Shown here piece after piece: positions 1-64,000 of a DNA stretch of 64,000 nt (position 1 is the first letter of the stretch; every line of letters starts with the position of its first letter). The notes beneath the pieces are model-generated. The model saw only the letters and a list, made by a program, of their open reading frames with translations. It ran no database searches and was not told the DNA's origin. Made by a program: the position numbers and the translations under genes. This DNA comes from Haloarcula halophila (GTDB lineage Archaea; Halobacteriota; Halobacteria; Halobacteriales; Haloarculaceae): assembly GCF_029278565.1 (NCBI RefSeq), contig NZ_CP119561.1, positions 124,001 to 188,000 on the forward strand, written 5' to 3'.

Positions 1-1204
1 GGCCCGGGACCCACAGCGTGTTGTGGACCAGTGAGTTGATGTTCATCCCGGCGTTGACGATGCCCGAGAAGCCCCCGGCGGCGAACATCAGGCCCGCGAG
101 CGCACAGCCGGCAAACGCCGGGTTCCCCCACGGGAGCGACTTCAGCCAGCCCAGATACCCCGTGCCGCCCCGCTGGCGGGCCCCGTACTCCATGCTCGCG
201 ACGACGGTGAAGGCGGTGAGGAAACTCGGGAGCAACAGGAACATCGTGTTGGTCATCGCGATGAACTTGAACCCTTCCGGCACGCCGGGGTCGGCGTACT
301 GGTGGTGAAAGCCCACAGGCGTCGACAGCAGGAGAAAGAGGATGAAGACCACACGAGCCAGCGGGTCGCTGAACAGCCGACCGCCCGAAAGTTTCGGCAG
401 GACGGTATACCACGTGAAGTAGGCCGGCATCAGCCAGAAGTACACCACTGGGTGGCCGAAATACCAGAACAGCGTCCTGGTCAGCAGGGGATCGACGCTC
501 TCGATGAGCCCCAGCGACATCGGCAGGAGAAAGACCAGCACCTCGACGGCGACGCCGAGCGTGGCGATGTACCACATCAGCATCGTCGTCATGATCATGA
601 ACATCTGCAGCGGGATGCGCTCGCCCGGGTTGTCCTGTCGCCACTGGTAGTACGTCCGGAACCAGTCGACGCCGGCGAGCCACGTCCCCGCGAGCCAGGT
701 CGCCAGTCCCGCGTAGAACAGCGGGTGGGCCTGCAGCGGCGCGTAGAACGTATATAGGACGTCGGCCGAGAAGGGTATCTGGCCGACGAGACCGCCAAAA
801 ATGGCCGTCGACGTCATCACCGCGCCCGAGAGCATCAGGAGGAACCAGGCGAGCGAGAACCGCGGCGAGGAGAGTTTCCGGCCGAGGCTGTTGCTGGTCC
901 CCCAGGTGAAGATGCCCGTCAGAAAGAAGATGGTGAAAAACAGCGCGAGCAGGACGCCGTGTCCGGTCAGCACGGAGTAGTAGTCAGCTGAGCTGATGAG
1001 TCCGCGGAAGACGTTCGTCCGATGCAGCGCCTGGATGATACCCAGGATAGCACCAATAGCGAGGGCGGTAAACGAGACGCTGAGTGAGAGCCGAGTAATT
1101 CGTGCGGCATTCGGGTACCGGTCGATGAAGGCGAGGCGGTCTTTCAGCTGAGTCTCGTCTGCCTCGTACGTCTGTGGTCGCTCTGACTTGTGCGGATGTG
1201 CCAT
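1..1204 (-). CDS. cbaA: ba3-type cytochrome c oxidase subunit I, partial (C-terminus beyond window)
   Basis: Heme-copper oxidase catalytic subunit of the membrane terminal oxidase that reduces O2 to water. About 401 residues are visible from the ATG at 1204; the C-terminal part is cut by the window edge. Ligands read directly: TGHG with His82 (low-spin heme), GHPVVYF with His251 and Tyr255 (CuB and cross-linked Tyr), and HHQYADPG with His300/His301 (CuB). The spacing matches the B-type (ba3) family rather than aa3. Many hydrophobic helices are visible. It starts 1 nt after the stop of subunit II, so it is co-transcribed downstream of it. Confidence 0.95.
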   Translation of the reverse strand, partial: MAHPHKSERPQTYEADETQLKDRLAFIDRYPNAARITRLSLSVSFTALAIGAILGIIQALHRTNVFRGLISSADYYSVLTGHGVLLALFFTIFFLTGIFTWGTSNSLGRKLSSPRFSLAWFLLMLSGAVMTSTAIFGGLVGQIPFSADVLYTFYAPLQAHPLFYAGLATWLAGTWLAGVDWFRTYYQWRQDNPGERIPLQMFMIMTTMLMWYIATLGVAVEVLVFLLPMSLGLIESVDPLLTRTLFWYFGHPVVYFWLMPAYFTWYTVLPKLSGGRLFSDPLARVVFILFLLLSTPVGFHHQYADPGVPEGFKFIAMTNTMFLLLPSFLTAFTVVASMEYGARQRGGTGYLGWLKSLPWGNPAFAGCALAGLMFAAGGFSGIVNAGMNINSLVHNTLWVPG

Positions 1205-1205
1205 C

Positions 1206-1721
1206 TCAGTTCACCTCACTCTCGTTGAACTCCGCGGGCGGGACGACATCCAGCGACCCTTCCATCGTGTGATGCCCGCTCCCGCAGTACTCGTTACAGA
1301 CGAGACCGTACTCGCCGGGTTCATCGAACTCGACAGTGACCGTTGCGACCTGTCCAGGGACGGCCATCGTGTTGATGTTCGTCCCAACGACCTCGAAACC
1401 GTGAACCACGTCGCCGCTGGTCACGTGGAAGGTGACGGTGCTGTTGGCTGGAAGACGGATAGGCTCGCTCGTCCCCGGGACGAACGCGAACTGGACGGCC
1501 TCAATATACACGTCGTAGTGGTTCGGTTCACTACCGTTGTAGACGCCCGGTTCTCGGAAGTTGTCCGAGGCCGTCGGGTTCGTCTGGTCGACTTCCCCGC
1601 CGGTCGCGTCAACCATCCCGTAGCCGGCGCCGACCGCGCCGTAGGTCACCGTTCCAATAAAGAGGACGATGAGGGTGAGCGCACCGACCAGCCACAGCCG
1701 TTCGAATCGGTGGACGTGCAC
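1206..1721 (-). CDS. cbaB: ba3-type cytochrome c oxidase subunit II (CuA protein)
   Basis: Electron-entry subunit: an N-terminal membrane anchor (residues about 8-32) and an external cupredoxin domain carrying CuA. Ligands are visible: His107 in GDVVHGFEV, then CNEYCGSGHHTM with Cys142, Cys146, His150 and Met153. I chose the GTG at 1721 because it lies 1 nt beyond the upstream gene's TGA and gives a 171-residue protein of normal length; the open frame extends further upstream, but only through the coding region of the neighbour. The gene lies between the small membrane subunit and subunit I, the usual haloarchaeal order. The donor is probably a halocyanin, but none lies beside it. Confidence 0.93.
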   Translation of the reverse strand: MHVHRFERLWLVGALTLIVLFIGTVTYGAVGAGYGMVDATGGEVDQTNPTASDNFREPGVYNGSEPNHYDVYIEAVQFAFVPGTSEPIRLPANSTVTFHVTSGDVVHGFEVVGTNINTMAVPGQVATVTVEFDEPGEYGLVCNEYCGSGHHTMEGSLDVVPPAEFNESEVN

Positions 1722-1722
1722 G

Positions 1723-2223
1723 TCAGCCCACCACCGTCGGCCCGTTGTCGAGGAACTCGACGAAGTACATGAACAGCCACGCGAGCGTGATGACGAGGAA
1801 GTAGATGACCAGTATCGTTCCGGTCCCGATGGGGTCGAAGGCGTCGTGGTCGACCGACTCCGTCTCACCCGTGTCGACGTTGGACTCGTACATTGGTCCG
1901 GTGTCCCGCTTGGGGGGCACACGCTCTTCCGTCTGCTTCGCCGGAGCGAACGTCGGTTCCGGTCTGTCACGCCAGCTGAGCAGGTAGACCGCCCCGATAG
2001 CGAGCCCTGTGAGCACAAGCGCCGCCGCCGTCACGTAGAGTCCCGAGCCGCCGACCGAGGCGTCGCCACCCGTCCCCTGCGCGGCTGCGACGCCAGCGGC
2101 CCCGAGTGCGCTCACCGACAGTACCCCTCGAATCACCACGCGCCGTACGGAGCGACTGCCGGAGCGCCCAGCCCATACGGGGTGGGTGTCTGTCGTACCC
2201 GCTCGTCTGTGGTTTGTATCCAT
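1723..2223 (-). CDS. ba3 oxidase-associated membrane protein (CbaD/subunit IIa-like C-terminus)
   Basis: First gene of the oxidase operon; 166 residues from the ATG at 2223. Two hydrophobic segments follow an Arg-rich N-terminus (about residues 31-47 and 64-82). After an acidic linker there is a last helix (GTGTILVIYFLVITLAWLF) before FVEFLDNGP, which resembles the single-helix IIa subunit of ba3 oxidases. The longer open frame starting at 2271 is unlikely because it would put the start codon inside the TTGTC-N4-GACAA palindrome at 2265-2278, which suits a promoter position 41 nt upstream of the chosen ATG. Its role in the complex is inferred from position and helix pattern only. Confidence 0.75.
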   Translation of the reverse strand: MDTNHRRAGTTDTHPVWAGRSGSRSVRRVVIRGVLSVSALGAAGVAAAQGTGGDASVGGSGLYVTAAALVLTGLAIGAVYLLSWRDRPEPTFAPAKQTEERVPPKRDTGPMYESNVDTGETESVDHDAFDPIGTGTILVIYFLVITLAWLFMYFVEFLDNGPTVVG

Positions 2224-2264
2224 CTTGTCTCGAGTGAATTGACTCGACAGGTTTGTAGACTGGT

Positions 2265-2278
2265 TTGTCACAGGACAA
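2265..2278. promoter_or_regulatory. Palindrome TTGTC-N4-GACAA upstream of the ba3 oxidase operon
   Basis: Perfect inverted repeat TTGTC-ACAG-GACAA, ending 41 nt before the ATG at 2223. Similar sites occur at 5651, 6868, 7977 and 8547. The position just upstream of where a TATA box is expected suits an activator site. Confidence 0.6.
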
Positions 2279-2286
2279 CTCCCGGA

Positions 2287-4635
2287 TCACCGTCGGTCGG
2301 CCACGGGCCGACTGCGGACGGCTCGCGTGGAGTTGAGGACCACGAGCAGGCTGCTGGTCGCCATCGCGACGGCCGCGAAAAGGGGGTTGAGCACACCGGC
2401 GACCGCGAGCGGGACGGCGATACCGTTGTAGAGAAATGCCCAGCCCAGGTTTTCCCGGACCCGACGGCGGGTTCCACGAGTCGTCTCGAAGACCGACGGA
2501 ACTGGAGTGAGGGTGTCGGTGGTGACGACCACGTCCGCAGCGTCGACGGCGAGCCGGGTGCCACGCTCCATCGCAATACCAACGTCGGCGGCAGCGAGCG
2601 CGGGCGCATCGTTGCTCCCGTCGCCGACCATCGCGACCGTTTCAGTCGCTGTCAGCTGCTCGACGACAGCCGCCTTCGCCTCCGGTGGGACGCCGGCGAA
2701 CACCTCGTCGACGGCAGGGTGGTCGTCGAGCCGGCGGGCGGCTCCCGGGTCGTCACCGGTGATGACGACGACACGGTAGGTCTCGGCGAGTTCGTTCAGA
2801 ACTGACTCCCACTCTGGTCGGAACTCGTCCCCGGCGACCACGACGCCCCGGACCCGGCCATTCCAGCCCACGTAGCTGGGAACCGTATCGGCCGGTGCCG
2901 ATCGGTAGCGGTCCTCGAACTCCGACGGGATGGTCCAGCCGCGGTCGGCCATCAGGAAGTGACCGCCGACGAGGACCTCGCGGTCCCCAACGGTCGCACC
3001 GACGCCCTGCCCGGGGTAGTTTTCGAAGTCCGTGACCGGGTCATCCCGGGGGGTGCCGGCATCGACAATGGCCTCGGCGACCGGATGGGTCGCGAACTGC
3101 TCGATCGCCGCGGCGTACGCAAGCGTCCCGTCGTCCCCGACGACGTCCCGAACAGCCATCTCGCCGGTCGTCAGCGTCCCGGTCTTGTCGAACGCAACCG
3201 TCTCTATCTCCGTGGCCGTCTCGAGGACGCCCTTGTCGGTGATGACGATACCGTCGGCGAGCGCGTCACGGATACCCGCAGCCACCGCCATCGGTGTCGC
3301 CAATCCCAGCGCACAGGGACAGGAGACCACGAGAACCGTCAATCCGGTCAACAGTGCCGGGGTAGTACCCGACCCAAACGCTAAATGGCCGACAGTGGTC
3401 AGGACTGCGAGAACAAATACCAGCGGGACGAACACCGTGGCGATGCGGTCGACGAGCCGTTGTGGACCGGCGACGCCACTCTGAACGTTCCAGAGGGTCT
3501 CGACCAGTCTGTCGGCGGTGCTCGTCGGCTCCTCGTCTGCACGGACTACCAACCCGCCATCGACGAGAGTGCCCCCGCCGATGACCTCGTCGCCGGGACC
3601 TTTCGTGATCGGGAGTGACTCCCCGGTGACTAACGCCTCGTCGACCGCACCCGTTCCTTCGACAACGCTCCCGTCGACGGGGACCCGTTCGCCCTCTTGA
3701 ACCACCAGTTCATCACGACCATCAATCTCGGAGTGGTCGATTGTCTCCGTCCCTGCCGCTGTTCGACGTCGCGCCGTTTCGCTACGTTCGTCGGTAATAG
3801 CCGCTATGCGGCTGGTTGCGCGTCGACGCACGCGCTCCTGATAGTAATCACCGATGGTCACGGCGAGCACGACCACGATCGCGATGTCGAAATAGACGTC
3901 CACCTGCCCGAGCAGCATCGCGATGGTACTGTAGACGTAGGCGGTCGTCGCCGCGACGGCAACCAGCAAATCCATGTTCGGGTGGCCGACCCGGAGGCTG
4001 ACCACCGCCCCGCGGAGGAGGGGATAGCCGGTGTATCCCAGCACGACGGTCACCATGACCCAGACGTTCGCGAACAGATACCCCCCGGCCGGACCCGAGA
4101 GGTTGACGAGCCCGCCGCCCGGTCCGATACCGAGATACACGGGATAGAGAAACAGAATGTACCACATCATCGTCATCATTCCAAAAAACCCACCGACGAG
4201 TAGGCGGCCTACTGCCTGCTGGTCGTCGTCTTCTCCCGTGTCTGCGCGCTCCCGGGCGTCGTAGCCATGTGTCGAAACGCCCTCGGCCACGGCCGTCAAC
4301 CCTGTTTGGTCTGGGTCGTATACCACCTGCATCATTCCCGAAGTGTAGCTCGCTTCAGCGGCGCGAACGCCGGCGACGTCAGTCGCTGTCGTCTCCAAGA
4401 ACTGCTCGCAGGTCGCACAGTGCATCCCTGAGACATCGAGATACGCCTCGGCCCCCTCCACGTCCGCCGCCGCCGGACCCGTGTCGAGATGCTCGTCGAC
4501 GGGAGCCTCCTCGGGCTGTTCGTCGAGTGTCCGAGCGACGGTGAGACAGCCCCGACAGCAGTACTCGCCGTCGATATCCGAGGAAGCGTGTGGTGGCTCC
4601 GGTGTGGGCAGGCCACAGAGCGTACAGTCACCCAC
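2287..4635 (-). CDS. Copper-translocating P1B-type ATPase (CcoI/CopA-like)
   Basis: Heavy-metal P-type ATPase, 782 residues, GTG start at 4635. An N-terminal Cys-rich zinc-ribbon-like motif (CTLCG, CCRGC) comes first, as in oxidase-linked CcoI/FixI pumps, then an HMA domain with GMHCATC (about residues 65-125), membrane helices, TGES (338-341), the Cu-binding CPC at 440-442, DKTGT with phosphorylated Asp484, and GDGSNDAP in the hinge. It probably exports Cu(I) to the outside for assembly of CuA/CuB in the adjacent oxidase. It starts 4 nt after the SafE-like gene. The alternative, a general copper-efflux CopA, is less likely given the Cys-rich N-terminus and the neighbours. Confidence 0.93.
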   Translation of the reverse strand: MGDCTLCGLPTPEPPHASSDIDGEYCCRGCLTVARTLDEQPEEAPVDEHLDTGPAAADVEGAEAYLDVSGMHCATCEQFLETTATDVAGVRAAEASYTSGMMQVVYDPDQTGLTAVAEGVSTHGYDARERADTGEDDDQQAVGRLLVGGFFGMMTMMWYILFLYPVYLGIGPGGGLVNLSGPAGGYLFANVWVMVTVVLGYTGYPLLRGAVVSLRVGHPNMDLLVAVAATTAYVYSTIAMLLGQVDVYFDIAIVVVLAVTIGDYYQERVRRRATSRIAAITDERSETARRRTAAGTETIDHSEIDGRDELVVQEGERVPVDGSVVEGTGAVDEALVTGESLPITKGPGDEVIGGGTLVDGGLVVRADEEPTSTADRLVETLWNVQSGVAGPQRLVDRIATVFVPLVFVLAVLTTVGHLAFGSGTTPALLTGLTVLVVSCPCALGLATPMAVAAGIRDALADGIVITDKGVLETATEIETVAFDKTGTLTTGEMAVRDVVGDDGTLAYAAAIEQFATHPVAEAIVDAGTPRDDPVTDFENYPGQGVGATVGDREVLVGGHFLMADRGWTIPSEFEDRYRSAPADTVPSYVGWNGRVRGVVVAGDEFRPEWESVLNELAETYRVVVITGDDPGAARRLDDHPAVDEVFAGVPPEAKAAVVEQLTATETVAMVGDGSNDAPALAAADVGIAMERGTRLAVDAADVVVTTDTLTPVPSVFETTRGTRRRVRENLGWAFLYNGIAVPLAVAGVLNPLFAAVAMATSSLLVVLNSTRAVRSRPVADRR

Positions 4636-4639
4636 CGAA

Positions 4640-5419
4640 TCACCCCAAGGGTTGGTATATCGGAATCGACGGGTGGGGAAGTTCGATACCGAGAATCAAC
4701 AGCCCGTGCGACAACGGCAGATACCCCAAAATCAGGAATACGGCACCGAGTGTCCGATGGAGTCCGGACTGGAATCGCGGAGAAACCGAGTTGACCGCGA
4801 CGCCGTACCCGAACACTGCGGGGACGGTTCCGAGTCCGAGCACGGCTAATGCGAGCGAACCGTAGGCCGGCGAACCGATGGCGAAGGCGTACAGAAACGC
4901 CGGATAGAGCAGCGGACACGGGAGTATCCCGTGAACCGCACCCAGCGCGACGATACGTGGCCCGCCGACCCACTGGTCGACGTGCTGATGTAACCGTGTG
5001 CTGAGACGCCAGAACAGCGACCCATACCCGATTCGAGCCACCGCGCCAGCCGTCGTCCCAGTACGTAGATACAGTCCCCCGGTGACGATAATAAACCCAC
5101 CAACGGCGATTCCGGCGACCGCCCGGAGGGTATCAGCCAGTGCGACGACTGCCGCCGTGTCGTAGACGACGGTCCCAAGCAGTCCCATGAGCCCCCCTAT
5201 CAATGCATAGCTCACTGTTCGGCCGAAGTTGAAGAGTAGATGTTGGCGGATTTCAGGCCACCTGAGTGGTCCGTCGTCCCCCAACTGGTCGGCGTAGAGT
5301 GTGACAAGCGGTCCACACATCCCCAGACAGTGCGCGCCACCGAGGAGGCCGACGATAGCGAAGATAACGAGGCCGACATCACCAGTCATAACTCCAGTGC
5401 CGTGGCCGCCGGCCATCAT
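4640..5419 (-). CDS. SafE/UreH-like membrane protein (putative copper-oxidase biogenesis transporter)
   Basis: Polytopic membrane protein of the TauE/SafE-UreH_2 type, 259 residues from the ATG at 5419. The N-terminal helix carries the characteristic GGAHCLGMCGP motif, and an internal GAVHGILPCPLLYPAF segment forms the second half; both contain Cys/Met that could handle copper. I chose 5419 because its ATG forms an ATGA overlap with the stop of the upstream small gene; an in-frame ATG at 5434 would overlap more. In many bacteria this family sits with CcoI-type ATPases, as here, and aids cbb3/ba3 oxidase assembly. The transport substrate is inferred. Confidence 0.85.
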   Translation of the reverse strand: MMAGGHGTGVMTGDVGLVIFAIVGLLGGAHCLGMCGPLVTLYADQLGDDGPLRWPEIRQHLLFNFGRTVSYALIGGLMGLLGTVVYDTAAVVALADTLRAVAGIAVGGFIIVTGGLYLRTGTTAGAVARIGYGSLFWRLSTRLHQHVDQWVGGPRIVALGAVHGILPCPLLYPAFLYAFAIGSPAYGSLALAVLGLGTVPAVFGYGVAVNSVSPRFQSGLHRTLGAVFLILGYLPLSHGLLILGIELPHPSIPIYQPLG

Positions 5420-5613
5420 CGTATCCGAGACCACCCACGCTCAAGCGTATCGAGGTCGTCTGACCCGAACATCAAACGGACGGCGATAACGATGAGGATC
5501 GTATTGATAACCGCTAAGAATGCGACTGGTTCAAGGACGACGACGAACGCGACCACGAACGGAATTGCAAGTAGCCCGACGAGGGGCAATCGCGAGACAG
5601 GCATCGAACGCAT
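5416..5613 (-). CDS. Small membrane protein leading the Cu-ATPase operon
   Basis: 65 residues with two adjacent hydrophobic segments (about 9-27 and 29-46) and a charged C-terminus. The stop overlaps the next start by ATGA, so translation is probably coupled to the SafE-like gene and the Cu-ATPase. The palindrome at 5651-5664 lies 37 nt upstream of the ATG at 5613, matching the geometry seen at the oxidase operon. I do not recognise the family; a role in oxidase assembly is inferred from context only. Confidence 0.7.
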   Translation of the reverse strand: MRSMPVSRLPLVGLLAIPFVVAFVVVLEPVAFLAVINTILIVIAVRLMFGSDDLDTLERGWSRIR

Positions 5614-5650
5614 ACCAGAGGGTCACGTCCTCCGTGACTTAGTCGTCCGG

Positions 5651-5664
5651 TTGGCCTGTGACAA
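5651..5664. promoter_or_regulatory. TTGTC-N4-GACAA-like site, one mismatch, upstream of the Cu-ATPase operon
   Basis: Reads TTGGC-CTGT-GACAA, one mismatch from the palindrome found upstream of the oxidase operon. It ends 37 nt before the ATG at 5613. Confidence 0.45.
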
Positions 5665-5684
5665 TACCTCCGTGGAAATGCTCC

Positions 5685-6575
5685 CTACTGGTCTGAGCCA
5701 GTTGCAATCGGGACACCGATGAGATTCCCCCACTCTGTCCACGCACCGTCGTAGTTACGGACCGATGGATAGCCCAGCAGCTCGGACAGGACGAACCACG
5801 TCAATGACGACCGCTCGCCAATGCGACAGTAGACGATGACATCGCTGTCTCTATCTATCCCCCGATTTCGATAGAGCTCCACGAGTGTCTCGGGCGATTT
5901 GAACCGCCCGTCAGACTGAAGATTCTTGGACCACACGATATTCTTCGCGCCGGGGATATGACCACCACGCTGGGCCGACTCAGTCATGCCGGGCGGGGCA
6001 AGAATAGTGCCGTCGTACTCCTCTGGTAACCGGACATCGACAAATTTCGTTGGCTTTGATAGTGCCCGTTTGACGGCGCTACGATATGCTCTGACGTGTT
6101 CGTACGGGCCACGTGTGCGATACGACTGTCTTGGATAGGACGGCACAGCAGTCGTTGTCGGCCGCCCAGACTCAAGCCAGTGCTCCCGTCCTCCGTCAAG
6201 TAGGTACATCTCTTCGTGGCCGTAGTACGAAAGCATCCAGTACAGATGGGCCGCAAACCAGTTCGAGTTATCACCGTACAAGATTAGCCTCGAATCCTCT
6301 GTGATGCCACGCGCACCGAGCAGATCAGCTAACGCGCTTTCCGATGGGATATCCCGTCGAGTCGCGTGTTGTAATTGTTGCTGCCAGTCGATACAGACCG
6401 CACCTGGAATGTGCCCCTGGTCGTAGAACGCGGTGTTGAGGTCTACCTCCACTACGCGTAGGTCAGGGGACTCAGATCCGACCTCGTCGAGGTGCTCTTC
6501 GAGCCACGCAGGAGTAACGACAGCATTTCTTACAGACTCTGGGGTACCGCTCAGCCCTGAATTCATATGCAACAC
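5685..6575 (-). CDS. Thiosulfate/3-mercaptopyruvate sulfurtransferase (two-domain rhodanese)
   Basis: 296-residue tandem rhodanese that moves sulfane sulfur from thiosulfate or mercaptopyruvate to cyanide or thiols. The N-terminal domain (about 20-140) has the GHIPGAVCIDW motif, but its equivalent loop reads YGDNSNW without cysteine, so it is structural. The C-terminal domain (about 165-290) has RGGHIPGAKNIVW and the active loop CRIGERSS with catalytic Cys250. The CRxGxR loop favours thiosulfate sulfurtransferase. It lies on the same strand as the oxidase genes but has its own promoter region (TATA-like AATTATATGG near 6625). An 8-bp inverted repeat TATGGACA-N7-TGTCCATA at 6604-6626 overlaps that box. 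Confidence 0.92.
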   Translation of the reverse strand: MLHMNSGLSGTPESVRNAVVTPAWLEEHLDEVGSESPDLRVVEVDLNTAFYDQGHIPGAVCIDWQQQLQHATRRDIPSESALADLLGARGITEDSRLILYGDNSNWFAAHLYWMLSYYGHEEMYLLDGGREHWLESGRPTTTAVPSYPRQSYRTRGPYEHVRAYRSAVKRALSKPTKFVDVRLPEEYDGTILAPPGMTESAQRGGHIPGAKNIVWSKNLQSDGRFKSPETLVELYRNRGIDRDSDVIVYCRIGERSSLTWFVLSELLGYPSVRNYDGAWTEWGNLIGVPIATGSDQ

Positions 6576-6603
6576 ACCATAGCAAGCGGCGGAACTAGTC
6601 TAC

Positions 6604-6626
6604 CTATGGACACCTGACCTGTCCAT
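6604..6626. promoter_or_regulatory. Inverted repeat over the rhodanese promoter
   Basis: TATGGACA-N7-TGTCCATA, 8-bp perfect arms, overlapping the TATA-like element of the rhodanese gene. A weak TTGTC-N4-GACAA-like element (TTGGT-AGCC-GACAA) lies just upstream at 6639-6652. A repressor site is one reading. Confidence 0.45.
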
Positions 6627-6707
6627 ATAATTCTAGCCTTGGTAGCCGACAATCACTACGCAAGAACTGACTGTCAGACTGTGACCTACGCGGTCAGCCT
6701 TGTTTGG

Positions 6708-6830
6708 CTACCACGCTGCAGCGAACGTGAGCAGATCGATACCGATGATGAATAGAACGACCATCAGTGCGACAGCTATGACGACTTTGACAAACCACGG
6801 CAGAGAGCCATCAGCAGTAGTATTACTCAT
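6708..6830 (-). CDS. 40-residue single-pass membrane peptide
   Basis: Short open frame from the ATG at 6830 to the TAG at 6708. The peptide has a polar N-terminus (MSNTTADGSLPW) and one strong hydrophobic helix (residues about 13-39), ending AAAW. It lies divergently from the HTH_10 gene. A perfect TTGTC-N4-GACAA palindrome sits 37 nt upstream of its ATG, the same geometry as at the oxidase and ferritin-like genes, which supports it being a real, co-regulated gene. No known family recognised. A small accessory subunit of a respiratory complex is a guess. Confidence 0.55.
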   Translation of the reverse strand: MSNTTADGSLPWFVKVVIAVALMVVLFIIGIDLLTFAAAW

Positions 6831-6867
6831 ACTCAACCTTTGTGACCATGTCGCCCTGAGAATTTCG

Positions 6868-6881
6868 TTGTCCTACGACAA
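6868..6881. promoter_or_regulatory. Palindrome TTGTC-N4-GACAA between the membrane peptide and HTH_10 genes
   Basis: Perfect TTGTC-CTAC-GACAA, 37 nt upstream of the ATG at 6830 and about 100 nt upstream of the divergent regulator. Confidence 0.6.
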
Positions 6882-6981
6882 GTAGCCAGAACTAGCGTGG
6901 CTACTCTCCAGCATACCGACATGGATAACGGCCCGATGCGAATCGAAATTGACTGTATCGTTGATGCACAGGTTACAGTAG

Positions 6982-7698
6982 ATGCGGGAGTTCGTCTTCG
7001 AAATCCGGTACGAAGCCGACACTGACGAGCTGATGGACCTGTTCATCGAGACACCGGAAGCCCGTTCGACGACGTTCCTCTGTTCGATGGGCAACGCGCA
7101 GCTCTGGCGGTTGGACCGCATAACTGGCCCCACCTCACTCGTCGAACAAGCGACAGCACTGTTAACGGGGTCGACCTATAACCAGTTGAGTATCAGCGAC
7201 CGCGCCTGTGGTGGCCGTCATTACAGTGACGTACTCGAAAACGGCTCACAACGAAGCCTCGTCTACAGTTATTTTGAAAATCTCGTCCACTGCGACTCTG
7301 TCCCGACTATCACTAACCGGTATATAACAGGGGCACTTCTCTTCGAGATTATCCGTGAAGGGAACACAGAGCGCTGGCGCATCCTTATGGAGGACGATAA
7401 GAAAGTCGGTATGCTGTACGACACGTTAGGCGGCCTTCTCCAAGATGGATTGTCTTTCCACTTTGACCACGTGAGCGACGCGACTGGCCCGTTGCTCACG
7501 CTGTTCGACTCAGTTTCTATTCGGCCTGAACAGAGCCGAGTGCTTGAACTGGCCGCCGAAGAGGGATATTACGAAACCCCACGCGAAACGACTCTTGATG
7601 AGCTTGCAGCGGAACTCGATTGGCCACGCTCAACGGTTTCGTACAGGCTGCGCAAAGCGGAGGCGGCCCTCGTTGAGTCTTATATCTCGGCGAAGTGA
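6982..7698 (+). CDS. HTH_10 (Bat-type) transcriptional regulator
   Basis: 238-residue haloarchaeal regulator. An N-terminal sensor region begins MREFVFEIRYE, typical of the family. The C-terminal HTH_10 domain (about 175-235) has the signature spacing LELAAEEGYYETPRETTL, then a helix-turn-helix with LDWPRSTVSYRLRKAE. The sensor region has single cysteines in FLCSM, RACGG and VHCDS that could bind a metal or sense redox state, but no CxxC is present. Its position amid genes sharing the TTGTC-N4-GACAA palindrome makes it the best local candidate for the factor that binds it; that link is inferred. Confidence 0.88.
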   Translation: MREFVFEIRYEADTDELMDLFIETPEARSTTFLCSMGNAQLWRLDRITGPTSLVEQATALLTGSTYNQLSISDRACGGRHYSDVLENGSQRSLVYSYFENLVHCDSVPTITNRYITGALLFEIIREGNTERWRILMEDDKKVGMLYDTLGGLLQDGLSFHFDHVSDATGPLLTLFDSVSIRPEQSRVLELAAEEGYYETPRETTLDELAAELDWPRSTVSYRLRKAEAALVESYISAK

Positions 7699-7872
7699 TC
7701 GGTCATAGGGTGCTGTCCTTGTTCTGATTGATCCGCACGTCGCTTCTGGGTCGCTTCGCCAATACCTGCGTTCGTCGAGCAGCTCGAACACGCGTACACT
7801 TTCCTGTCGCATACCTTATACACTCTTGAACTGCTCGTATATCTGATGACCACAGGTGGCATATTGAGGCAT
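7680..7872 (-). pseudogene. Possible frameshifted small zinc-finger protein
   Basis: From the ATG at 7872 the frame gives MPQYATCGHQIYEQFK and then stops. In the neighbouring frame a coherent cysteine-containing stretch continues (KVCDRKVYACSSCSTNAGIG) to a stop at 7680. Joined by one frameshift near 7820 this would be a protein of about 64 residues with a C..C/CxxC pattern. A palindrome at 7977-7990 and an AT-rich TATA-like run (7941-7951) lie upstream. It could equally be chance coding in a decayed intergenic region. Confidence 0.3.
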
Positions 7873-7976
7873 CGGTTAGCTTTCCGTAGGCTCGTCAGTG
7901 ATAGGCACAAGATCTGACCGGCAGGGCTCTCCACAGGACGATTATATATTATGACCGGAAATGAATAGTTACGTGC

Positions 7977-7990
7977 TTGTCATACGACAA
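7977..7990. promoter_or_regulatory. Palindrome TTGTC-N4-GACAA
   Basis: Perfect TTGTC-ATAC-GACAA. It precedes an AT-rich TATA-like run at 7941-7951 on the minus strand, with the decayed zinc-finger frame further downstream. Confidence 0.5.
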
Positions 7991-8046
7991 CCCGACATTG
8001 CCCACCACGATGGTAGAGAGATGTGCCGAAACACTTCACTCGTGGC

Positions 8047-8508
8047 TCAGCTTTCGCTGTACTCCTTTTCGAATCCACGAAATTCCGTCCGGTGTGCTTC
8101 TTCATCCCCGAGAATTTCTACTGCCAAGTCCTCCGTAACTGGGTCGTCAGCCTCACGTGCAAGATCAACTAATTGTCTATACGTCGAAATTGCGTCTTCT
8201 TCAGCGTCGAGAACGCCTCTGATGACTGCCAGAACATCGGTCGAATCCTCAGGGGGTTGAAGACTTTCTTGCTGGGCAGTAAACTCGGCTGATCCAGGTG
8301 GTCGAGCGTCGAGCTGTTTTAGCCGTTGTCCCAGCAACTCTGCATGTGTGAGTTCTTCCAGAATATCTTCTTCGAGGCTCTCTTTGATCTCTTGTGCTCG
8401 AACACCATCGAGAACAATTGAATTCGTCCTATAGTTCATAACTGTTTCCAGTTCTTCTAAGTACGCACTTCGGAGTACCGTGATTACCTCATCTGTAGTC
8501 GATGTCAT
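8047..8508 (-). CDS. Ferritin-like diiron domain protein
   Basis: 153 residues from the ATG at 8508. Four-helix bundle pattern with paired metal-ligand motifs: EELETVMNY and EELTHAE in the first half, DAEEDAISTYRQL and GDEEAHRTEF in the second. This matches bacterioferritin/rubrerythrin-like proteins (E...Y, ExxH repeated), so iron storage, peroxide scavenging or redox chemistry is likely. The open frame extends upstream through sequence lacking any resemblance to the family. The chosen ATG has a palindrome 38 nt upstream (8547-8560) and AT-rich sequence between, supporting this start and regulation with the oxidase genes. Confidence 0.85.
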   Translation of the reverse strand: MTSTTDEVITVLRSAYLEELETVMNYRTNSIVLDGVRAQEIKESLEEDILEELTHAELLGQRLKQLDARPPGSAEFTAQQESLQPPEDSTDVLAVIRGVLDAEEDAISTYRQLVDLAREADDPVTEDLAVEILGDEEAHRTEFRGFEKEYSES

Positions 8509-8542
8509 CGAGTACCTATTATATATATGAGGGGATAAGAAT

Positions 8543-8990
8543 GGCATTGTCCTGCGACAATCGAAAACTCTGTCCGAAAAAATCGCGCTTGACGGCGAGA
8601 GAAAGTGGCTGTACACGGCGGTCGACCAAGAGTCAAAGTTACTGCTTGAAGTCGACGTGTTCAGCTGCCGCGGGATAGACCCCGCGGCGGCGTTCCTAAG
8701 TCGGCTCACTCAGAAACACGATGTCGCCGATTCAGTGTTTCTCGCCGATGCTGGTGGCTATCTGACTGCCCTCTCACGGTACGACCTGAGCGGTCGGCTC
8801 GACTATCGAATCCGGAACCACATCGAAAAGTGGTTCCAAACTGTGACCATGCGAAACGCCCACTTCCACTCCGTCTGGAGGGGGCAGTCAATCCAGCGCG
8901 AAACAGTGGTTACGACGCTTCAGACACCACTAAACCACGAACCACCGAACCAAACACTGACAGGAAAACGCCAGCTGGGGAGATCCAGAA
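8543..8990 (+). pseudogene. IS6-family transposase remnant
   Basis: A frame runs through SEKIALDGERKWLYTAVD, ESKLLLEVDVFS, RGIDPAAAFLSRLT, FLADAGGYLTAL and RNHIEKWFQTVTMR, the catalytic core of haloarchaeal IS6 transposases (second DDE residue in LADAGGY, Glu in NHIEKWFQ). The N-terminal helix-turn-helix part is missing. Past FHSVWRG the frame breaks: WLRRFRHH continues in a second frame, NHEPPNQTL in a third, KTPAGEIQN in another. No intact terminal repeats were found. Inactive. Confidence 0.85.
8547..8560. promoter_or_regulatory. Palindrome TTGTC-N4-GACAA upstream of the ferritin-like gene
   Basis: Perfect TTGTC-CTGC-GACAA, 38 nt upstream of the ATG at 8508. Confidence 0.6.
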
Positions 8991-9112
8991 CTAGTCAGTG
9001 CCAGCCACACTGTTTTATTCTGATTCAGACAATCTCAACTCTTCACTCTACGACGATTGTTGAGATTGGCCCTCTCGATGCATATGGAACCACCCTCGTT
9101 CAATCACCCTGA

Positions 9113-9448
9113 TTAGAGTGTTTGCTCGACAAACTGCGACACGATACGGTCCTCCGCGGTCCGGAGTCGATACTGGATGGTCGAGCGGGGTTCGTCGAGT
9201 ATCGACGCTAGATCGGAGACGGAGACAACTCGAGGCCGTTCGTAATAGCCGTGGTCAACAGCTGCTTTCAGCACCTGCCAGTGTTCCGGCGAGAACTCCG
9301 TGGCGATCCGCTCGGTCGCGTTCCAGTTGCCGGCACTGGTGATATGCGATACCGAGAGCGAGACCCCATCGCGGAGATGTGATTCCATCAAATCGCAGGA
9401 GTGCGACCGATTTTCGAAACAGTGAGTTGGCCCTTTGTATTGCCCCAC
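9113..9448 (-). pseudogene. HTH_10 regulator fragment (C-terminal domain only)
   Basis: 111 residues. The C-terminal half is a clear HTH_10 domain (LKAAVDHGYYERPRVVSV followed by LDEPRSTIQYRLRTAE), but full-length members are over 200 residues. The N-terminal sensor region here is short and does not resemble the family. It lies beside the IS6 remnant, so truncation during that event is likely. It might still be translated as a DNA-binding-only protein. Confidence 0.6.
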
Positions 9449-9652
9449 GGATTTCCCGCCCCAAACCGGTCGCTTAAACTGCTAACCTATCAGCAACAGC
9501 GAACAAATCAGACCAGCTTCCGGTAGACAGTCAGCGAATCCGAGGGGACGACCCATCAATCGGAACGGCTGGGAGTCAGTACAGGGGACGGCTGGAGTCA
9601 CTGCTCGAGCACATGCTTGGATTCTCTCACCGATGGCCAACCTGGGGTACAA

Positions 9653-10888
9653 TCAGACTAGCGCCGTAGACTCGCCGGACTCGGCCATCTGCCAGACAGT
9701 AAGTCCACCAGTCAGGCCGAGACCGACCGCGAACACGAACAGGGCGGCGTCGATCCCCGTGCTGGCGACTAACTCCCCAGCCACTACGGGTGCGACGAAC
9801 GATCCCAACCACCCGGCCACGCTCGCCAGTGAGACGGCCGTCCCAGCGGCCCGAGGCTCAACGAACTCCTGTATCGACTGGTACATCAACCCGATCTGGA
9901 GCTGGACGAACACCCCTGCGAGAACGAGTATCGTGACCAGCACCGCGATCGTCGTGCTGTAAAACATCGCGACCGCGAGCACCGTCGCTCCGACGAACGA
10001 ACCGGCGAAGACGGGCCGTCGCCGTTGGCCCAGCACCGCATCCGAGAGCCACCCACCGATCGGGCGAGCGAAGACCCCGACGGCGGGAAACAGCGCGACG
10101 AACGCGCCGCTCTCCGCCAGCGGGACGCCGAACCGTCGGGTGATGTACGTCGGCATCCAGGAGTTGAACATCATATACAGCGAGTAGCCCAGCACCGTGA
10201 CGGCGAGAACCGCCCACACGTTCCGGTTCCGAACCACCTGTTTGAACCCGAGTAGCGTCATCGGTTCCGTAGACGTGTGGAACCGCGATACGCGCCCGAC
10301 AGCGACGTAGAAGGCGACCGACGTCACCAGCACCGCGACGCCGAAGGCTGGAAACACCCCCGGCCAGCCAACGACCGCGGCGACGCGTGGCGCACCCAGG
10401 TGCCCGAGCGCGTATCCCGCCGGATAGCCGGAGATGATCACAGACGTCGCTGTCGCCCGCCTCGTCGGTGGAAACGTACTCGCTGCGACGTTGATGCAGA
10501 CCACCCACAGCACGAACATCCCGACGCCTGCGAACAATCGCGAGGCGATCAACAACGAAACGGTGCCCCCGCTGGCAGCGACCCAGTCACCAGCGCTGCC
10601 GACGAGGAGCACGGCTGCTGCACATGGCACCGTCACACGGGTCTCGACGCGGTCCAGATAAATTCCGACTGGAATCCCAATCACTGTTGCAGCGACCTGG
10701 GGCATCGAGACGAGGGCGGCCGCTGTGGCCTCGGTGATTCCGAGGTCGCTCATCACCAGCGGGAGGAGACTGGCTGGCGTGATCAGGTAAGCACCGACGA
10801 ACAGAAGCAGCAGCCATCCGGCCGCGATGGTTGTCCACCGACTTTCTGACCCGGCGGCGAACGGACGGCCGTCAGTCAGGTCGGTCAC
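9653..10888 (-). CDS. MFS transporter
   Basis: 411 residues from the GTG at 10888, with about 12 hydrophobic helices. The loop after helix 2 reads GIYLDRVETRVTV, the MFS motif-A position, and the half-repeat GGWLSDAVLGQRRRP lies after helix 8. The GTG overlaps the upstream regulator's end by 17 nt; a start at 10930 would overlap by 59 nt. Co-transcription with the HTH_10 gene suggests uptake of that regulator's effector. The substrate cannot be read from sequence; the neighbouring DmdA-like gene makes a methylated osmolyte such as DMSP or betaine conceivable. Confidence 0.85.
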   Translation of the reverse strand: MTDLTDGRPFAAGSESRWTTIAAGWLLLLFVGAYLITPASLLPLVMSDLGITEATAAALVSMPQVAATVIGIPVGIYLDRVETRVTVPCAAAVLLVGSAGDWVAASGGTVSLLIASRLFAGVGMFVLWVVCINVAASTFPPTRRATATSVIISGYPAGYALGHLGAPRVAAVVGWPGVFPAFGVAVLVTSVAFYVAVGRVSRFHTSTEPMTLLGFKQVVRNRNVWAVLAVTVLGYSLYMMFNSWMPTYITRRFGVPLAESGAFVALFPAVGVFARPIGGWLSDAVLGQRRRPVFAGSFVGATVLAVAMFYSTTIAVLVTILVLAGVFVQLQIGLMYQSIQEFVEPRAAGTAVSLASVAGWLGSFVAPVVAGELVASTGIDAALFVFAVGLGLTGGLTVWQMAESGESTALV

Positions 10889-11537
10889 TCTCCTCCGCCA
10901 GAGACGAGACGATGAGTCGCTCGATTCCACGTCGAAGGAGCCCGCCGGCCGCCGGCTGCGAGATGTCCAGTTCAGCGGCGACCTCGCCGAGCGTTGCGTT
11001 CCGTGGTTCCTCGAAGTACCCCGCTTCCAGTGCGACGAGTAGTGCCTCCCGTTGACTGTCGGTCAACCCGGCGTCCGTCGAGCCTAAACTGGTATACTGG
11101 TTCACACGCAGTAACTCGATGTCGATGTCGTGCCGTCGCGCAGTATCCCAAAGAGCAGCTAAGTTCGTCCGTTCGGGCAGCCAGACGGTGAATATCCAGG
11201 CGTCTCCGTCGTTCTCCATATCGAGCACGACACCGTTCTCGGTCGAGATGACCGGCGAGAAGATCTTTGCTTCGTCGGTATACCCGAAACTGTAGATCGC
11301 TTTCCCGTCTCCGGTTTCAATCACCCGCTCAAATTCGCCAACGGTGTGGTCCTTCCGCAGTCCGTCTTCGAACCGGGGGAAGTCAGACGACTCTACACGG
11401 TAGAAGAACTTTCCTGAGGTCGGGTCGGTCCCTGCCTCTGACACCGATCTGACGCTCGAAGTTCGGTCGTGTGCGACGGTCTCTGTGAGCACTATGTCGG
11501 GATGCTCGATTCGCACAGCAGCTTTAATACCAGTCAT
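10872..11537 (-). CDS. HTH_10 (Bat-type) transcriptional regulator
   Basis: 221 residues. The sensor-like N-terminus begins MTGIKAAVRIEHPDIVLTET, and the C-terminal HTH_10 domain has LVALEAGYFEEPRNATLGEVAAEL and an SQPAAGGLLRRGIERLI recognition region. It leads a two-gene unit with the MFS transporter, which overlaps its 3' end. A TATA-like TTTAATATATTC lies just upstream near 11553. It probably controls the transporter and possibly the neighbouring DmdA-like gene. Confidence 0.86.
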   Translation of the reverse strand: MTGIKAAVRIEHPDIVLTETVAHDRTSSVRSVSEAGTDPTSGKFFYRVESSDFPRFEDGLRKDHTVGEFERVIETGDGKAIYSFGYTDEAKIFSPVISTENGVVLDMENDGDAWIFTVWLPERTNLAALWDTARRHDIDIELLRVNQYTSLGSTDAGLTDSQREALLVALEAGYFEEPRNATLGEVAAELDISQPAAGGLLRRGIERLIVSSLAEESDRPD

Positions 11538-11644
11538 CGTCCTGTATGGTAGGAGGTTTAATATATTCTCCTTCCCGATCGACCGGCATTACGTTGAGTC
11601 ACAGCAAAAGTCATTTTCTTGACTCTTAATGGTATGAATCGCGC

Positions 11645-13012
11645 TCACTCCTCCGTTCCGTCCCTAGCGTGAATCTTGGCCTGTTCGCGGGCACTAGGAT
11701 TGGCCGACTGCTTGAACGGGACCTTCGCTACCGTCGCATAAACAGGTTCGCCGGGCTCCTCTGCATACTCATCCGGGAGGTGTACCTCAAACTCCAAGTC
11801 GATGTCGGCGTCGTAGATCGAGTCGTCAAGCGGACCGTCGGTCGCGGCCTGGAGCATCTCTGCCGGTACGTAGCCGAGGGCGAGGTTGGCTTCGAGCTCC
11901 GGATTCCATCCCGCCGAGGTCAGGTAGCCACACTCTTCGCCCGTCTCGGGGTCGGAGATGAGCCAGAAGTCCGAGGCCCACTCGATGATCGGCTCGCCGG
12001 CCATTTTCAGTCCCACCAGTTTGTGCTTGAATGGATACACGCCGTCTTCGATGGCTTCCTTCTGGCGTTCCAGTTCGGTTTTCCCGATGTAGTCGGCCTC
12101 CTTGTCGTCGGGGACTTGGTAGCCGAGATTGACCTGGAACGGCGACGTCTCGTAGTCCATATCCTGCCCCAGCGACAGGATCCCGGCGGCAATCCGTCGA
12201 CGACCGTTCACCGGCGCCGCGGCACCGCCGTGGTCTTTGACGGTTTCCAGAACCGGGTTCCACACTGCCTCGGCGTTCGTCGTCGCCTCACGGACATAGA
12301 TCTCGAAGCCCGCCTCCCCGGAGAAGCCCGTTTGACTCACCAACACCGGGATATCGTTGATCGTCGCTTCCAACAGGCCGTAGTACGGAACGTCTTCGAT
12401 CCCGGCGTCAATGAGCGACTCAATCACGTCGGGGGATTTCGGGCCCTGTACTTGCATCGGCGAGACATCGATCTCGTCGATATCAACCTCGAAATCGTTC
12501 CCGACCGTGACGCCCTCCAGCCACTGCAGCAGATCCGCGTCGGCGATGGAGAACCAGAACTCGTCGTCGTCGGGGCGCAACAGGACGAAGTCGTTGAGGA
12601 TGCCGCCGTCCTCGGTGCAGCAGATGGCGTATTTACCCCGCATCGGTTCGATATCTGTCGCGTCCCGCGTGATGACGAAGTTGACGAACGCCTCGGCGTC
12701 GGGGCCCTTGACACGGATCTGACGCTCAACCGCGACATCCCACAGCGCGACGTGGTTCACTAGCAGGTCGTACTCGGCTTCCGCCCCGCCGTCCTCGGGG
12801 TCGATGAACGCCCGGGGGTGATACATATGGTTGTACACTGTTGCCTCATGACAGCCTTCCTCAACGGAGAGGTGCCAGAACGGGGACTCCCGGACCCGGT
12901 TCGATATCACCAGATCGACATCGGCATCGCCCGTCTGCCGGAGGTTTCGGGGAACGATGCGGTCCGACTGGTCCACGCTTGGGTGGTTCTGATTGTGTTT
13001 GTCTTCGCACAT
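11645..13012 (-). CDS. DmdA/GcvT-family aminomethyltransferase (DMSP demethylase-like)
   Basis: 455-residue folate-dependent methyl/aminomethyl transferase. The core starts after a 35-residue extension at ISNRVRESPFWHLSVEEG and includes YNHMYHPRAF, VALWDVAVERQIRVKGPDA, ICCTEDGGILNDFVL, QVQGPKSPDVIE, SGEAGFEIYV and LSLGQDMDYETSPFQ. The WDV-ERQ, QGPKS and GQDMDYE-type segments resemble DMSP demethylase DmdA more than the T-protein of glycine cleavage; no gcvH/gcvP is nearby. DmdA moves a methyl group from dimethylsulfoniopropionate to tetrahydrofolate. The substrate remains inferred; glycine betaine or dimethylglycine relatives are alternatives. Confidence 0.85.
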   Translation of the reverse strand: MCEDKHNQNHPSVDQSDRIVPRNLRQTGDADVDLVISNRVRESPFWHLSVEEGCHEATVYNHMYHPRAFIDPEDGGAEAEYDLLVNHVALWDVAVERQIRVKGPDAEAFVNFVITRDATDIEPMRGKYAICCTEDGGILNDFVLLRPDDDEFWFSIADADLLQWLEGVTVGNDFEVDIDEIDVSPMQVQGPKSPDVIESLIDAGIEDVPYYGLLEATINDIPVLVSQTGFSGEAGFEIYVREATTNAEAVWNPVLETVKDHGGAAAPVNGRRRIAAGILSLGQDMDYETSPFQVNLGYQVPDDKEADYIGKTELERQKEAIEDGVYPFKHKLVGLKMAGEPIIEWASDFWLISDPETGEECGYLTSAGWNPELEANLALGYVPAEMLQAATDGPLDDSIYDADIDLEFEVHLPDEYAEEPGEPVYATVAKVPFKQSANPSAREQAKIHARDGTEE

Positions 13013-13018
13013 TACGAT

Positions 13019-13165
13019 CTATTTCGGAGGTTCGACGCCATGGTTGAACAGGTCTCCCCAGAGGCGCTTGAGCCGACTGGGTTCGCCCGACGGCGTGACC
13101 CCGGCGGGGAGATAGAGTTCTAAGTCGGTCGCGCTATCCCGGTCGGCGCGGGTTTTCATTGCCAT
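13019..13165 (-). CDS. Possible 48-residue leader protein upstream of the DmdA-like gene
   Basis: Open frame ATG 13165 to TAG 13019, ending 6 nt before the next start. The peptide MAMKTRADRDSATDLELY then LPAGVTPSGEPSRLKRLWGD has ordinary haloarchaeal composition. A TATA-like TATAAAGAGG sits upstream near 13222, at a distance that suits a promoter for this frame rather than for the larger gene. Function unknown; it may be a translationally coupled leader or part of a longer N-terminus separated by a mutation. Confidence 0.4.
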   Translation of the reverse strand: MAMKTRADRDSATDLELYLPAGVTPSGEPSRLKRLWGDLFNHGVEPPK

Positions 13166-13329
13166 ACGAATAGGGAACGACCCGTAACTGTATTGCTCTG
13201 TAGCTTATTCGTATAACCTCTTTATATCGGGTCCCGGAGTACCAGTGGATTGGTCATTGTGTCAGTACTGGACCATCAGTAATGTGCGGTGGATTTACCT
13301 GCCGTGCTGCACTCTACTCATCCGATTCC

Positions 13330-13982
13330 ATGCCAGCTGACGACTCCAGGGGTTCACGTCGCCTCTCGGACGCTCTTGAGGAGTTCGTGGAAGGAAAGAG
13401 CCCGAACTACGCTACGAACCTCAAACGAGTCGTCGGGACGTAAATCGACTGGTGTGCCGATGGCGACGTCGATCTCGATGAAGGGACGATCACGGTCCTT
13501 GGAAAGAATCAGCAGGTCGAATCGACACCGCTCCCCGACCAAGCGATCGAGCCACTCAGTCGTCTGCAGACACTACTCTCACCACCGGATGATGACTGCC
13601 CGTCTTCCCATCTCGACACGCGCCAACGATCTACGAGACCATCGAGACGGCAGGCTATGACCGCCCGGAAGGTGACCCCTGGAAGTTCGCTCTCGACAAC
13701 CCGATCGCGCCGCCATCACTGACGACCTCTGGCGTCAGGTCCCTCCTGAAACGCTGGAGTCCCGAAGCTGACATTCCAAGACTCAACGTCGAGGCTGGCG
13801 AGTACCTCACTCTCCACGGCGCTCGTCGCGGCGTCGGGGAGAAACTGTACCGCAAACGAGGGGCCGCAGCTGCACAGCGGACGCTTCGACATGCTGATCC
13901 TTCAACCACGAGCCAGATGTACTCCCACATCGAAGCCAGCGAGCTTGCCCAAGACAACTCTGATGTCTTCGATGACGAGTGA
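13330..13982 (+). pseudogene. Tyrosine recombinase (XerC/D-type integrase), decayed
   Basis: The ATG at 13330 starts an N-terminal SAM-like domain (LSDALEEFVEGKSPNYATN), stopped by TAA after VVGT. Coding resumes with IDWCADGDVDLDEGTITVLG, is missing most of the core between the two, and shifts frame near 13608. The C-terminus is well preserved: LHGARRGVGEKLYRKR (Arg of the catalytic set), LRHADPSTTSQMYSHIE (His and nucleophile Tyr). Internal deletion, stop and frameshift make it inactive. It marks the left side of the mobile element that follows. Confidence 0.85.
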
Positions 13983-14103
13983 GTAGCCTCTCTTGTGGGT
14001 CCACGATTCTACCCCCTCTTTCAAGTGTTCCAGCACGTCGTCAGAGCACTCAGGAATAGTTCTAGATTTTACCATAATATGTTCCGCTATCACCCCCACC
14101 CCC

Positions 14104-14137
14104 ACAATTCAGGAATACACAGTATTCCCTGAATTGT
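14104..14137. promoter_or_regulatory. Large palindrome in front of the transfer operon
   Basis: ACAATTCAGG-AATA and its near-perfect inverse TATT-CCCTGAATTGT face each other over about 5 nt. A further half-site CTCAGGAATA lies about 50 nt upstream (14048-14057). It stands 70-100 nt before the first transfer gene and a TTTTTATTC TATA-like box (14168-14176), so an operator for the operon is likely. Confidence 0.55.
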
Positions 14138-14207
14138 ACCCCGTTAAATTTGATCTATTATCCGTGAATTTTTATTCGATGAAGCAGGTACATTTCGACG
14201 GAGAGCG

Positions 14208-14474
14208 ATGGAACAAAAGATCATCCAACTCCGAGACTATCAGAAGGAGTTCGAAGAGAACGCCGAGAGCTTCAACATCTCGGGATTTGTCCGGCAAAAG
14301 CTCGACGAAGAGGTTATTCCAAACGACCAGATTCCCGAAGAACATCTGCCTGACCCATCGTCTGGCATCACACTCCACGATTATCAGAAGGAGTTCATCC
14401 GATGGATGCTGAGTAGACAGGCCATTCCGGACACCGACACGTCTGAGACACCCACCACAGTTACCAATGACTGA
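14208..14474 (+). CDS. Small hypothetical protein, first gene of the transfer operon
   Basis: 88 residues, acidic. The motif DYQKEF occurs twice (RDYQKEFEE near residue 9 and HDYQKEFIR near residue 64), spaced by a Pro-rich segment, suggesting two similar short helices. No transmembrane segment. It ends in an 8-nt overlap (ATGACTGA) with the next gene. It is about 32 nt downstream of a TATA-like box, consistent with a nearly leaderless transcript. Family not recognised; it might be an autoregulator or a transfer accessory protein. Confidence 0.6.
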   Translation: MEQKIIQLRDYQKEFEENAESFNISGFVRQKLDEEVIPNDQIPEEHLPDPSSGITLHDYQKEFIRWMLSRQAIPDTDTSETPTTVTND

Positions 14475-14958
14475 CGATACTACTGATCCTGATACCCCCG
14501 CCGACGAACCGCTTTTCAAGACACTGCGTTCGCAGGCCAAAACCCACGCCGAAGCAACCCTCCAAGATCCACTCGCCCACGTCACAGCACAGGCCGGGTT
14601 TCTCTGGATGCTCTTGGGAGGCCAGGCCTCCCTCTACGTGATGCCCGTCGTCGCAGCAAACACCTCAACGATCGGGAGTGTATTCTGTTCAACTCCAGTT
14701 GCCGACGGAATCGGACTCATCTTCGGCGCGATCGCCGGCCTGGGACTCCCAGCGACGATGTTCTTCATGGGCCGTTCGGGCCTCTCGTACATGCGTTCCT
14801 CGGGGAACCCGAACAAGAAGAACAAGGCCCGGTCGGATCTGATCCTGACCGCCACTGGCTTCGGGATCGTCGCTCTCGCGATTGTCGCTCCCGAACTCGT
14901 CGACAAGGTTGGCAGTACGATCGGCTTTGGCTTCTCTAGCTGTGTGATGCCATACTAA
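14467..14958 (+). CDS. Small polytopic membrane protein of the transfer operon (pilin-like candidate)
   Basis: 163 residues. After a polar N-terminus come three hydrophobic segments (about 45-62, 77-97 and 119-136) separated by a basic loop (NPNKKNKARSD). Two cysteines (VFCSTP and SSCVMPY at the very C-terminus) might form a disulfide outside the cell. Size, helix number and position before VirB6/VirB4-like genes suggest the place of a VirB2/TrbC pilin subunit or VirB3, but sequence identity to those was not visible. Hypothesis only. Confidence 0.6.
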   Translation: MTDDTTDPDTPADEPLFKTLRSQAKTHAEATLQDPLAHVTAQAGFLWMLLGGQASLYVMPVVAANTSTIGSVFCSTPVADGIGLIFGAIAGLGLPATMFFMGRSGLSYMRSSGNPNKKNKARSDLILTATGFGIVALAIVAPELVDKVGSTIGFGFSSCVMPY

Positions 14959-14980
14959 TCCCGGATACTGCCTCGTCCCC

Positions 14981-16951
14981 ATGTCCCCTGTGCTCAAAAT
15001 CGGTCTGTTGGTCCTCTCCCTCGCTGCGATAGCCGGTCCGGCCGCCGCCGGTTCGGCACCCCAGCACGCCAGCGACGCGGCTGTCGACAGCGAGACAGCC
15101 CAGAGTCTGGCCGGTGGGTACCGACAGATCGACTGCTTCAACGGGTCCTCTTCGCCCACGAAACATCCGAATGGGACGGAACCGCCCGCTCGGAGCCATT
15201 CGTTCGATAGTGTCTCATTCAGAGTGTACTGGTCCGGTGATCCTGACTATCCAAATGCGAGTTTCAACCAGAGTGCGATACAGAACTCAACAGCAGTCTA
15301 TGGTTCTCTGGCGTGTAATACAGACATCCGGTTTCCGTCTCCCCCGGACATGAGCAGCTGGAACGATGGTGAATTAGGCCGGTACAATGACTTGGGCAAG
15401 CGGGTTTCCGTCCATCCTGCTCGTGCAGCACCGACATCGAACGGACCGATCAAAGACGCTTACATCGAAATCTTCCGGGTAACTCCCTCGACGATCGTTC
15501 ATCACCACAACGGGACAACCCAGTACGTCCGGCCAAATGGATCAGTGAAAGCGATCACGAACTATCGTGTTGAGACCCCTAAGTCGACGGTCACGCCAAC
15601 ACGGACGGTCACTTGGGCCGTCGTCGACACTGAAATCGAGGATCTGGAATTATGGACCAACGGCTCAATCGAGGACTCCGTCTCCTCGGGCACGAAGCCT
15701 ACGTTCCAGTTCACGAATACCACCGGGAACTCGACGCTGAAAGTTAACGGGACGGTCACCGTGACCCTCCAGAAAACGACGACGTTCAGCGCCAATGGAA
15801 CGATTAAGACCTCGAAGAAAGTCGTCAGTCAGGAGGTCTCGGATGCACGACGGGTAAGAACTCAAAAGTTGGACGGAGCAGTCTACGGGGAAACGGCTGA
15901 CCATCGCAACAGCAGCGGGGCCGTAGTAAACGTGCCTCGGATGTGGCGGAATATTCAGTTTCCCAACGCTGGTGAGAGTGTCCACAGTCGGTGGTTCTTC
16001 TATACAAGGAGCCCGTCGGGCTGGGAACACTGGTCGAAGTCGACGAGTCCACGAAGTACCTCCAGCGGACCGCCGTTCAACAAGATCCGCCCGCTCCGGG
16101 TACACGCTGCCCCGTTGAAAAGTGCCCCAGTGTCTGGAATCGGCAAGAAACGGGGGGCAGCGACCAAATACACCGGCACTAATGGTGACTACACACGCAA
16201 TAACGAGGATTTCCGCGTAGCGAGGGCTAGTGGGCCGACCGCCCATGGACCTGTCAATACCTCTGTGTCGGTGAACCTGAACATAACAGAGGGCTATACG
16301 AAGACTCAACGGGTCGAGGTGAGAGAAGCTGGCTCGAATAACCCGTACAAATACCAGGACGTTGTGGTAACCGGGATCGTTCGTGGAAGCAAGGAATCGG
16401 GATGGCTGAACAAGCCTACTGTTGTCCACCCGACGAACCTGACTGCCGAGGTAACGAACCGGAGCAAGAACGGGACAGAAATCGAGATCTCGATTCTGTC
16501 GCCCACTGACCAGCCGGTTAAGCAAGGGACGCTGATTCTCGATCCTGGACAGCTAGGTGCGAGAACTGGCCTTAACATAACTCGTGCCTACACAACCGGT
16601 GGCGCTCCCCGTTCTCCTGCAACAGTCATAAACACGTCCGCCAGCGGCACCATCGTCGTTAGAATCCCCCAGACAAACGTTCGGGAGCTTGAGATACGAT
16701 ATATACCGCCGGAGCCGTGGTGGGATCAGTTCATACGCCTTGGGCCGGTTGTCGCGGCGATGGGGCAAACCGAGACGACACAGCGTGTCGGTGGAGGGTT
16801 CCCGGCGTTCAAACACCTGATCGAGCTGGCAGTTCTAACGCTGCTATCGTTCGGGCCGATGCTGGCGATGCTGTACTTAGCAGACGTACTGACAAATGGA
16901 CGACTTATCGGAATGTACTCAAATGACACAACACACGACTTCAGAGACTGA
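14981..16951 (+). CDS. Large exported, membrane-anchored protein of the transfer apparatus
   Basis: 656 residues. N-terminal signal peptide (LKIGLLVLSLAAIAGPAAAG), a long Thr/Ser/Asn-rich exterior with many N-x-S/T sequons, and a hydrophobic C-terminal segment (about residues 616-640, ELAVLTLLSFGPMLAMLYLADV). It is followed by the overlapping lipoprotein gene. Architecture suggests a surface-exposed adhesin or mating-pair structure anchored in the membrane. No known family recognised. Its position inside an otherwise type IV secretion-like operon argues for a role in cell-cell contact during transfer. Confidence 0.65.
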   Translation: MSPVLKIGLLVLSLAAIAGPAAAGSAPQHASDAAVDSETAQSLAGGYRQIDCFNGSSSPTKHPNGTEPPARSHSFDSVSFRVYWSGDPDYPNASFNQSAIQNSTAVYGSLACNTDIRFPSPPDMSSWNDGELGRYNDLGKRVSVHPARAAPTSNGPIKDAYIEIFRVTPSTIVHHHNGTTQYVRPNGSVKAITNYRVETPKSTVTPTRTVTWAVVDTEIEDLELWTNGSIEDSVSSGTKPTFQFTNTTGNSTLKVNGTVTVTLQKTTTFSANGTIKTSKKVVSQEVSDARRVRTQKLDGAVYGETADHRNSSGAVVNVPRMWRNIQFPNAGESVHSRWFFYTRSPSGWEHWSKSTSPRSTSSGPPFNKIRPLRVHAAPLKSAPVSGIGKKRGAATKYTGTNGDYTRNNEDFRVARASGPTAHGPVNTSVSVNLNITEGYTKTQRVEVREAGSNNPYKYQDVVVTGIVRGSKESGWLNKPTVVHPTNLTAEVTNRSKNGTEIEISILSPTDQPVKQGTLILDPGQLGARTGLNITRAYTTGGAPRSPATVINTSASGTIVVRIPQTNVRELEIRYIPPEPWWDQFIRLGPVVAAMGQTETTQRVGGGFPAFKHLIELAVLTLLSFGPMLAMLYLADVLTNGRLIGMYSNDTTHDFRD

Positions 16952-17804
16952 CTCGCGAATCGACCGTCGAACAGCACTCGGTCTGATCGGGGGCGGATTA
17001 ACTGCCTTCGCTGGCTGTGGAGGTGTCGTATCGACAAATGAGAACTCAACAGCAACTACCTCACCAACACCGACACCTGCGACAGACAATACACCAATCG
17101 AATCAATCGAATACACGGTTAAAGAGGTGAGTGGGCGCCCACAGATATTCGCGTCGGTGACAGTAACAGACAGTGTCGAGATCACTCAAATCCGTCTGGT
17201 CGCTAACGACAGAGTGTTCCACAGGAATGCAGTTGATGAAGGGACAGCTGACATCCCACTCACCTACGCTGCTATTGACAAACACTACCCCCCGGAAGGA
17301 GGCAAATTGGTTCTAATCAGCGAGGATGAAGAAAGAGAGGTTTCCTTCCCGTATCGTCCGGATATTCGGCTGAAGGAAGTCATACGAGCTTCTAATTCTT
17401 CGAGACTTGAGTCGGATTCCCAGCTTGAGCCGATAGGGATCGTACTTGAGAATCACGGTAACAAACCTGGACTTGCTAACTCGATTGATTATGAGGGTGC
17501 ACCCGCAAACGCGGGCCGGCCGGACAGTGGTTCATCTCGAGGATTCGACAACCGGTGGGGGATGATAAGAGGAGGCGATGAACTTCTGCTTAAAATACAT
17601 TCATTCTTTTATGAAGAATTTGATTGCTCTGACTTCGGAACCAGAGATGCAACGATCCGAGTGGCCCTTGAATTTGCAGAAGATATCGTAGCAAAAGTTC
17701 CGGTAACATACGAGCACGAAGGGGGGCGAAACTGTACGCAAACCTTAGGGACTGCCAGAAATGTTGGGCCGGCGACGGACACCCCAGAGACAACTCAGGA
17801 GTGA
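16923..17804 (+). CDS. Tat-type lipoprotein of the transfer operon
   Basis: 293 residues from the ATG at 16923, overlapping the previous gene by 29 nt. The N-terminus has a twin-arginine lipobox signal (DRRTALGLIGGGL then AFAGC), a Ser/Thr/Pro-rich linker, and a beta-rich domain that includes EYTVKEVSGRPQIFASV and an EEREVSFPYRPDIRL strand pair. A C-terminal Cys pair (FDCSDF, GRNCTQ) could be a disulfide. Lower GC than its neighbours in places. Probably an outer-face component of the transfer complex, in the position of a VirB7-like lipoprotein; that analogy is positional only. Confidence 0.65.
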   Translation: MTQHTTSETDSRIDRRTALGLIGGGLTAFAGCGGVVSTNENSTATTSPTPTPATDNTPIESIEYTVKEVSGRPQIFASVTVTDSVEITQIRLVANDRVFHRNAVDEGTADIPLTYAAIDKHYPPEGGKLVLISEDEEREVSFPYRPDIRLKEVIRASNSSRLESDSQLEPIGIVLENHGNKPGLANSIDYEGAPANAGRPDSGSSRGFDNRWGMIRGGDELLLKIHSFFYEEFDCSDFGTRDATIRVALEFAEDIVAKVPVTYEHEGGRNCTQTLGTARNVGPATDTPETTQE

Positions 17805-17807
17805 GAG

Positions 17808-20477
17808 ATGCCTGGAGCCAAGGAATCTGCTCCCTTCAAAAGTGAATTGGGTGGAGACACTAGCACAGCCACCTCTGAGCCTGCCCCAATCAACATCAGT
17901 TCTGACACAACGATGGAAGGAGCTGATGGGATGTCGGCTATCACGTCGCCTACCGGAAAAAATGCGGTAGGGCCAGGGGTTCGTAACTTCGATTTCAATT
18001 TCACAGGAAGTTCCAATCATATCGCTGACCAGTTCGCGAAGGTTATTGAGTGGTTTATGCAAACCACCGCGCAAGATGTCAAAGAAGGCGCTAATAATCA
18101 AACTGCAGCCTTAGTTGATCCAATCATTGGAACGCCAGCACCACGGGGTCCAAGGAGTTCAGTTGGTGGCATTCATTTTGATATAGCCTTCAGTAACGTC
18201 AGTAACTATCCGTGGCAGCTCTTCATGGACGATATTTACTGGGGAGTGTCTCTTGGATTAGCGTTGGGCCTTCAGTTTCTCATTGTCGCCGGACTCGGAC
18301 TTCGGTACCGGTCAATGGACCCAGTGGTCCGGAAAAAGACCGGCCGAAGACTCTTCTTTGCGTTTATGTCGGTTTTCTTCTGGCTTCCGGTCGCATCGCT
18401 TGCTGGACAGGTATCCAACGCGATTGGCTGGGCAATAGTTGATACAGCACCAACAGGAAGTTCAGTTACAGCTTTCCTATCATCGGCTTATGCCGTCTGG
18501 ACCGCCGATATCGGACTTCTCATCGTCGTGATATTACTATCACTATACATATACATAAAGACATTGTTGATATTCATTGGCCGCTGGATAGGGTTGATCT
18601 TGCTTACCCTCTTCATGCCCGTTCTCGGGACACTATGGGTGTTAGAGGTCTGGCCATTCAACCGCTTTGCAGGCCTGTCAGCGAAAATAGCGGGTGCATA
18701 TCCTGGACTCTTAGTAGCCAATATCCCCGCAGCAATCTTGATTCGCCTCGCTATGGTCCACCATACGTGGGGCCTCTCAACCAGCTTAAGCACTATTCTC
18801 GATCTTCTTATTCTCCTGTTCGCAGCGAAATCACAGCGTGCACTCGTCGAGCAAAGCAGTTCTTTGGCTACGAAGGGTGCAGACATGTTCTCATCAGCAA
18901 CGAAAAGTAGTCTTGCCATCGCTGGAGCGGGCGCGACACTCGGAACAACTGCCGTCGCCGGACCTGCAGCTGGATCAGCAGTCGCTGCTGGTCAGAAAGC
19001 TATCCAAGGGAAAAATCCCAGTACGGAGGTCGCACAGGTTCACCGCAGCCTCGCCTCTCAGCAACTCGCTCAGAGTGGGTCGGATGGCCAAAGTAGTTCC
19101 GAAGCGGAGGAAACCCCCTCAAGCAGTAGTAGTACAGGTAGTTCATCGGCCGAAAACACCTCTGATGAGAAGCCATCGGAGAGCACATCCAGAAGTTCCG
19201 ACACGGATGCAGAAGACACAAACGGAGGACTATTAGGTCGGTTTTCGACGGATGACGGAAACACCCCCGAAGATTCGGGAAGGAACACCGATCAAGAGAC
19301 CCCAGGTCAATCTGCGGAGGGTCCAGAACAATCTCCCGACACTAATTCGACCGGGAGCGGTTGGTTCAGTGCGACGGAGTCCGGTCAAAGCAGCTCCGAG
19401 ATAGCCGACGCTTCGCAAGATGGCTATTCTCAAGGCGACCGCGTGGTAATCGACTCAGAGGACTTCGACCACACTGATAAACGCGCTGTCGTCACCAGCT
19501 CCGTCCCTGGTCACGTCAAAGTCCGCCCCGAGTCTCGTGAGCGGTCCGAAGACATGACACTGGATGCCTCTGAGGTGGCGATGTACGAACCCGGACCAGA
19601 GGTTGACCGTCAGTTCAATTCCGGGGATCCAGTTCGGATCACCGCCGATGAGTTCAAGGCTGCTGATAGCCGGGCGACGGTCACAAAGCCCCCCGTACCT
19701 GGGAAGGAAGCCACCGTACGGCCAGTCAATCTGCCCGGAGAAATCGAAGTGTCAGAAGCTGACCTCGCTGCTGTCCCCACAGACAGTCCCCAGCCGACAG
19801 ATACCAACGAACCAGAGCCTGCCGTTCCCGAAGGCTGGGACGGCGATGACGGCCGTGATTCACCCGTTGAACCGGAACGGATTACGCCAGTTGGACCACG
19901 GACTACCACTACCCAGTCCGACCCCCTCGCTGATCTCCAGGGCCAGGACTCCGGCCAGTCTGTAGTAACCGAATCGGGTGACACTAGCACGTCTGCTGGT
20001 GAGCACGGCTCCGAGCCACCATCCCAGCCCCAGGGAGAACGCAGTGGATCGGAACCGGTGTCGGCTGATCCACCCCAGCCAGGTGATGAAGTTCCCACCA
20101 CCGAGGGGGTCGAAACCCCCGGGCGATCGGCAACCGAAATCACAGATACCTCCCCAGGCGATCAGCCCCCTCAAGAGAAGAAGTTAGCCACAACGTCGGA
20201 GCTCGATCCATCGGATCTCGTCGCGAACCCAGATGCCGAAAAGTATCAACAAGGGTTCGACAACAGGTCCCAAGAAACGACCCAGGACACACCTGAAGCA
20301 ACCGAGCGGAGTTCTCACCAGTCCGACTACCGCGGTTCCGAGACTGGAGACACCGACGTGGGCTCAGACTCCAGCCAAACCATCGACGAAGCACTCGCGA
20401 CCGACAATGACATGCTCGGTCGTGAAGCCTACGAAGACCCCTTCGAGACGGAAACTACGGAGAGTGATGACTCATGA
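17808..20477 (+). CDS. VirB6/TrbL-like channel protein with long acidic, KOW-like repeat tail
   Basis: 889 residues. Residues about 135-345 contain six or more transmembrane helices (including GVSLGLALGLQFLIVAGLGL and IGLILLTLFMPVLGTLWVLEV), like TrbL/VirB6 inner-membrane channel proteins. An Ala/Gly-rich stretch follows, then about 450 residues of Ser/Glu/Asp-rich disordered tail. The tail contains two related beta modules beginning QGDRVVIDSEDF and SGDPVRITADEF, each ending near a Leu/Val-Asp-Ala-Ser-Glu-type segment. The stop overlaps the VirB4-like start by ATGA. Membrane core of the transfer channel, with the tail inside or outside the cell unknown. Confidence 0.75.
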   Translation: MPGAKESAPFKSELGGDTSTATSEPAPINISSDTTMEGADGMSAITSPTGKNAVGPGVRNFDFNFTGSSNHIADQFAKVIEWFMQTTAQDVKEGANNQTAALVDPIIGTPAPRGPRSSVGGIHFDIAFSNVSNYPWQLFMDDIYWGVSLGLALGLQFLIVAGLGLRYRSMDPVVRKKTGRRLFFAFMSVFFWLPVASLAGQVSNAIGWAIVDTAPTGSSVTAFLSSAYAVWTADIGLLIVVILLSLYIYIKTLLIFIGRWIGLILLTLFMPVLGTLWVLEVWPFNRFAGLSAKIAGAYPGLLVANIPAAILIRLAMVHHTWGLSTSLSTILDLLILLFAAKSQRALVEQSSSLATKGADMFSSATKSSLAIAGAGATLGTTAVAGPAAGSAVAAGQKAIQGKNPSTEVAQVHRSLASQQLAQSGSDGQSSSEAEETPSSSSSTGSSSAENTSDEKPSESTSRSSDTDAEDTNGGLLGRFSTDDGNTPEDSGRNTDQETPGQSAEGPEQSPDTNSTGSGWFSATESGQSSSEIADASQDGYSQGDRVVIDSEDFDHTDKRAVVTSSVPGHVKVRPESRERSEDMTLDASEVAMYEPGPEVDRQFNSGDPVRITADEFKAADSRATVTKPPVPGKEATVRPVNLPGEIEVSEADLAAVPTDSPQPTDTNEPEPAVPEGWDGDDGRDSPVEPERITPVGPRTTTTQSDPLADLQGQDSGQSVVTESGDTSTSAGEHGSEPPSQPQGERSGSEPVSADPPQPGDEVPTTEGVETPGRSATEITDTSPGDQPPQEKKLATTSELDPSDLVANPDAEKYQQGFDNRSQETTQDTPEATERSSHQSDYRGSETGDTDVGSDSSQTIDEALATDNDMLGREAYEDPFETETTESDDS

Positions 20478-23400
20478 GTGAGACAAACACCGAGTACAGC
20501 ACGAACATCATTCACGAATCCCTCGGGAGCAAAACCGAGTTCTGGGGAGAGTATACCCTGGCAGAACTCGCCCTGTTCGTCGTCCCGATCTTCGGGTATT
20601 TCCTCTTCCTGGGCATCCCCTTCGTGCCAGCAAGTGCGTTCCTGCCAGCAACAGGAGCCGTCATCGCCCTCGAAATCTTGCTGTTTGCACTCTTCCAGGT
20701 CAAACCCAGCTACTACCGATTGACAGAGTGGCTCATGGTGAGACTGCGATTCGCCGTCCAGAAAGAGGAACACACCATCGACGATGGCAATCAAGATACC
20801 CGCCATGTCACCCGCCTCAATCGGATCATGCCCCACGGAATCGAGCGCGTCGACGGTGCCCACGTCGGAGCTGTCGAAGTCCGCCCGGCAAACATGGCCC
20901 TCGAAGATGGTAAACAGTGGGCCAACGCTGTCTCCTCGCTCACGGATCTCGTCACCGCCCTCGAAGGGACCGCCGAAATCTACGTTACGACCACCAACGT
21001 GAGCAACCGGCCACATATCGAAGCCCACGAAGAGCGCTTGCAGGACCCCGATGTCCAGAATCTCCCCATGCTTCGGGGCGTTCTCTCCCAATGGGTCAAC
21101 CGCTATACCAACGATGACGGCGAAATCCAGGATTCAACGGAAATGCAGCGGGAATACTATATCATCGTCACGGTCACCGACAGTGACATCGACGAACTCG
21201 AGCGGGAGTCGACATCGCTGCTGGGCTACTTCGAAGACCTTCCCGGGATCGGCAAAGCCGTCTCGAAGCTCACCCCAGAGACGTTCACCGACGCCGAGCG
21301 CGAGAAGTACAAGACGAAGAAACTGAACGACCGCCTGGGGAACGTCTCGCGAGCGGTCGACAACCTCTATCGCTGTCGTGGAAATGCAGTCTCGCCGTTT
21401 GACCTCGCACAGCTCACCAAGGACTATTGGGCCTGCGAGTCTCGGCCGCACTCGGACTTCGCATCCACGGCCGGCATCTCACCGATCAGCTATTCGGAGG
21501 ACCAGGACAACGACGGCGACGACGTCGACGACGCGCTGACTGCCGAGGACCTCGCTGACGATGATAATGCAGACGCCGCTCCAGCGGACGCCGGCGATAC
21601 CGAGGAGACAGAAGCTAACGAGACCGAAGCCAGAGAAGATCTGGAACACGTCGAGGAAGCTGCCGAAGAAATCGAGTACATCTCACCGGATGTCTCCCAG
21701 CCGGGTCGGAAGCACCAGTCGATCGTAGCGCCGACGGCAATCGACTGGCACACGGACTACACGCTGATCGAGAACGAGACCTATTCCCGGACCTTCTGGA
21801 TCGAGACCTTCCCAGAACATCCGACCAACGGCCTCTTCGAGCGGCTACTACTGGATACGGACCTCCGGGCCGACGTGAACATCCACATCAACCCCTACGA
21901 CTCCCAAGATGCGGTCCAGGTCATGTCCGAGTGGATCACCTCGCTACGGATGGTCCAAAACGACATGGGCGAACTCGAAGCCGAGGACGTTCGCGACGAT
22001 ATCAACCGAGCGAAATACCTCCGCCAGTTAGTCCGACGCAACCGAGCCTCGCTCTACCAGGCCGGCGTCTTCGTCCGGATTACTGCCGACTCGAAAGAGG
22101 AACTGCGAACACAGACCAACCAGCTGGAAACCCTCCTGCGGGACGCCCCGGCGAACTGCTCGGTCAAACGAGCAACCCGGCGCCAAGAACAGGGCATGGT
22201 CACTGTCTCGCCACTAGGCGGGAACGAACTCGGCCGTGGCCGGTTGTCGGCGATGACCGGCGAGGCCCTGGGGTCGATGTTTCCGTTCTCGTCGAACTAC
22301 CTCCGCATGGAAGACGGAATCGAATACGGCACCCACGGCCACAACGGGTCGTCGCTGCTGATCGATCCCTGGGAACTGGAGACTGGCCACTCCGAATTGG
22401 TCACCGGAATGCCCGGCGGCGGGAAATCCCACGGGACACAGGCCCGCTCGATCAGGATGATGAAAAAACGATCGGACGTCAAGCAGGTGTTTATCGACCC
22501 CGTCGCCGGGATGCGTGGGTCGGCGAAGATGCTCGACGCCAAGACGATCACGGTCAGCGGAGAGACGCCACTGAACCCGTGTGAGATGCATCCCACACCG
22601 GAACACATCCTGCGAAAGTCCCCGGACATGCAACCGGTCGCCTCGAAGAAAGACGAGGTCTTCGGGGTAATCGAGAACTTCCTGAAATCGAGAGACATCG
22701 ACCTGGAGATGCACTCGGGGCTGATCACGTTCCTGATCGACGCGATCTTCGAGCAGTCCGACATCGACCCCGACGACCCGTCGACGCACACACCGGAGAA
22801 CTCCCCCAGCATGGCGGACTTCCTGGACCTGATCGACGACATCCAAGAGGACCCGTCGCTGTTCCCCGGTGCAACCACCGAGTCCTCTCGACAGAAGATT
22901 CGAGAATACGCCAACGAACTGTCGGTGGCACTGCATCCGTTCCGGCAGGGCTCAACCTACGGAAATCTCTCCGAGGAGTCGAACCTGAACCTGATTGAAG
23001 ACGACAGTAAGGCGGTATATCTGGACCTCCAGCAGATCGAGGGGTCCGGCAGCGGCCTAGGCAAGCAGTCGTTCATCATGCAACTGCTGTTGTCGAATCT
23101 CTACCAGCAGGCCAAGAACATGGATCAAAAGGTCGAGATCATCATCGACGAAGCCCACTACCTGTTCAACGACGATGCGAATCTGGCGTTCCTGAACCAG
23201 ATCGCCCGCCACCAGCGCCACGCTGGACTCCGGCTGGTGATGCTCTCCCAGACGCTCCAAGAGTTCTACGACGAAGGCGTGGCCGAAGAGATCGCCGGAA
23301 TGTGCCCGATCATGGTCCATCACCGCGAGCCAGACCTGGGCGAGAAGACGGCGAATAGGGCCGGACTCACGAGCGAGCAACAGCACTACATCAACACGGC

Positions 23401-23809
23401 TGAGGCCGGCAAGGAGTCGATCGGTGAAGGCCAGGGCTTCTCCCAAGCGCTGGTCCGGGTCGACGAACACGGGGACTACCCGCTGACGATCCGAACTTCG
23501 TGGGAGGAAAAGCGAGTGATCGACCTCGATGCTCACGGTCGGGATGCACTGGCGGCGCTGGTGGATAGCCAGCCAGAGCAGATCAAGGAGTTCGAGCAGT
23601 TCGTCTACGCCCACGGACTTCGCCACGAGTTGACCGAGCGGTTCGGGTTCGAGCCAGAGCAGGCGGAGAAAGTGCTGTCCGGGCTCTCTCAGGAAGAGCT
23701 GATGGATTCGGTTCGTGTGGCCCTCGAACAGAATGGAACGGCGACAGCGGTTGCTGACGGCGGCTCAACTGACACAACCACCGCAGATACTGGAGGCTCT
23801 TCAGAATGA
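20474..23809 (+). CDS. VirB4/TraC-like conjugation ATPase with N-terminal PrgI/VirB3-like membrane segment
   Basis: 1111 residues. The first about 100 residues hold two hydrophobic helices (LALFVVPIFGYFLFLGIPF and TGAVIALEILLFALF), resembling PrgI/VirB3 fused to the ATPase. A central CagE/TrbE-like region follows with an acidic insertion (about 340-400). The P-loop is GMPGGGKS (645-652), Walker B is VEIIIDEAH (887-895), followed by an RHQRHAGLRLVMLSQTL sensor helix. It powers assembly of the type IV secretion channel. It is coupled by 4-nt overlaps to both neighbours. Confidence 0.92.
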   Translation: MSETNTEYSTNIIHESLGSKTEFWGEYTLAELALFVVPIFGYFLFLGIPFVPASAFLPATGAVIALEILLFALFQVKPSYYRLTEWLMVRLRFAVQKEEHTIDDGNQDTRHVTRLNRIMPHGIERVDGAHVGAVEVRPANMALEDGKQWANAVSSLTDLVTALEGTAEIYVTTTNVSNRPHIEAHEERLQDPDVQNLPMLRGVLSQWVNRYTNDDGEIQDSTEMQREYYIIVTVTDSDIDELERESTSLLGYFEDLPGIGKAVSKLTPETFTDAEREKYKTKKLNDRLGNVSRAVDNLYRCRGNAVSPFDLAQLTKDYWACESRPHSDFASTAGISPISYSEDQDNDGDDVDDALTAEDLADDDNADAAPADAGDTEETEANETEAREDLEHVEEAAEEIEYISPDVSQPGRKHQSIVAPTAIDWHTDYTLIENETYSRTFWIETFPEHPTNGLFERLLLDTDLRADVNIHINPYDSQDAVQVMSEWITSLRMVQNDMGELEAEDVRDDINRAKYLRQLVRRNRASLYQAGVFVRITADSKEELRTQTNQLETLLRDAPANCSVKRATRRQEQGMVTVSPLGGNELGRGRLSAMTGEALGSMFPFSSNYLRMEDGIEYGTHGHNGSSLLIDPWELETGHSELVTGMPGGGKSHGTQARSIRMMKKRSDVKQVFIDPVAGMRGSAKMLDAKTITVSGETPLNPCEMHPTPEHILRKSPDMQPVASKKDEVFGVIENFLKSRDIDLEMHSGLITFLIDAIFEQSDIDPDDPSTHTPENSPSMADFLDLIDDIQEDPSLFPGATTESSRQKIREYANELSVALHPFRQGSTYGNLSEESNLNLIEDDSKAVYLDLQQIEGSGSGLGKQSFIMQLLLSNLYQQAKNMDQKVEIIIDEAHYLFNDDANLAFLNQIARHQRHAGLRLVMLSQTLQEFYDEGVAEEIAGMCPIMVHHREPDLGEKTANRAGLTSEQQHYINTAEAGKESIGEGQGFSQALVRVDEHGDYPLTIRTSWEEKRVIDLDAHGRDALAALVDSQPEQIKEFEQFVYAHGLRHELTERFGFEPEQAEKVLSGLSQEELMDSVRVALEQNGTATAVADGGSTDTTTADTGGSSE

Positions 23810-24186
23810 CTCGAAAGAAGATCACGATGTATGGAACCGAGGAACAGAAAGAGCAGATAGAGATACAGGCTTCCAAACACGGACAGACAGTCTCAAAGTA
23901 TTGTTTGGAGGCTGTTGAACAGCGGATTGCACGTGAAGTCCGTGATGAGCGCGCTGATGAGGTTTCGATTGAAGACCGAATTGAAACACTTGTGAGTGAC
24001 GTACAGAAGAATATTGATTCTGTGATAGATCCTGCACCAGAACAGGAACTACTCTACGAGATTGCTCTGTGGCAGCTACTAAGTAGCGAGTATAGTGCGG
24101 AGCAACGGCAAGACGCACTGGAGTCTGGAGCTGAAAAGTTCGAAAAGGAACTGGAGAATCTGGCCACAAAGCGAGGTGAGGATTAA
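23806..24186 (+). CDS. Ribbon-helix-helix relaxosome accessory protein, copy 1 (MobC-like)
   Basis: 126 residues. The N-terminus reads KKITMYGTEEQKEQIEIQAS then VSKYCLEAVEQRI, the beta strand plus two-helix pattern of CopG/MobC-type proteins. The C-terminal half (ELLYEIALWQLLSSEY, then an Arg/Gln/Ala/Glu-rich helix) is shared with the next gene product, so the two are tandem paralogs. ATGA overlap with the VirB4-like gene. Probably binds the transfer origin as a dimer and recruits the relaxase. GC is visibly lower than in the ATPase genes. Confidence 0.7.
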   Translation: MTRKKITMYGTEEQKEQIEIQASKHGQTVSKYCLEAVEQRIAREVRDERADEVSIEDRIETLVSDVQKNIDSVIDPAPEQELLYEIALWQLLSSEYSAEQRQDALESGAEKFEKELENLATKRGED

Positions 24187-24683
24187 TGCCTGATGACAAG
24201 CCAGTCTACTTTTACACTTCTGAAGAGACAAAACAGCGAATCAACGATCAGGCAGATGAAGCTGGACTGAGCGTTTCGGATTTCTGTGAACAGGTGCTGA
24301 AAGAACACCTGGAGGATACCACTTCACAGAGTCAGGAAGAACGCTATCACCCGAGCCAACGGCTTGAAGTGACGATTGATGATGCTCGCCGAGATCTAGA
24401 AGCAGCGATTGAGCGGCTCGAAACAGCTGTTGATGAAGAAATCACAGATATTCAGTCGCTCCGGACTGTCTACGCGATCTCGATCTGGGAGTTGCTTAAA
24501 TCAGAATATGGCTCCCCTCACCGAAAAGAGGCAATGCAGACGGCAGCAGCCCGCGTAAAAAAGGCGGAGAATGATTCATCACGTAGTGATAAGGGAAGTT
24601 CGCACACCGATGAGACCACTGCTCCGTCGGAACCAGACCAAGCGACAGGTTCGGATCAGCCTGCCAATAGCAGCGAACTATGA
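24186..24683 (+). CDS. Ribbon-helix-helix relaxosome accessory protein, copy 2 (MobC-like)
   Basis: 165 residues. KPVYFYTSEETKQRINDQAD followed by LSVSDFCEQVLKEHL gives the same ribbon-helix-helix pattern as copy 1; the region RTVYAISIWELLKSEYGS aligns with ELLYEIALWQLLSSEY of copy 1. A disordered Ser/Thr-rich tail follows. Its start overlaps the previous stop (TAATG) and its stop overlaps the relaxase start (ATGA). Two such proteins could form a heterodimer on the asymmetric half-sites of the transfer origin. Confidence 0.7.
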   Translation: MPDDKPVYFYTSEETKQRINDQADEAGLSVSDFCEQVLKEHLEDTTSQSQEERYHPSQRLEVTIDDARRDLEAAIERLETAVDEEITDIQSLRTVYAISIWELLKSEYGSPHRKEAMQTAAARVKKAENDSSRSDKGSSHTDETTAPSEPDQATGSDQPANSSEL

Positions 24684-25291
24684 TACTCAAGACCGACTTC
24701 CAGCAGAGTGGAGCTGGAGATCTAGTCGAGTATATCCGTCGGGATAGAGACCCCAATCGCGATCAGCGAGTCCCGCTCCGGAATCCAACTGGCCGAGAAC
24801 TGTCGGACCCGGAGGTATCAGACTTTATTGAAGAGAGCCGACAGTTCGGGTTTGAACGGCATTACATCGTCTCTCCGAACCCAGAGGCAGGATACACAGC
24901 ACAAGAAGTAGGCGAAAACACCCGACAGCTCATGCGAGATGAGCTGCTTGAAAAACCCACTGCGAATTACCTCTACGCTGTTCACAATGACAGCTGCTAT
25001 ACCCACGCTCACGTTGCTGCAACGGGCCGTGAAGAGGAGTTACGGATGGATCGACAGGAGATTCAACGCCTCCGATCGCGGGCTCGATCACAGTTCCGTG
25101 AACAGGAACGACTCAAAGAGCGCGACGTTGACCGAGAGCAAGAGCGCGCTGAGGAACGTCGCGAACAAGCCCACGAGAAAGAGCTAGATCCGGAAGCTCG
25201 GAAAGAAGTCGAACCAGACCGAGAGCAAGAGCCCGAACCGCAGCGGGAGCAAGAACCAGAGCGTGACTTCGGCATGGGTGGTGCGCAGTGA
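24680..25291 (+). CDS. Minimal HUH/MOB-type relaxase candidate
   Basis: 203 residues. The first about 125 residues carry the layout of a MOBP/PF03432-type relaxase: GDLVEYIRRD with Tyr18 as candidate nucleophile, FERHYIVSPNPEAGYT with His61, a helix with EVGENTRQLMRDELL, then YAVHNDSCYTHAHVAATG with His102, Asp104, His109 and His111, the H-x-D...H-x-H metal site. The rest is a highly charged Arg/Glu repeat tail. It lies between MobC-like proteins and the coupling ATPase, exactly where a relaxase is expected. It is smaller than usual relaxases (over 300 residues) and lacks a helicase or primase domain. Function inferred from motifs plus context. Confidence 0.7.
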   Translation: MILKTDFQQSGAGDLVEYIRRDRDPNRDQRVPLRNPTGRELSDPEVSDFIEESRQFGFERHYIVSPNPEAGYTAQEVGENTRQLMRDELLEKPTANYLYAVHNDSCYTHAHVAATGREEELRMDRQEIQRLRSRARSQFREQERLKERDVDREQERAEERREQAHEKELDPEARKEVEPDREQEPEPQREQEPERDFGMGGAQ

Positions 25292-27822
25292 GTTCCGACC
25301 CAACCACCCAGCCGGGCCAGAAGAACACGGAGGTCCCGACCCAACTGCGTGACGACGGTGTCGTGATGTTCTTCTGGGCCTTTTTCATGTTCGTGTTCCC
25401 CGCAATGTGGGTCGATGCCGACAAGCCACTCCACAAACGCTTCTGGGCCTGGCGCTACCTCTATCTCGGCTTCACCGCGGTCACAGCGATATTCTTCCTC
25501 CCTGCACTGCTGAACGGGCAGTTTCTCTGGCTGCTGTTGGGTCCGTTCGCCCACATCGTCGCGGGGCTCTCGATCATCGGAATCTTCGCTGGCTTCCAAT
25601 TTCCCGGTATCTCACTGCCATACGTCTCGTATACGATCTCGACCGGGCTGTATAGCGCCGCTCTCGTAGCCGTGGCCGGCGGCGATCTCTTGCGGCGGAC
25701 ATCCCCAGCGTCGCTCTCGATGGACCCCTACGACAGTGACGAAGACGAATTAGTGGTCCCACTGGATGGTGTCGACGACAAGAGCGACGACGCCCCGACA
25801 CCGCCGAAAATCGATCAGGACGTATCGACAGCCGTAATCGGCGAGACAGGGTCGGGGAAGACCTCGGCTATGCAAATGCTGGCCTACCAGTTTCCCTATC
25901 ATCGGGACACGGCGGTCATCGCACACGACGCCGGCGAAGACTTCCAGCGCTTCTATGAGGATCTTGGTTTCGACGTCAAGCGGATCAGCGCCCAGAATGG
26001 GGACGTGGTCTGGAACCTGTTCAACGACGCTGACAGCCGGCGTGACTTCCGAGAGATTGCCCGCACAATCTTCGGCGAACCCGACGGGCACAACCCGTTC
26101 CACACGCCGGCCAAACAGGTCTTCGAGGACGTCCTGATGTACCTCCATCTGGAGGCGCAAAAGAACAACCGCCGTGAGGAACTCTGCCATCTCGATCTCG
26201 TGCAGTTACTCGAAGAAGGCCATATCGAACTATATCAGAAACTCAGCGAATACGACCAGCGCTTGGACGCTGGTCACCTCGATCCCGACCAGGGGAAAGG
26301 CGCACGGAACGTCTACCAGACGCTTCGTGAGCACACTCGTCCGGTGTTCGTCGACGACTTCGCGGAGTACGGGGAGTTCTCACTGAACGAGTACATCAGG
26401 AACCCCGATGGGCGCGTGTTGATCATCGACTCCGAACCCTCGCGGATGGCGACACTCGGACCGATGTTCCAGCTGTTGCTGGACTGGTCGATCCGGTACG
26501 CTATGGAAGCTCCGAACCCCACAGTCCATATCCTCGATGAGATCGACCAACTCCCGCCACTCTCCCAGGTCACGAACCTCACCGCCCGCGGCCGGAAGGA
26601 GAAAGCCCGTGCGCTGGTCGGCGTCCAGACAGTCGGCCAGCTGAAGGACACCTACTCGACGGTCTCCGGTATCCTGGGCAACTGCCCCCAAGGCGTGTAC
26701 TTCGGCCCCGGCGACCGGGAGACCACGCAGTTCGTTCTCGACGAGGTTGGCGACCACCGGACCTTCGAAACGCAGGAGATGGTTGCCGTCTCTAGATCGA
26801 CCGGCGACCAGTCCCAAAGCGAGCAGAACCGTCGACGCCACCAAGAGAAAGACCAGAATCCGCTGACTCCCGGACAGCTCCGGAAGTTCGGGCCAGGGGA
26901 ATGTGTCACCGTCCGCCGGACTGACTGGTGGCATGGCCAAGCCAACGAACTTCACGAGGTTCGCGACAACCTCCCTGAGAGGGGCGTCGAGTCGCCGGTG
27001 TCGTTGGACGACACGAAGGATAATCTCGAAGACACTGACAGCTGGCTCGCGCTACTGCGGTCCCGGCTCGGAGGGTCAGAGTCCGACAGTGAATCGTCGA
27101 GTCAAAACGAGTCTGGTGGGGACGACGCGGTCGATCCAGACGTGTGGGCTGCTGATGATGTCGAGTCGCCGTCGCTGGCGTTCTCCTATGCCAAGTGGGA
27201 CGAAGCACTCGACCGACTCGATCTCGACCGGCCACCGATCTCTGATCCGAAGCATATCGACGCCTTCGAGGACGTCTGCTCGATGCTCGACGATCGAGTC
27301 CTCTCGCTTCAGATTGGTGCCGACGCGACCATCGAAATCAAGGAACTCCTCATGGACCTCCACGACCAGACTGGCCTGACTCCTAAAGAGATTCTCAACG
27401 AAGTGACTGCCCACACCGAAGCCCTACAGATGAGCGATGAGTTCCACACTGAATTCCTCGAACAAGTCGATGTCGACGACCAGCAGGCACCGTCTGATGA
27501 CGCCTCGGAATTGTTTGAGGACGACAATACTGAAGAGATAGATGACGTCACTGACTCCGAGGGCGTGCAAGCGACCGCCCCTGACAAAGTGACCAATGAG
27601 CCAGAGTCTCCCGGCTCAACTGAGACTGAATCTGATGGGGCGGACAACTCAGTTGCCAACACCAATCACCAGTCTCCAGAAGGGGACACTCACACCCCAG
27701 ATGACGAGCCAGTCCACGACGACGAAGATATAGAGAAACTGTTAGAATCGGAAGAGGAGAAAGATGGATCGGAGGGCCAGTCTGAAGACTCTGATGAGTT
27801 CGGAGCTTCCGAGTTTATGTGA
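25288..27822 (+). CDS. VirD4/TraD-like coupling ATPase
   Basis: 844 residues, GTG start at 25288 overlapping the relaxase stop. Four hydrophobic segments lie in the first 135 residues (beginning VVMFFWAFFMFVFPAMWV), then an FtsK/TraD-type ATPase domain: P-loop GETGSGKT (185-192), VLIIDSEP strand, VHILDEIDQLPPL Walker B (about 416-428), and an RKEKARALVGVQTVGQ segment. The C-terminal about 250 residues are acidic and probably disordered, with an all-alpha-like patch (LLMDLHDQTGLTPKEIL). It would deliver the relaxase-DNA complex to the channel. Confidence 0.92.
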   Translation: MSSDPTTQPGQKNTEVPTQLRDDGVVMFFWAFFMFVFPAMWVDADKPLHKRFWAWRYLYLGFTAVTAIFFLPALLNGQFLWLLLGPFAHIVAGLSIIGIFAGFQFPGISLPYVSYTISTGLYSAALVAVAGGDLLRRTSPASLSMDPYDSDEDELVVPLDGVDDKSDDAPTPPKIDQDVSTAVIGETGSGKTSAMQMLAYQFPYHRDTAVIAHDAGEDFQRFYEDLGFDVKRISAQNGDVVWNLFNDADSRRDFREIARTIFGEPDGHNPFHTPAKQVFEDVLMYLHLEAQKNNRREELCHLDLVQLLEEGHIELYQKLSEYDQRLDAGHLDPDQGKGARNVYQTLREHTRPVFVDDFAEYGEFSLNEYIRNPDGRVLIIDSEPSRMATLGPMFQLLLDWSIRYAMEAPNPTVHILDEIDQLPPLSQVTNLTARGRKEKARALVGVQTVGQLKDTYSTVSGILGNCPQGVYFGPGDRETTQFVLDEVGDHRTFETQEMVAVSRSTGDQSQSEQNRRRHQEKDQNPLTPGQLRKFGPGECVTVRRTDWWHGQANELHEVRDNLPERGVESPVSLDDTKDNLEDTDSWLALLRSRLGGSESDSESSSQNESGGDDAVDPDVWAADDVESPSLAFSYAKWDEALDRLDLDRPPISDPKHIDAFEDVCSMLDDRVLSLQIGADATIEIKELLMDLHDQTGLTPKEILNEVTAHTEALQMSDEFHTEFLEQVDVDDQQAPSDDASELFEDDNTEEIDDVTDSEGVQATAPDKVTNEPESPGSTETESDGADNSVANTNHQSPEGDTHTPDDEPVHDDEDIEKLLESEEEKDGSEGQSEDSDEFGASEFM

Positions 27823-28066
27823 TCTAGCCAGAAGAATCACCCCTTATTTTCTGACCCGCTGTTCCGAATACCCTTCTTAATTTCATATTCACTACTCCGA
27901 CTACGCCGTTTATATCACCCACTTCTTTACCTTTTAGATTTTTTAGAGCTGCTTGACTCAGCGATTCATCGTCTACAAGGACTTTTCCTCTCTCTGCCTG
28001 AGCAGCCTGGACTGAACACCACAAACATAATCTATCCGGTAAATTATTTAATTTCTATATTTATTC
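27823..28066. other. AT-rich gap after the transfer operon
   Basis: Marked drop in GC relative to both sides. A minus-strand frame (27824-28024, TTG start) reads QAERGKVLVDDESLSQAAL but lacks a family signature and a convincing start, so it is not called as a gene. AT-rich runs at 28041-28065 border the repeat cluster that follows. Confidence 0.4.
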
Positions 28067-28153
28067 GTACGAAATCGCAAGAAGGCGGACGGGTACATCA
28101 CAGACACGGTACGAAATAGCGGAGTGATGTACTACAAATCGCAAGACGGCAGC
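28067..28153. repeat. Direct-repeat and palindrome cluster, candidate transfer origin
   Basis: AAATCGCAAGA-[A/C]-GGC occurs at 28072-28086 and 28136-28150, 64 nt apart, with GTACGAAAT variants at 28067 and 28109. Between the two copies lies a perfect 9-bp inverted repeat GTACATCAC (28093-28101) / GTGATGTAC (28124-28132) with a 22-nt spacer. The cluster is in the first non-coding stretch after the coupling ATPase gene and next to AT-rich DNA. This layout fits a relaxosome-binding origin of transfer or an operator array. Confidence 0.45.
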
Positions 28154-28346
28154 CGGATTTTTCGCTCACACCGTGTCCCTTTATCTTGCCCCACAACTTT
28201 CGGCGGTAGCGCGCACCCTAAGCGGTCATGAATTACCACGAATCTGACTATCAATTGCGGCGGCGCCTAGCCCTGGGGACCCCGTTCGATGCACCCTGGC
28301 CTGCCCGGCCCACCGGCTGTGTTAGCAACCCAAGAAGAATCCGAGG

Positions 28347-28760
28347 CTACGCTTCGCTACCTCGCCGAGCGACCAGCGACAACTCCTGCTGTTCGCGCTC
28401 GACAATCCCCGAGTCCGGCCCAAACCTGACTCGGTACTTCCCTGCCCGTTGGGAGGCCTCGACCACCTTACCAGTGACAGTGCCAGGCCGCTTCTCATCC
28501 AGCACACGATCACCTATGAAATACGATAGCTCTGGCGGATCGCGGTTCTCCGCGCGAGTCATCAGCTGGAGGTTCGTCCGTTCGAACTGCATTCCCTCTG
28601 GAACACCATCTGGATGGACCGCGATCTCTTCGCTCTCGTCATCGATAACTGTCACCGTCCCAAGCACCTCACCATCGAATCCATCGCGATGGATCAGCAC
28701 TCGATCACCCTCTGACAGCGGAACCGGTTGTTCGGATGGAGTACAATCATCACTTGCCAT
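28347..28760 (-). CDS. KOW/SH3-like two-module protein
   Basis: 137 residues, ATG at 28760. Two beta modules: SEGDRVLIHRDGFDGEVLGT followed by a basic-acidic strand set, and IGDRVLDEKRPGTVTGKVVE with YRVRFGPDSGIVE. These resemble KOW or Tudor-like barrels that bind nucleic acids or proteins. The same opening (GDRV-[LI]-x-x-x-x-F) occurs twice in the tail of the VirB6-like protein of this element. Divergent from nothing obvious; the upstream region is the GC-rich hairpin tract. Function unknown. Confidence 0.6.
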   Translation of the reverse strand: MASDDCTPSEQPVPLSEGDRVLIHRDGFDGEVLGTVTVIDDESEEIAVHPDGVPEGMQFERTNLQLMTRAENRDPPELSYFIGDRVLDEKRPGTVTGKVVEASQRAGKYRVRFGPDSGIVEREQQELSLVARRGSEA

Positions 28761-28884
28761 CGTTACTTACACACTCCCTCGTATCGGAAGCAAATAAGCG
28801 CCATCATCCTCGCTGGGGCGACACAAAATCTCCCCCGACGTCCACCCTACCAAACCCCTCCACCGACACCCACCCTTCCCCGCC

Positions 28885-28967
28885 GTCAGCGGGGATCGCG
28901 CGTAACGTAGTGAGCACGATGGACCGACCGCGAGGCGCGCGATCGCGCCGAGCGCAGCGACCCGTCG
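28885..28967 (+). repeat. 83-bp dispersed repeat, copy 1
   Basis: Aligns without gaps to 30831-30913 with about 77 of 83 positions identical by eye. It contains the stem GGCGCG-CGAT-CGCGCC; in copy 2 the stem is kept and only the loop changes (TGAC). Confidence 0.7.
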
Positions 28968-29179
28968 TCCTCGTGAGCGACAGCGAACGAGGGCTCGGAA
29001 GACGAGCATCGCGAGTCTTCCGGAGGCGCCGCGCGTAACCCGCGCCATCCAGCCATCCAGGAGGCTCAGCCAGGGCCGGCAGACCCACGCTCGCGACACG
29101 CCAGACTACCGGCTCGCTTCGAGACCACAAGACAGAGCGAGCGAAAAATGAGAGAGAACCGTCGGGCCGCCCGACCTGG

Positions 29180-29356
29180 CTACCCCAGGTGCTGGGCGAC
29201 CGTCACGGCGTTCAGGAGCGCGGTCGTGACCATTACGACCCACTTCAGGACCGTCGTGACGACATCTCGACGCTTTTTAGTCGACAATACCTTTTTGACG
29301 AACGCGGCGATACGTTTCACTTGTTGGAGTGTTGGGGCGTGTTTCTGCGTCCCCAC
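29180..29356 (-). CDS. Possible small membrane protein
   Basis: 58-residue frame from the GTG at 29356 to the TAG at 29180: a basic N-terminal half (VGTQKHAPTLQQVKRIAAF, KKVLSTKKRR) and one hydrophobic helix (VVTTVLKWVVMVTTALLNAV). The composition differs from the Arg/Pro/Ser shadows around it. The frame remains open upstream to 29524, so the start is uncertain. No family recognised. Confidence 0.3.
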   Translation of the reverse strand: MGTQKHAPTLQQVKRIAAFVKKVLSTKKRRDVVTTVLKWVVMVTTALLNAVTVAQHLG

Positions 29357-29442
29357 TTTCTCGTCGCTGAGTCCCGACTGGGTCGCCCCATGCCCCGAGG
29401 GCAAGACATCGCATCCGGCCAGTGGGGCGAGCCGATACCGAC

Positions 29443-29479
29443 ACCCCCACCGCAGGGGGTGGTGGGTCCGTGAGGACCC
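29443..29479 (+). other. Two adjacent hairpins, one with a GTGA tetraloop
   Basis: ACCCCC/GGGGGT (29443-29460) followed by GGGTCC-GTGA-GGACCC (29464-29479). A GNRA-type loop on a six-pair stem suggests a stable RNA structure or terminator, if transcribed. Confidence 0.4.
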
Positions 29480-29920
29480 AAGAGATAGATACGAGGCACT
29501 TCCGGAGTGATGGCGCTCGTCCAAGCGCTGACTGAAGTCGACGGGGAAGCTCGCCTCAGCGAGCAGTCCGTCGCCGGACCGAAGCGCGCCAGATGCTTCC
29601 AGTCGCGGGCGCTGCTTGCGAGCCCGCGACCGACGCCTTCACCCAGAAGCGCCGTAGATAGTTCCGCGGCACCGCCCGCGATGGGAAGTCTTCGACAGCG
29701 CGGGGTCCCGTCCGTCGACGGTCGAGAACCTCGCGTCAGCGAGGAGTCGCAGTGGCGTCGACGCCAACGGAAACACCGCGCCGAGAAGAAGCCTGGAGGG
29801 TCGGTGGGACGGTGACGCTGTACGTTCCACCGGGTGTCCCGCCCGTCCCGCACTCGCTGCCCAGCCGACCAGGGCGTCCCCCAGCCAGCAGCTGTCTCGC
29901 CCGGCCGTCTGCCCCACTCT

Positions 29921-29996
29921 GAGAGCGACCGACTGCCAACGCCAGTGCAGTCGTGTCGCTCTCGTCTCCAACCGCGCACGACTCCGACGTGCGCGA
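29921..29996 (+). repeat. Two-stem hairpin repeat, copy A
   Basis: GAGAGCGAC-CGACTG pairs with CAGTCG-T-GTCGCTCTC over a 12-nt loop (29921-29963); then CGCGCACG-N7-CGTGCGCG (29973-29995). Near-identical sequence at 51843-51920 and a degenerate version at 34827-34860. Confidence 0.6.
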
Positions 29997-30085
29997 GGAC
30001 TCTCTGTTGATCGTCGACGATCGGTGCCGTCCTGGTCCCAAGCGATTTAACCGATGCCGAGCAACGTCTGAGTGCAACGGTTTTC

Positions 30086-30472
30086 ATGTACGAGAGACCA
30101 CCATGTCCAGAGCGACAGCTCCCGGAAGATCGCATTGTCCCGCCAATGGAACTGATCAGCCCAGTCGTCGAGCAAGTGATCGAGATCGCTCGCGAACAGC
30201 TCGAGCGTCCTATCAAAGTCAGACTGTGGACCTGGGAAGACGGCGAGTTTCAGGTCCGAGTGAAACACTGGTATCCAGCAGGCTCAGAGAACCGCTACGG
30301 GTACGAGGCCGTCATCCAGTACCACAGCCGAAGCGAGGAAGTCGAAGGCGTCCTCGTCGAAGAGGATACGATCGACGACGAAAAAGAGCGGCTCCTGAAA
30401 CAGACCGTCGCACACATCCCCGACCCAGTCCCACGAAAAAATGAAGACGGTTCGTCAGCTACTGCTCCTTGA
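30086..30472 (+). CDS. Hypothetical protein of the mobile element
   Basis: 128 residues from the ATG at 30086, about 38 nt after a TTTAA box. It contains an alpha helix (ISPVVEQVIEIAREQLERP) followed by a beta-rich stretch (KVRLWTWEDGEFQVRVKHWY then YGYEAVIQYHSRSEEV) and an acidic tail. An inner ATG at 30146 is an alternative start. The 3' end overlaps the convergent zinc-ribbon gene by 14 nt. Coding character is clearer than anything else in this tract. Family not recognised. Confidence 0.6.
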   Translation: MYERPPCPERQLPEDRIVPPMELISPVVEQVIEIAREQLERPIKVRLWTWEDGEFQVRVKHWYPAGSENRYGYEAVIQYHSRSEEVEGVLVEEDTIDDEKERLLKQTVAHIPDPVPRKNEDGSSATAP

Positions 30473-30614
30473 CCACCGTACGGTGGCAATCCTCACAGAG
30501 CTGGTCGAACGATTCACCGCGGTCGGCATCGTAGAAGGAACCAGACCGAAACCGAACCCCATCCAGTTCGGTGATGAAGGTGTCCTTACATCGAGGGCAC
30601 TGAATTTCTCCCAA
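30459..30614 (-). CDS. Small zinc-ribbon protein
   Basis: 51 residues with a TTG start at 30614, or 54 with a GTG at 30623. A good ribosome-binding sequence GGAGGTGA lies 7 nt before the TTG, which decides for it. The peptide has IQCPRCKDTFITELDGV, RFRSGSFYDADRGESFDQ and LCEDCHRTVVKEQ: two CxxC knuckles 30-odd residues apart. Small zinc-finger proteins of this kind are common in haloarchaeal mobile elements; the target is unknown. Confidence 0.6.
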   Translation of the reverse strand: MGEIQCPRCKDTFITELDGVRFRSGSFYDADRGESFDQLCEDCHRTVVKEQ

Positions 30615-30623
30615 ATCTATCAC

Positions 30624-31204
30624 CTCCTGACGACCCTGAGATGGCCGCCACTCGCCTGCGGCCGCACAAAATCCACGCCGGCGAGCAGCGGGACAGGAGC
30701 GCTCCCCCGACGCTTAACCAACATACCCGCGATCACCCGACCCAACGTTGGTTAAGACCGGCGCAACCCCCACCCGCGTCCAGATCTCAACGAACCAGCC
30801 ACGAATGTGGTTCCCGTCTCCCTCCCAGCGGTCGGCGGGGATCGCGCGAAACCTCGTGAGCACGATGGACCGACCGCGAGGCGCGTGACCGCGCCGAGCG
30901 CAGCGACCCGTCGGCGCTGCGCGTGAGACGCGCCACCCGAACTGACCACCCCCGTCGCCCGGCTGGCTGGCCCAGGCCGACGTCCACCCAGCCGTCCGTC
31001 GCGACCAGCACCCGGCCAGACTGACCCACGTCGAGCGCGGTCGCTGGCGGCTGCCCAGTCCGTGCGCGCGGTTGTCTCGCCGCCGCCCCGGCCTGCCGGT
31101 GGGCGGCGGCGAGGCCGCGTGCGCGAGGTGGCTCCGCGCCGACGGGGGTGAGGACCGCTCCCCCACCAGGCCAGTCGTCGAGGCGAGGCGAGGAACTCCC
31201 GCGA
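30624..31204. other. GC-rich gene-poor stretch
   Basis: No supported gene. It contains copy 2 of the 83-bp repeat (30831-30913). Open frames on both strands translate to Arg/Pro/Gly-rich sequence without domain character. Confidence 0.5.
30831..30913 (+). repeat. 83-bp dispersed repeat, copy 2
   Basis: See 28885-28967. The GGCGCG/CGCGCC stem is preserved with a changed loop. Confidence 0.7.
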
Positions 31205-32254
31205 TTAGTCCGAGAGCGTCACCTCAACAGCATTCTCCATGTCGACGTGGGAAATCCACTGGTGGGTGTCACTCTCAGCGTCCCACGGTGCCGTCCGCGG
31301 GCTGTCACCCGAACAGCCCCACGAGGCCCGTCGGTCACCCGTCGGGGCCGGGCCATCGCCGTCTTCGAGGATGCACATGGTCGACTTGCTCGTGACTGCG
31401 ACGGTCGTGGTACCACGGTACTCGCCGGGCTTGCCCGCGTAAATCCGCACCCGATCGCCTTCGTGGAGCGTGCGGACCATGGTGCCGTGGAGAGCCTTGT
31501 CCCAGACGGTGAGTTTACAGCTCGTGCCGGCGTCGTCTTCGAGGTACAGAACTTGGTACTGGTTCCGACTGGCCGGCTCCTCGATGATGTGGGTGACTTC
31601 TCCCTCGACAGTCACCTCACCGCCGTCTGCGTCGACTTCCGCGAACGGGACCGGCGAGTTCATGCTGTCGCGAGCGGCCATCAGCGCGTCGAGTTCGCCG
31701 TCTAGGGGACTGCCACCGCTGGCCACCGTCTCAGCGATACAGCGCCCCGCTGCGGCGCTTGTGATGGTCGTCTGGCGAGCCACCCGACGGGCGCGTTCGT
31801 TGACCTCCGCGAGCGTCTCGGCGTCCATCTTCTCGCGGGGGTCCGTCTGGCGCGTGGCGATGTCCGGGTGATCGAGGTCCGTGTCCGCGTCGGTCAGCTG
31901 GCGGCTGGACCGAGCGCGTTCCACACCGTCGGCGTGTGCCGCGTGTGCCGTCTCCCGGTGCCGTACCTGTTCAGCTTCCTCGCCAAGCCGTTGCTCCTGG
32001 GCGGCCAACGTCTCGCCGTGGCGACGGTTCGGGCCGACCTCTGTGTCTCGCGTCCAGTCGTAGTCGTTCTGACGCTCGTAGAAGTTCCCGCGAGAGTCGA
32101 GGCCCCGGTTAGGCCGGTAATCGAGTTCGTCGCCGTTCTCGGTCTCTGCGACCTGCTGAAGCAGATGCTCAGGGCCGTCAACACGCGCACTAAGCTGGAT
32201 CGTCTGGTCAACGTCTGCCGATGCCTTCTTACCGCTCGAATTGCTAGCGTACAT
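31205..32254 (-). CDS. OB-fold DNA-binding protein of the mobile element
   Basis: 349 residues. The central and C-terminal part (about 215-300) forms an OB-fold: GGEVTVEGEVTHIIEEPAS, QYQVLYLEDDAGTSCKLTVW, TLHEGDRVRIYAGKPGEY, as in RPA/SOSS-B-like single-stranded DNA-binding proteins. The N-terminal 150 residues are charged and Arg/Glu-rich with a helical stretch (AEQVRHRETAHAAHAD). It could coat single-stranded transfer intermediates. Its upstream TTTAAG box near 32386 implies a leader of about 110 nt, unusual for haloarchaea. Confidence 0.7.
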   Translation of the reverse strand: MYASNSSGKKASADVDQTIQLSARVDGPEHLLQQVAETENGDELDYRPNRGLDSRGNFYERQNDYDWTRDTEVGPNRRHGETLAAQEQRLGEEAEQVRHRETAHAAHADGVERARSSRQLTDADTDLDHPDIATRQTDPREKMDAETLAEVNERARRVARQTTITSAAAGRCIAETVASGGSPLDGELDALMAARDSMNSPVPFAEVDADGGEVTVEGEVTHIIEEPASRNQYQVLYLEDDAGTSCKLTVWDKALHGTMVRTLHEGDRVRIYAGKPGEYRGTTTVAVTSKSTMCILEDGDGPAPTGDRRASWGCSGDSPRTAPWDAESDTHQWISHVDMENAVEVTLSD

Positions 32255-32884
32255 TGTCTTCTGGGTTCCTACGAGAAGACACTTGCCGGGTGCTGCTACA
32301 CCCGGTTTCCTGCGACACGAAACCGCTTCGTGAGTGCCGCGTGTCTCGTGCCTTCCCGTACATAAGGCTATGGGTGCCTACCACTTAAAGACTGTGGTTG
32401 AATGGCTTCGCTTCAAGTACAATATTCGGATATCTTAGTGGTGTCTGCGCGGCTTTTAGGTTTTCTCGTTTCATCCCGAAATAGCATATAAAAGCCAGTG
32501 CTTGGTTGACATCCCGGCGGGTGGGGGATATCTTGTGCGGTCGCGGTTGAGCCAGCATCCCGCGCGGCCAAGCGAGTGCCGGATGCCGAAAGCCCGGAAT
32601 GGCGCTCGGGCGGTGCTGAGAGAGCGCCACATGCCCGTGAACGGAGGAGCAACAGAGAGCCGCCAGCGTCGGCGGCAGGGCGTCGATGCCGCCAAGGCTG
32701 ACTCCGGTCAGCCGCCGGCGGATCGGCGGCCTGCCGTCGTAAGCAAGACTCTCCGCCGCGACGTGCTCGTTCCGGCGAGGGAGCGCAGGCCAAGCGGGTT
32801 CCTCGTTCAGAACCGTGCGCGAGAAACGCGCGCGCCGTCTCCGCCGTACTGTGCTGTCGCGGTACTGTTGCGGACGGGTGGGAC

Positions 32885-32992
32885 TGAAAGGGGCTCGCCG
32901 CTGGCGCTTGCTGTGGTCGGGTCAGCGACCCACTGTCGCGCGCGGTTTGCGCGATATGTCGCTGAGCGACCGCCAGCGGCGTGGGGCTTTCA
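32885..32992 (+). repeat. Long nested inverted repeat (108 nt)
   Basis: Four concentric stems: TGAAAG/CTTTCA (32885, 32987), GCCGCTGGCG/CGCCAGCGGC (32897, 32971), TCAGCGAC/GTCGCTGA (32922, 32958) and TCGCGC/GCGCGA (32936, 32949). The right arm CCAGCGGCGTGGGGCTTTCA recurs alone at 34383. Confidence 0.75.
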
Positions 32993-33376
32993 AGGTATGC
33001 TGCTGGCCCGACTGCCTCGTCGACGTCGTCCTGGAAGCCCTGGCTCCTGCAGTAGTCCCGACGGTCCCACCGCCGTCAGAAGTGAGAGTTGTCCCGTCCC
33101 CAGCAGTCGTCCCGACAGATCACGGAGTCCCGACAGACCCAGCAGTGCCACGAGCGCTCCTCGTGCCAGCAGTCCCGGTCCCGCCTGGACCACACTCCCC
33201 GTCGTTCCCGATCATCCCTACGCCGGCCTCGCCATCCCACCGCCGCCGACAGACAGCCGCCCAGCGGCGGCTGCGCGGCCAGCAGGCGATACCCAGCCAC
33301 CCGGCCTACCCAGCCCGTCAGTCCCACGTCGATACACGCCGTGCTCTCGCCTGCTGCACCCGGCTGCCAGCCCCAC
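32973..33376 (+). repeat. Left flank repeat of the toxin-antitoxin pair
   Basis: Two conserved blocks (32973-33062 and 33244-33376) separated by diverged sequence. Both recur in the same order and orientation at 34383-34469 and 34631-34773. Confidence 0.65.
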
Positions 33377-33477
33377 GCCAGTTATTATTCGGCCAGCCTC
33401 TTCTGCTTCCTCGCTGCGAGACAGAGTGTACGTGGCGAGCGCTGCTGCAACCGCCCTATCAAGCCCCAGTCGTACTC

Positions 33478-33927
33478 CTATGGCGCTGCGGCCGCTGTAT
33501 CGCCTGATTCGGGATCAAACGGGAGATTGATCACGAGTTCGTCGAACCAGACGACTGGGCGCTTGCTCTGTCCGTCTTCCTCAAAGAAGATGATTCCCAG
33601 CTTAGCAAGTCGACTGAGTTCCTCGTGGACATTTTTGATGTCTCGGTCCACAACTCGGGCAGTCTCGTTGATGCTAGATGGTTCTTCTCGGCGAACAGCT
33701 TCGATAAGTTCGAGGACACGCGGCGTCAGCGTCTCCATGAGATCGTCGTAGCTGGTGAACGACAGCGTCGGCGTCGCGTCCACTGAATCACCGTGTTCCA
33801 GTGACTTGATGTCGTCAGTGACGTCGTCGTGAAACTCGTCGGACGAGTTGACTGTCGCGACAAGCGTCGACGCAGCCCGAAGCTGTTCACGTTCCATCGG
33901 ATGCAGCGGTGGCGTTGATTCGTTCAT
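33478..33927 (-). CDS. TumA-like antitoxin (HVO_A0114-type HTH protein)
   Basis: 149 residues from the ATG at 33927, 22 nt after the toxin stop. The winged-helix-like region is visible in the second half: LTPRVLELIEAVRREEPSSI, ETARVVDRDIKNVHEELSRL, LGIIFFEEDGQSKRPVVWFD. This matches the haloarchaeal HVO_A0114 family of DNA-binding proteins that pair with DUF6516/TumE proteins. It probably neutralises the upstream-encoded toxin and represses the operon. The longer frame extending to 34215 overlaps the toxin gene and is not needed. Confidence 0.82.
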   Translation of the reverse strand: MNESTPPLHPMEREQLRAASTLVATVNSSDEFHDDVTDDIKSLEHGDSVDATPTLSFTSYDDLMETLTPRVLELIEAVRREEPSSINETARVVDRDIKNVHEELSRLAKLGIIFFEEDGQSKRPVVWFDELVINLPFDPESGDTAAAAP

Positions 33928-33949
33928 GGGTATCACCGTGGTGATGGTC

Positions 33950-34288
33950 TCATTTGACCTCGATTTCGGATTTCGGAATCTCGCTCCAGAACCGTTCCCA
34001 GAGTTCGACCATTCCCGGGAACTCGATGATCGCTGGTTCTGTCTCGGGCGCAACGTGGAGTTCGTGGCCTTTTGTGTCCTCGTGCGAGTTGTCGTACCGA
34101 CGAATCGTCCCATCCTCAAGCGTACGGGGCGGATCTGGCTCTGTTGTGCCGTAATGGAGCTTGTAGGCCCACCCCGACGGGTACGCACCGCGGTCAGTCC
34201 GCATGCAGAACACACGGACGACAGTCCCGTCAGGGTACTTCTGCCCCTTGCTTATGCCATCGAGGTCATCATCGGTCAGCGAGCCCAT
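33950..34288 (-). CDS. TumE-like toxin (DUF6516 family)
   Basis: 112 residues. The sequence DGTVVRVFCMRTDRGAYPSG, then WAYKLHYGT, ETIRRYDN-like TIRRYDNSHEDTKGHELH and EFPGMVELWERFW is the conserved core of the haloarchaeal TumE/DUF6516 proteins, whose gene always lies with an HVO_A0114-type partner. The toxin gene is first, the antitoxin gene second, an inverted order. The molecular target is not known from sequence. A TATA-like box (TTATTCC region near 34318) is just upstream. Confidence 0.82.
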   Translation of the reverse strand: MGSLTDDDLDGISKGQKYPDGTVVRVFCMRTDRGAYPSGWAYKLHYGTTEPDPPRTLEDGTIRRYDNSHEDTKGHELHVAPETEPAIIEFPGMVELWERFWSEIPKSEIEVK

Positions 34289-34382
34289 CCTCAGCCATTG
34301 GTTTGTAGGCCAATGGAATAACTCTATTGGTCGCTATACCAATAGTGGCGCCAGACTCGATACAACACCAGCTGCTCGACTG

Positions 34383-34773
34383 CCAGCGGCGTGGGGCTTT
34401 CACGATGTGCTGGGCCGACTCCCGCGTCGATGTCGTCCTGGAAGCCCTGGCTCCTGCAGTAGTCCCGACAGTCCTGCTATTACCATGAGTGAAAATCGTC
34501 CCGTCCACAGGAGTCCCGACAGACCCAGCAGTGTCGAAAGAGTCCGTCATACCAGTGGTTCCAGTCCCATCGAAACCATCCCAGTCGCGATACCCATCCG
34601 TCCCTGTACCAATCCCATCCACCCAACCGACGCCGGCGACAGACAGAGAGCCGCCCAGCGGCGGCTGCGCGGCCAGCAGGCGACACCCAGCAACCGACCT
34701 ACCCAGCCCGGCCCGTCAGTCCCGCGCCGACACACGCCCTGTGCTCGGCCGCTGCACCCGGCTGCCAGCCCTA
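34383..34773 (+). repeat. Right flank repeat of the toxin-antitoxin pair
   Basis: Blocks 34383-34469 and 34631-34773 match 32973-33062 and 33244-33376 in direct orientation. The end of the second block (ACACGCCCTGTGCTCGG and onward) also matches 51797-51840 beyond the sulfatase island. Confidence 0.65.
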
Positions 34774-34826
34774 CGACGGTTCCAATCGGAGAGTCGGGCC
34801 GCTTTGCTCGGCCGTCTGGCCCACGG

Positions 34827-34860
34827 GAGAGCGACCGACTGCCAATGCCAGTGCAGTCGT
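34827..34860 (+). repeat. Hairpin repeat, degenerate copy B
   Basis: GAGAGCGACCGACTGCCAAT-type start and CAGTGCAGTCGT match copies A and C; the closing GTCGCTCTC arm is lost. Confidence 0.5.
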
Positions 34861-34968
34861 ATCTATCGTCACCGCAGTCAAACACAGAACAGGTGTTCCG
34901 TTGATCGGACAAGACAAGCGCCGACAGCAGGTTACAACTTAGAAGGGGCCGTAACCCGGAACCCGGTT

Positions 34969-35469
34969 TCAGACGACCTCGATTGCGCCGAGCATCCCGC
35001 TCCCTTCGTACACCTCACAGATGTAGAACTGGAGGTCAGTGTTACCGAACAACTGGGAAAACGTCGTGTCGGTGTCGTCCGTGGGGTCACTGCTGTCGAA
35101 GTCGGAGCTTGAATCCTCTGACGAGACGACGTTGTGCCTGCCGCCCATCGATTCCCAGTTGACGATCATCCCGGCGTCGATACGGAGTGCCGGGGGATCA
35201 AACACCAGGCCGCCGCCGACGCCGACAGTGACCGAATCTTGGCCGGTCGCGTCCCGGATCGTCCCCTCGTACCCGTTAGCATCCGAGAGGAACGAATCGA
35301 TCGCGGACGGCACCTCAGATTTCATGCCGCTCGACATACTGGCACTGTCCATACTCTCGGTATCCGCCGAGACAACCAGATCGGAGGCGGTGTCAGCGGG
35401 TTCGTAGTCGGGGGAGAGGCAGCCGACGGCAAACGCGAAGTACCCAGTAACGACCAGCCTCGGACACAA
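34969..35469 (-). CDS. Halocyanin-like cupredoxin, probably copper-site defective
   Basis: 166 residues, start uncertain (TTG at 35469 shown; no good ATG). A lipobox-like FAFAVGC near residue 17 is followed by an acidic Ser-rich linker and a halocyanin-type domain: VGVGGGLVFDPPALRIDAGM, NWESMGGRHNVV with a Cu-ligand His, and FYICEVYEGSGM with Cys and Met. The position of the second His (normally C-x-x-H-E-G) is Tyr. It would not hold a normal type 1 copper. The Tat RR is also absent, so the N-terminus may be lost. It lies downstream of the sulfatase gene on the same strand. Confidence 0.6.
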   Translation of the reverse strand: MCPRLVVTGYFAFAVGCLSPDYEPADTASDLVVSADTESMDSASMSSGMKSEVPSAIDSFLSDANGYEGTIRDATGQDSVTVGVGGGLVFDPPALRIDAGMIVNWESMGGRHNVVSSEDSSSDFDSSDPTDDTDTTFSQLFGNTDLQFYICEVYEGSGMLGAIEVV

Positions 35470-35515
35470 TACCTCCGCCAGGACGGGGCACGTATCCGGC
35501 GACCGGCGAACCGTC

Positions 35516-36970
35516 TCACCAGCTCCCCAGCCGCTCGGGCAGCGGATCGACCGTCCCGGCTATCCGGTCGGCAAGCGTCCCAAGCAACCGGGCTTTTGTT
35601 TCGGCAAGTTCCGGGTCAGCCCAGCGGTTGCGCCGCTCGACCGGGTCTGTGGCGAGGTCGTACAGTTCCCCGTCATCCGTATCGTGGTGGGTAACGAGCT
35701 TGTACCGGTCGGTCCGGACCATCGTCGCGTTGACTCGAGGGTCGGTGTGCCGTTTCGTGGCGTCGTAGAACTCACAGTAGACGGATTCCCGGTGTGGTCG
35801 GGTCGGAGTGGTCCCGTCAGTCCTGACAAGGGGCCACAGAGAGCGTCCCTGCATCCCCGCGGGTTGCTCTAGCCCGGCTGCCGCGACCAGTGTGGGTGCC
35901 AAGTCAGTCAGCGCCACGAGGTCGTCGACGATGTCTCCCTTGTGGACGGTTCCAGGTTGTGAGATGATCAATGGCACCCGCACGGCCGGCTCGTAAAAGT
36001 ACGGCCCTTTCTTGTAGATACCGTGGTCGCCCAACATCTCGCCGTGGTCGGCGGTGAACACGACGATCGTGTCCGACCGCTGGCCGGTCGCGTCAAGTTC
36101 GGCCAGCAACCGGCCCACTTGGTCGTCGACGAAGTCGATCATGGCGTAGTAGGCGGCCCGGACGAGGCGGTGTTCGTCGGCACTCATGTTCGCTCCTTCG
36201 AGCCGACCAGTGTGAGCGGCCTCGTGCTGGACGGCGGGCTTGTCGTCGAGTTCTCCGGGTGCGTAGTTCGGCGGCGGGAGGTCGTCGATTCGATCGACGT
36301 ACTTCTCCAAGTAGGCCGCGGGTGGGTCGAACGGGTGGTGAGGATCGAAGTAGTTCAGCGAGAACAGCCACGGATGATCTGCGTCGGCCCCCGTCCGGAC
36401 GTACTCGATTGCGCGGTCGGTACACCACGCTGTCTGGTGGTTGTCGGGCGACATCGACGTTTCGACGTAGGATGACCCCTCGTAGGGCGTCCGTTCGAAA
36501 GACTCTCCCCGGCCCCGGAGCCACTGGCGGTACTGATTGTCTGGCGAATCGTCCCCCGGCATCGGTGACCAGTGGACCGTGCCGTAACCGTCGTCAAGCG
36601 AGCGGGCTGGTTCACGGGTGGTTGCGTCCGTGTTGTCGTCGGGATTCGTCGGCGAGAGGTGGAGCTTTCCGGCTAATCCGCAGCGGTAACCGGCCTCAGA
36701 CAGGTGTGTGGTGACGAGGCGTTCGTCGCGAGGCATCGGCTGGCCATTCTGCCGGCAGCGGGTCGTCCGCGGATACCGTCCAGTCAGCATACTGGCGCGG
36801 CTCGGCGTACAGACCGGCGACTGGCAGTAGGCCCGTTGGAACCGGATCCCCTCGCCCGCCAGTTCGTCAAGATGAGGCGTGTCGATGTGGTCGGCCCCGT
36901 AACAACCCAGCGTGTCCCAGCGCTGCTGGTCGGTACAGATCCAGAGGATGTTCGGTCGGTGATCGGGCAC
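35516..36970 (-). CDS. Sulfatase (formylglycine type)
   Basis: 484 residues. The N-terminus NILWICTDQQRWDTLGCYG contains the metal-binding Asp; SPVCTPSRASMLTGRYP holds the Cys54-x-Pro-Ser-Arg motif that the maturase converts to formylglycine. TADHGEMLGDHGIYKKG is the second metal site. The family hydrolyses sulfate esters; choline-sulfatase/arylsulfatase relatives or glycan sulfatases both fit. No signal peptide, so it acts in the cytoplasm on imported substrate. Divergent from the second sulfatase. Confidence 0.93.
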   Translation of the reverse strand: MPDHRPNILWICTDQQRWDTLGCYGADHIDTPHLDELAGEGIRFQRAYCQSPVCTPSRASMLTGRYPRTTRCRQNGQPMPRDERLVTTHLSEAGYRCGLAGKLHLSPTNPDDNTDATTREPARSLDDGYGTVHWSPMPGDDSPDNQYRQWLRGRGESFERTPYEGSSYVETSMSPDNHQTAWCTDRAIEYVRTGADADHPWLFSLNYFDPHHPFDPPAAYLEKYVDRIDDLPPPNYAPGELDDKPAVQHEAAHTGRLEGANMSADEHRLVRAAYYAMIDFVDDQVGRLLAELDATGQRSDTIVVFTADHGEMLGDHGIYKKGPYFYEPAVRVPLIISQPGTVHKGDIVDDLVALTDLAPTLVAAAGLEQPAGMQGRSLWPLVRTDGTTPTRPHRESVYCEFYDATKRHTDPRVNATMVRTDRYKLVTHHDTDDGELYDLATDPVERRNRWADPELAETKARLLGTLADRIAGTVDPLPERLGSW

Positions 36971-37200
36971 GATTCACCACCTCTCCCCCGGATGCCTGTG
37001 TAGTAGCGTTCCGTGGGATGGACGGATGCGGGCGCACATGCCAGTATGCACATCGCGGGGACAAGGTAAGCGTTCGTCCACGCTCAATCGTGGTCGCTCC
37101 GAGCGCCGGACCACTGTCTCTCGTCTCGGAGCGGGGCTCGCGGGGGAGTTCAGGAGGAGACTGGCCACGTCCTCGCGTGGACCAAGACTTTCCCCCCTCC

Positions 37201-38538
37201 ATGGTATCTGTTCACACTGTGAGCGACGACAGTCCTCCCAACGTCCTCGTCGTCCTGACCGACCAGCAGCGCTGGGACACCGTCGGTGCCTACGGGAACC
37301 CGATGGAGTTGACCCCGACCGTCGATGCGATGGCCGACGAGGGGACATTGTTCGAACAAACGATCTCCCCGCAGCCGCTGTGTGCGCCGGCTCGGGCGTC
37401 GATCCAGACGGGTCAGTACGCCACCGACCACGGGGTCTGGAAGAACGGAATCGAACTACCCGACGCGGCCCACCTACTCGGGAGACAGTTCGCCGAAGCG
37501 GGGTACGACACAGGCTATATCGGTAAGTGGCACCTCGCCACGACTGGGACCGACCCGGTCCCGCCTGACGCACAGGCGGGCTACGACTACTGGCGGGCGG
37601 CCGACATCCTGGAGTTTACCTCCCACCCGGAGGAAGGGTACGTCTACAATGACAACGGGGAGCGCGTCGACTTCGACGGGTACCGCGTCGACGCGATGAC
37701 CGAGCACGCACGGATGTTCCTAGAACGTGACCGGGACCGACCGTTCTTCTGCGTTCTCTCCTATCTGGAACCACACCACCAGAACGACATGGAGGCCTAC
37801 GTCGCCCCGGAGGGATACGCCGACCGCTACGCCAATCCCTGGGTGCCCCCCGACCTGGAGGGGGTCCCAGGCGACTGGTACGAGTCGTTGCCGGACTACT
37901 ACGGCATCTGTCGGCGCATCGACGAGTGTGTGGGTGACCTGCTGGAGACGTTAGCCGGGCAGGGGGTTCGCGACGACACCATCGTCGTCTTCACCGCCGA
38001 CCATGGCTCGCATTTCCGGACCCGGAACGAGGAGTACAAGCGCAGTTGTCACGAGGGGTCTGTCAGGGTCCCGCTGGTCGCGACGGGTCCGGGCTTCGCG
38101 GACTGCGGCCGCGTCTCGGAGCTGACGAGTCTGCTCGACCTCCCGCCGACGCTGCTGGACGCGGCCGGCATCGACCCGCCCGAGGAGATGGCCGGCCGGA
38201 GCCTGCTATCGCTGCTCGACGACGTGCCCGATGACTGGCGCGACGAGGTGTTCATACAGATCAGCGAGTCCGCGCTCGGGCGTGCGCTGCGGACGGATCG
38301 CTGGACCTACGGCGTTTACGATCCGGACGCAGCGGGGACCAACAGTCCCGCCAGCGAAAGGTACCGGGAGCGATACCTCTACGACCTGCGGGCCGACCCC
38401 TATCAGCGGGTGAACCTGGTAGGTCACGACGACTACGCGGCGGTCGCGGACGAACTTCGAGAGCGGCTGGCCGACAGTATCGCAACCGTTGAGGGGGACC
38501 GACCGACTATCGAACCAGCTACGCATCAGCACTTCTGA
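37201..38538 (+). CDS. Sulfatase (formylglycine type, C-x-P-A-R)
   Basis: 445 residues from the ATG at 37201; upstream frame has no family resemblance. NVLVVLTDQQRWDTVGAYG gives the first metal site, SPQPLCAPARASIQTGQYAT has Cys61 in the C-x-P-A-R maturation motif, and FTADHGSHFRTRNEEYKRS is the second metal site. GYIGKWHLA is the conserved Lys/His pair. No signal peptide. It differs from the divergent sulfatase enough to suggest a different sulfate position or sugar. Confidence 0.93.
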   Translation: MVSVHTVSDDSPPNVLVVLTDQQRWDTVGAYGNPMELTPTVDAMADEGTLFEQTISPQPLCAPARASIQTGQYATDHGVWKNGIELPDAAHLLGRQFAEAGYDTGYIGKWHLATTGTDPVPPDAQAGYDYWRAADILEFTSHPEEGYVYNDNGERVDFDGYRVDAMTEHARMFLERDRDRPFFCVLSYLEPHHQNDMEAYVAPEGYADRYANPWVPPDLEGVPGDWYESLPDYYGICRRIDECVGDLLETLAGQGVRDDTIVVFTADHGSHFRTRNEEYKRSCHEGSVRVPLVATGPGFADCGRVSELTSLLDLPPTLLDAAGIDPPEEMAGRSLLSLLDDVPDDWRDEVFIQISESALGRALRTDRWTYGVYDPDAAGTNSPASERYRERYLYDLRADPYQRVNLVGHDDYAAVADELRERLADSIATVEGDRPTIEPATHQHF

Positions 38539-38651
38539 GCGGAGTTGGTGTCCCTCTCGGCGGCGCGCTCGTCGCGGGCCCGAACTGCTCGTGTCGGTGT
38601 CGTCCCGGCCGAGCGGCATCCTGCGTTTCTGTCCGACCGTCGGCACCGCGC

Positions 38652-40667
38652 TCAGTCGGGCAAGTCCGTGGCGGCCACCCCGAGTTCGGTCGCGTCGCCC
38701 CGACCGACAAGGTAGTCGTACCCGCCGAGGGGGGTCCGCCCGACGACCGGGTCACCCGACAGCCTGTCGACCCGGACTCGGTCAGATGTGAAGTTCGTCA
38801 CGAAACAGTGGTCGCCGCGCTGGGCCACCCGGACGCCGTCCGGCAACGGTTCGTCTCGGTGTGGGACGCCCGCCCTCGACAGCAGGTCCGTACAGACGGT
38901 GTCGGCCAGCCGCCGCTCGGGCCAGACGCCCACGTAAGTCACTGCTCCCTCACCGACCTCGTGGATGGTGATGGCAGCCGAACCGGACCCGGCGCCGTCG
39001 GGGTAGGTTCCGACGATCCTGGCTCCTTCGCTTTCGAGCCACTCGCCCCACGTCCGGTAGTCGTAGGACTCACCGCGGTAGTGGACCGTCGTGTCGACGG
39101 TATCGGGGATTGTCTCATGTTCCGTGACGGTCGCGCCGACAAGCGACCGGAGCGGACCCGGACGCGGGGTCTCGTGGACCCGGTTGTGCGGGGTCTTGAA
39201 TCCGGCGCGGACTGTGAGCAGGAGGGTCCCGCCGTCCCGAACATACGACTCCAAGTGGTCGGCTCTCCCGTCGCTGACGAGGTACAGGGTTGGGGCGACA
39301 GCGGCGTCGTATCCGTCAAGGGAGTCCGCCGGGTGGCGGATGTCCACCGTGACCCCACGCGCCTGAAGGGCGTCGAAATACGTCCGCAAGTGCGTCCAGT
39401 AGTGGAAGTCCGGCGCGTGGGGCTGTTCCCGGAGCGCCCAGGCGTTCTCGTAATCATGGAGTACTGCGACGCTCGCTTCAGGCTGCGGGAGCGAGGGGAG
39501 CGCACGTATGTCGTCGGCGGCCACGGTGGCGTCGTCGTACCCGCGGTCAGGCTGGCCGGCGTGGTTCAGCAGGCCGCTGTGGTACTGCTCTTGTCCCTGT
39601 GAACAGGCACGCCACCGGAAATAGACGACCGTGTCGGCTCCGTGACCGGTCGCGTGCAGTGCCCAGAGGGACATCGCACCCTCACCGGGCTGGGGGTTCG
39701 TTGGCGACCAGTTGATGTCGCCGGGCTGTTGTTCCATCACCCAGAACGGCTCCGTAGTGGCCCCGCGACAGAGGGCGTGGTTCAGGGCGAGTTCGTCGGG
39801 GTCGCCGGCCCGGAGTTCGTCGACCGTCGCAGGCTCGTCTTCGCGGGTCTGGACGAACCCGGTCGGGTAGGAGTCCCAAGATAGGAAGTCCACAGTCTCG
39901 CCCAGCGCATGGAGGTCTAGTTCCTCGAACTGCCCCATCGTGTTGTGGGTCAACGTCCAGCCGTCGTTGGCCTCGCGGAGGAGGGCCGCCTGCAACGCGT
40001 TGTACTTGACGACGCTCCGACTGGCAAAGCGGGCGTAGTCGAGCAACAGCGAAGGGTGGTGGGCCGACGGCGTCGGTCGCGGGGGTTCGACGGCGTCAAT
40101 GCTGTCGTACTGCTGGCTCCAGAACGCAGTCCCCCACGCCTCGTTGAGTGTCGCCGCGTCGTCGTAGTGCTCCCGGAGGAACGTCCGGAAGGCCTCGGCA
40201 CACTCGTCGCAGTAACAGCGGACCGTCCCGTGACAGCCGTACTCGTTGTCGATCTGCCAGCCTACGACGACGTCACGGTTGGCGTACCGCTCGGCCAGAC
40301 GGCTGACGACGCGCTCCGTCTCAGCGCGGTAGGCCGTGCTGTTGAAACAGTACTCCCGCCGGCTGCCGTACCCCTCGACTGTGCCGTCCTCGGCCACCCG
40401 TCTGACGGACGGCCGCTCGTCGACGAGCCACTTCGGTGGCGTCGCCGTTGGGGTACAGAGCAGCGCCTCCCGGTCGTGATCAGCCAGCAGATCGAGCACC
40501 GTATCGAGCCACGCGAAGTCAAACTCCTCGCGTGCGGGTTCGAGTCGACCCCACGCGAACTCGCCGAGCCTGACGGTCTCGATACCGGCCTCGGCCATCC
40601 GTTCGACCGCACCCTCCCACGTCGACTCGTCCCAGTGTTCCGGGAAGTAGCAGACACCGACGGTCAT
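38652..40667 (-). CDS. GH42 beta-galactosidase
   Basis: 671 residues. N-terminal TIM-barrel of glycoside hydrolase family 42: GVCYFPEHWDESTW, ETVRLGEFAWGRLEP, WQIDNEYG with the acid/base Glu, and FWVMEQQPGDINW with the nucleophile Glu. Metal-site cysteines (RCYCDECAEAF, GYGSRREYCFNS) fit family members with a zinc cluster. The C-terminal trimerisation and small beta domains follow. It removes terminal beta-galactose, here probably after desulfation. It starts 2 nt after the stop of the TrmB gene, so the two are co-transcribed. Confidence 0.95.
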   Translation of the reverse strand: MTVGVCYFPEHWDESTWEGAVERMAEAGIETVRLGEFAWGRLEPAREEFDFAWLDTVLDLLADHDREALLCTPTATPPKWLVDERPSVRRVAEDGTVEGYGSRREYCFNSTAYRAETERVVSRLAERYANRDVVVGWQIDNEYGCHGTVRCYCDECAEAFRTFLREHYDDAATLNEAWGTAFWSQQYDSIDAVEPPRPTPSAHHPSLLLDYARFASRSVVKYNALQAALLREANDGWTLTHNTMGQFEELDLHALGETVDFLSWDSYPTGFVQTREDEPATVDELRAGDPDELALNHALCRGATTEPFWVMEQQPGDINWSPTNPQPGEGAMSLWALHATGHGADTVVYFRWRACSQGQEQYHSGLLNHAGQPDRGYDDATVAADDIRALPSLPQPEASVAVLHDYENAWALREQPHAPDFHYWTHLRTYFDALQARGVTVDIRHPADSLDGYDAAVAPTLYLVSDGRADHLESYVRDGGTLLLTVRAGFKTPHNRVHETPRPGPLRSLVGATVTEHETIPDTVDTTVHYRGESYDYRTWGEWLESEGARIVGTYPDGAGSGSAAITIHEVGEGAVTYVGVWPERRLADTVCTDLLSRAGVPHRDEPLPDGVRVAQRGDHCFVTNFTSDRVRVDRLSGDPVVGRTPLGGYDYLVGRGDATELGVAATDLPD

Positions 40668-40669
40668 GG

Positions 40670-41728
40670 TCAGAGTCGGGTGATCTCGACGCCTTCGGCG
40701 GCGATGTCCTCGATGGTCGCCTTCCAGCCTCCGACGGTGACGGTGCCGTCGTCCGTCGCGACCGTCAGCGACACCTCCTGTGGGACCGCGACGCTGTAGT
40801 CGACATCCGTCGGACCGGCGATCTCGTAGTCGACGATCTCACCCTCCCAGGACCCCTGTCGGTGTCGTTCCGTGTGGGTCCCGCGGACGGTGGCGTAGAG
40901 GTCGGTACCGGCCTCAAACTCCGATTCGAGGTCGTTGATGGCGTGCCAGGGATCAAGGTAACGCCGCGCTCCGTCGCTGCCCTCCTGGACAACTGTCGAG
41001 GCGGGCCAGATCTGCTCGCTGTAGTTCTGGAACAGGAGCACGAGGTTTCGCTCCTGGGTGATAATATACGGCTGGCCCGACCGGGCCGGGTGTTTGCTAC
41101 TGAAGACGCCGTAGCTCCGATCCGCCGCAATGAACGTGTCGGCGGTCGCCCGGTGGCGCACCCGCAAGCGGTCGTCGAAGTCCGTCCCGGAGACGATAGT
41201 CTCGTCGCCGAGCAACAGCAGCCTGACTGTGACGTTCCTGTCCAATGCGTCTTCGATGTCTGATCGGAGGTTGGGGTAGCGAGTCACGTTGACCGAGAGC
41301 GTGAGCCACCACTCGGCGTCGGCGATGGCCTGCCGTGCGTGACGCATCGCCGAATCCTCGCGCCCGACCATGGTGACGAACGCGTCGGGGTTCTCCTCGG
41401 TTCGGTGGTAAACGCTCTCCAGCTCCGAAACAGCCGTCGACACCGTCTCCGAGAGGTCGTCGATCCGACGGCGTTTCAGCTGGTTCAGCACCGTCTTCGG
41501 CGAGGGGGCCGTGATTTCTTTCCCGCGGGCCTGTGAGTGGACCTCGACCAGTCCCTCGCTCTTCAGGTCGTCGATGACGTCGTAGATCCGGGCCTGTGGC
41601 ACCCCGGACTCCTCCGCGAGATCGGTCGGCCGGGACCGCCCGAGTTTCACCGCGGCGAGGTAGGTACGGGACTGGTACTCCGTCAGGCCCAGCCCCTGAA
41701 GCTCCTCGATAACCCGTGGCTCACTCAT
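40670..41728 (-). CDS. TrmB-family sugar-responsive regulator
   Basis: 352 residues. N-terminal winged helix (LGLTEYQSRTYLAAVKLG, DLAEESGVPQARIYDVIDDL), coiled linker, and a C-terminal sugar-binding domain ending TVGGWKATIEDIAAEGVEI. It overlaps the upstream propeller gene by 8 nt (ATGAGTGA). TrmB proteins bind ACTA/TAGT-type palindromes, and a perfect candidate lies in the divergent promoter region at 42690-42710. Likely local controller of the island in response to the imported sugar. Confidence 0.93.
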   Translation of the reverse strand: MSEPRVIEELQGLGLTEYQSRTYLAAVKLGRSRPTDLAEESGVPQARIYDVIDDLKSEGLVEVHSQARGKEITAPSPKTVLNQLKRRRIDDLSETVSTAVSELESVYHRTEENPDAFVTMVGREDSAMRHARQAIADAEWWLTLSVNVTRYPNLRSDIEDALDRNVTVRLLLLGDETIVSGTDFDDRLRVRHRATADTFIAADRSYGVFSSKHPARSGQPYIITQERNLVLLFQNYSEQIWPASTVVQEGSDGARRYLDPWHAINDLESEFEAGTDLYATVRGTHTERHRQGSWEGEIVDYEIAGPTDVDYSVAVPQEVSLTVATDDGTVTVGGWKATIEDIAAEGVEITRL

Positions 41729-42647
41729 CGGTCAGGGGGGCGCGGCGGAGCTCGAAGGCTCCGTCCGCGCGGGCGACCTCGTAGTACGCCTCGTACCCGT
41801 CGGCGATCGGTGCCACGTCCAGGTACCGCAGCGTCGCGAACTCGTCAACTCCGGTCGCGGTCCCGGTCGTCGGTGCGGCATACTGGGGTCCGTCGGGGGC
41901 CGTGTCGACCACGGCGGCGAGTCGCTCGGCCGTCGCCACCCCCGTCCGCAGGTTCCATGTCTCGCCGTGGTCGGTGTGGCTGCTGCCCTCGTAGAACACC
42001 TGCCACGTGGGAGCGTCGGACGCCGGGCGAACGCAGCTAACGCGTGTGTGGTGGTCGTGCCAGTACTGGCGGTCCAACACCGGATTTTCCGGGACACGGG
42101 CGAAGGTCTCGCCGTTGACGCTCGTCGCGAGGTGGGCCCGTTCGGAGACGCCGTCGTGGCCCGCGTAGAACATGTAGTAGCGCCCCCCGACCGTCAGCAC
42201 GTAGGGGTCTTTCACTGTCACTGCGTCCGTGGTCCCGGCCGACGGCGTCAGCACTTCCCGGGTAGTCGCGGGGTCGAGGTCGGCCGGCCGGTCGACGGCA
42301 TCAAGTCGCTGGATCGTCCACTGGTTGGCTCCGTGGTCGACCGGTACGTACAGCACAAGTCGTCCAGTGTCTGGGGCCGTCGCCATGGCCGGCCGCTCGA
42401 TGCTGACCACGGCCAATTCGTCGGCTGTCACCGACCACAGCTCTTCCAAGGTGTCGTCGACCCGGTAGATTCGGAGTTCGCGGCCACGCTCCTCAGGCGT
42501 CCGCTCACGTACGGCGAGCAGCCGAGTGCCGTCGTAGTCGTGGACACATGGCGCACCGATCCAGTTGCCCTCACCCTCGCCGGGAGGGTTGAGCACCGTT
42601 TCGGCCGCCGACTGGTCCAGCGTGGGGTGTGTCGCATACGTACCCAT
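41721..42647 (-). CDS. Five-bladed beta-propeller glycosidase (GH43/GH130-like)
   Basis: 308 residues from the ATG at 42647, about 25 nt after the TATA-like CTAATATATCC, which fits a leaderless transcript; a GTG at 42662 is the alternative. Repeated blade motifs: NWIGAPCVHDYDGTRLL, VKDPYVLTVGGRYYMFYAG, DHHTRVSCVRPA, WQVFYEGSS. The DPY-V and YMFYAG pattern is typical of GH43/GH130-type propellers. Catalytic class and substrate cannot be fixed by eye. First gene of the leftward operon with TrmB and the beta-galactosidase. Confidence 0.75.
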   Translation of the reverse strand: MGTYATHPTLDQSAAETVLNPPGEGEGNWIGAPCVHDYDGTRLLAVRERTPEERGRELRIYRVDDTLEELWSVTADELAVVSIERPAMATAPDTGRLVLYVPVDHGANQWTIQRLDAVDRPADLDPATTREVLTPSAGTTDAVTVKDPYVLTVGGRYYMFYAGHDGVSERAHLATSVNGETFARVPENPVLDRQYWHDHHTRVSCVRPASDAPTWQVFYEGSSHTDHGETWNLRTGVATAERLAAVVDTAPDGPQYAAPTTGTATGVDEFATLRYLDVAPIADGYEAYYEVARADGAFELRRAPLTDE

Positions 42648-42680
42648 ACCGACCCTACTCACATTGGATATATTAGATTT

Positions 42681-42717
42681 GGGGGTTTTACAACTACTAG
42701 AGATAGTTGTTACCCCC
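42681..42717. promoter_or_regulatory. TrmB-type operator palindrome between divergent sugar operons
   Basis: ACAACTA-N7-TAGTTGT (42690-42710) flanked by GGGGGT (42681-42686) and ACCCCC (42712-42717), an extended dyad. It lies between the leftward (propeller/TrmB/galactosidase) and rightward (ABC importer) promoters, whose TATA-like boxes are at about 42670 and 42721-42730. Confidence 0.7.
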
Positions 42718-42757
42718 TATTATTAAATAGGAAACTATTTCTAATGCATAATGAATC

Positions 42758-44119
42758 ATGTCAGATTCCAGTCCACGGACGGACGTGAAGCGACGCCGGT
42801 TCATCAAGGCGGCCGGTGTGACCGGTGTGACCGCGCTTCTCTCGGGCTGTGGTGGCGACAGCGGGGGTGGGACAGAGACCGACGGTAGCGACAATACGGA
42901 CACTGCGGGCGGCGACGGTGGCACCACGACTGACACGATGACCGCCGAGTCGTTCACGCTAGAGTACGTCGACGTCGACGGCGACAGGGCGAAAGAGCAC
43001 TTCGCGCCGGTCATCGACGAACTGAACGGTGAGTACGACACCGACATCTCGCTGAACTTCCGAGAGATTCCCTACGGGAACATGCGACAGCAACTCCTCA
43101 CACGTGTGGGGGGTGGCAACGCGCCAGACGTAGCCGCCATCGACCAGATCTGGCTAGGGTCGTTCTACGAGAGCGGGGAACTGATGTCGTTCAGCGACAT
43201 GAAGGACGCAGTCAACTTCGACGACTACTTCGCCGGGTTCAAGCCGGCTGTCCAGCAGGAGGGAGATCTGGTCGGGTTCCCCATCACCACTGACGTCCGC
43301 GGGATGTACTGGCACAAGAACATGGTCGACGAGGCCGGATTCGACCCTGAGAGCCCGCCAGAGACGTGGTCGGAGTTCTACGAACTGGGCAAGCAGGTCC
43401 ACAATCCGCCGGAAACCTACGGGACGGGCGTCATCGTCGCTTCCGGTATTTGGAGCGTGCCGCTGTTCAGCGCCGGCGGCCAGTTCCTCAGTTCCGACGG
43501 CTCCACGCCACGATTCAACAGTGAGGACGGCGTTCAGGCGGCGTCGTTCTACGACGCCATCTACAACACCGAGGACTTCGGCCCGCAGGAGCCCATCTTC
43601 GGCGATCACAACATGCCCCGGGAGTTCATCGGCGGCACCTACGCGACGACACCGGTGTACGGCTCGTGGCTCGATTTCTTCGCCCGGCAAGAGGGGATGT
43701 CCAACGAGGAGATCAAACAGCAGTTCGGCTTCGGCCTCACACCCCACCCGGAGGGGGGGCAGCCGGCGACGATGAACGGCGGGTTCGCGTGGGCGGCGTT
43801 CAATACCACCGACCGCCCCGACATCGTTCGGGACTTCATGACCCGCATCAGCACCCAGGAGTTCAACCGAAAGATCGCGCGTGTCACCGGCCGCATCCCG
43901 ACCCGACAGTCGCTGCTCGATGCCAGTGACGTCTGGGAGAATATTCTCTGGTCGGAGACCATCAAGGACATGCTGGAGTACGGTGGCACCCGACCGGTCA
44001 GCAACTGGTCGACGGTCAGTTCGGTGCTGAACCCCGAACTCCAGCGAGTCGCCTTCGATCGGGCTGAACCACAGACAGCCCTGGAGAACGCCGCACAGAA
44101 GTTCCGGAACCAGGTGTAA
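42758..44119 (+). CDS. Sugar ABC transporter substrate-binding lipoprotein
   Basis: 453 residues. Tat lipobox signal (KRRRFIKAAGVTGVTALLSGC), acidic Gly/Thr-rich linker, then an extracellular solute-binding family 1 fold (DRAKEHFAPVIDELNGEYD, VGGGNAPDVAAIDQIW, GFPITTDVRGMYWHKN, TMNGGFAWAAFN). It captures an oligosaccharide outside the cell and hands it to the two permeases that follow. First gene of the rightward operon; a TATTAAATAG box sits about 28 nt upstream. Confidence 0.95.
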   Translation: MSDSSPRTDVKRRRFIKAAGVTGVTALLSGCGGDSGGGTETDGSDNTDTAGGDGGTTTDTMTAESFTLEYVDVDGDRAKEHFAPVIDELNGEYDTDISLNFREIPYGNMRQQLLTRVGGGNAPDVAAIDQIWLGSFYESGELMSFSDMKDAVNFDDYFAGFKPAVQQEGDLVGFPITTDVRGMYWHKNMVDEAGFDPESPPETWSEFYELGKQVHNPPETYGTGVIVASGIWSVPLFSAGGQFLSSDGSTPRFNSEDGVQAASFYDAIYNTEDFGPQEPIFGDHNMPREFIGGTYATTPVYGSWLDFFARQEGMSNEEIKQQFGFGLTPHPEGGQPATMNGGFAWAAFNTTDRPDIVRDFMTRISTQEFNRKIARVTGRIPTRQSLLDASDVWENILWSETIKDMLEYGGTRPVSNWSTVSSVLNPELQRVAFDRAEPQTALENAAQKFRNQV

Positions 44120-44131
44120 GCGCCCGTCCGC

Positions 44132-45103
44132 ATGTCCGATTCAGATCCGACGTATCTCACCGAGTTCGACACCGGTACTAGCACCAGCGAACGGCTCACA
44201 CGGGCCGAACGGCTCTACGAGGCCATCGACGCGCGGTTGCCTTACCTCATGATCGCGCCGGTGTTCGCCATCGTCTTCGGGCTCATCCTCTACCCAGCGG
44301 TCTGGGCGTTCAAGCTCAGTCTCTACGAGGTGAAGATCTACAACCTCGACCAGCAGACGTTCGTCGGTTTCCAGAATTACGTCGAGATATTCAACAACCC
44401 ACTGTTCTACAAGGTGATGCGAAACAGCGTCGTCTTCGTCGGCGCCAGCGTCGTCGGCCAGGTCGGTATCGGCGCCGTCCTCGCCATCCTGCTGGACCGC
44501 TCGTGGCTGGGCGACCGGCTCTCGCAGTTCTTCCGGGCGACGTTCATCCTGCCGTGGGCAACGACAGCGGTCATCGTCGGCTACTCCTGGCAGTTCCTGC
44601 TGAACTCACGGGTTGGACTTGTCAACCAGTTTCTGATGTGGCTAGGGTGGGCGAACCCGCCGGCGTGGCTCAACAGTATCGAGTTTGCCATGGTCGGTAT
44701 CGTCGTGATGAACATCTGGCGCGGGACGCCGTTCTCGCTCATCTTCCAGACGAGCGGTCTCCAGAGCATCCAGGAGTCGTTCTATGAGGCCGCCCGCGTC
44801 GGCGGCGCCTCGCGACTGCAGACCGTCCGGAACGTGACGCTTCCCCTGCTTCGGCCCTTCCTCCTGATGAACCTCATTCTCGTGACCCTGTTTACGTTCA
44901 ACGTCTTCGGGATGATCCTCGTGATGACCGGCGGCGGACCACTCAACGCGACGGAGGTGTTGGCGCTCCACATGTATGAGACGGCGTTCAGCGTCGGCAA
45001 CTTCGGGAAGGCCAGCGCCCTCGCAGTGTTGTTGTTCCTTTTCAACCTCTGTACAGTGGCGTTCTACCTGAAGGCGTTCGGCGGCATCGAACAAGCGATC
45101 TGA
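44132..45103 (+). CDS. Sugar ABC transporter permease (MalF/UgpA-like)
   Basis: 323 residues, about six helices starting at IAPVFAIVFGLILYPAVWAF, with the EAA loop EAARVGGASRLQTVRNVTLP that contacts the ATPase. It starts 12 nt after the binding-protein gene and forms the channel with the next permease. The length fits MalF-like proteins without the large periplasmic loop, i.e. the UgpA/LacF type. Confidence 0.95.
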   Translation: MSDSDPTYLTEFDTGTSTSERLTRAERLYEAIDARLPYLMIAPVFAIVFGLILYPAVWAFKLSLYEVKIYNLDQQTFVGFQNYVEIFNNPLFYKVMRNSVVFVGASVVGQVGIGAVLAILLDRSWLGDRLSQFFRATFILPWATTAVIVGYSWQFLLNSRVGLVNQFLMWLGWANPPAWLNSIEFAMVGIVVMNIWRGTPFSLIFQTSGLQSIQESFYEAARVGGASRLQTVRNVTLPLLRPFLLMNLILVTLFTFNVFGMILVMTGGGPLNATEVLALHMYETAFSVGNFGKASALAVLLFLFNLCTVAFYLKAFGGIEQAI

Positions 45104-45106
45104 ACA

Positions 45107-46006
45107 ATGAGTGTCCAACAACGCCTCCTCGAATCACGCTACCGCGTCCGGAACGGAATCGAGTACGCCAGGAAGCACCCCGAAAATGCGCTCCTGCGGG
45201 GTGTCGGGTTCGCCGTCCTCGTGAGCGCCACGGTATATTTCCTCGTCCCGTTGTACTGGCTGTTCGTCGCCGCGTTCAAGCCGCCAAACACTATCGGGTT
45301 CCCGCCGGATATCGTCCCCTCGACGGTGTCGGCGACGAACTTCCAGACGATCCTCACGCAGACAGAGTTCGTCGGCCAGTATCTCATCAACAGCGTCATC
45401 GTCGCCGGCGGATCCGCAATACTCGTCCTCACAATCGCGACGCCGGCAGGCTACGCCTTCTCCCGGTACGACATCAAGTACAAGAACTACCTGATGGTCG
45501 CCATCCTGTCCGTCCAGATGATCCCGTTCCTAGCGATGATCATCCCGCTGTACCGCATCTTCTCGATCATCGGCCTGTTGGACACGCTGTTGGTCATCAT
45601 CATCGTCGCCTCGGCTAACACGATCCCGGTCGGAACGTGGCTGATCAAGGGCTACTTCGACACCGTCCCCGACGGATTGGAAGAGGCGGCCCGCGTCGGC
45701 GGGGCCTCGCGGTTCCAGGCGTTCCGCGTCATTATCCCGCTCGCGAAGCCAGCGCTGGGCGCCGTAACAATCTACGCGTTCGTCGGCGCGTGGAACCAGT
45801 TCGTCATCCCGCTGACGTTCACCAACAGCGAAGCCAAGTGGGTGTACCCGGTGGCGATCTACCGGTTCATCTCCCGTCAGGGTGTCGTCAACTGGGGGTT
45901 GCTGGGGGCGGCCAGCCTCATCGCGATGCTGCCGATCCTCGTACTGTTCGTGACGTTCCAGAAGCAGTTCGTTGCCGGACTCACCGGCGCGGAGTACAAA
46001 GGGTGA
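45107..46006 (+). CDS. Sugar ABC transporter permease (MalG/UgpE-like)
   Basis: 299 residues, with six helices and the EAA motif EEAARVGGASRFQAFRVIIP. The C-terminus GAASLIAMLPILVLFVTFQKQFVAGLTGAEYKG is typical of the MalG class. Second half of the importer channel; 3 nt after the partner permease. Confidence 0.95.
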   Translation: MSVQQRLLESRYRVRNGIEYARKHPENALLRGVGFAVLVSATVYFLVPLYWLFVAAFKPPNTIGFPPDIVPSTVSATNFQTILTQTEFVGQYLINSVIVAGGSAILVLTIATPAGYAFSRYDIKYKNYLMVAILSVQMIPFLAMIIPLYRIFSIIGLLDTLLVIIIVASANTIPVGTWLIKGYFDTVPDGLEEAARVGGASRFQAFRVIIPLAKPALGAVTIYAFVGAWNQFVIPLTFTNSEAKWVYPVAIYRFISRQGVVNWGLLGAASLIAMLPILVLFVTFQKQFVAGLTGAEYKG

Positions 46007-46010
46007 TTCC

Positions 46011-47156
46011 ATGAGTACGATCAGACTCGACAATGTGACAAAGGAGTTCAGCGATGTAACGGCCGTCGACGATGTCGACTTCGAGATAGAGGACAGCGAA
46101 CTGCTCGTCCTCGTCGGCCCCAGCGGCTGCGGGAAGACCACCTTGTTACGGACTATTACTGGGCTGGAGACCCCAACCGAGGGGGACGTCTACATCGACG
46201 AGAACCGCGTGACCGACATCCCGGCCCGCAAGCGGGACGTAGCGCTCGTGTTCCAGAACTTTGCGCTCTTTCCGCACATGAGTGTCTTCGAAAACATCTC
46301 GTTCAATCTCCGGATGCAGGGCGACCTCGATGACGGGGAGATCGAGGCCCGCGTCGAGGACATCGCCGAGATGCTCGACATCGACGATCTGCTGCAACGG
46401 GACATCAGTGAGCTTTCTGGCGGCCAGAAACAGCGCGTCTCGCTGGGGCGGGCCATCGTCACCAACCCGGCCGCATTCATGCTCGACGAGCCGCTGGCGA
46501 ACCTCGACGCGAACCTCCGGGATCAGATGGAGACCGAGATCGTTCGGCTCCAGAAACGGCTGGGCATCACTACCGTCCACGTCACCCACAACCAGAGCGA
46601 GGCGATGACGATGGGCGACCGCATCGCCGTGATGAACGACGGGGAGATCCAGCAACTCGGCTCCCCAGAGACGGTGTTCTACGAGCCGGCCAACCTCTTC
46701 GTCGCCCGGTTCATCGGCAGCCCAACGATGAACCTCGTCAACGCCACCGTCGGGGACGACAGGGTTCGTGTCGGCGGATTCGGCGACGCCACCCTCTCGG
46801 TACCGGTCGAAACCGACATCGTCGGCGACCGGTCGGTCGTCCTCGGCGTGCGCCCCGAACACGTCGCGGTCAGGCAGGACGATCCTGGCGGCGGCGAGTG
46901 GCTGTCAATGGAGGTCGCCTTCGAAGAGTTCCACGGGGCGAACCGCTACCTGTTTTTTGACCCTCCCGGGATCGAGGAGTTCGTCGCACAGGTCGACTCC
47001 AGCGAGAACGTCGGCACCGGCGACCGGGTCAGCGTTCGGCCCGTCCCCGACCAGGTCCACCTCTTCGACCCAGCTTCCGGCGAGCGTATCGACGAGACGG
47101 CCGTTGGGGAGTCGAACACGCCCGTTCCGGAGTCACACAAGCAGGACGATGACTGA
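46011..47156 (+). CDS. Sugar ABC transporter ATPase (MalK/UgpC-like)
   Basis: 381 residues from the ATG at 46011, 4 nt after the permease. P-loop GPSGCGKTT, Q-loop VFQNFALFPHM, signature LSGGQKQR, Walker B AAFMLDEPLANLD, H-loop HVTHNQSEA, and a C-terminal MOP/TOBE domain (SVVLGVRPEHVAV, DRVSVRPVPDQVHLFD) as in CUT1 sugar ATPases. Its end overlaps the next gene by 8 nt (ATGACTGA). Confidence 0.96.
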   Translation: MSTIRLDNVTKEFSDVTAVDDVDFEIEDSELLVLVGPSGCGKTTLLRTITGLETPTEGDVYIDENRVTDIPARKRDVALVFQNFALFPHMSVFENISFNLRMQGDLDDGEIEARVEDIAEMLDIDDLLQRDISELSGGQKQRVSLGRAIVTNPAAFMLDEPLANLDANLRDQMETEIVRLQKRLGITTVHVTHNQSEAMTMGDRIAVMNDGEIQQLGSPETVFYEPANLFVARFIGSPTMNLVNATVGDDRVRVGGFGDATLSVPVETDIVGDRSVVLGVRPEHVAVRQDDPGGGEWLSMEVAFEEFHGANRYLFFDPPGIEEFVAQVDSSENVGTGDRVSVRPVPDQVHLFDPASGERIDETAVGESNTPVPESHKQDDD

Positions 47157-49152
47157 GGAAGTGCTCGTCGACGGCCATACGTTCCTCGTCACCGATGAGG
47201 CGTTCACGCTCGACGGGGCCGGCGGCCTGTTCCACCGTGACACGCGCTACCTCTCCGATCTGGACGTTTCCGTCGAGAACACGGCCCTCAAATCAGTAGG
47301 TAGCCACCTAAGGTCGCCGTGGCGACGGCGGGTCACCTACGCTGACGCCGCCTCGACGGTGAACAAGATAGACGAGTCCGCGGAACAGAAACACACGACC
47401 CTGGCGCTGACACGGGACCAGGTCGTCGCTGAGGGCCTCGGCCTGGTCGAACGGGTACGTGTCGCCAACCACGCGCGGTCGGCGACGACGCTCAGGCTGT
47501 CGGTCGATGTCGATGCCGACTTCGAGAATCTCTTCGAGGTTCGGGGCTTCTCGACGGGCATCGACCGCGAGGTCGAACGTACCGCGGCGGACGACCGAAT
47601 CAGGTGGCGCTACGACCCGGCGGACGCGAGCGGCGCGACGACGACCGTGTGGTTCGAACCTACCCCGGAAACACTGACTCCCCGCGGTGGGACGTTCAGA
47701 CTCCCGCTGGCCTCGCAGGCGTCCGCCACGGTGACGATGGCGGTGCTCCCCGACGGGACCGACAGCGTGGCCAAGGGGTCGCTGTTCGACCGCGCGGTCG
47801 ACGCCGCCGGCGGTCCCTCACTCGGCGTCGACACTGACGCTCTCGGGGAGAGCCGCTACAGGACGGTGTTCGAACGCGCCGTGTCGGACCTGCGCGCGCT
47901 CGTGACGGCCACCGACTACGGACCGGTCTCCCTGGCGGGCGTACCGTGGTTCGCGACCGTGTTCGGCCGCGACGCCCTGCTGACGGCGTACAACGCTCTC
48001 CCCGTCCTCCCAACGCTGGCGGCCGGGACACTCCGGTATCTCGCTGTCCAACAGGGTACCAGCGAGGACACCTACCGTGAGGAGGCACCCGGGAAGATCT
48101 TCCACGAGATCCGGCAGGGTGAACTGGCCGAACGCGGGGAGATACCCCACACGCCCTACTACGGTACCATCGACGCGACGCCGCTGTGGCTGGTCGTCCT
48201 CGACGAGACACGGCGTTGGACCAACGACGAGTCGCTCCTCGAGGAGCTTTGGCCGGCCGCCGAACGCGCCGTCGACTGGCTCGAAACCGCGACCGACCGG
48301 GGCCGGGACGACCCGTTCCTCTACTACTGCGAGGCAGACAGTACGGGAGTGGTTCACAAGGCCTGGCGGGATACGGAACGGAGCGTCCAGTTCGCCGACG
48401 GACGGCCGGCGGACGCGCCGCTCGCCAGCGCCGAGGTACAGGGGTACGTCTACGACGCCTACCGACGGACGGCCGCGATGGCTCGCGAGCGCGGTCAGGA
48501 GGCCGACGCCCGCGAGTACGAACGCCGGGCTGAGCGCATCGCCAAATGGTTCGACGCCGATTTCTGGCTCCCCAACCGGGAATACTACGGAACAGCGCTG
48601 ACCAGCGACGGGCGGGTGGTCGACTCGACGACCTCCAACGTCGGCCACTGCCTCTGGTCGGGAATCGTCGACCCCGACCGGGCGGATGCGGTGGTCGAGA
48701 CGCTCCTCGACGACGGGTTGAACACGGGCTGGGGGGTGCGGACGATGAGCAGCGAAGACGCTGGGTACAGCCCCGTCTCCTACCACGTCGGGAGCGTCTG
48801 GCCCCACGACAACGCCCTTGTCGCCTTGGGAGCCGCCGGCTACGGCTTCCACGAGGCGGCCGAGCGGATCGCGACCGATGTCCTGGAGGCCTGTCGGACC
48901 TTCGACCGGCAGCGCGTCCCCGAACTGTACTGCGGGTTCGCCGACGAGACGCCGTACCAGTACCCGTCAGCCTGCGAACCCCAGGCCTGGGGTGCGTCGA
49001 CACCGCTCGCGCTCCTGCGGGCCCTGTTCGGACTCGACCCCGACGAGGGCATTACTACGGCGCCGTCGTCGGTCGATATCGGCCGTGAGGCCGTCGCCGC
49101 TCTCGTCGACGGCGTCGACGTGACCGCCACCGCCAGCGGTGATACGCCGTGA
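47149..49152 (+). CDS. Amylo-alpha-1,6-glucosidase/GDE-like glycoside hydrolase
   Basis: 667 residues from the ATG at 47149. N-terminal GDE_N-type beta domain (EEVLVDGHTFLVTDEAFTL, GGLFHRDTRYLSDLDV) and a C-terminal alpha/alpha barrel (VPWFATVFGRDALLTAYNAL, FHEIRQGELAERGEIPHTP, YYGTIDATPLWLVVL, SYHVGSVWPHDNALVALG). This architecture is shared by archaeal debranching-type enzymes and related exo-acting glucosidases/mannosidases. In an island for a sulfated glycan the substrate may not be glycogen. Cytoplasmic, no signal peptide. Confidence 0.85.
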   Translation: MTEEVLVDGHTFLVTDEAFTLDGAGGLFHRDTRYLSDLDVSVENTALKSVGSHLRSPWRRRVTYADAASTVNKIDESAEQKHTTLALTRDQVVAEGLGLVERVRVANHARSATTLRLSVDVDADFENLFEVRGFSTGIDREVERTAADDRIRWRYDPADASGATTTVWFEPTPETLTPRGGTFRLPLASQASATVTMAVLPDGTDSVAKGSLFDRAVDAAGGPSLGVDTDALGESRYRTVFERAVSDLRALVTATDYGPVSLAGVPWFATVFGRDALLTAYNALPVLPTLAAGTLRYLAVQQGTSEDTYREEAPGKIFHEIRQGELAERGEIPHTPYYGTIDATPLWLVVLDETRRWTNDESLLEELWPAAERAVDWLETATDRGRDDPFLYYCEADSTGVVHKAWRDTERSVQFADGRPADAPLASAEVQGYVYDAYRRTAAMARERGQEADAREYERRAERIAKWFDADFWLPNREYYGTALTSDGRVVDSTTSNVGHCLWSGIVDPDRADAVVETLLDDGLNTGWGVRTMSSEDAGYSPVSYHVGSVWPHDNALVALGAAGYGFHEAAERIATDVLEACRTFDRQRVPELYCGFADETPYQYPSACEPQAWGASTPLALLRALFGLDPDEGITTAPSSVDIGREAVAALVDGVDVTATASGDTP

Positions 49153-50678
49153 GAGTGCTCCTCATCGATATAGACTCGCTGCGACCGGACCACCTCGGCT
49201 GCTACGGGTACGACCGCCCGACCTCGCCCGGTATCGACACCCTGGCGGCAGAGGGCGTCCGGTTCACGCGGGCGTACGCCTCGGACACTCCATGTCTTCC
49301 AAGCCGGACGGCACTGGCTGCGGGCCGGTTCGGCGCTCGAACCGGCGTTGTCACCCACTTCGGCGACGGACAGTGGTACGACTACAATGCGAGCGGTCAC
49401 GACGCTGCCCCGAATGCCCCCCTCGCCTTCCGACACCTCTCACGACACGGCGTGCGGACCGCGACGGTCAGTAGCTTCGGCAGCCACCACTCGGCGTACC
49501 ACTTCAGCGGCTCGTTTACCGATGCGATCCAGCCGACGACGCGGAAGGACGACGAGACAGCCGTGGACGTGACCCGCGAAGCCACTGCCTGGCTCAACCG
49601 CCACGCGACCGACGACGACTGGCTGTTGCACGTCCAGTACTGGGGCGTCCACCACCCGTACCACGACGTGGCCGACGATGTCGAGACGCTCCGGGACGGC
49701 GACTGGACACTGGACTGGCCCGACGGTGACGCCCTCGCCGCCCAGCGCGGGATGACCGGTCCCCGCAGCGCGGACCTCTGGCCCACGCCTGACGTCGTCG
49801 ACGACCCCGACTACGAGGCCCAGTACGGCGACTGGCCGATCCTGGACCGCTTCGAAACGCCCACGGATGTCGTCCACCTCGTCGACGGGTACGACGCCAG
49901 CATCCGCAGGATTGACCGCCACGTCAAGCGGCTCCTCGCGGCGCTTGACGAGGCGGGTGTCCGCGATGAGGTGACGATCATCGTCACCGCGGATCACGGC
50001 GAGGCGCTGGGAGAACACGGACTCTACGCCGAGCACGGTCTCGCACACCCGCCGACACAACGCGTGCCGCTGATCGTCGCCGGACCGATCGTCACCGATC
50101 CCGACCGCACCATCGATGCGCAGGTGTACCAGTTCGATCTAACCGCGACGCTGTGTCCCCTGTTCGACGCGCCGGTACCCGACGGCTGGGACGCCAGGCC
50201 GCTGACCGATGCTCTCCGTGACCGCTCGGTCGACGGCCGGAACGCGCTGGTCTGTGGCCACGGCATCTTCACGTTCAGCCGCGCAGTCTACGAGGACGAC
50301 TGGGCATATATCCGATTGCTCCATCCTGGCGTGTTCTCACATCCGGAGCTGTTCAACGCGCCCGACACCGAGGGGCCAGCTGCCGGCCTCGAACTCCTCC
50401 ACGACCGCCAGGCGGACCCGCACATGACCGAGAACCTCGTGGCCGACCGGCCGGAGGTAGCCGACCGCCTGCGCGGCCGGCTGGCCGACTGGCGGGACGA
50501 GATGCTCGCGACGACGGACGCTGGCGGGACCGATCCGCTCGCTCGGATGGCCGTCGAAAGCGGCCCGTTCTACTACGTTGACCCCGAGGAACTGGCGGCA
50601 TACTACCGGCGGACTGACCGGAGTGAGCGACAGGTGCGGACAGTCGAACGGGCGCGATCATTCCCGACCGACAGATGA
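49149..50678 (+). CDS. Sulfatase (formylglycine type), third
   Basis: 509 residues, GTG start overlapping the previous stop (GTGA). RVLLIDIDSLRPDHLGCYG gives the first metal Asp pair, SDTPCLPSRTALAAGRFG carries Cys49 of the C-x-P-S-R motif, and VTADHGEALGEHGLYAEH is the second metal site. The DSLR-start and the long C-terminal region set it apart from the other two sulfatases, closer to the heparan/glucosamine-type family members. It lies in the same operon as the ABC importer and 85 nt before the maturase. Confidence 0.93.
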   Translation: MRVLLIDIDSLRPDHLGCYGYDRPTSPGIDTLAAEGVRFTRAYASDTPCLPSRTALAAGRFGARTGVVTHFGDGQWYDYNASGHDAAPNAPLAFRHLSRHGVRTATVSSFGSHHSAYHFSGSFTDAIQPTTRKDDETAVDVTREATAWLNRHATDDDWLLHVQYWGVHHPYHDVADDVETLRDGDWTLDWPDGDALAAQRGMTGPRSADLWPTPDVVDDPDYEAQYGDWPILDRFETPTDVVHLVDGYDASIRRIDRHVKRLLAALDEAGVRDEVTIIVTADHGEALGEHGLYAEHGLAHPPTQRVPLIVAGPIVTDPDRTIDAQVYQFDLTATLCPLFDAPVPDGWDARPLTDALRDRSVDGRNALVCGHGIFTFSRAVYEDDWAYIRLLHPGVFSHPELFNAPDTEGPAAGLELLHDRQADPHMTENLVADRPEVADRLRGRLADWRDEMLATTDAGGTDPLARMAVESGPFYYVDPEELAAYYRRTDRSERQVRTVERARSFPTDR

Positions 50679-50763
50679 TCGGTGGAGCCCGCCAAGCGGA
50701 CAGGGCGGCCCCGTTCGTGAGCGTGTCGAAACACATTCGTTCGTGGCCTGGTGACACGCCAAT

Positions 50764-51774
50764 ATGACCGACGACGATCCGGCCTGCTGTGGTCCGGACC
50801 GTGAGTCGGGGCCTCGGCCATCCCGTGACGGCGGCGACGTGACGGGTACCGACACCGCGCGAGAGCGGACGGTTCCCGCCGACGCGGCCGACGAGCGGAC
50901 CGACGGGATGGTTCGCCTCAACGGCGGGACGTTCACGATGGGGACCGACTCCGGTGAGGGGTTCCCCGAGGACGGTGAGGGGCCGACCCGCGAGGTGACG
51001 CTGTCGCCGTTCTACGTTGACCGCCATGCGGTAACGATCGCGGAGTTCCTCGCGTTCGTCCGCGACACGGGGTATACCACCGACGCTGAACGATACGGCT
51101 GGTCGTTCGTCTTCACCGACTTCGTCGCCGACGCCGACAGCGGGTACGTCCGCCAGCGGGTCGACGCCGCGCCCTGGTGGGTCGCCGTCGCGGGCACGAC
51201 GTGGCTCCGGCCCGACGGGCCGAGTTCGAACGTCCTCGACAACCGCGAGCGACTGAAACACCCGGTGACACACGTCTCCTGGCGCGATGCTCGGGCCTAT
51301 ACCGAGTGGGCGGGCAAACGTCTCCCGACGGAGACCGAGTGGGAGTACGCCGCCCGCGGTGGCCTCTCAGGCAAACGCTTCCCGTGGGGCGACGAACTGC
51401 GGCCCGACGGCGAGCACCGCTGTAACATCTGGCAGGGGGACTTCCCCAGTCACGACACGGCAGCGGACGGGTATCACGGGACGGCCCCCGTCGATGCCTA
51501 CGAACCCAACGGCTACGGGTTGTACAACGTCTCGGGCAACGTCTGGGAGTGGTGTGCCGACTGGTTCAGTCCGGACTATCACACGACCGACGACTACAGC
51601 CACGTAGATCCCACGGGTCCCGAAGATGGTACCCAGCGTGTGATGCGCGGCGGGTCGTATCTCTGTCACCGGTCATGGTGCAACCGCTACCGCGTCCCTG
51701 CCCGATCGAAGAACACGCCCGACAGTTCAACCGGAAACATCGGCTTCCGGTGTGTGGTCGACGCGATGGACTGA
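50764..51774 (+). CDS. Formylglycine-generating enzyme (sulfatase maturase, SUMF1-type)
   Basis: 336 residues. It oxidises the Cys of the C-x-P-x-R motif of sulfatases to formylglycine using O2 and copper. FGE-sulfatase fold is visible from MVRLNGGTFTMGTDSGEGF through VSWRDARAYTEWAGKRLPTE, GNVWEWCADWF to RGGSYLCHRSWCNRYRVP with active cysteines Cys301 and Cys306 and the SKNTPDSSTGNIGFRC end. These match the human SUMF1 active-site region closely. An N-terminal CCGPDR motif is present. The three C-x-P-x-R sulfatases in this island are its expected clients. Confidence 0.95.
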   Translation: MTDDDPACCGPDRESGPRPSRDGGDVTGTDTARERTVPADAADERTDGMVRLNGGTFTMGTDSGEGFPEDGEGPTREVTLSPFYVDRHAVTIAEFLAFVRDTGYTTDAERYGWSFVFTDFVADADSGYVRQRVDAAPWWVAVAGTTWLRPDGPSSNVLDNRERLKHPVTHVSWRDARAYTEWAGKRLPTETEWEYAARGGLSGKRFPWGDELRPDGEHRCNIWQGDFPSHDTAADGYHGTAPVDAYEPNGYGLYNVSGNVWEWCADWFSPDYHTTDDYSHVDPTGPEDGTQRVMRGGSYLCHRSWCNRYRVPARSKNTPDSSTGNIGFRCVVDAMD

Positions 51775-51796
51775 CGCCGCTCCCTTTCCATCCGGG

Positions 51797-51928
51797 ACAC
51801 GCCCTGTGCTCGGCTGCTGCTCCCGCCTGCCAGCCCCACCCTGAGAGCGATCGACTGCCAACGCCAGTGTAGTCGTGTCGCTCTCGTCTCCAACCGCGCG
51901 CGACTCCGACGTACGCGAGCACTCTCTC
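51797..51928 (+). repeat. Repeat/hairpin segment bordering the sulfatase island, copy C
   Basis: ACACGCCCTGTGCTCGG block (51797-51840) matches 34731-34773; the following GAGAGCGAT...GTCGCTCTC hairpin (51843-51885) and second stem match 29921-29996. Relative to copy A, the stem changes are mainly to G-T/T-G pairs on the plus strand. Confidence 0.6.
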
Positions 51929-51968
51929 AGTCTCTCTTGAAGACACAGGTATGTGGGAGTTATGTGTG

Positions 51969-52385
51969 TCAGACCGTGTCGAACGAGTTGACCACATCAC
52001 CTGTGGAGTACCACGTAACGAGGTTCTGTTCACCGAAATCGGAATCATCACTCCAGATAGCCACATCGCTGACGATGGCACACGCCAAATAGAGCACATC
52101 ATCGGGATCAGTATCACCAATCGCCGCGTCTGCTTCTTCGATGGCTGGATAGAATTCCTCAGCAGGAACGACCTTAATGTACTGAAACAGAAGGTCGATA
52201 AACTGTGTCACTCGGTCCGGTTCCATCCCAGATTTCGCCACGATCAGATCTTCGTACTTCTCGATTTCATCGTGGACGAACGCGGGCGTCAAGAGATCCG
52301 GGTCGAGCGTAACGATGAGTTCCCGCGTTTTCGAATCAGCGATGAGAGCAGAAATGACAACATTGGCGTCGATTACCAGCTTCAT
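51969..52385 (-). CDS. PIN-domain toxin (VapC-like)
   Basis: 138 residues. PIN nuclease pattern: MKLVIDANVVISALIAD with the first Asp, EIEKYEDLI, DTDPDDVLYLACAIVSD with central Asp residues, and IWSDDSDFG near the end. These acidic residues form the Mg-dependent RNase site. It lies 8 nt after the ribbon-helix-helix gene; a type II toxin-antitoxin operon. Confidence 0.9.
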   Translation of the reverse strand: MKLVIDANVVISALIADSKTRELIVTLDPDLLTPAFVHDEIEKYEDLIVAKSGMEPDRVTQFIDLLFQYIKVVPAEEFYPAIEEADAAIGDTDPDDVLYLACAIVSDVAIWSDDSDFGEQNLVTWYSTGDVVNSFDTV

Positions 52386-52393
52386 CCGTGCGT

Positions 52394-52624
52394 CTACTCC
52401 GAATTCTCCTCGACACGCGCCCGTCCGCTCTCGTTGATTTTGTTCGCGATTTCCTGCACGTCGCTCTCAGTCAGTTCACTCTCGCTAGTGAGTGTATCCA
52501 TCATTTCGAGCGCCTCGATCTTCTCCTGGATAGCCTGTCGGGTGACCTCGCTCCAGTTAATTTCCGGGTGGTTGTCCATTCGCTCTTTCAGCGTGTCGTC
52601 AACATTGACTGTGATGGTTGGCAT
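52394..52624 (-). CDS. Ribbon-helix-helix antitoxin (VapB-like)
   Basis: 76 residues from the ATG at 52624. MPTITVNVDDTLKERMDNHP then NWSEVTRQAIQEKIEALEM gives the beta-alpha-alpha fold of CopG-type antitoxins, and the acidic C-terminal half would bind the toxin. The upstream frame to 52780 has no family resemblance. Confidence 0.88.
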   Translation of the reverse strand: MPTITVNVDDTLKERMDNHPEINWSEVTRQAIQEKIEALEMMDTLTSESELTESDVQEIANKINESGRARVEENSE

Positions 52625-52731
52625 ACAGAAATCTATGTAAGCACAGAATACTGTGTGTTTCGGTGCAAACCGGTTAAAATAGAGATCTGATGTACACGAG
52701 ATCGTTCCTTGGAAAAGCGGATCACCGATCC

Positions 52732-52899
52732 TCAGAGCGCTTCGGGGACATCCTCGACTTCGAGGTGGCCGTTCGCGCACGTCGCCGCGTACCGGCCGAC
52801 AGTCGCGGTCTCTGTATACTCACCGTCGACACAGGCGACCCGTTCGGACTCGACGATTTCGGCGTTGCACTCCTCGCGCGGGCAGGTGTTCTCAGACAT
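52732..52899 (-). CDS. Small zinc-ribbon protein
   Basis: 55 residues from the ATG at 52899. MSENTCPREECNAEIVESER then VACVDGEYTETATVGRY and ATCANGHLEVEDVPEAL give CPREEC, VAC and CANGH metal-ligand positions. GAGGGACG ahead of the ATG is a reasonable ribosome-binding site. It is close to the VapBC pair and another zinc protein of this type occurs at 30459. Function unknown. Confidence 0.6.
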   Translation of the reverse strand: MSENTCPREECNAEIVESERVACVDGEYTETATVGRYAATCANGHLEVEDVPEAL

Positions 52900-53536
52900 C
52901 GTCCCTCACCCGCCGGGGACGCACAAAGCCACGCCAGGCGAGCGGCCCAGCTGCTCCAGCTGGCCTAGGAGCCCGTCCATAGGTTTCTCCGTGGAAAGAC
53001 GACTGCCACAAAGCGTATTCCAAGACTGCCCAGTGATATGAATCGGGCGGCGGTCCCTGGACATCAGTTCGAAGGGGTACCGTCCGATTGGGACCCGCCC
53101 CGTCTGCTAACTGGGGGATACACTGCAGGCTCAGGGGCCTCGATGTTAGGTTCATACAATGACATCAGTGTTACTGCACTGCTTATGTCAACGCATCCAT
53201 TAGTGTGAGTGCAGTGTCGCTGTAAACTGTCAGAGGCACGCCAGCCGGTTGGGCAGCACCGGCCTGGCTTTCTCCCATTGGTCTTGTTCACCACTAGCCA
53301 CCTCGTAGCAACGAAACCGGAGCGCTTTCAGACTATACCACCGCTGGGCCCCTCGCCGCGGCTATCCTGCCAGTTCGGACGAAAAATAACATCACCCGAA
53401 CGGGGACGAACAGTCGCGTGACAAATTTAGAGAATTCTTATCAAAACCTTCCCCGAGGAGTCCAATCGGGCCATGGGCGCCACTGGCACAACGGTTGCGG
53501 CGTCCTGGCTAACTGGGGTACACACCACGATCGACG
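52900..53536. other. Intergenic region, 637 nt
   Basis: No gene supported. It contains an ACTGCACT/AGTGCAGT inverted pair near 53172 and 53207, and a strong hairpin GCCAG-CCGGT-N8-ACCGG-C-CTGGC near 53240-53270. Short frames are not coherent. Confidence 0.4.
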
Positions 53537-55732
53537 ATGGCACACAACGACACATCACACACTGGCAGACAGTATAACCGACGACAGATACTCCAACTCG
53601 CAGGGTTGGCGGGTACAGGCTCTGTCCTGACGACAATGATCGGGACTGCACGTGCGGGTCCGTACCCACCAGCAGTTCCCGGCGGGACACACCCTTCGAC
53701 ACTGGACCACAATGGCGTTCCAATAGCGGCACAGCCTGACGCCGATATGGACATCACGCTGTTCGCTGATAACGGCGCCTGGCATGGGTATGCGCTGCCA
53801 AGCGAAGACGACACGGACCGACTCGGATCGTTCACTGGCCCACTGTATATTGCCCAAGAGTACGCGTGGTTCCTCAGCGAAGGATTCACGCAACTCTCTC
53901 TGGTTGACAAGCAGACGGAGAAAGAGGTTCCATTAGCCGACGCAGAAGCGGATATCGAATCATATCCTGGTCTTCTCGAGCAAGAGTTCACACTGGAGGG
54001 ACTGACTGTTCGACTTCGCCTCCGGTTCGTGACCGATCGCTCGGCGCTGGTAACAGCTAGGATTGAGAACACTGGCGACACTCCCCGGCAGCTGATGGCA
54101 AAGTGGAGCGGGTCACTTCTACCGAATCAGTTCGATGCCCCGTCGCTTACAACAGGACAGAATGGGGTCCGGGTGACTTTCGACCGCGTCCGCGAGACGT
54201 GGTCGTACATGACCAGCGGTGAAGAACGATTCGAGGTTACCCACGATGCACCGGTGACGACAACTATCTCTGAGGACAGTTACACAACGACCCGGCAACC
54301 ACCAATCACTCTCTCCCCAGGCGATACGGAGCAGCTCGCTTGGACGGAGTCGTATACTCTGACCAGCGAAGAGGCGGGTCCAGAGGCCGATAAAACCAAA
54401 CAAATTCGCTCTCATCCCGACGAGTATATCGGTAGTGTTGAACAACGGTGGGACCGATATCTCGATTCGGTTAGCAATAATACAGTAGACACCTACGAGG
54501 AAGTGGGTATCAAAGCGGTCGAGACGCTCATCGGAAACTGGCGGAGCCCGGCTGGAGCCGTCGAATCTGATGGGATGACCCCATCAATCTCGTATAAATG
54601 GTTCGCCGGCGGATTCTGGGCCTGGGATACGTGGAAACAAGCCGTCGGCACGGCCCGATTCGATCCTGGGCTGGCGGAACAACTCATGTGGTCGATGTTC
54701 GACCACCAGGTGACCGAAGAATCCGAGACGCGTCCGCAGGACGCGGGGATGATCCAGGACCTTATCGCGTACAATACACCCGACAACGGCGGTGGGAACT
54801 GGAACGAACGAAACTCAAAACCACCCCTTGCGGCGTGGGCCGCCTGGGAAATATACCAACAGAACAAGAATGTCGACTTCCTCGAAGCGCTGTATCCCAA
54901 GTTAGTAGAGTACCACAACTGGTGGTATCGGACGCGCGACCACGACGGAAACGGGATCGCCGAATATGGCGCAACTGTCCATCCATCGAACGACTCAGAA
55001 GAAGCAATCGTCACAGCAGCTGCCTGGGAAAGTGGGATGGACAATGCCCCACGGTTCGACGATGCGTCAGTGCTTGAAAACCGGGACAACGGTAACCTCG
55101 TGGGGTACTCGCTTGATCAGGAGTCTGTCGATCTTAACTCGTACCTTTACGCCGAGAAACAGTATCTCGCGGAAATCGCGGACACAATCGGACAATCTGC
55201 GAGAGCAGATATGTACCGACGCGCGGCCGATGACGTTCGAGGCTATATCCAGACACACATGTTCCACGAGGATACGGGCTTCTTCTATGACATCACGACC
55301 GACAAAACGCCACTGATCGAAGCACGTGGTGTCGGCCGCGCGATCGAGGGAGCCATTCCGCTCTGGGCAGGTGTCGCTACTGAGGAACAGGCTGAGGCAG
55401 TCGTCGACGTACTGACCGATGAGTCCGAGTTCAACACGTATCTCCCCTTCCCAACCGTGGCACGGTCAGCGCCTGAATTCCACCCGCAGTCCTACTGGCG
55501 AGGGAACGTTTGGCTGGACCAAGCGAAATTCGCTATCGAAGGGCTCGAGCGATATGGCTACAGCCAGGTCGCGACAGAGCTTACCAAAAAGCTGTTCCAT
55601 CACGGTGAGGGCATCCTCGGGGATCGGCCTATCCACGAGAATTACAACCCGCTGACCGGTGAACGGCTGAACTCACCGAATTTTAGCTGGTCTGCGGCCT
55701 CGTTGCTGACCCTATCACAGGACTTCCTGTAA
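53537..55732 (+). CDS. Secreted GH63-like glucosidase (YgjK/mannosylglycerate hydrolase family)
   Basis: 731 residues. Tat signal (NRRQILQLAGLAGTGSVL), mature form probably from near residue 40. N-terminal beta domain, then an (alpha/alpha)6 barrel: WFAGGFWAWDTWKQAVG with the WDTWK motif, MIQDLIAYN, NWNERNSKPPLAAW, AAWESGMDNAPRFDD, and C-terminal PQSYWRGNVWLDQAKFAI. These are hallmarks of GH63. It likely acts outside the cell on alpha-glucosides or mannosyl-glycerate-type solutes. Followed by a TrmB gene that may control it. Confidence 0.9.
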   Translation: MAHNDTSHTGRQYNRRQILQLAGLAGTGSVLTTMIGTARAGPYPPAVPGGTHPSTLDHNGVPIAAQPDADMDITLFADNGAWHGYALPSEDDTDRLGSFTGPLYIAQEYAWFLSEGFTQLSLVDKQTEKEVPLADAEADIESYPGLLEQEFTLEGLTVRLRLRFVTDRSALVTARIENTGDTPRQLMAKWSGSLLPNQFDAPSLTTGQNGVRVTFDRVRETWSYMTSGEERFEVTHDAPVTTTISEDSYTTTRQPPITLSPGDTEQLAWTESYTLTSEEAGPEADKTKQIRSHPDEYIGSVEQRWDRYLDSVSNNTVDTYEEVGIKAVETLIGNWRSPAGAVESDGMTPSISYKWFAGGFWAWDTWKQAVGTARFDPGLAEQLMWSMFDHQVTEESETRPQDAGMIQDLIAYNTPDNGGGNWNERNSKPPLAAWAAWEIYQQNKNVDFLEALYPKLVEYHNWWYRTRDHDGNGIAEYGATVHPSNDSEEAIVTAAAWESGMDNAPRFDDASVLENRDNGNLVGYSLDQESVDLNSYLYAEKQYLAEIADTIGQSARADMYRRAADDVRGYIQTHMFHEDTGFFYDITTDKTPLIEARGVGRAIEGAIPLWAGVATEEQAEAVVDVLTDESEFNTYLPFPTVARSAPEFHPQSYWRGNVWLDQAKFAIEGLERYGYSQVATELTKKLFHHGEGILGDRPIHENYNPLTGERLNSPNFSWSAASLLTLSQDFL

Positions 55733-55816
55733 TAGGATCCAAGTGCGAGGTTCGTCACAAGACGTATCGCGTCGTACGACCGATTTCTTCACGCGGTAGT
55801 TGCCACAGCCCAAGTT

Positions 55817-56896
55817 ATGGATCTTGACGAGTCTGACATCATCGACACGCTCTCTCGAATCGGCCTGACAGAAAAGGAGATCCAGGTGTATATTGAGGTC
55901 GTTGCTGCTGGTGCCACGAATGCAACCGAACTCGCATCGAGAACGGATGTGTCACAGCGGTACATCTACCGACTCGCAGATAACCTCGACCAGCTAGGGT
56001 TGATCGAAGTTGACGATCATACGTCGCCGAAACGAATTCGTGCACGACCACCGGGCGATCAGCTTGATGATCTCGTCACTGATATTGAATCCGCGCGAGA
56101 TTCATTGAACGACCTGTACACATCGACGGAACCTGCTGGAGAACATCTCGAAATCCTCCGCTCACGGGAAGCTACCGTCAGCCGAGTTGAGCAAATCATT
56201 CGTGACGCAGAGACCGAATTAATTGCAGCGCTACCGGTTGGTGTTATCCGTCAACTCAGGGATACACTTTCAGAAACGTACTACGACTGTACATTCGTTG
56301 CATTGCTGATCTCCGGTGACCCAGCAGGGGTGTATGACCTCGATTACGCTGGCTTCGCACAGGCAGTACGCTTCTGTGAGTATCAAATGCCAGCGTTTCT
56401 CGTTGCTGATCGTCAACAGGGGGTCAGTACGACACCAGACCTGTTTGGCTGGGAGCGCAGTGAGGATCGCGCTGTCGTATTCAACAACCGAAATATTGGA
56501 AACGTCTACGCAAGCTCGTTCTTTGGGAACTACTGGACGTTAGGCGAAGAGATTGCGCTGGCATGGCGCGCTCGGCTCCCAGAACAGTATGATAGTTTTC
56601 TGAGGGCGGTATACGATGGGACGATTCTCTATCGGTCGGGTGAGCCACACTGGATTACAGCCGAAGTCGTGCGACGAAGTGATGGTCAAGAAGAGACACT
56701 CAGCGGCTGTCTATCCGGTGTCGAACAGCACTTGATCGAACCGCACAACAGTGAGAGTGGAATCGAGAATCAGCTCTTACTCGATAGTGAGGATGAAACG
56801 TATCGACTTGGAAGTCCCACGGCATACCTGACAGAGTATCGGACCCACCAACTTCGGTTCGAACGGTTAGAACAGACAAATTTGTGGGAAGAGTAA
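55817..56896 (+). CDS. TrmB-family transcriptional regulator
   Basis: 359 residues. N-terminal winged helix (RIGLTEKEIQVYIEVVAAGA, LASRTDVSQRYIYRLADNLD), coiled linker, and a C-terminal sugar-binding-like domain. It lies 84 nt after the GH63 gene on the same strand and probably regulates it or the GH15/ABC module further right. Compared with the TrmB at 60433, the N-terminal architecture is shared but sequences are diverged. Confidence 0.9.
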   Translation: MDLDESDIIDTLSRIGLTEKEIQVYIEVVAAGATNATELASRTDVSQRYIYRLADNLDQLGLIEVDDHTSPKRIRARPPGDQLDDLVTDIESARDSLNDLYTSTEPAGEHLEILRSREATVSRVEQIIRDAETELIAALPVGVIRQLRDTLSETYYDCTFVALLISGDPAGVYDLDYAGFAQAVRFCEYQMPAFLVADRQQGVSTTPDLFGWERSEDRAVVFNNRNIGNVYASSFFGNYWTLGEEIALAWRARLPEQYDSFLRAVYDGTILYRSGEPHWITAEVVRRSDGQEETLSGCLSGVEQHLIEPHNSESGIENQLLLDSEDETYRLGSPTAYLTEYRTHQLRFERLEQTNLWEE

Positions 56897-56898
56897 CA

Positions 56899-57338
56899 TC
56901 ACCGTCCCACTGAGACACAAAAACTGAATAGAAGAGACTGGCCGTTAGTCCGGTCACGTTTGAGACCTATGACCTCGATGTCGATCTCACAGGGACAGAG
57001 CAGCGGCTGTCCGCCACAGGCAGGGCATTCCTCGTAGGATGATGGTACTCGCCCTGCTCGACGCCACAGGCGGGACAGGAGCGGTTGTTCCAGGTCTCGG
57101 GGTCGGTCGTCGCGACAAACCGATCGAGTTGCTGGCGGACATCGGCTTTCGAGAGACGCCCACGCCCCCCGGTGAGGACCTGCGTTTCGAGGGTGGTGAC
57201 CTGTTGCTCGTAGGTTCGGAACCGAGCTTCCTCACCCCACAGAATCGGATCGTAGGTCGCTCCGTCGATCTGGTAGCGCTTTGAGACACAGGCCGTCGAG
57301 GGCGACGGGTACGGACGCTCGCAGTCCGGACAAACCAT
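56899..57338 (-). pseudogene. Zinc-ribbon protein, probably frameshifted near the C-terminus
   Basis: MVCPDCERPYPSPSTACVSK starts a coherent protein (YQIDGATYDPILWGEEARF, SCPACGVEQGEYHHP). Without a shift the frame ends at 56967 in low-quality sequence. In the next frame, just after HHP, it continues as YEECPACGGQPLLCPCEIDI and EVIGLKRD to a stop at 56899, completing a zinc ribbon. One indel near 57045-57050 separates the two. A ribosome-binding AGGAGG precedes the ATG; it follows the 38-residue gene in an operon. A sequencing error is possible. Confidence 0.55.
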
Positions 57339-57357
57339 CTTACCGGCCTCCTCGCTG

Positions 57358-57474
57358 CTAGCCCTCGAAGACCTTGCCGGTTGCCTGTGCCTCCTGGTGT
57401 CCGGCCTCGATGTCGACGTCGTCGGTGGTGTGTTCTTGCGGCTGTTCGTCGACGGACTGCTGCTCAGTGCTCAT
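57358..57474 (-). CDS. Small acidic hypothetical protein
   Basis: 38 residues from the ATG at 57474: MSTEQQSVDEQPQEHTTDD then an acidic linker and EAQATGKVFEG. Highly charged, disordered. It precedes the zinc-ribbon gene with a ribosome-binding AGGAGG between, so the pair forms an operon. Function unknown. Confidence 0.45.
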   Translation of the reverse strand: MSTEQQSVDEQPQEHTTDDVDIEAGHQEAQATGKVFEG

Positions 57475-57654
57475 ATCGGGTAACCCCTCACCTCACAGGG
57501 GTACACAAAATCGCGGCTGGCTCTTGCCTAAGCTGATGGAAGAACAATCAGCCTACTGATATTGCCACAGGTTGGCGTGCAAGATACAGAGGATACAGTC
57601 GGCAGAGAGCTGTGAGAAGTAAGACGGTTATTTATCAAGGCGGTGGTTCATTCT

Positions 57655-58251
57655 ATGAATAAGGATCTTGGACCTGTGGAACCGAACCGAGCTGTCTCAC
57701 CTGTTATTTCGGTTATTTTGATGGTCGCAATTGCAGTCATACTAACCGCAACTATCTCGATATTCGTTCTTGGATTCACAGAAGACCTCAACGACACTGC
57801 GCCAGTTGTAGGACAAACGAGCGGTGAATTTGAACCCGGTAGTGGTTCTGATGAGCAGATTGTTCGAATTACCCATGTTGCAGGCGATAGGGTGAACGTT
57901 GAGAATATTGAGATTATCGTTCAGGCATCTGGTCCAAGTCTTGATGCCAACGCACGATTGGTCAATTTACCCGCTGATAGCCACTTCTCGAATGCTATTG
58001 ACTCCACAAATGTTCAAGGCGACGATATAATCGATACCAGTAACGGAGCACCGAACCAAGTTATCGTTCCTGCAGATCCAAATACATGGACTGCGGGGGA
58101 TACAATACAATTCCGAATAAAGGTTGGTGGAGCCGATTTCCGTGAACCACCGGACAGAACAGGGCCAGAAGCTGATGAACTTAAAATCACTATTGTCTAT
58201 ACTGATACCGAGTCAAGTGCTATCCTGTTTGAGGAAACGTTTAGACCATAA
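57655..58251 (+). CDS. Type IV pilin-like protein
   Basis: 198 residues from the ATG at 57655. The N-terminus (EPNRAVSPVISVILMVAIAV) has the class III signal and hydrophobic helix of archaeal type IV pilins: a charged head, RAVSPVI cleavage context and an assembly helix of about 20 residues. The beta-rich remainder (EQIVRITHVAGDRVNVENIE, TWTAGDTIQFRIKVGG) is the surface head. It could be part of a surface pilus or a membrane-anchored scaffold. A TTTATC box lies about 25 nt upstream. Marked AT-richer codons than its neighbours suggest transfer. Confidence 0.88.
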   Translation: MNKDLGPVEPNRAVSPVISVILMVAIAVILTATISIFVLGFTEDLNDTAPVVGQTSGEFEPGSGSDEQIVRITHVAGDRVNVENIEIIVQASGPSLDANARLVNLPADSHFSNAIDSTNVQGDDIIDTSNGAPNQVIVPADPNTWTAGDTIQFRIKVGGADFREPPDRTGPEADELKITIVYTDTESSAILFEETFRP

Positions 58252-58366
58252 TCAACGTACAGGAGTGTGTAGTCCCCTAGCTGTTGAATACGCGCGTTGT
58301 ATCCATCGGGGCTGGCTTTCTATGTTCGGAGCTGTTAGTTATGTACAGACCCGTCATAGCACTCAT

Positions 58367-59761
58367 ATGGAAGCGGACTTGCATCGGGAGCTCGTCGAAG
58401 AATCCTCGGACATTGCGACGATCATCGATTCGGATGGAACGATTACGTACGTGAGCCCCTCAGTCACTCGGACGCTCGGATACGAGCCCGAGGAGTTGGT
58501 CGGAGAGGTCGGCTACGAGTATCAACATCCCGACGACCGTGATGCCGTTGCCGATGCTATCGAGACCATTCAGACGAACCCTGATGACGTCCAGGTGATC
58601 GAGACGCGGTTTCGTCGTGCCGACGGCTCGTGGTGTTGGATCGAGGCAACGCTGCAAAATCGATTCGACGATCCGGACATCAGCGGGATCCTCGTGAATA
58701 GCCGTGACATCTCCGAGCGGAAACGACAGGAAGGACAGTTTCGGGGGCTCGCCAAAGAGTACAAAACACTCCTTGAGACTGTCGAGGATAGTATTTTCTT
58801 CCTGACCGTCGAGTCAGAGGATACGGAGTCCGTGTTTCGCTTCGAGCGCCTGAACCGGGCCTACGAGGAACAGACTGGGATTACAACCGGTGAGGTCCGT
58901 GGAAAGACCCCAACCGACGTGTTCGGTGAGGAGATCGGAGCAGAGCTCCAGGCTAACTACCGCCGGTGTGTCCAAGCCCGTGAATCGATTTCGTACGAGG
59001 AGGAACTCCCCGTCGAGACGGGCGCACGGTTCTGGCAGACGGTTCTCACGCCAGTTATCACGAACGGGGAGGTGACCCAGATCATCGGGATCACACGGAA
59101 CGTCACCGAGCGGGTCAAACAGGAACGACAACTCCGGAGCCAGAAGGAGCAACTTGACGAGTTCGCAAGCGTGGTGTCCCACGATTTGCGCAATCCCCTC
59201 ACCGTCGCACAGGGCCGGACAGAACTGCTCGCCAACGACTGCAATAGCGAGCATCTTGCCCCGATAGTCGAGTCGCTTGATCGGATGGAAGAAATCATCT
59301 CCGATACACTTACACTCGCCAGACAGGGCCAAGTCGTCTCAGACCCCGAACCGATAGCGTTAGTCAATATAGTCGGTAAGTGCTGGAAAAACGTCCGAAC
59401 AGACGAGGCAACCATCGAGATCGCGGACAAGGTCACGATCACTGGTGACCGAAGTCGACTCCAGCACGTCTTCGAGAACCTCTTTCGGAACGCACTCGAA
59501 CACGGCGGGCCAGCCGTGACCGTTCGCGTCGGCCAAATCGACGACAGCGGATTTTACGTCGAAGACACCGGCCCGGGGATCCCCGAAGAGACCCGTGAGG
59601 ATGTGTTTGACCCCGGACACACTTCGGCAAGCGACGGGACGGGGTTTGGGTTGACGATTGTCAAACGGATCGCCGAGGCCCACGGTTGGCAGGTTGCGGT
59701 CGTCGATGGGGTTGACGACGGAGCCCGGTTTGAGTTTACCGACGTCAATCTTGATCAGTGA
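58367..59761 (+). CDS. PAS-domain sensor histidine kinase
   Basis: 464 residues from the ATG at 58367, the first that precedes the PAS domain; the frame extends upstream into the 3' end of the pilin gene. PAS/PAC 1 (SSDIATIIDSDGTITYVSPS, YEYQHPDDRDAVADAIETI), PAS 2 (DSIFFLTVESEDTE, RFERLNRAYEEQTGITTGEV), HisKA with H-box VVSHDLRNPLTVAQGR, and HATPase_c (NLFRNALEHGG, VEDTGPGIPEE, GTGFGLTIVKRIAEAHGW). No transmembrane segment, so a cytoplasmic sensor. No response regulator is adjacent. Confidence 0.92.
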   Translation: MEADLHRELVEESSDIATIIDSDGTITYVSPSVTRTLGYEPEELVGEVGYEYQHPDDRDAVADAIETIQTNPDDVQVIETRFRRADGSWCWIEATLQNRFDDPDISGILVNSRDISERKRQEGQFRGLAKEYKTLLETVEDSIFFLTVESEDTESVFRFERLNRAYEEQTGITTGEVRGKTPTDVFGEEIGAELQANYRRCVQARESISYEEELPVETGARFWQTVLTPVITNGEVTQIIGITRNVTERVKQERQLRSQKEQLDEFASVVSHDLRNPLTVAQGRTELLANDCNSEHLAPIVESLDRMEEIISDTLTLARQGQVVSDPEPIALVNIVGKCWKNVRTDEATIEIADKVTITGDRSRLQHVFENLFRNALEHGGPAVTVRVGQIDDSGFYVEDTGPGIPEETREDVFDPGHTSASDGTGFGLTIVKRIAEAHGWQVAVVDGVDDGARFEFTDVNLDQ

Positions 59762-59849
59762 GCGATACGCGCTGTGTATCTTGCACAGCCCGGTCTGCCA
59801 GCCCTGAGATAGATACCAGTGGTTCCCTGCTTCAGTACGAGCCTCGCAG

Positions 59850-60062
59850 CTAGCGCTCGGTTTTCTGCAATTGCTCGTGGGCGTCGGGATTGACCACGGA
59901 GACGACGCCGTCGACATCCTTGTCGTAGTCCTCCTGGAGCAGCTCGAAGATATCGTCCGCCAGCGCGACCGCCTCGTCGCGCTTGTTCGGATCGGTCTCG
60001 TGGACAGGGAAGTCAGCAGGACCGACGCCCTTGACGACGAGAAAGAGTCGATCGTCAGTCAC
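59850..60062 (-). CDS. Small hypothetical protein
   Basis: 70 residues, GTG at 60062 overlapping the stop of the upstream fragment (GTGACTGA). VTDDRLFLVVKGVGPADFPV then ETDPNKRDEAVALADDIFEL and LLQEDYDKDVDGVVSVVNP. Coherent alpha/beta-like sequence but no recognised family. Likely the last gene of a decayed operon of a former mobile element. Confidence 0.5.
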   Translation of the reverse strand: MTDDRLFLVVKGVGPADFPVHETDPNKRDEAVALADDIFELLQEDYDKDVDGVVSVVNPDAHEQLQKTER

Positions 60063-60345
60063 CGCGATCGACCTCCTCGACGACCAGGACTGGATCGTCC
60101 CCGCCGAGCAGTTCAGTGTTGAGGAACTCGGATGTGCCGAGCGTTTCGGCAACGAGCTGGCGGAACTCCGCGTCGACGTCGCCGAACTCCACGAGCGCCT
60201 CAGGGTCTGGCTGCTGTGCAACACGGGCTGGAGAGTCGTCATCATACAGGGCTATGACGAAACGCTCTCTGTGGAGCGTCCCTCGCCCCTGGGGAGTGCA
60301 GAAATTGCTGTAAGCGTTTACCAGCCAGTCACCTGATGAGCCGCA
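60055..60345 (-). pseudogene. Fragment of a hypothetical protein lacking its start
   Basis: A good open stretch of about 96 codons after an upstream stop, without a credible start codon: SGDWLVNAYSNFCTPQGRG, HRERFVIALYDDDSPARV, EALVEFGDVDAEFRQLVAET, LNTELLGGDDPVLVVEEVD. Its stop overlaps the next gene's GTG, as in a translationally coupled pair. The N-terminus appears to have been lost, perhaps by an insertion or deletion to the right. Confidence 0.5.
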
Positions 60346-60432
60346 TTAGGGTCGAGGAGATCGATGCGCGAAACGTCTCCTCATCCTGAAAATTCGATAA
60401 ACTGTACTTTTCAGTTCGTTGGTCCCGAGTAC

Positions 60433-61494
60433 TCACCTATCAGGCTCTCGTTTCAACGTGATGTTCCGTGCTTCGAAGTCCTCAATAAACGCCTTGGCAC
60501 CCCCAACGGTGAACGTACCGTCCGGCGTTTCGACGACGAACGATTCCTGTGTCGGGAACTCGTTCGAGAATGGCCGCACGATGCTCTGTTTTACCTCCAC
60601 GATGGTTCCCTCAACTATCTCGAAGGAGTCGTCACTTTGTGTCGGCCGAACCTCCATTTCAGCAGTAAGTGGCTGTTCATCCATCAAGTACAGCGCCGCT
60701 TCGAACACCGCAGGACGGAAACTGGTGAACGTTGCCGGCAGCGATCCCTTCTGTGCAGCGTGTCGCTGCTCTCCCATCAGCCAGTAATTCGCGATAAACG
60801 AGTCGAACAGCGAGGAAACGATCTGTTCTTCCGCATGGTATATCGCGTACTCGTCCGAATTCGAGTTCAATACGGCATCAGCTGACGAGACGATGCCATC
60901 TGATCGGTCGATAGTGAGGGTGACTGGTGCAGGTGCGTCCCACGTCTGTACCACGTTTGCTATCGAATCGCTAATTTCGACCTCATCATCATATTCAGTC
61001 ACCAACAGCATACAGAAGACGCCACGTTCCTGTGCGTCCCGAAGGGAGTCCTCAACCCGATGGAGTACCGAGGCAGGAAGCGCAAGAACAATTTCGTCGG
61101 TCGCGGAGTCGATTAGATCAACGAGTTGCGTGAGTATCGTTCGACGTGATTTGATGATACTGAACTTTTGTTGTTCGTAGCTCTCTGAATCGAATAGGTC
61201 ATCTAATTGCGTCTCGATGCTGTGCAACTGTGAAACAAGGTTTTCGATGCCTTCCGAGGGAGGGATCGCCCGTAGCTGTGTCGGTTGGACGTGATCGTCG
61301 ATTTCAATGAGCTCACGTTCCTCTAGTTTTCCGACAATATCGTACGCGTAACTCTTCGAGATATCTGTCTCTTCAGAGACCACACGCATCGTCGTCGACC
61401 CGTTCTGGAGGACCGAGACGTAAGCGAGTGCTTCCTTCTCCGATAGACCGAAGCGAGTGAGTTCGTCGACAATGTTGTCCTCCACCATATCCAA
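60433..61494 (-). CDS. TrmB-family transcriptional regulator
   Basis: 353 residues. Winged helix (LTRFGLSEKEALAYVSVLQN, SEETDISKSYAYDIVGKLEE), coiled linker, and a C-terminal sugar-binding-like domain ending FTVGGAKAFIEDFEARNI, as in TrmB of the ABC island. It sits downstream of the GH15 gene on the same strand, 61 nt away, and near the divergent ABC binding-protein gene, so it is the probable controller of that module. Confidence 0.92.
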   Translation of the reverse strand: MDMVEDNIVDELTRFGLSEKEALAYVSVLQNGSTTMRVVSEETDISKSYAYDIVGKLEERELIEIDDHVQPTQLRAIPPSEGIENLVSQLHSIETQLDDLFDSESYEQQKFSIIKSRRTILTQLVDLIDSATDEIVLALPASVLHRVEDSLRDAQERGVFCMLLVTEYDDEVEISDSIANVVQTWDAPAPVTLTIDRSDGIVSSADAVLNSNSDEYAIYHAEEQIVSSLFDSFIANYWLMGEQRHAAQKGSLPATFTSFRPAVFEAALYLMDEQPLTAEMEVRPTQSDDSFEIVEGTIVEVKQSIVRPFSNEFPTQESFVVETPDGTFTVGGAKAFIEDFEARNITLKREPDR

Positions 61495-61555
61495 CCGTTG
61501 GACAGATACCGGGGATAAAGGTTAGTATCGACACAGCTGTGGCGCCAATGACTCT

Positions 61556-63574
61556 TCAGTAGTTACTTGACGTTTGCCCCGATTCGGCTTTCGCTTCCCG
61601 AGTACTCCGTGCCGCATACGTTGCGAGGCGGATCGCGTGAGACCAGCCAAGTGGCGTTGCGCTGTCTGGCTTACCAGAGTCAAAGAACTGTTCGGGCAGG
61701 TATCCAGAGCGGAGACAAAGCGACCCGGAGAGGTCGATCTCAGTGAACAGTCTATCTGACCATACTGTAGGGTCAAATCCGTGGTCCGATACTCCCAGTC
61801 GGATAGCCTTTTCAGCGGCATACGCGCCCCAACCAGTCGAGACGGTCCACACTTTCTCACTCGACTGGTCGCGTCGCCGCCACGTATCGTCTTCGAACCG
61901 CACTAACCCTTGGATGCTATCTGTCTCCGTCCAAAGACAGTCAAACGCTGTTTCGAGGTGAGTGCCGAGCCGACGGCGTCGCTCGTCACTGACATCACCT
62001 ACGTCTTCGTAGGCTAGATGTGCGTCGATCAACGAAAACGTGTTACTGTCGACTCGCACGTCCAGTTCGCCTTCATCCAGTCGAAGCACGTAGATGCCCC
62101 GGTCGGGACACCACATCGTCTTGAGGGCATTATAAATGTGTTCAGCCTGCGTTGTAGCGTGGTCTCGGACCGACGTATTTAGTGGTGTGGTCGCAATTGC
62201 GCTATAGGCATGCAGAAATTTCGCAGCTGTATGAGTAAACCGACCATTCATATTCTCCCAAGCGTTTTCGCATTCAGTCGGTAACCCATCTGCCTCCAGC
62301 GAGAGGTCCATCCCTTCTATCCCCAACTCCAAGGCCGTTTCGATATCTCGAATCGTGTCTTCAGGGAGTGATCCGTGGTGTGAAGAGAGGTAGTTCGCGA
62401 GGAAAATAAGGACACTCGCTGTCTGGTCAGCTTGATATTGCGTTTCAGATCCCTCGAGGTGGCCGTTTGCCCATCCAGGTGCCAGGCGGCCATTCATTGG
62501 CCACACACGATGGGGCCACCGCCCATCAGCCAGCTGCGTCCGGAGATACAACTGGGCGCTCTTCCGGTGTTGTTCCGCCACATCGAGGCCAAGTCTCTCG
62601 CCAGCCTCCAACAGGAACATCGAGATCTCTCCGTCGTCCCGAAACCATGTGTACCCGTACCCGCCGGAGTACTGGTAATGTGGATCGAAATCGGGACCTG
62701 CTATCCGAGCACCCGTCGGTGCCGAAAGGAGATCGAGGACAGTTAGATCCGTTTCGACAAGCCGGTTCGTATCATCGGTAAGCGGTTCTGGTCGTTGTTT
62801 GGCAGTAAACGAATTCGAGGAGCTATAATGCTGTATCTGGTTACCGACCTGTTCGAGGCCGGCCGACCGTGGTTGTTCTTCGATGTCCGACAGTGTCGTA
62901 ACGATGGTCGTCCGTCCATTTTTGAGTTCGGCACGGAAACTCACACCCCCTGTAAGACGGCTTCCCTCATAGCTCTCGGCAGCATCCTCTCGTGGGAACG
63001 ACTGTGGTTCGTCGGCCAGAATCTCGTCGAATGTCTCTAACACCTGTGGTGTAACTTCCAGTTCCGTCGACGCGCCGAGATAGTCGTGTTCTCTGTTATG
63101 ATACAGTTCCACAGTCTCGCCGTCGTGAATCAACTGTCCGATTCGCCCTTCCTGTCCCTCCGGGGTGAATTCGACGAATCCGACGATTTCGAGTCGGTCA
63201 GGGGCCTCACCTCGGAGTTCGAACACGGTTACGTGTGAGAGAGTATCGGTGAAATCGCGCTGTACAATATCGAACCGCTCGAAACTGTGGATCGTCTCGA
63301 CGAACGAAGCTCCTTCGGCTGTCTGTGTTGCTCCGTCGTTGGCATCAAACCATGTGACTCTCCCGTCGACCTGAACACCGAACCGGGATGCAGAGATTCC
63401 GTGGAGCCCGGAGAGTGGATACGAATAGTCTCGCAGTGACCCATCCGGACTAACGTGGACGAGTCGCCGTTCCGATCCAGTAAACTGTCCCAATTGCGTG
63501 CGCCGCTCACCAGGAAATCGGTCCTCTGTGTCTCTGTTTTGCTTGTAGTCATCAAGTGACCGTCGGAGTCCCAT
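61556..63574 (-). CDS. GH15 glucoamylase-like glycoside hydrolase
   Basis: 672 residues. An N-terminal beta domain (about 1-280) and a C-terminal (alpha/alpha)6 barrel: YGYTWFRDDGEISMFLLEAG, LADGRWPHRVWPMNGRLAPG, DGLPTECENAWENMNGRFTH, and a final GSLCLRSGYLPEQFF and TPLGWSHAIRLATYAA. These are features of archaeal GH15 glucoamylase/glucodextranase-like enzymes that release glucose from alpha-glucans. No signal peptide, so cytoplasmic and fed by the adjacent ABC importer. A TTTATC box near 63600 precedes the ATG. Confidence 0.92.
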   Translation of the reverse strand: MGLRRSLDDYKQNRDTEDRFPGERRTQLGQFTGSERRLVHVSPDGSLRDYSYPLSGLHGISASRFGVQVDGRVTWFDANDGATQTAEGASFVETIHSFERFDIVQRDFTDTLSHVTVFELRGEAPDRLEIVGFVEFTPEGQEGRIGQLIHDGETVELYHNREHDYLGASTELEVTPQVLETFDEILADEPQSFPREDAAESYEGSRLTGGVSFRAELKNGRTTIVTTLSDIEEQPRSAGLEQVGNQIQHYSSSNSFTAKQRPEPLTDDTNRLVETDLTVLDLLSAPTGARIAGPDFDPHYQYSGGYGYTWFRDDGEISMFLLEAGERLGLDVAEQHRKSAQLYLRTQLADGRWPHRVWPMNGRLAPGWANGHLEGSETQYQADQTASVLIFLANYLSSHHGSLPEDTIRDIETALELGIEGMDLSLEADGLPTECENAWENMNGRFTHTAAKFLHAYSAIATTPLNTSVRDHATTQAEHIYNALKTMWCPDRGIYVLRLDEGELDVRVDSNTFSLIDAHLAYEDVGDVSDERRRRLGTHLETAFDCLWTETDSIQGLVRFEDDTWRRRDQSSEKVWTVSTGWGAYAAEKAIRLGVSDHGFDPTVWSDRLFTEIDLSGSLCLRSGYLPEQFFDSGKPDSATPLGWSHAIRLATYAARSTREAKAESGQTSSNY

Positions 63575-63670
63575 ACCAGAGGTGGGGCGAACTGCAGATA
63601 AAGTTCTTGTGATATCTCAATTTAAATCCCTAAAGTATAAGTGTGCGTATTTTGATTGACAAAGCGGACA

Positions 63671-64000
63671 ATGTCAGAATACTCGAAAACGGATGGAAAG
63701 CGAAGCAGCATCTCGCGGCGACGGTTCGTCACGGGAGTTGGCGTCTCGGGGATTGCTGGTCTCGCAGGCTGTGCGAGTTCCTCGAACGATGGTGATGGCA
63801 ACGCGAACGATAACGGAACACAGGCCGGTGATGCCGGGAACAGCGGATCAACGACCGTCTCGTGGGGTTTCGATGCGACGGTGGTCCAGGACCACGCTGA
63901 TCAGGTTCGTGACGCACTTCATGACGAGGGTGGGCTTTCAGACGATATCCAAATCGAGTTCGAACAGGGCCAACCCGATAGCGGCAAGCGACGGGCCAAC
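63671..64000 (+). CDS. ABC transporter substrate-binding lipoprotein, partial (cut by window end)
   Basis: About 110 residues are visible. The N-terminus has a Tat lipobox signal (SRRRFVTGVGVSGIAGLAGC) and an acidic Asn/Gly-rich linker, then STTVSWGFDATVVQDHADQV and IQIEFEQGQPDSGKR, the start of a solute-binding family 1 fold. Divergent from the GH15 gene across a 96-nt promoter region with TATA-like AGTATAAG at 63636. It probably starts a second sugar importer operon. The rest is beyond the window. Confidence 0.88.
   Translation, partial: MSEYSKTDGKRSSISRRRFVTGVGVSGIAGLAGCASSSNDGDGNANDNGTQAGDAGNSGSTTVSWGFDATVVQDHADQVRDALHDEGGLSDDIQIEFEQGQPDSGKRRAN

Follow-up and report, generated by a model that had tools for sequence, protein, structure and literature searches.

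A predicted conjugative transfer region with a compact relaxase and a candidate origin of transfer on Haloarcula plasmids

Layout of the operon

A nine-gene operon occupies positions 14467–27822 of the window (the whole 64,000-nucleotide stretch of Haloarcula halophila DNA analyzed here, to which all coordinates refer), with every gene on the same (+) strand. The encoded proteins, in order, are as follows.

14467–14958, +, VirB2-like pilin; PF18895 (T4SS_pilin) at 22.9 bits (cut-off 26.6), orthologues annotated "pilin"
14981–16951, +, membrane-anchored surface protein, assigned by synteny and kept in all operons
16896–17804, +, Tat-type lipoprotein, with RR and an LTAFAGC lipobox in the sequence
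17808–20477, +, VirB6-like polytopic membrane protein of 889 amino acids
20474–23809, +, VirB4 ATPase; NF045971 (2.2e-41) and NF045975 (7e-34)
23806–24186, +, RHH1, NikA-like relaxosome accessory protein by profile similarity; PF21983 at 24.5 bits (cut-off 27)
24186–24683, +, RHH2, NikA-like relaxosome accessory protein by profile similarity; PF21983 at 26.0 bits (cut-off 27)
24680–25291, +, predicted minimal relaxase of 203 amino acids; PF03432 at 21.7 bits, fold matches to MobA, NES, and MobM
25288–27822, +, VirD4/TrwB-type coupling protein; PF10412 at 109.6 bits (cut-off 20.5) and PF12696 at 49.7 bits

A preliminary description of this DNA had proposed the order VirB6–VirB4–RHH–RHH–HUH–VirD4, chained by 4-nt or 1-nt overlaps, and all of the open reading frames and overlaps were confirmed: 4 nt for VirB6-like/VirB4, VirB4/RHH1, and RHH2/relaxase, 1 nt for RHH1/RHH2, and 4 nt (GTGA) for relaxase/VirD4. 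The range of 20474–27822 given there for the module holds from virB4 onward but leaves the VirB6-like gene just outside, and the operon starts ∼6 kb further upstream with the pilin-like gene at 14467. The pilin is 100% identical to its sister-plasmid copy, and a Pfam search with the surface protein returned nothing above threshold. The true start of the lipoprotein is probably the next Met. Residues 500–889 of the VirB6-like protein are conserved among operons and residues 1–500 are variable; the N-terminal hydrophobic segment of VirB4 may be VirB3-like, as judged by inspection.

The genome totals 4.04 Mb in four contigs. The window comes from one of 363 kb, and another, of 114 kb (the sister plasmid), carries a second full copy of the operon. 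Together with 25 further loci, 27 Haloarcula operons were read, and the nine genes occur in the same order in all of them save two that are cut by contig ends. Because the sister plasmid and the 25 further loci share both genes and order, the operon is more than a chance arrangement. Conservation of a bare VirB4/VirD4 pair was considered and rejected, as all nine genes are conserved. VirB4, VirD4, pilin, and VirB6, the conjugative T4SS set, stand together in one locus, which also holds its own relaxase and a predicted oriT.

The 203-residue protein and the RHH pair

The H-x-D...H-x-H arrangement and N-terminal tyrosine noted earlier in the 203-residue product are present as H102-x-D104, H109-x-H111, and Y18. 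Across 20 diverse family members Y18, G38, R60, I63, P66, H102, and L121 are invariant, and H109 and H111 are at least 90% conserved. Exceptions to the three-histidine motif are HxQ (L063 type) and DxH (L041 type), and the window relaxase reads THAHV where relatives read PHAHV.

Profile searches with the 24680–25291 product point, by way of its relatives, to the MobA/VirD2 family. The window protein itself reaches 21.7 bits against PF03432 (Relaxase, MobA/VirD2), below the curated cut-off of 24.6, whereas relatives score 25–44 bits (26–44 for the closest ones), and many family members exceed the cut-off. Pfam Relaxase was matched by 19 of the 20 family members and NCBIfam MobP1 by 14 (the window protein not among these); the family profile matches go to MobA/VirD2, MobP1, and MobL. 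No usable match came from a sequence search of solved structures, whether with the window relaxase or with the family profile; the relaxase chain 9qq7 appeared only at E 0.66.

An AlphaFold2 model of the relaxase (pLDDT 80, residues 177–203 disordered) was compared with known folds, an unrelated fold having been named beforehand as evidence against the relaxase reading. The model has the HUH relaxase fold, and the domain superposes as a whole on relaxases. MobA R1162 is closest (Z 11.6 over 140 residues, rmsd 3.4), followed by NES (Z 10.6), MobM (Z 10.0), and TraI (Z 9.2). Foldseek by itself gave weak matches (MobA R1162 the best, at E 0.015), but Z-scores were clear after realignment: the twelve best matches are conjugative relaxases only, and unrelated folds begin at Z 7.0. 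The protein consists of a catalytic domain (approximately residues 1–145) and a charged C-terminal tail, which is conserved together with VirD4 and not with the catalytic domain. Because fold, motifs, and the profile of relatives agree, the 203-residue protein is, by modeled fold and motifs, a minimal relaxase, and MOBP-like by profile. The reading of the locus as a conjugation module, put forward in the preliminary description, is supported by this fold and profile and by the single gene order of the 27 Haloarcula operons.

For RHH2, the PF21983 (NikA) cut-off of 27 is passed by the relative P0020 (27.3 bits). The RHH model (pTM 0.32) has two helices at 13–26 and 30–53, then long helices. From these profiles RHH1 and RHH2 resemble NikA.

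Candidate origin of transfer behind virD4

The candidate oriT was located at 28072–28189, 250 nt past virD4 and between two convergent gene ends (27822 and 28347). Its elements are listed below.

28072–28086, +, direct repeat 1, AAATCGCAAGAAGGC
28093–28132, no strand, 9-bp inverted repeat GTACATCAC/GTGATGTAC, between the direct repeats
28103–28177, no strand, 8-bp inverted repeat GACACGGT/ACCGTGTC, right arm 11 nt from the predicted nick
28136–28150, +, direct repeat 2, AAATCGCAAGACGGC
28179–28189, +, predicted nick box CTTTATCTTG^C, with the nick placed between 28188 and 28189

The two 15-nt direct repeats (named the AAATCGCAAGANGGC repeats) follow the pattern AAATCGCAAGA[A/C]GGC and are spaced 64 nt apart; three matches were found versus 0.32 expected, a count reached in 0 of 100 shuffles. 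The inverted repeat was likewise reached in 0 of 40 shuffles, both for the window and for H. pelagica, where the counterpart of the 8-bp repeat extends to 12 bp. A search across operons for a universal inverted repeat beside the nick found none in most operons of the pNG500 type.

Within the window there is a single match to the box pattern CTTTAHCTTGY; the 4.04-Mb genome has exactly two, one behind the virD4 of each operon. In the broader form TTT[AT][TCA]CTTG^[CT]C it is present in 27 of 27 operons, 285–366 nt past virD4. The published MOBP nick consensus is (C/T)ATCCTG(C/T), usually preceded by an inverted repeat (PMC3772185); the window nick box TATCTTGC differs from it at one position, and other operons carry TACCTTGT, TAACTTGC, or TTACTTGC.

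The box might instead be a regulatory site, such as a promoter or an RHH-bound operator, with the true oriT elsewhere. TTTATC does resemble an archaeal TATA box, and in stand-alone cassettes (described below) the CTTG^CC box precedes the RHH gene by 76–136 nt, the place expected of a promoter or of an operator for RHH proteins. In the window, however, the box sits between convergent gene ends and therefore no gene starts there, and it is the CTTG[CT]C half that is conserved, not the TATA half. Orphan copies also occur, one with RHH1–RHH2 only and no relaxase (L107), two with truncated virD4 (L108 and L109), and one alone (L110); the box keeps its oriT-type repeats in copies that lack virD4 or relaxase (L107). 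We consider a purely regulatory role unlikely, and an origin of transfer is the preferred reading.

Beyond the candidate oriT, an OB-fold protein encoded at 31205–32254 (− strand) is 59% identical to the product of a pNG500 gene annotated SOSS complex subunit B, and possibly represents a leading-region ssDNA-binding protein.

Modularity, known systems, and proposed mechanism

Co-variation was examined by Mantel tests in 18 related operons with near-constant apparatus. With shared ancestry still included in these values, oriT identity correlates with that of RHH1/RHH2 at 0.80 (partial, given VirD4, 0.69–0.71, permutation p 0.0005), and with VirD4 at 0.61, the relaxase domain at 0.56, VirB4 at 0.28, and the lipoprotein at 0.03. 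The partial value for the relaxase catalytic domain is 0.40, below that of the RHH proteins, and across all 27 operons the correlation of oriT with this domain is −0.09 once VirD4 is allowed for. The oriT–RHH match is imperfect: L102 combines pNG500-type RHH proteins with an oriT like that of L080.

In 154 pairwise comparisons in which VirB4 was at least 88% identical, RHH2 was most often the least conserved gene (88 pairs), ahead of the lipoprotein (28) and RHH1 (24). In the two operons of one cell, VirB4 is 98% identical (dS 0.20) and the hypervariable lipoprotein 35% identical (dS 2.9). Their first divergent block comprises the lipoprotein and VirB6 residues 1–500; the second comprises RHH1, RHH2, and relaxase residues 1–125 (dS 1.5 to saturated), after which the relaxase tail is 92% identical from residue 126 and VirD4 is again conserved. 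Both blocks diverge as they would after replacement by unrelated alleles. We infer that the second block, with the RHH pair and the relaxase catalytic domain, sets oriT specificity, and the tail may be the signal read by VirD4. By analogy with F, in which TraS acts on TraG, a VirB6-like protein (PMC12624023), the first block is read, with less certainty than oriT recognition, as setting exclusion specificity, the lipoprotein being the candidate exclusion protein.

The preliminary description took archaeal conjugative elements with an identifiable relaxase to be rare; within Haloarcula they are common, and a VirB4 of 64% identity or more and this relaxase at high identity occur in precisely the same 19 Haloarcula genomes. 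Pfam Relaxase was found in 28 of 391 genomes of a class-wide sample, family profile matches were confined to haloarchaea in a phylum-wide sample of 393, and two scans of viral contigs found no relative. Outside Haloarcula the relaxase occurs mostly in an RHH–relaxase–VirD4 cassette with no virB4 within the ∼10 kb read on each side, on plasmids that include ones of 16.7 and 21.5 kb. Two genomes encode natural relaxase–VirD4 fusion proteins (Relaxase 25.2 and 24.0 bits; TrwB 130.9 and 125.6 bits).

As for homologous operons, the relaxase gene is present in every one of the Haloarcula type but absent from those of Natrinema, Haloterrigena, and Halorussus that share pilin to VirB4. These Natrinema-type T4SS operons have an orthologous pilin, surface protein, lipoprotein, VirB6-like protein (30%), and VirB4 (46–48%), but lack RHH proteins and a relaxase and carry instead an unrelated 380-residue protein and a different coupling protein. 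The 380-residue protein was considered as a hidden relaxase and rejected on its sequence, in which no H-x-H motif was read; a Pfam search with it gave only a sub-threshold match (E 0.04) to a ribosome-assembly family. The window VirD4 scores 146 and 141 bits against cassette VirD4s versus 30.8 bits against the Natrinema-type coupling protein. Because cassettes occur with no virB4 nearby, the Natrinema channel exists without a relaxase, and VirD4 is nearer to the cassette VirD4s, DNA processing and the channel form, on sequence comparison, separable modules.

Compared with bacterial MOBP relaxosomes (RP4 TraI/TraJ, R64 NikB/NikA, and VirD2), the Haloarcula system likewise has an HUH relaxase with an N-terminal Tyr and a TrwB/TraG-type coupling protein; its putative NikA-like RHH protein and its predicted nick box, one base off (C/T)ATCCTG(C/T) and preceded by repeats, may correspond as well. 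It differs in its relaxase of ∼200 residues, which lacks helicase, primase, or any other recognizable domain, in its two tandem RHH genes and archaeal host, and in a candidate oriT with nick box TATCTTGC that lies behind virD4 and not beside the relaxase gene. Plasmid pNG500 of Haloarcula marismortui (locus L032) has nine orthologous genes and the oriT box; its relaxase orthologue (P0017) is labeled "hypothetical protein" in GenBank. Sulfolobus pNOB8-type plasmids and Thermococcus pT33-3 share archaeal conjugation with VirB4 and VirD4 homologues but have no recognizable relaxase (PMC12857230). The Ced/Ted import systems also combine an archaeal VirB4-like ATPase with parts homologous to bacterial conjugation machinery (PMC9905601), but they have neither a relaxase nor a plasmid oriT. 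The window VirB4 matches CedB at E 0.02 only, and a plasmid operon with a conserved relaxase falls outside the Ced/Ted class, in which chromosomal DNA is imported with no relaxase.

These relations bear on whether the channel could move DNA without this relaxase (as in Ced/Ted-like import) or export proteins, the relaxase serving only mobilizable elements that share the channel. Natrinema-type operons do keep the channel without a relaxase, and archaeal Ced/Ted systems operate without one (PMC9905601). Within Haloarcula, however, the relaxase is never found apart from the operon, it is under purifying selection (dN/dS 0.09–0.20), and its tail is conserved with VirD4, so that such a division of roles seems quite improbable. 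A rolling-circle replication initiator or other HUH nuclease placed in the operon by chance can be set aside as highly improbable, since the protein, although plasmid-borne, HUH, and matched by wheat dwarf virus Rep (rank 13, Z 8.7), has conjugative relaxases as its top twelve fold matches and MobA/VirD2, MobP1, and MobL as its profile matches, carries its Tyr N-terminal to the histidines as relaxases do, and is always encoded between RHH and VirD4 or fused to VirD4.

The operon is thus, with high probability, the transfer region of a conjugative haloarchaeal plasmid that would use a bacterial-type relaxase mechanism at the predicted oriT. The RHH proteins would bind the oriT repeats, and Y18 of the relaxase would nick at TATCTTG^C (28188/28189) and stay on the 5′ end, with H102, H109, and H111 holding the metal. 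VirD4 would recognize the C-terminal tail of the relaxase and deliver the protein–DNA complex to the channel of VirB4 and VirB6. Entry would begin with the strand 3′ of the nick (from 28189 on, including the OB-fold gene) and end with the transfer operon. The oriT-recognition block and the block of the lipoprotein and VirB6 membrane half would be exchanged among plasmids on a constant apparatus. On balance we favor a wider picture, held with less assurance, in which haloarchaea have a relaxase-based conjugation of their own, built on a compact archaeal MOB clade (a 145-residue catalytic domain plus tail); its RHH–relaxase–VirD4–oriT cassette would travel on conjugative plasmids, small mobilizable plasmids, and a virus-like plasmid, and recognition and exclusion blocks would be swapped on a constant channel.

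The system had been put forward as possibly undescribed, and this holds only in part. pNG500 was the sole archaeal conjugative plasmid listed in 2011 (PMC3158045), and the text found there gives no anatomy, relaxase family, or oriT for it. In 2019 an annotated relaxase was reported together with TraD from Haloarcula (PMC6333295), a 2021 plasmidome study counted MOBP profile matches in a halobacteria-dominated community (PMC8563766), and some GenBank records of these proteins already read "relaxase". In the open-access journal literature searched, no description was found of the relaxase family, the RHH pair, the oriT, the cassette, or the fusions; the oriT, the modularity of the cassette, and the relaxase–VirD4 fusions appear to be undescribed.

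According to recent reviews and structural papers, archaeal conjugative plasmids carry no recognizable relaxase (PMC9905601, PMC12857230), so that the preparation of archaeal DNA for transfer has been an open question. Culturable Haloarcula now offers a conserved relaxase identified by modeled fold and motifs, putative accessory proteins, and a nick predicted to one base, and the question is therefore directly testable. If the prediction is true, this origin of transfer would be the first in archaea to have its nick position predicted, and haloarchaeal genetics would gain a mobilization system. Plasmid typing tools overlook these plasmids, calling 19 of 20 non-mobilizable.

Relaxase–VirD4 fusions and relaxase variants

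In two loci from other haloarchaeal genomes, the relaxase and the VirD4 coupling protein were found joined within a single open frame.

L057:1342-3264 (genome and contig G206:C33), fused relaxase and VirD4 coupling protein
L025:1024-2778 (G056:C9), fused relaxase and VirD4 coupling protein

The two fusions belong to two different families and constitute natural evidence for relaxase and VirD4 working together. Among relaxase relatives, those of L041 (genus g48), L042 and L047 carry Asp in place of the first His of H-x-H (KDVH), with the remaining motifs retained. In the Natrinema-type operons, a conserved 380-amino acid protein occupies the relaxase position.

L033:7758-8957, conserved 380-amino acid protein
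L034:15305-16453, conserved 380-amino acid protein
L035:15248-16378, conserved 380-amino acid protein

Hypervariable lipoprotein–VirB6 block

Comparison between operons revealed a hypervariable block (window 16896-19300) comprising the lipoprotein and the membrane half of VirB6; operons differing in this block were >90% identical in the other channel genes. The lipoprotein and VirB6 membrane half may form an entry exclusion pair.

Plasmid records and isolated candidate oriT copies

The RHH–relaxase–VirD4 cassette is also borne by a small Halomarina plasmid (L129, NZ_CP100460.1, 16,726 bp), which additionally encodes a terminase large subunit and a phage minor head protein; this virus-like plasmid may be mobilizable too. 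NZ_CP085343.1 (L130, 21,460 bp) contains a unit of ~10.7 kb twice, and NZ_CP119995.1 (55,136 bp; L037, L074-L076) contains three relaxase copies spaced by ~16.35 kb. The repeats in these two records represent either multimers or assembly artefacts.

An orphan candidate oriT lies beside an RHH1–RHH2 pair, with neither relaxase nor coupling protein, at L107:8121-9227 (G028:C9), and may mark an element mobilized in trans. At L108, L109 and L111, the last at a contig end, the candidate oriT is accompanied by only the 3' part of virD4, and these loci are apparently leftovers of lost transfer regions.

Remainder of the window

G+C is raised across window 35516-51774, where two sulfatase-like, one β-galactosidase-like and one formylglycine-generating-enzyme-like open reading frame were recognized by eye only.
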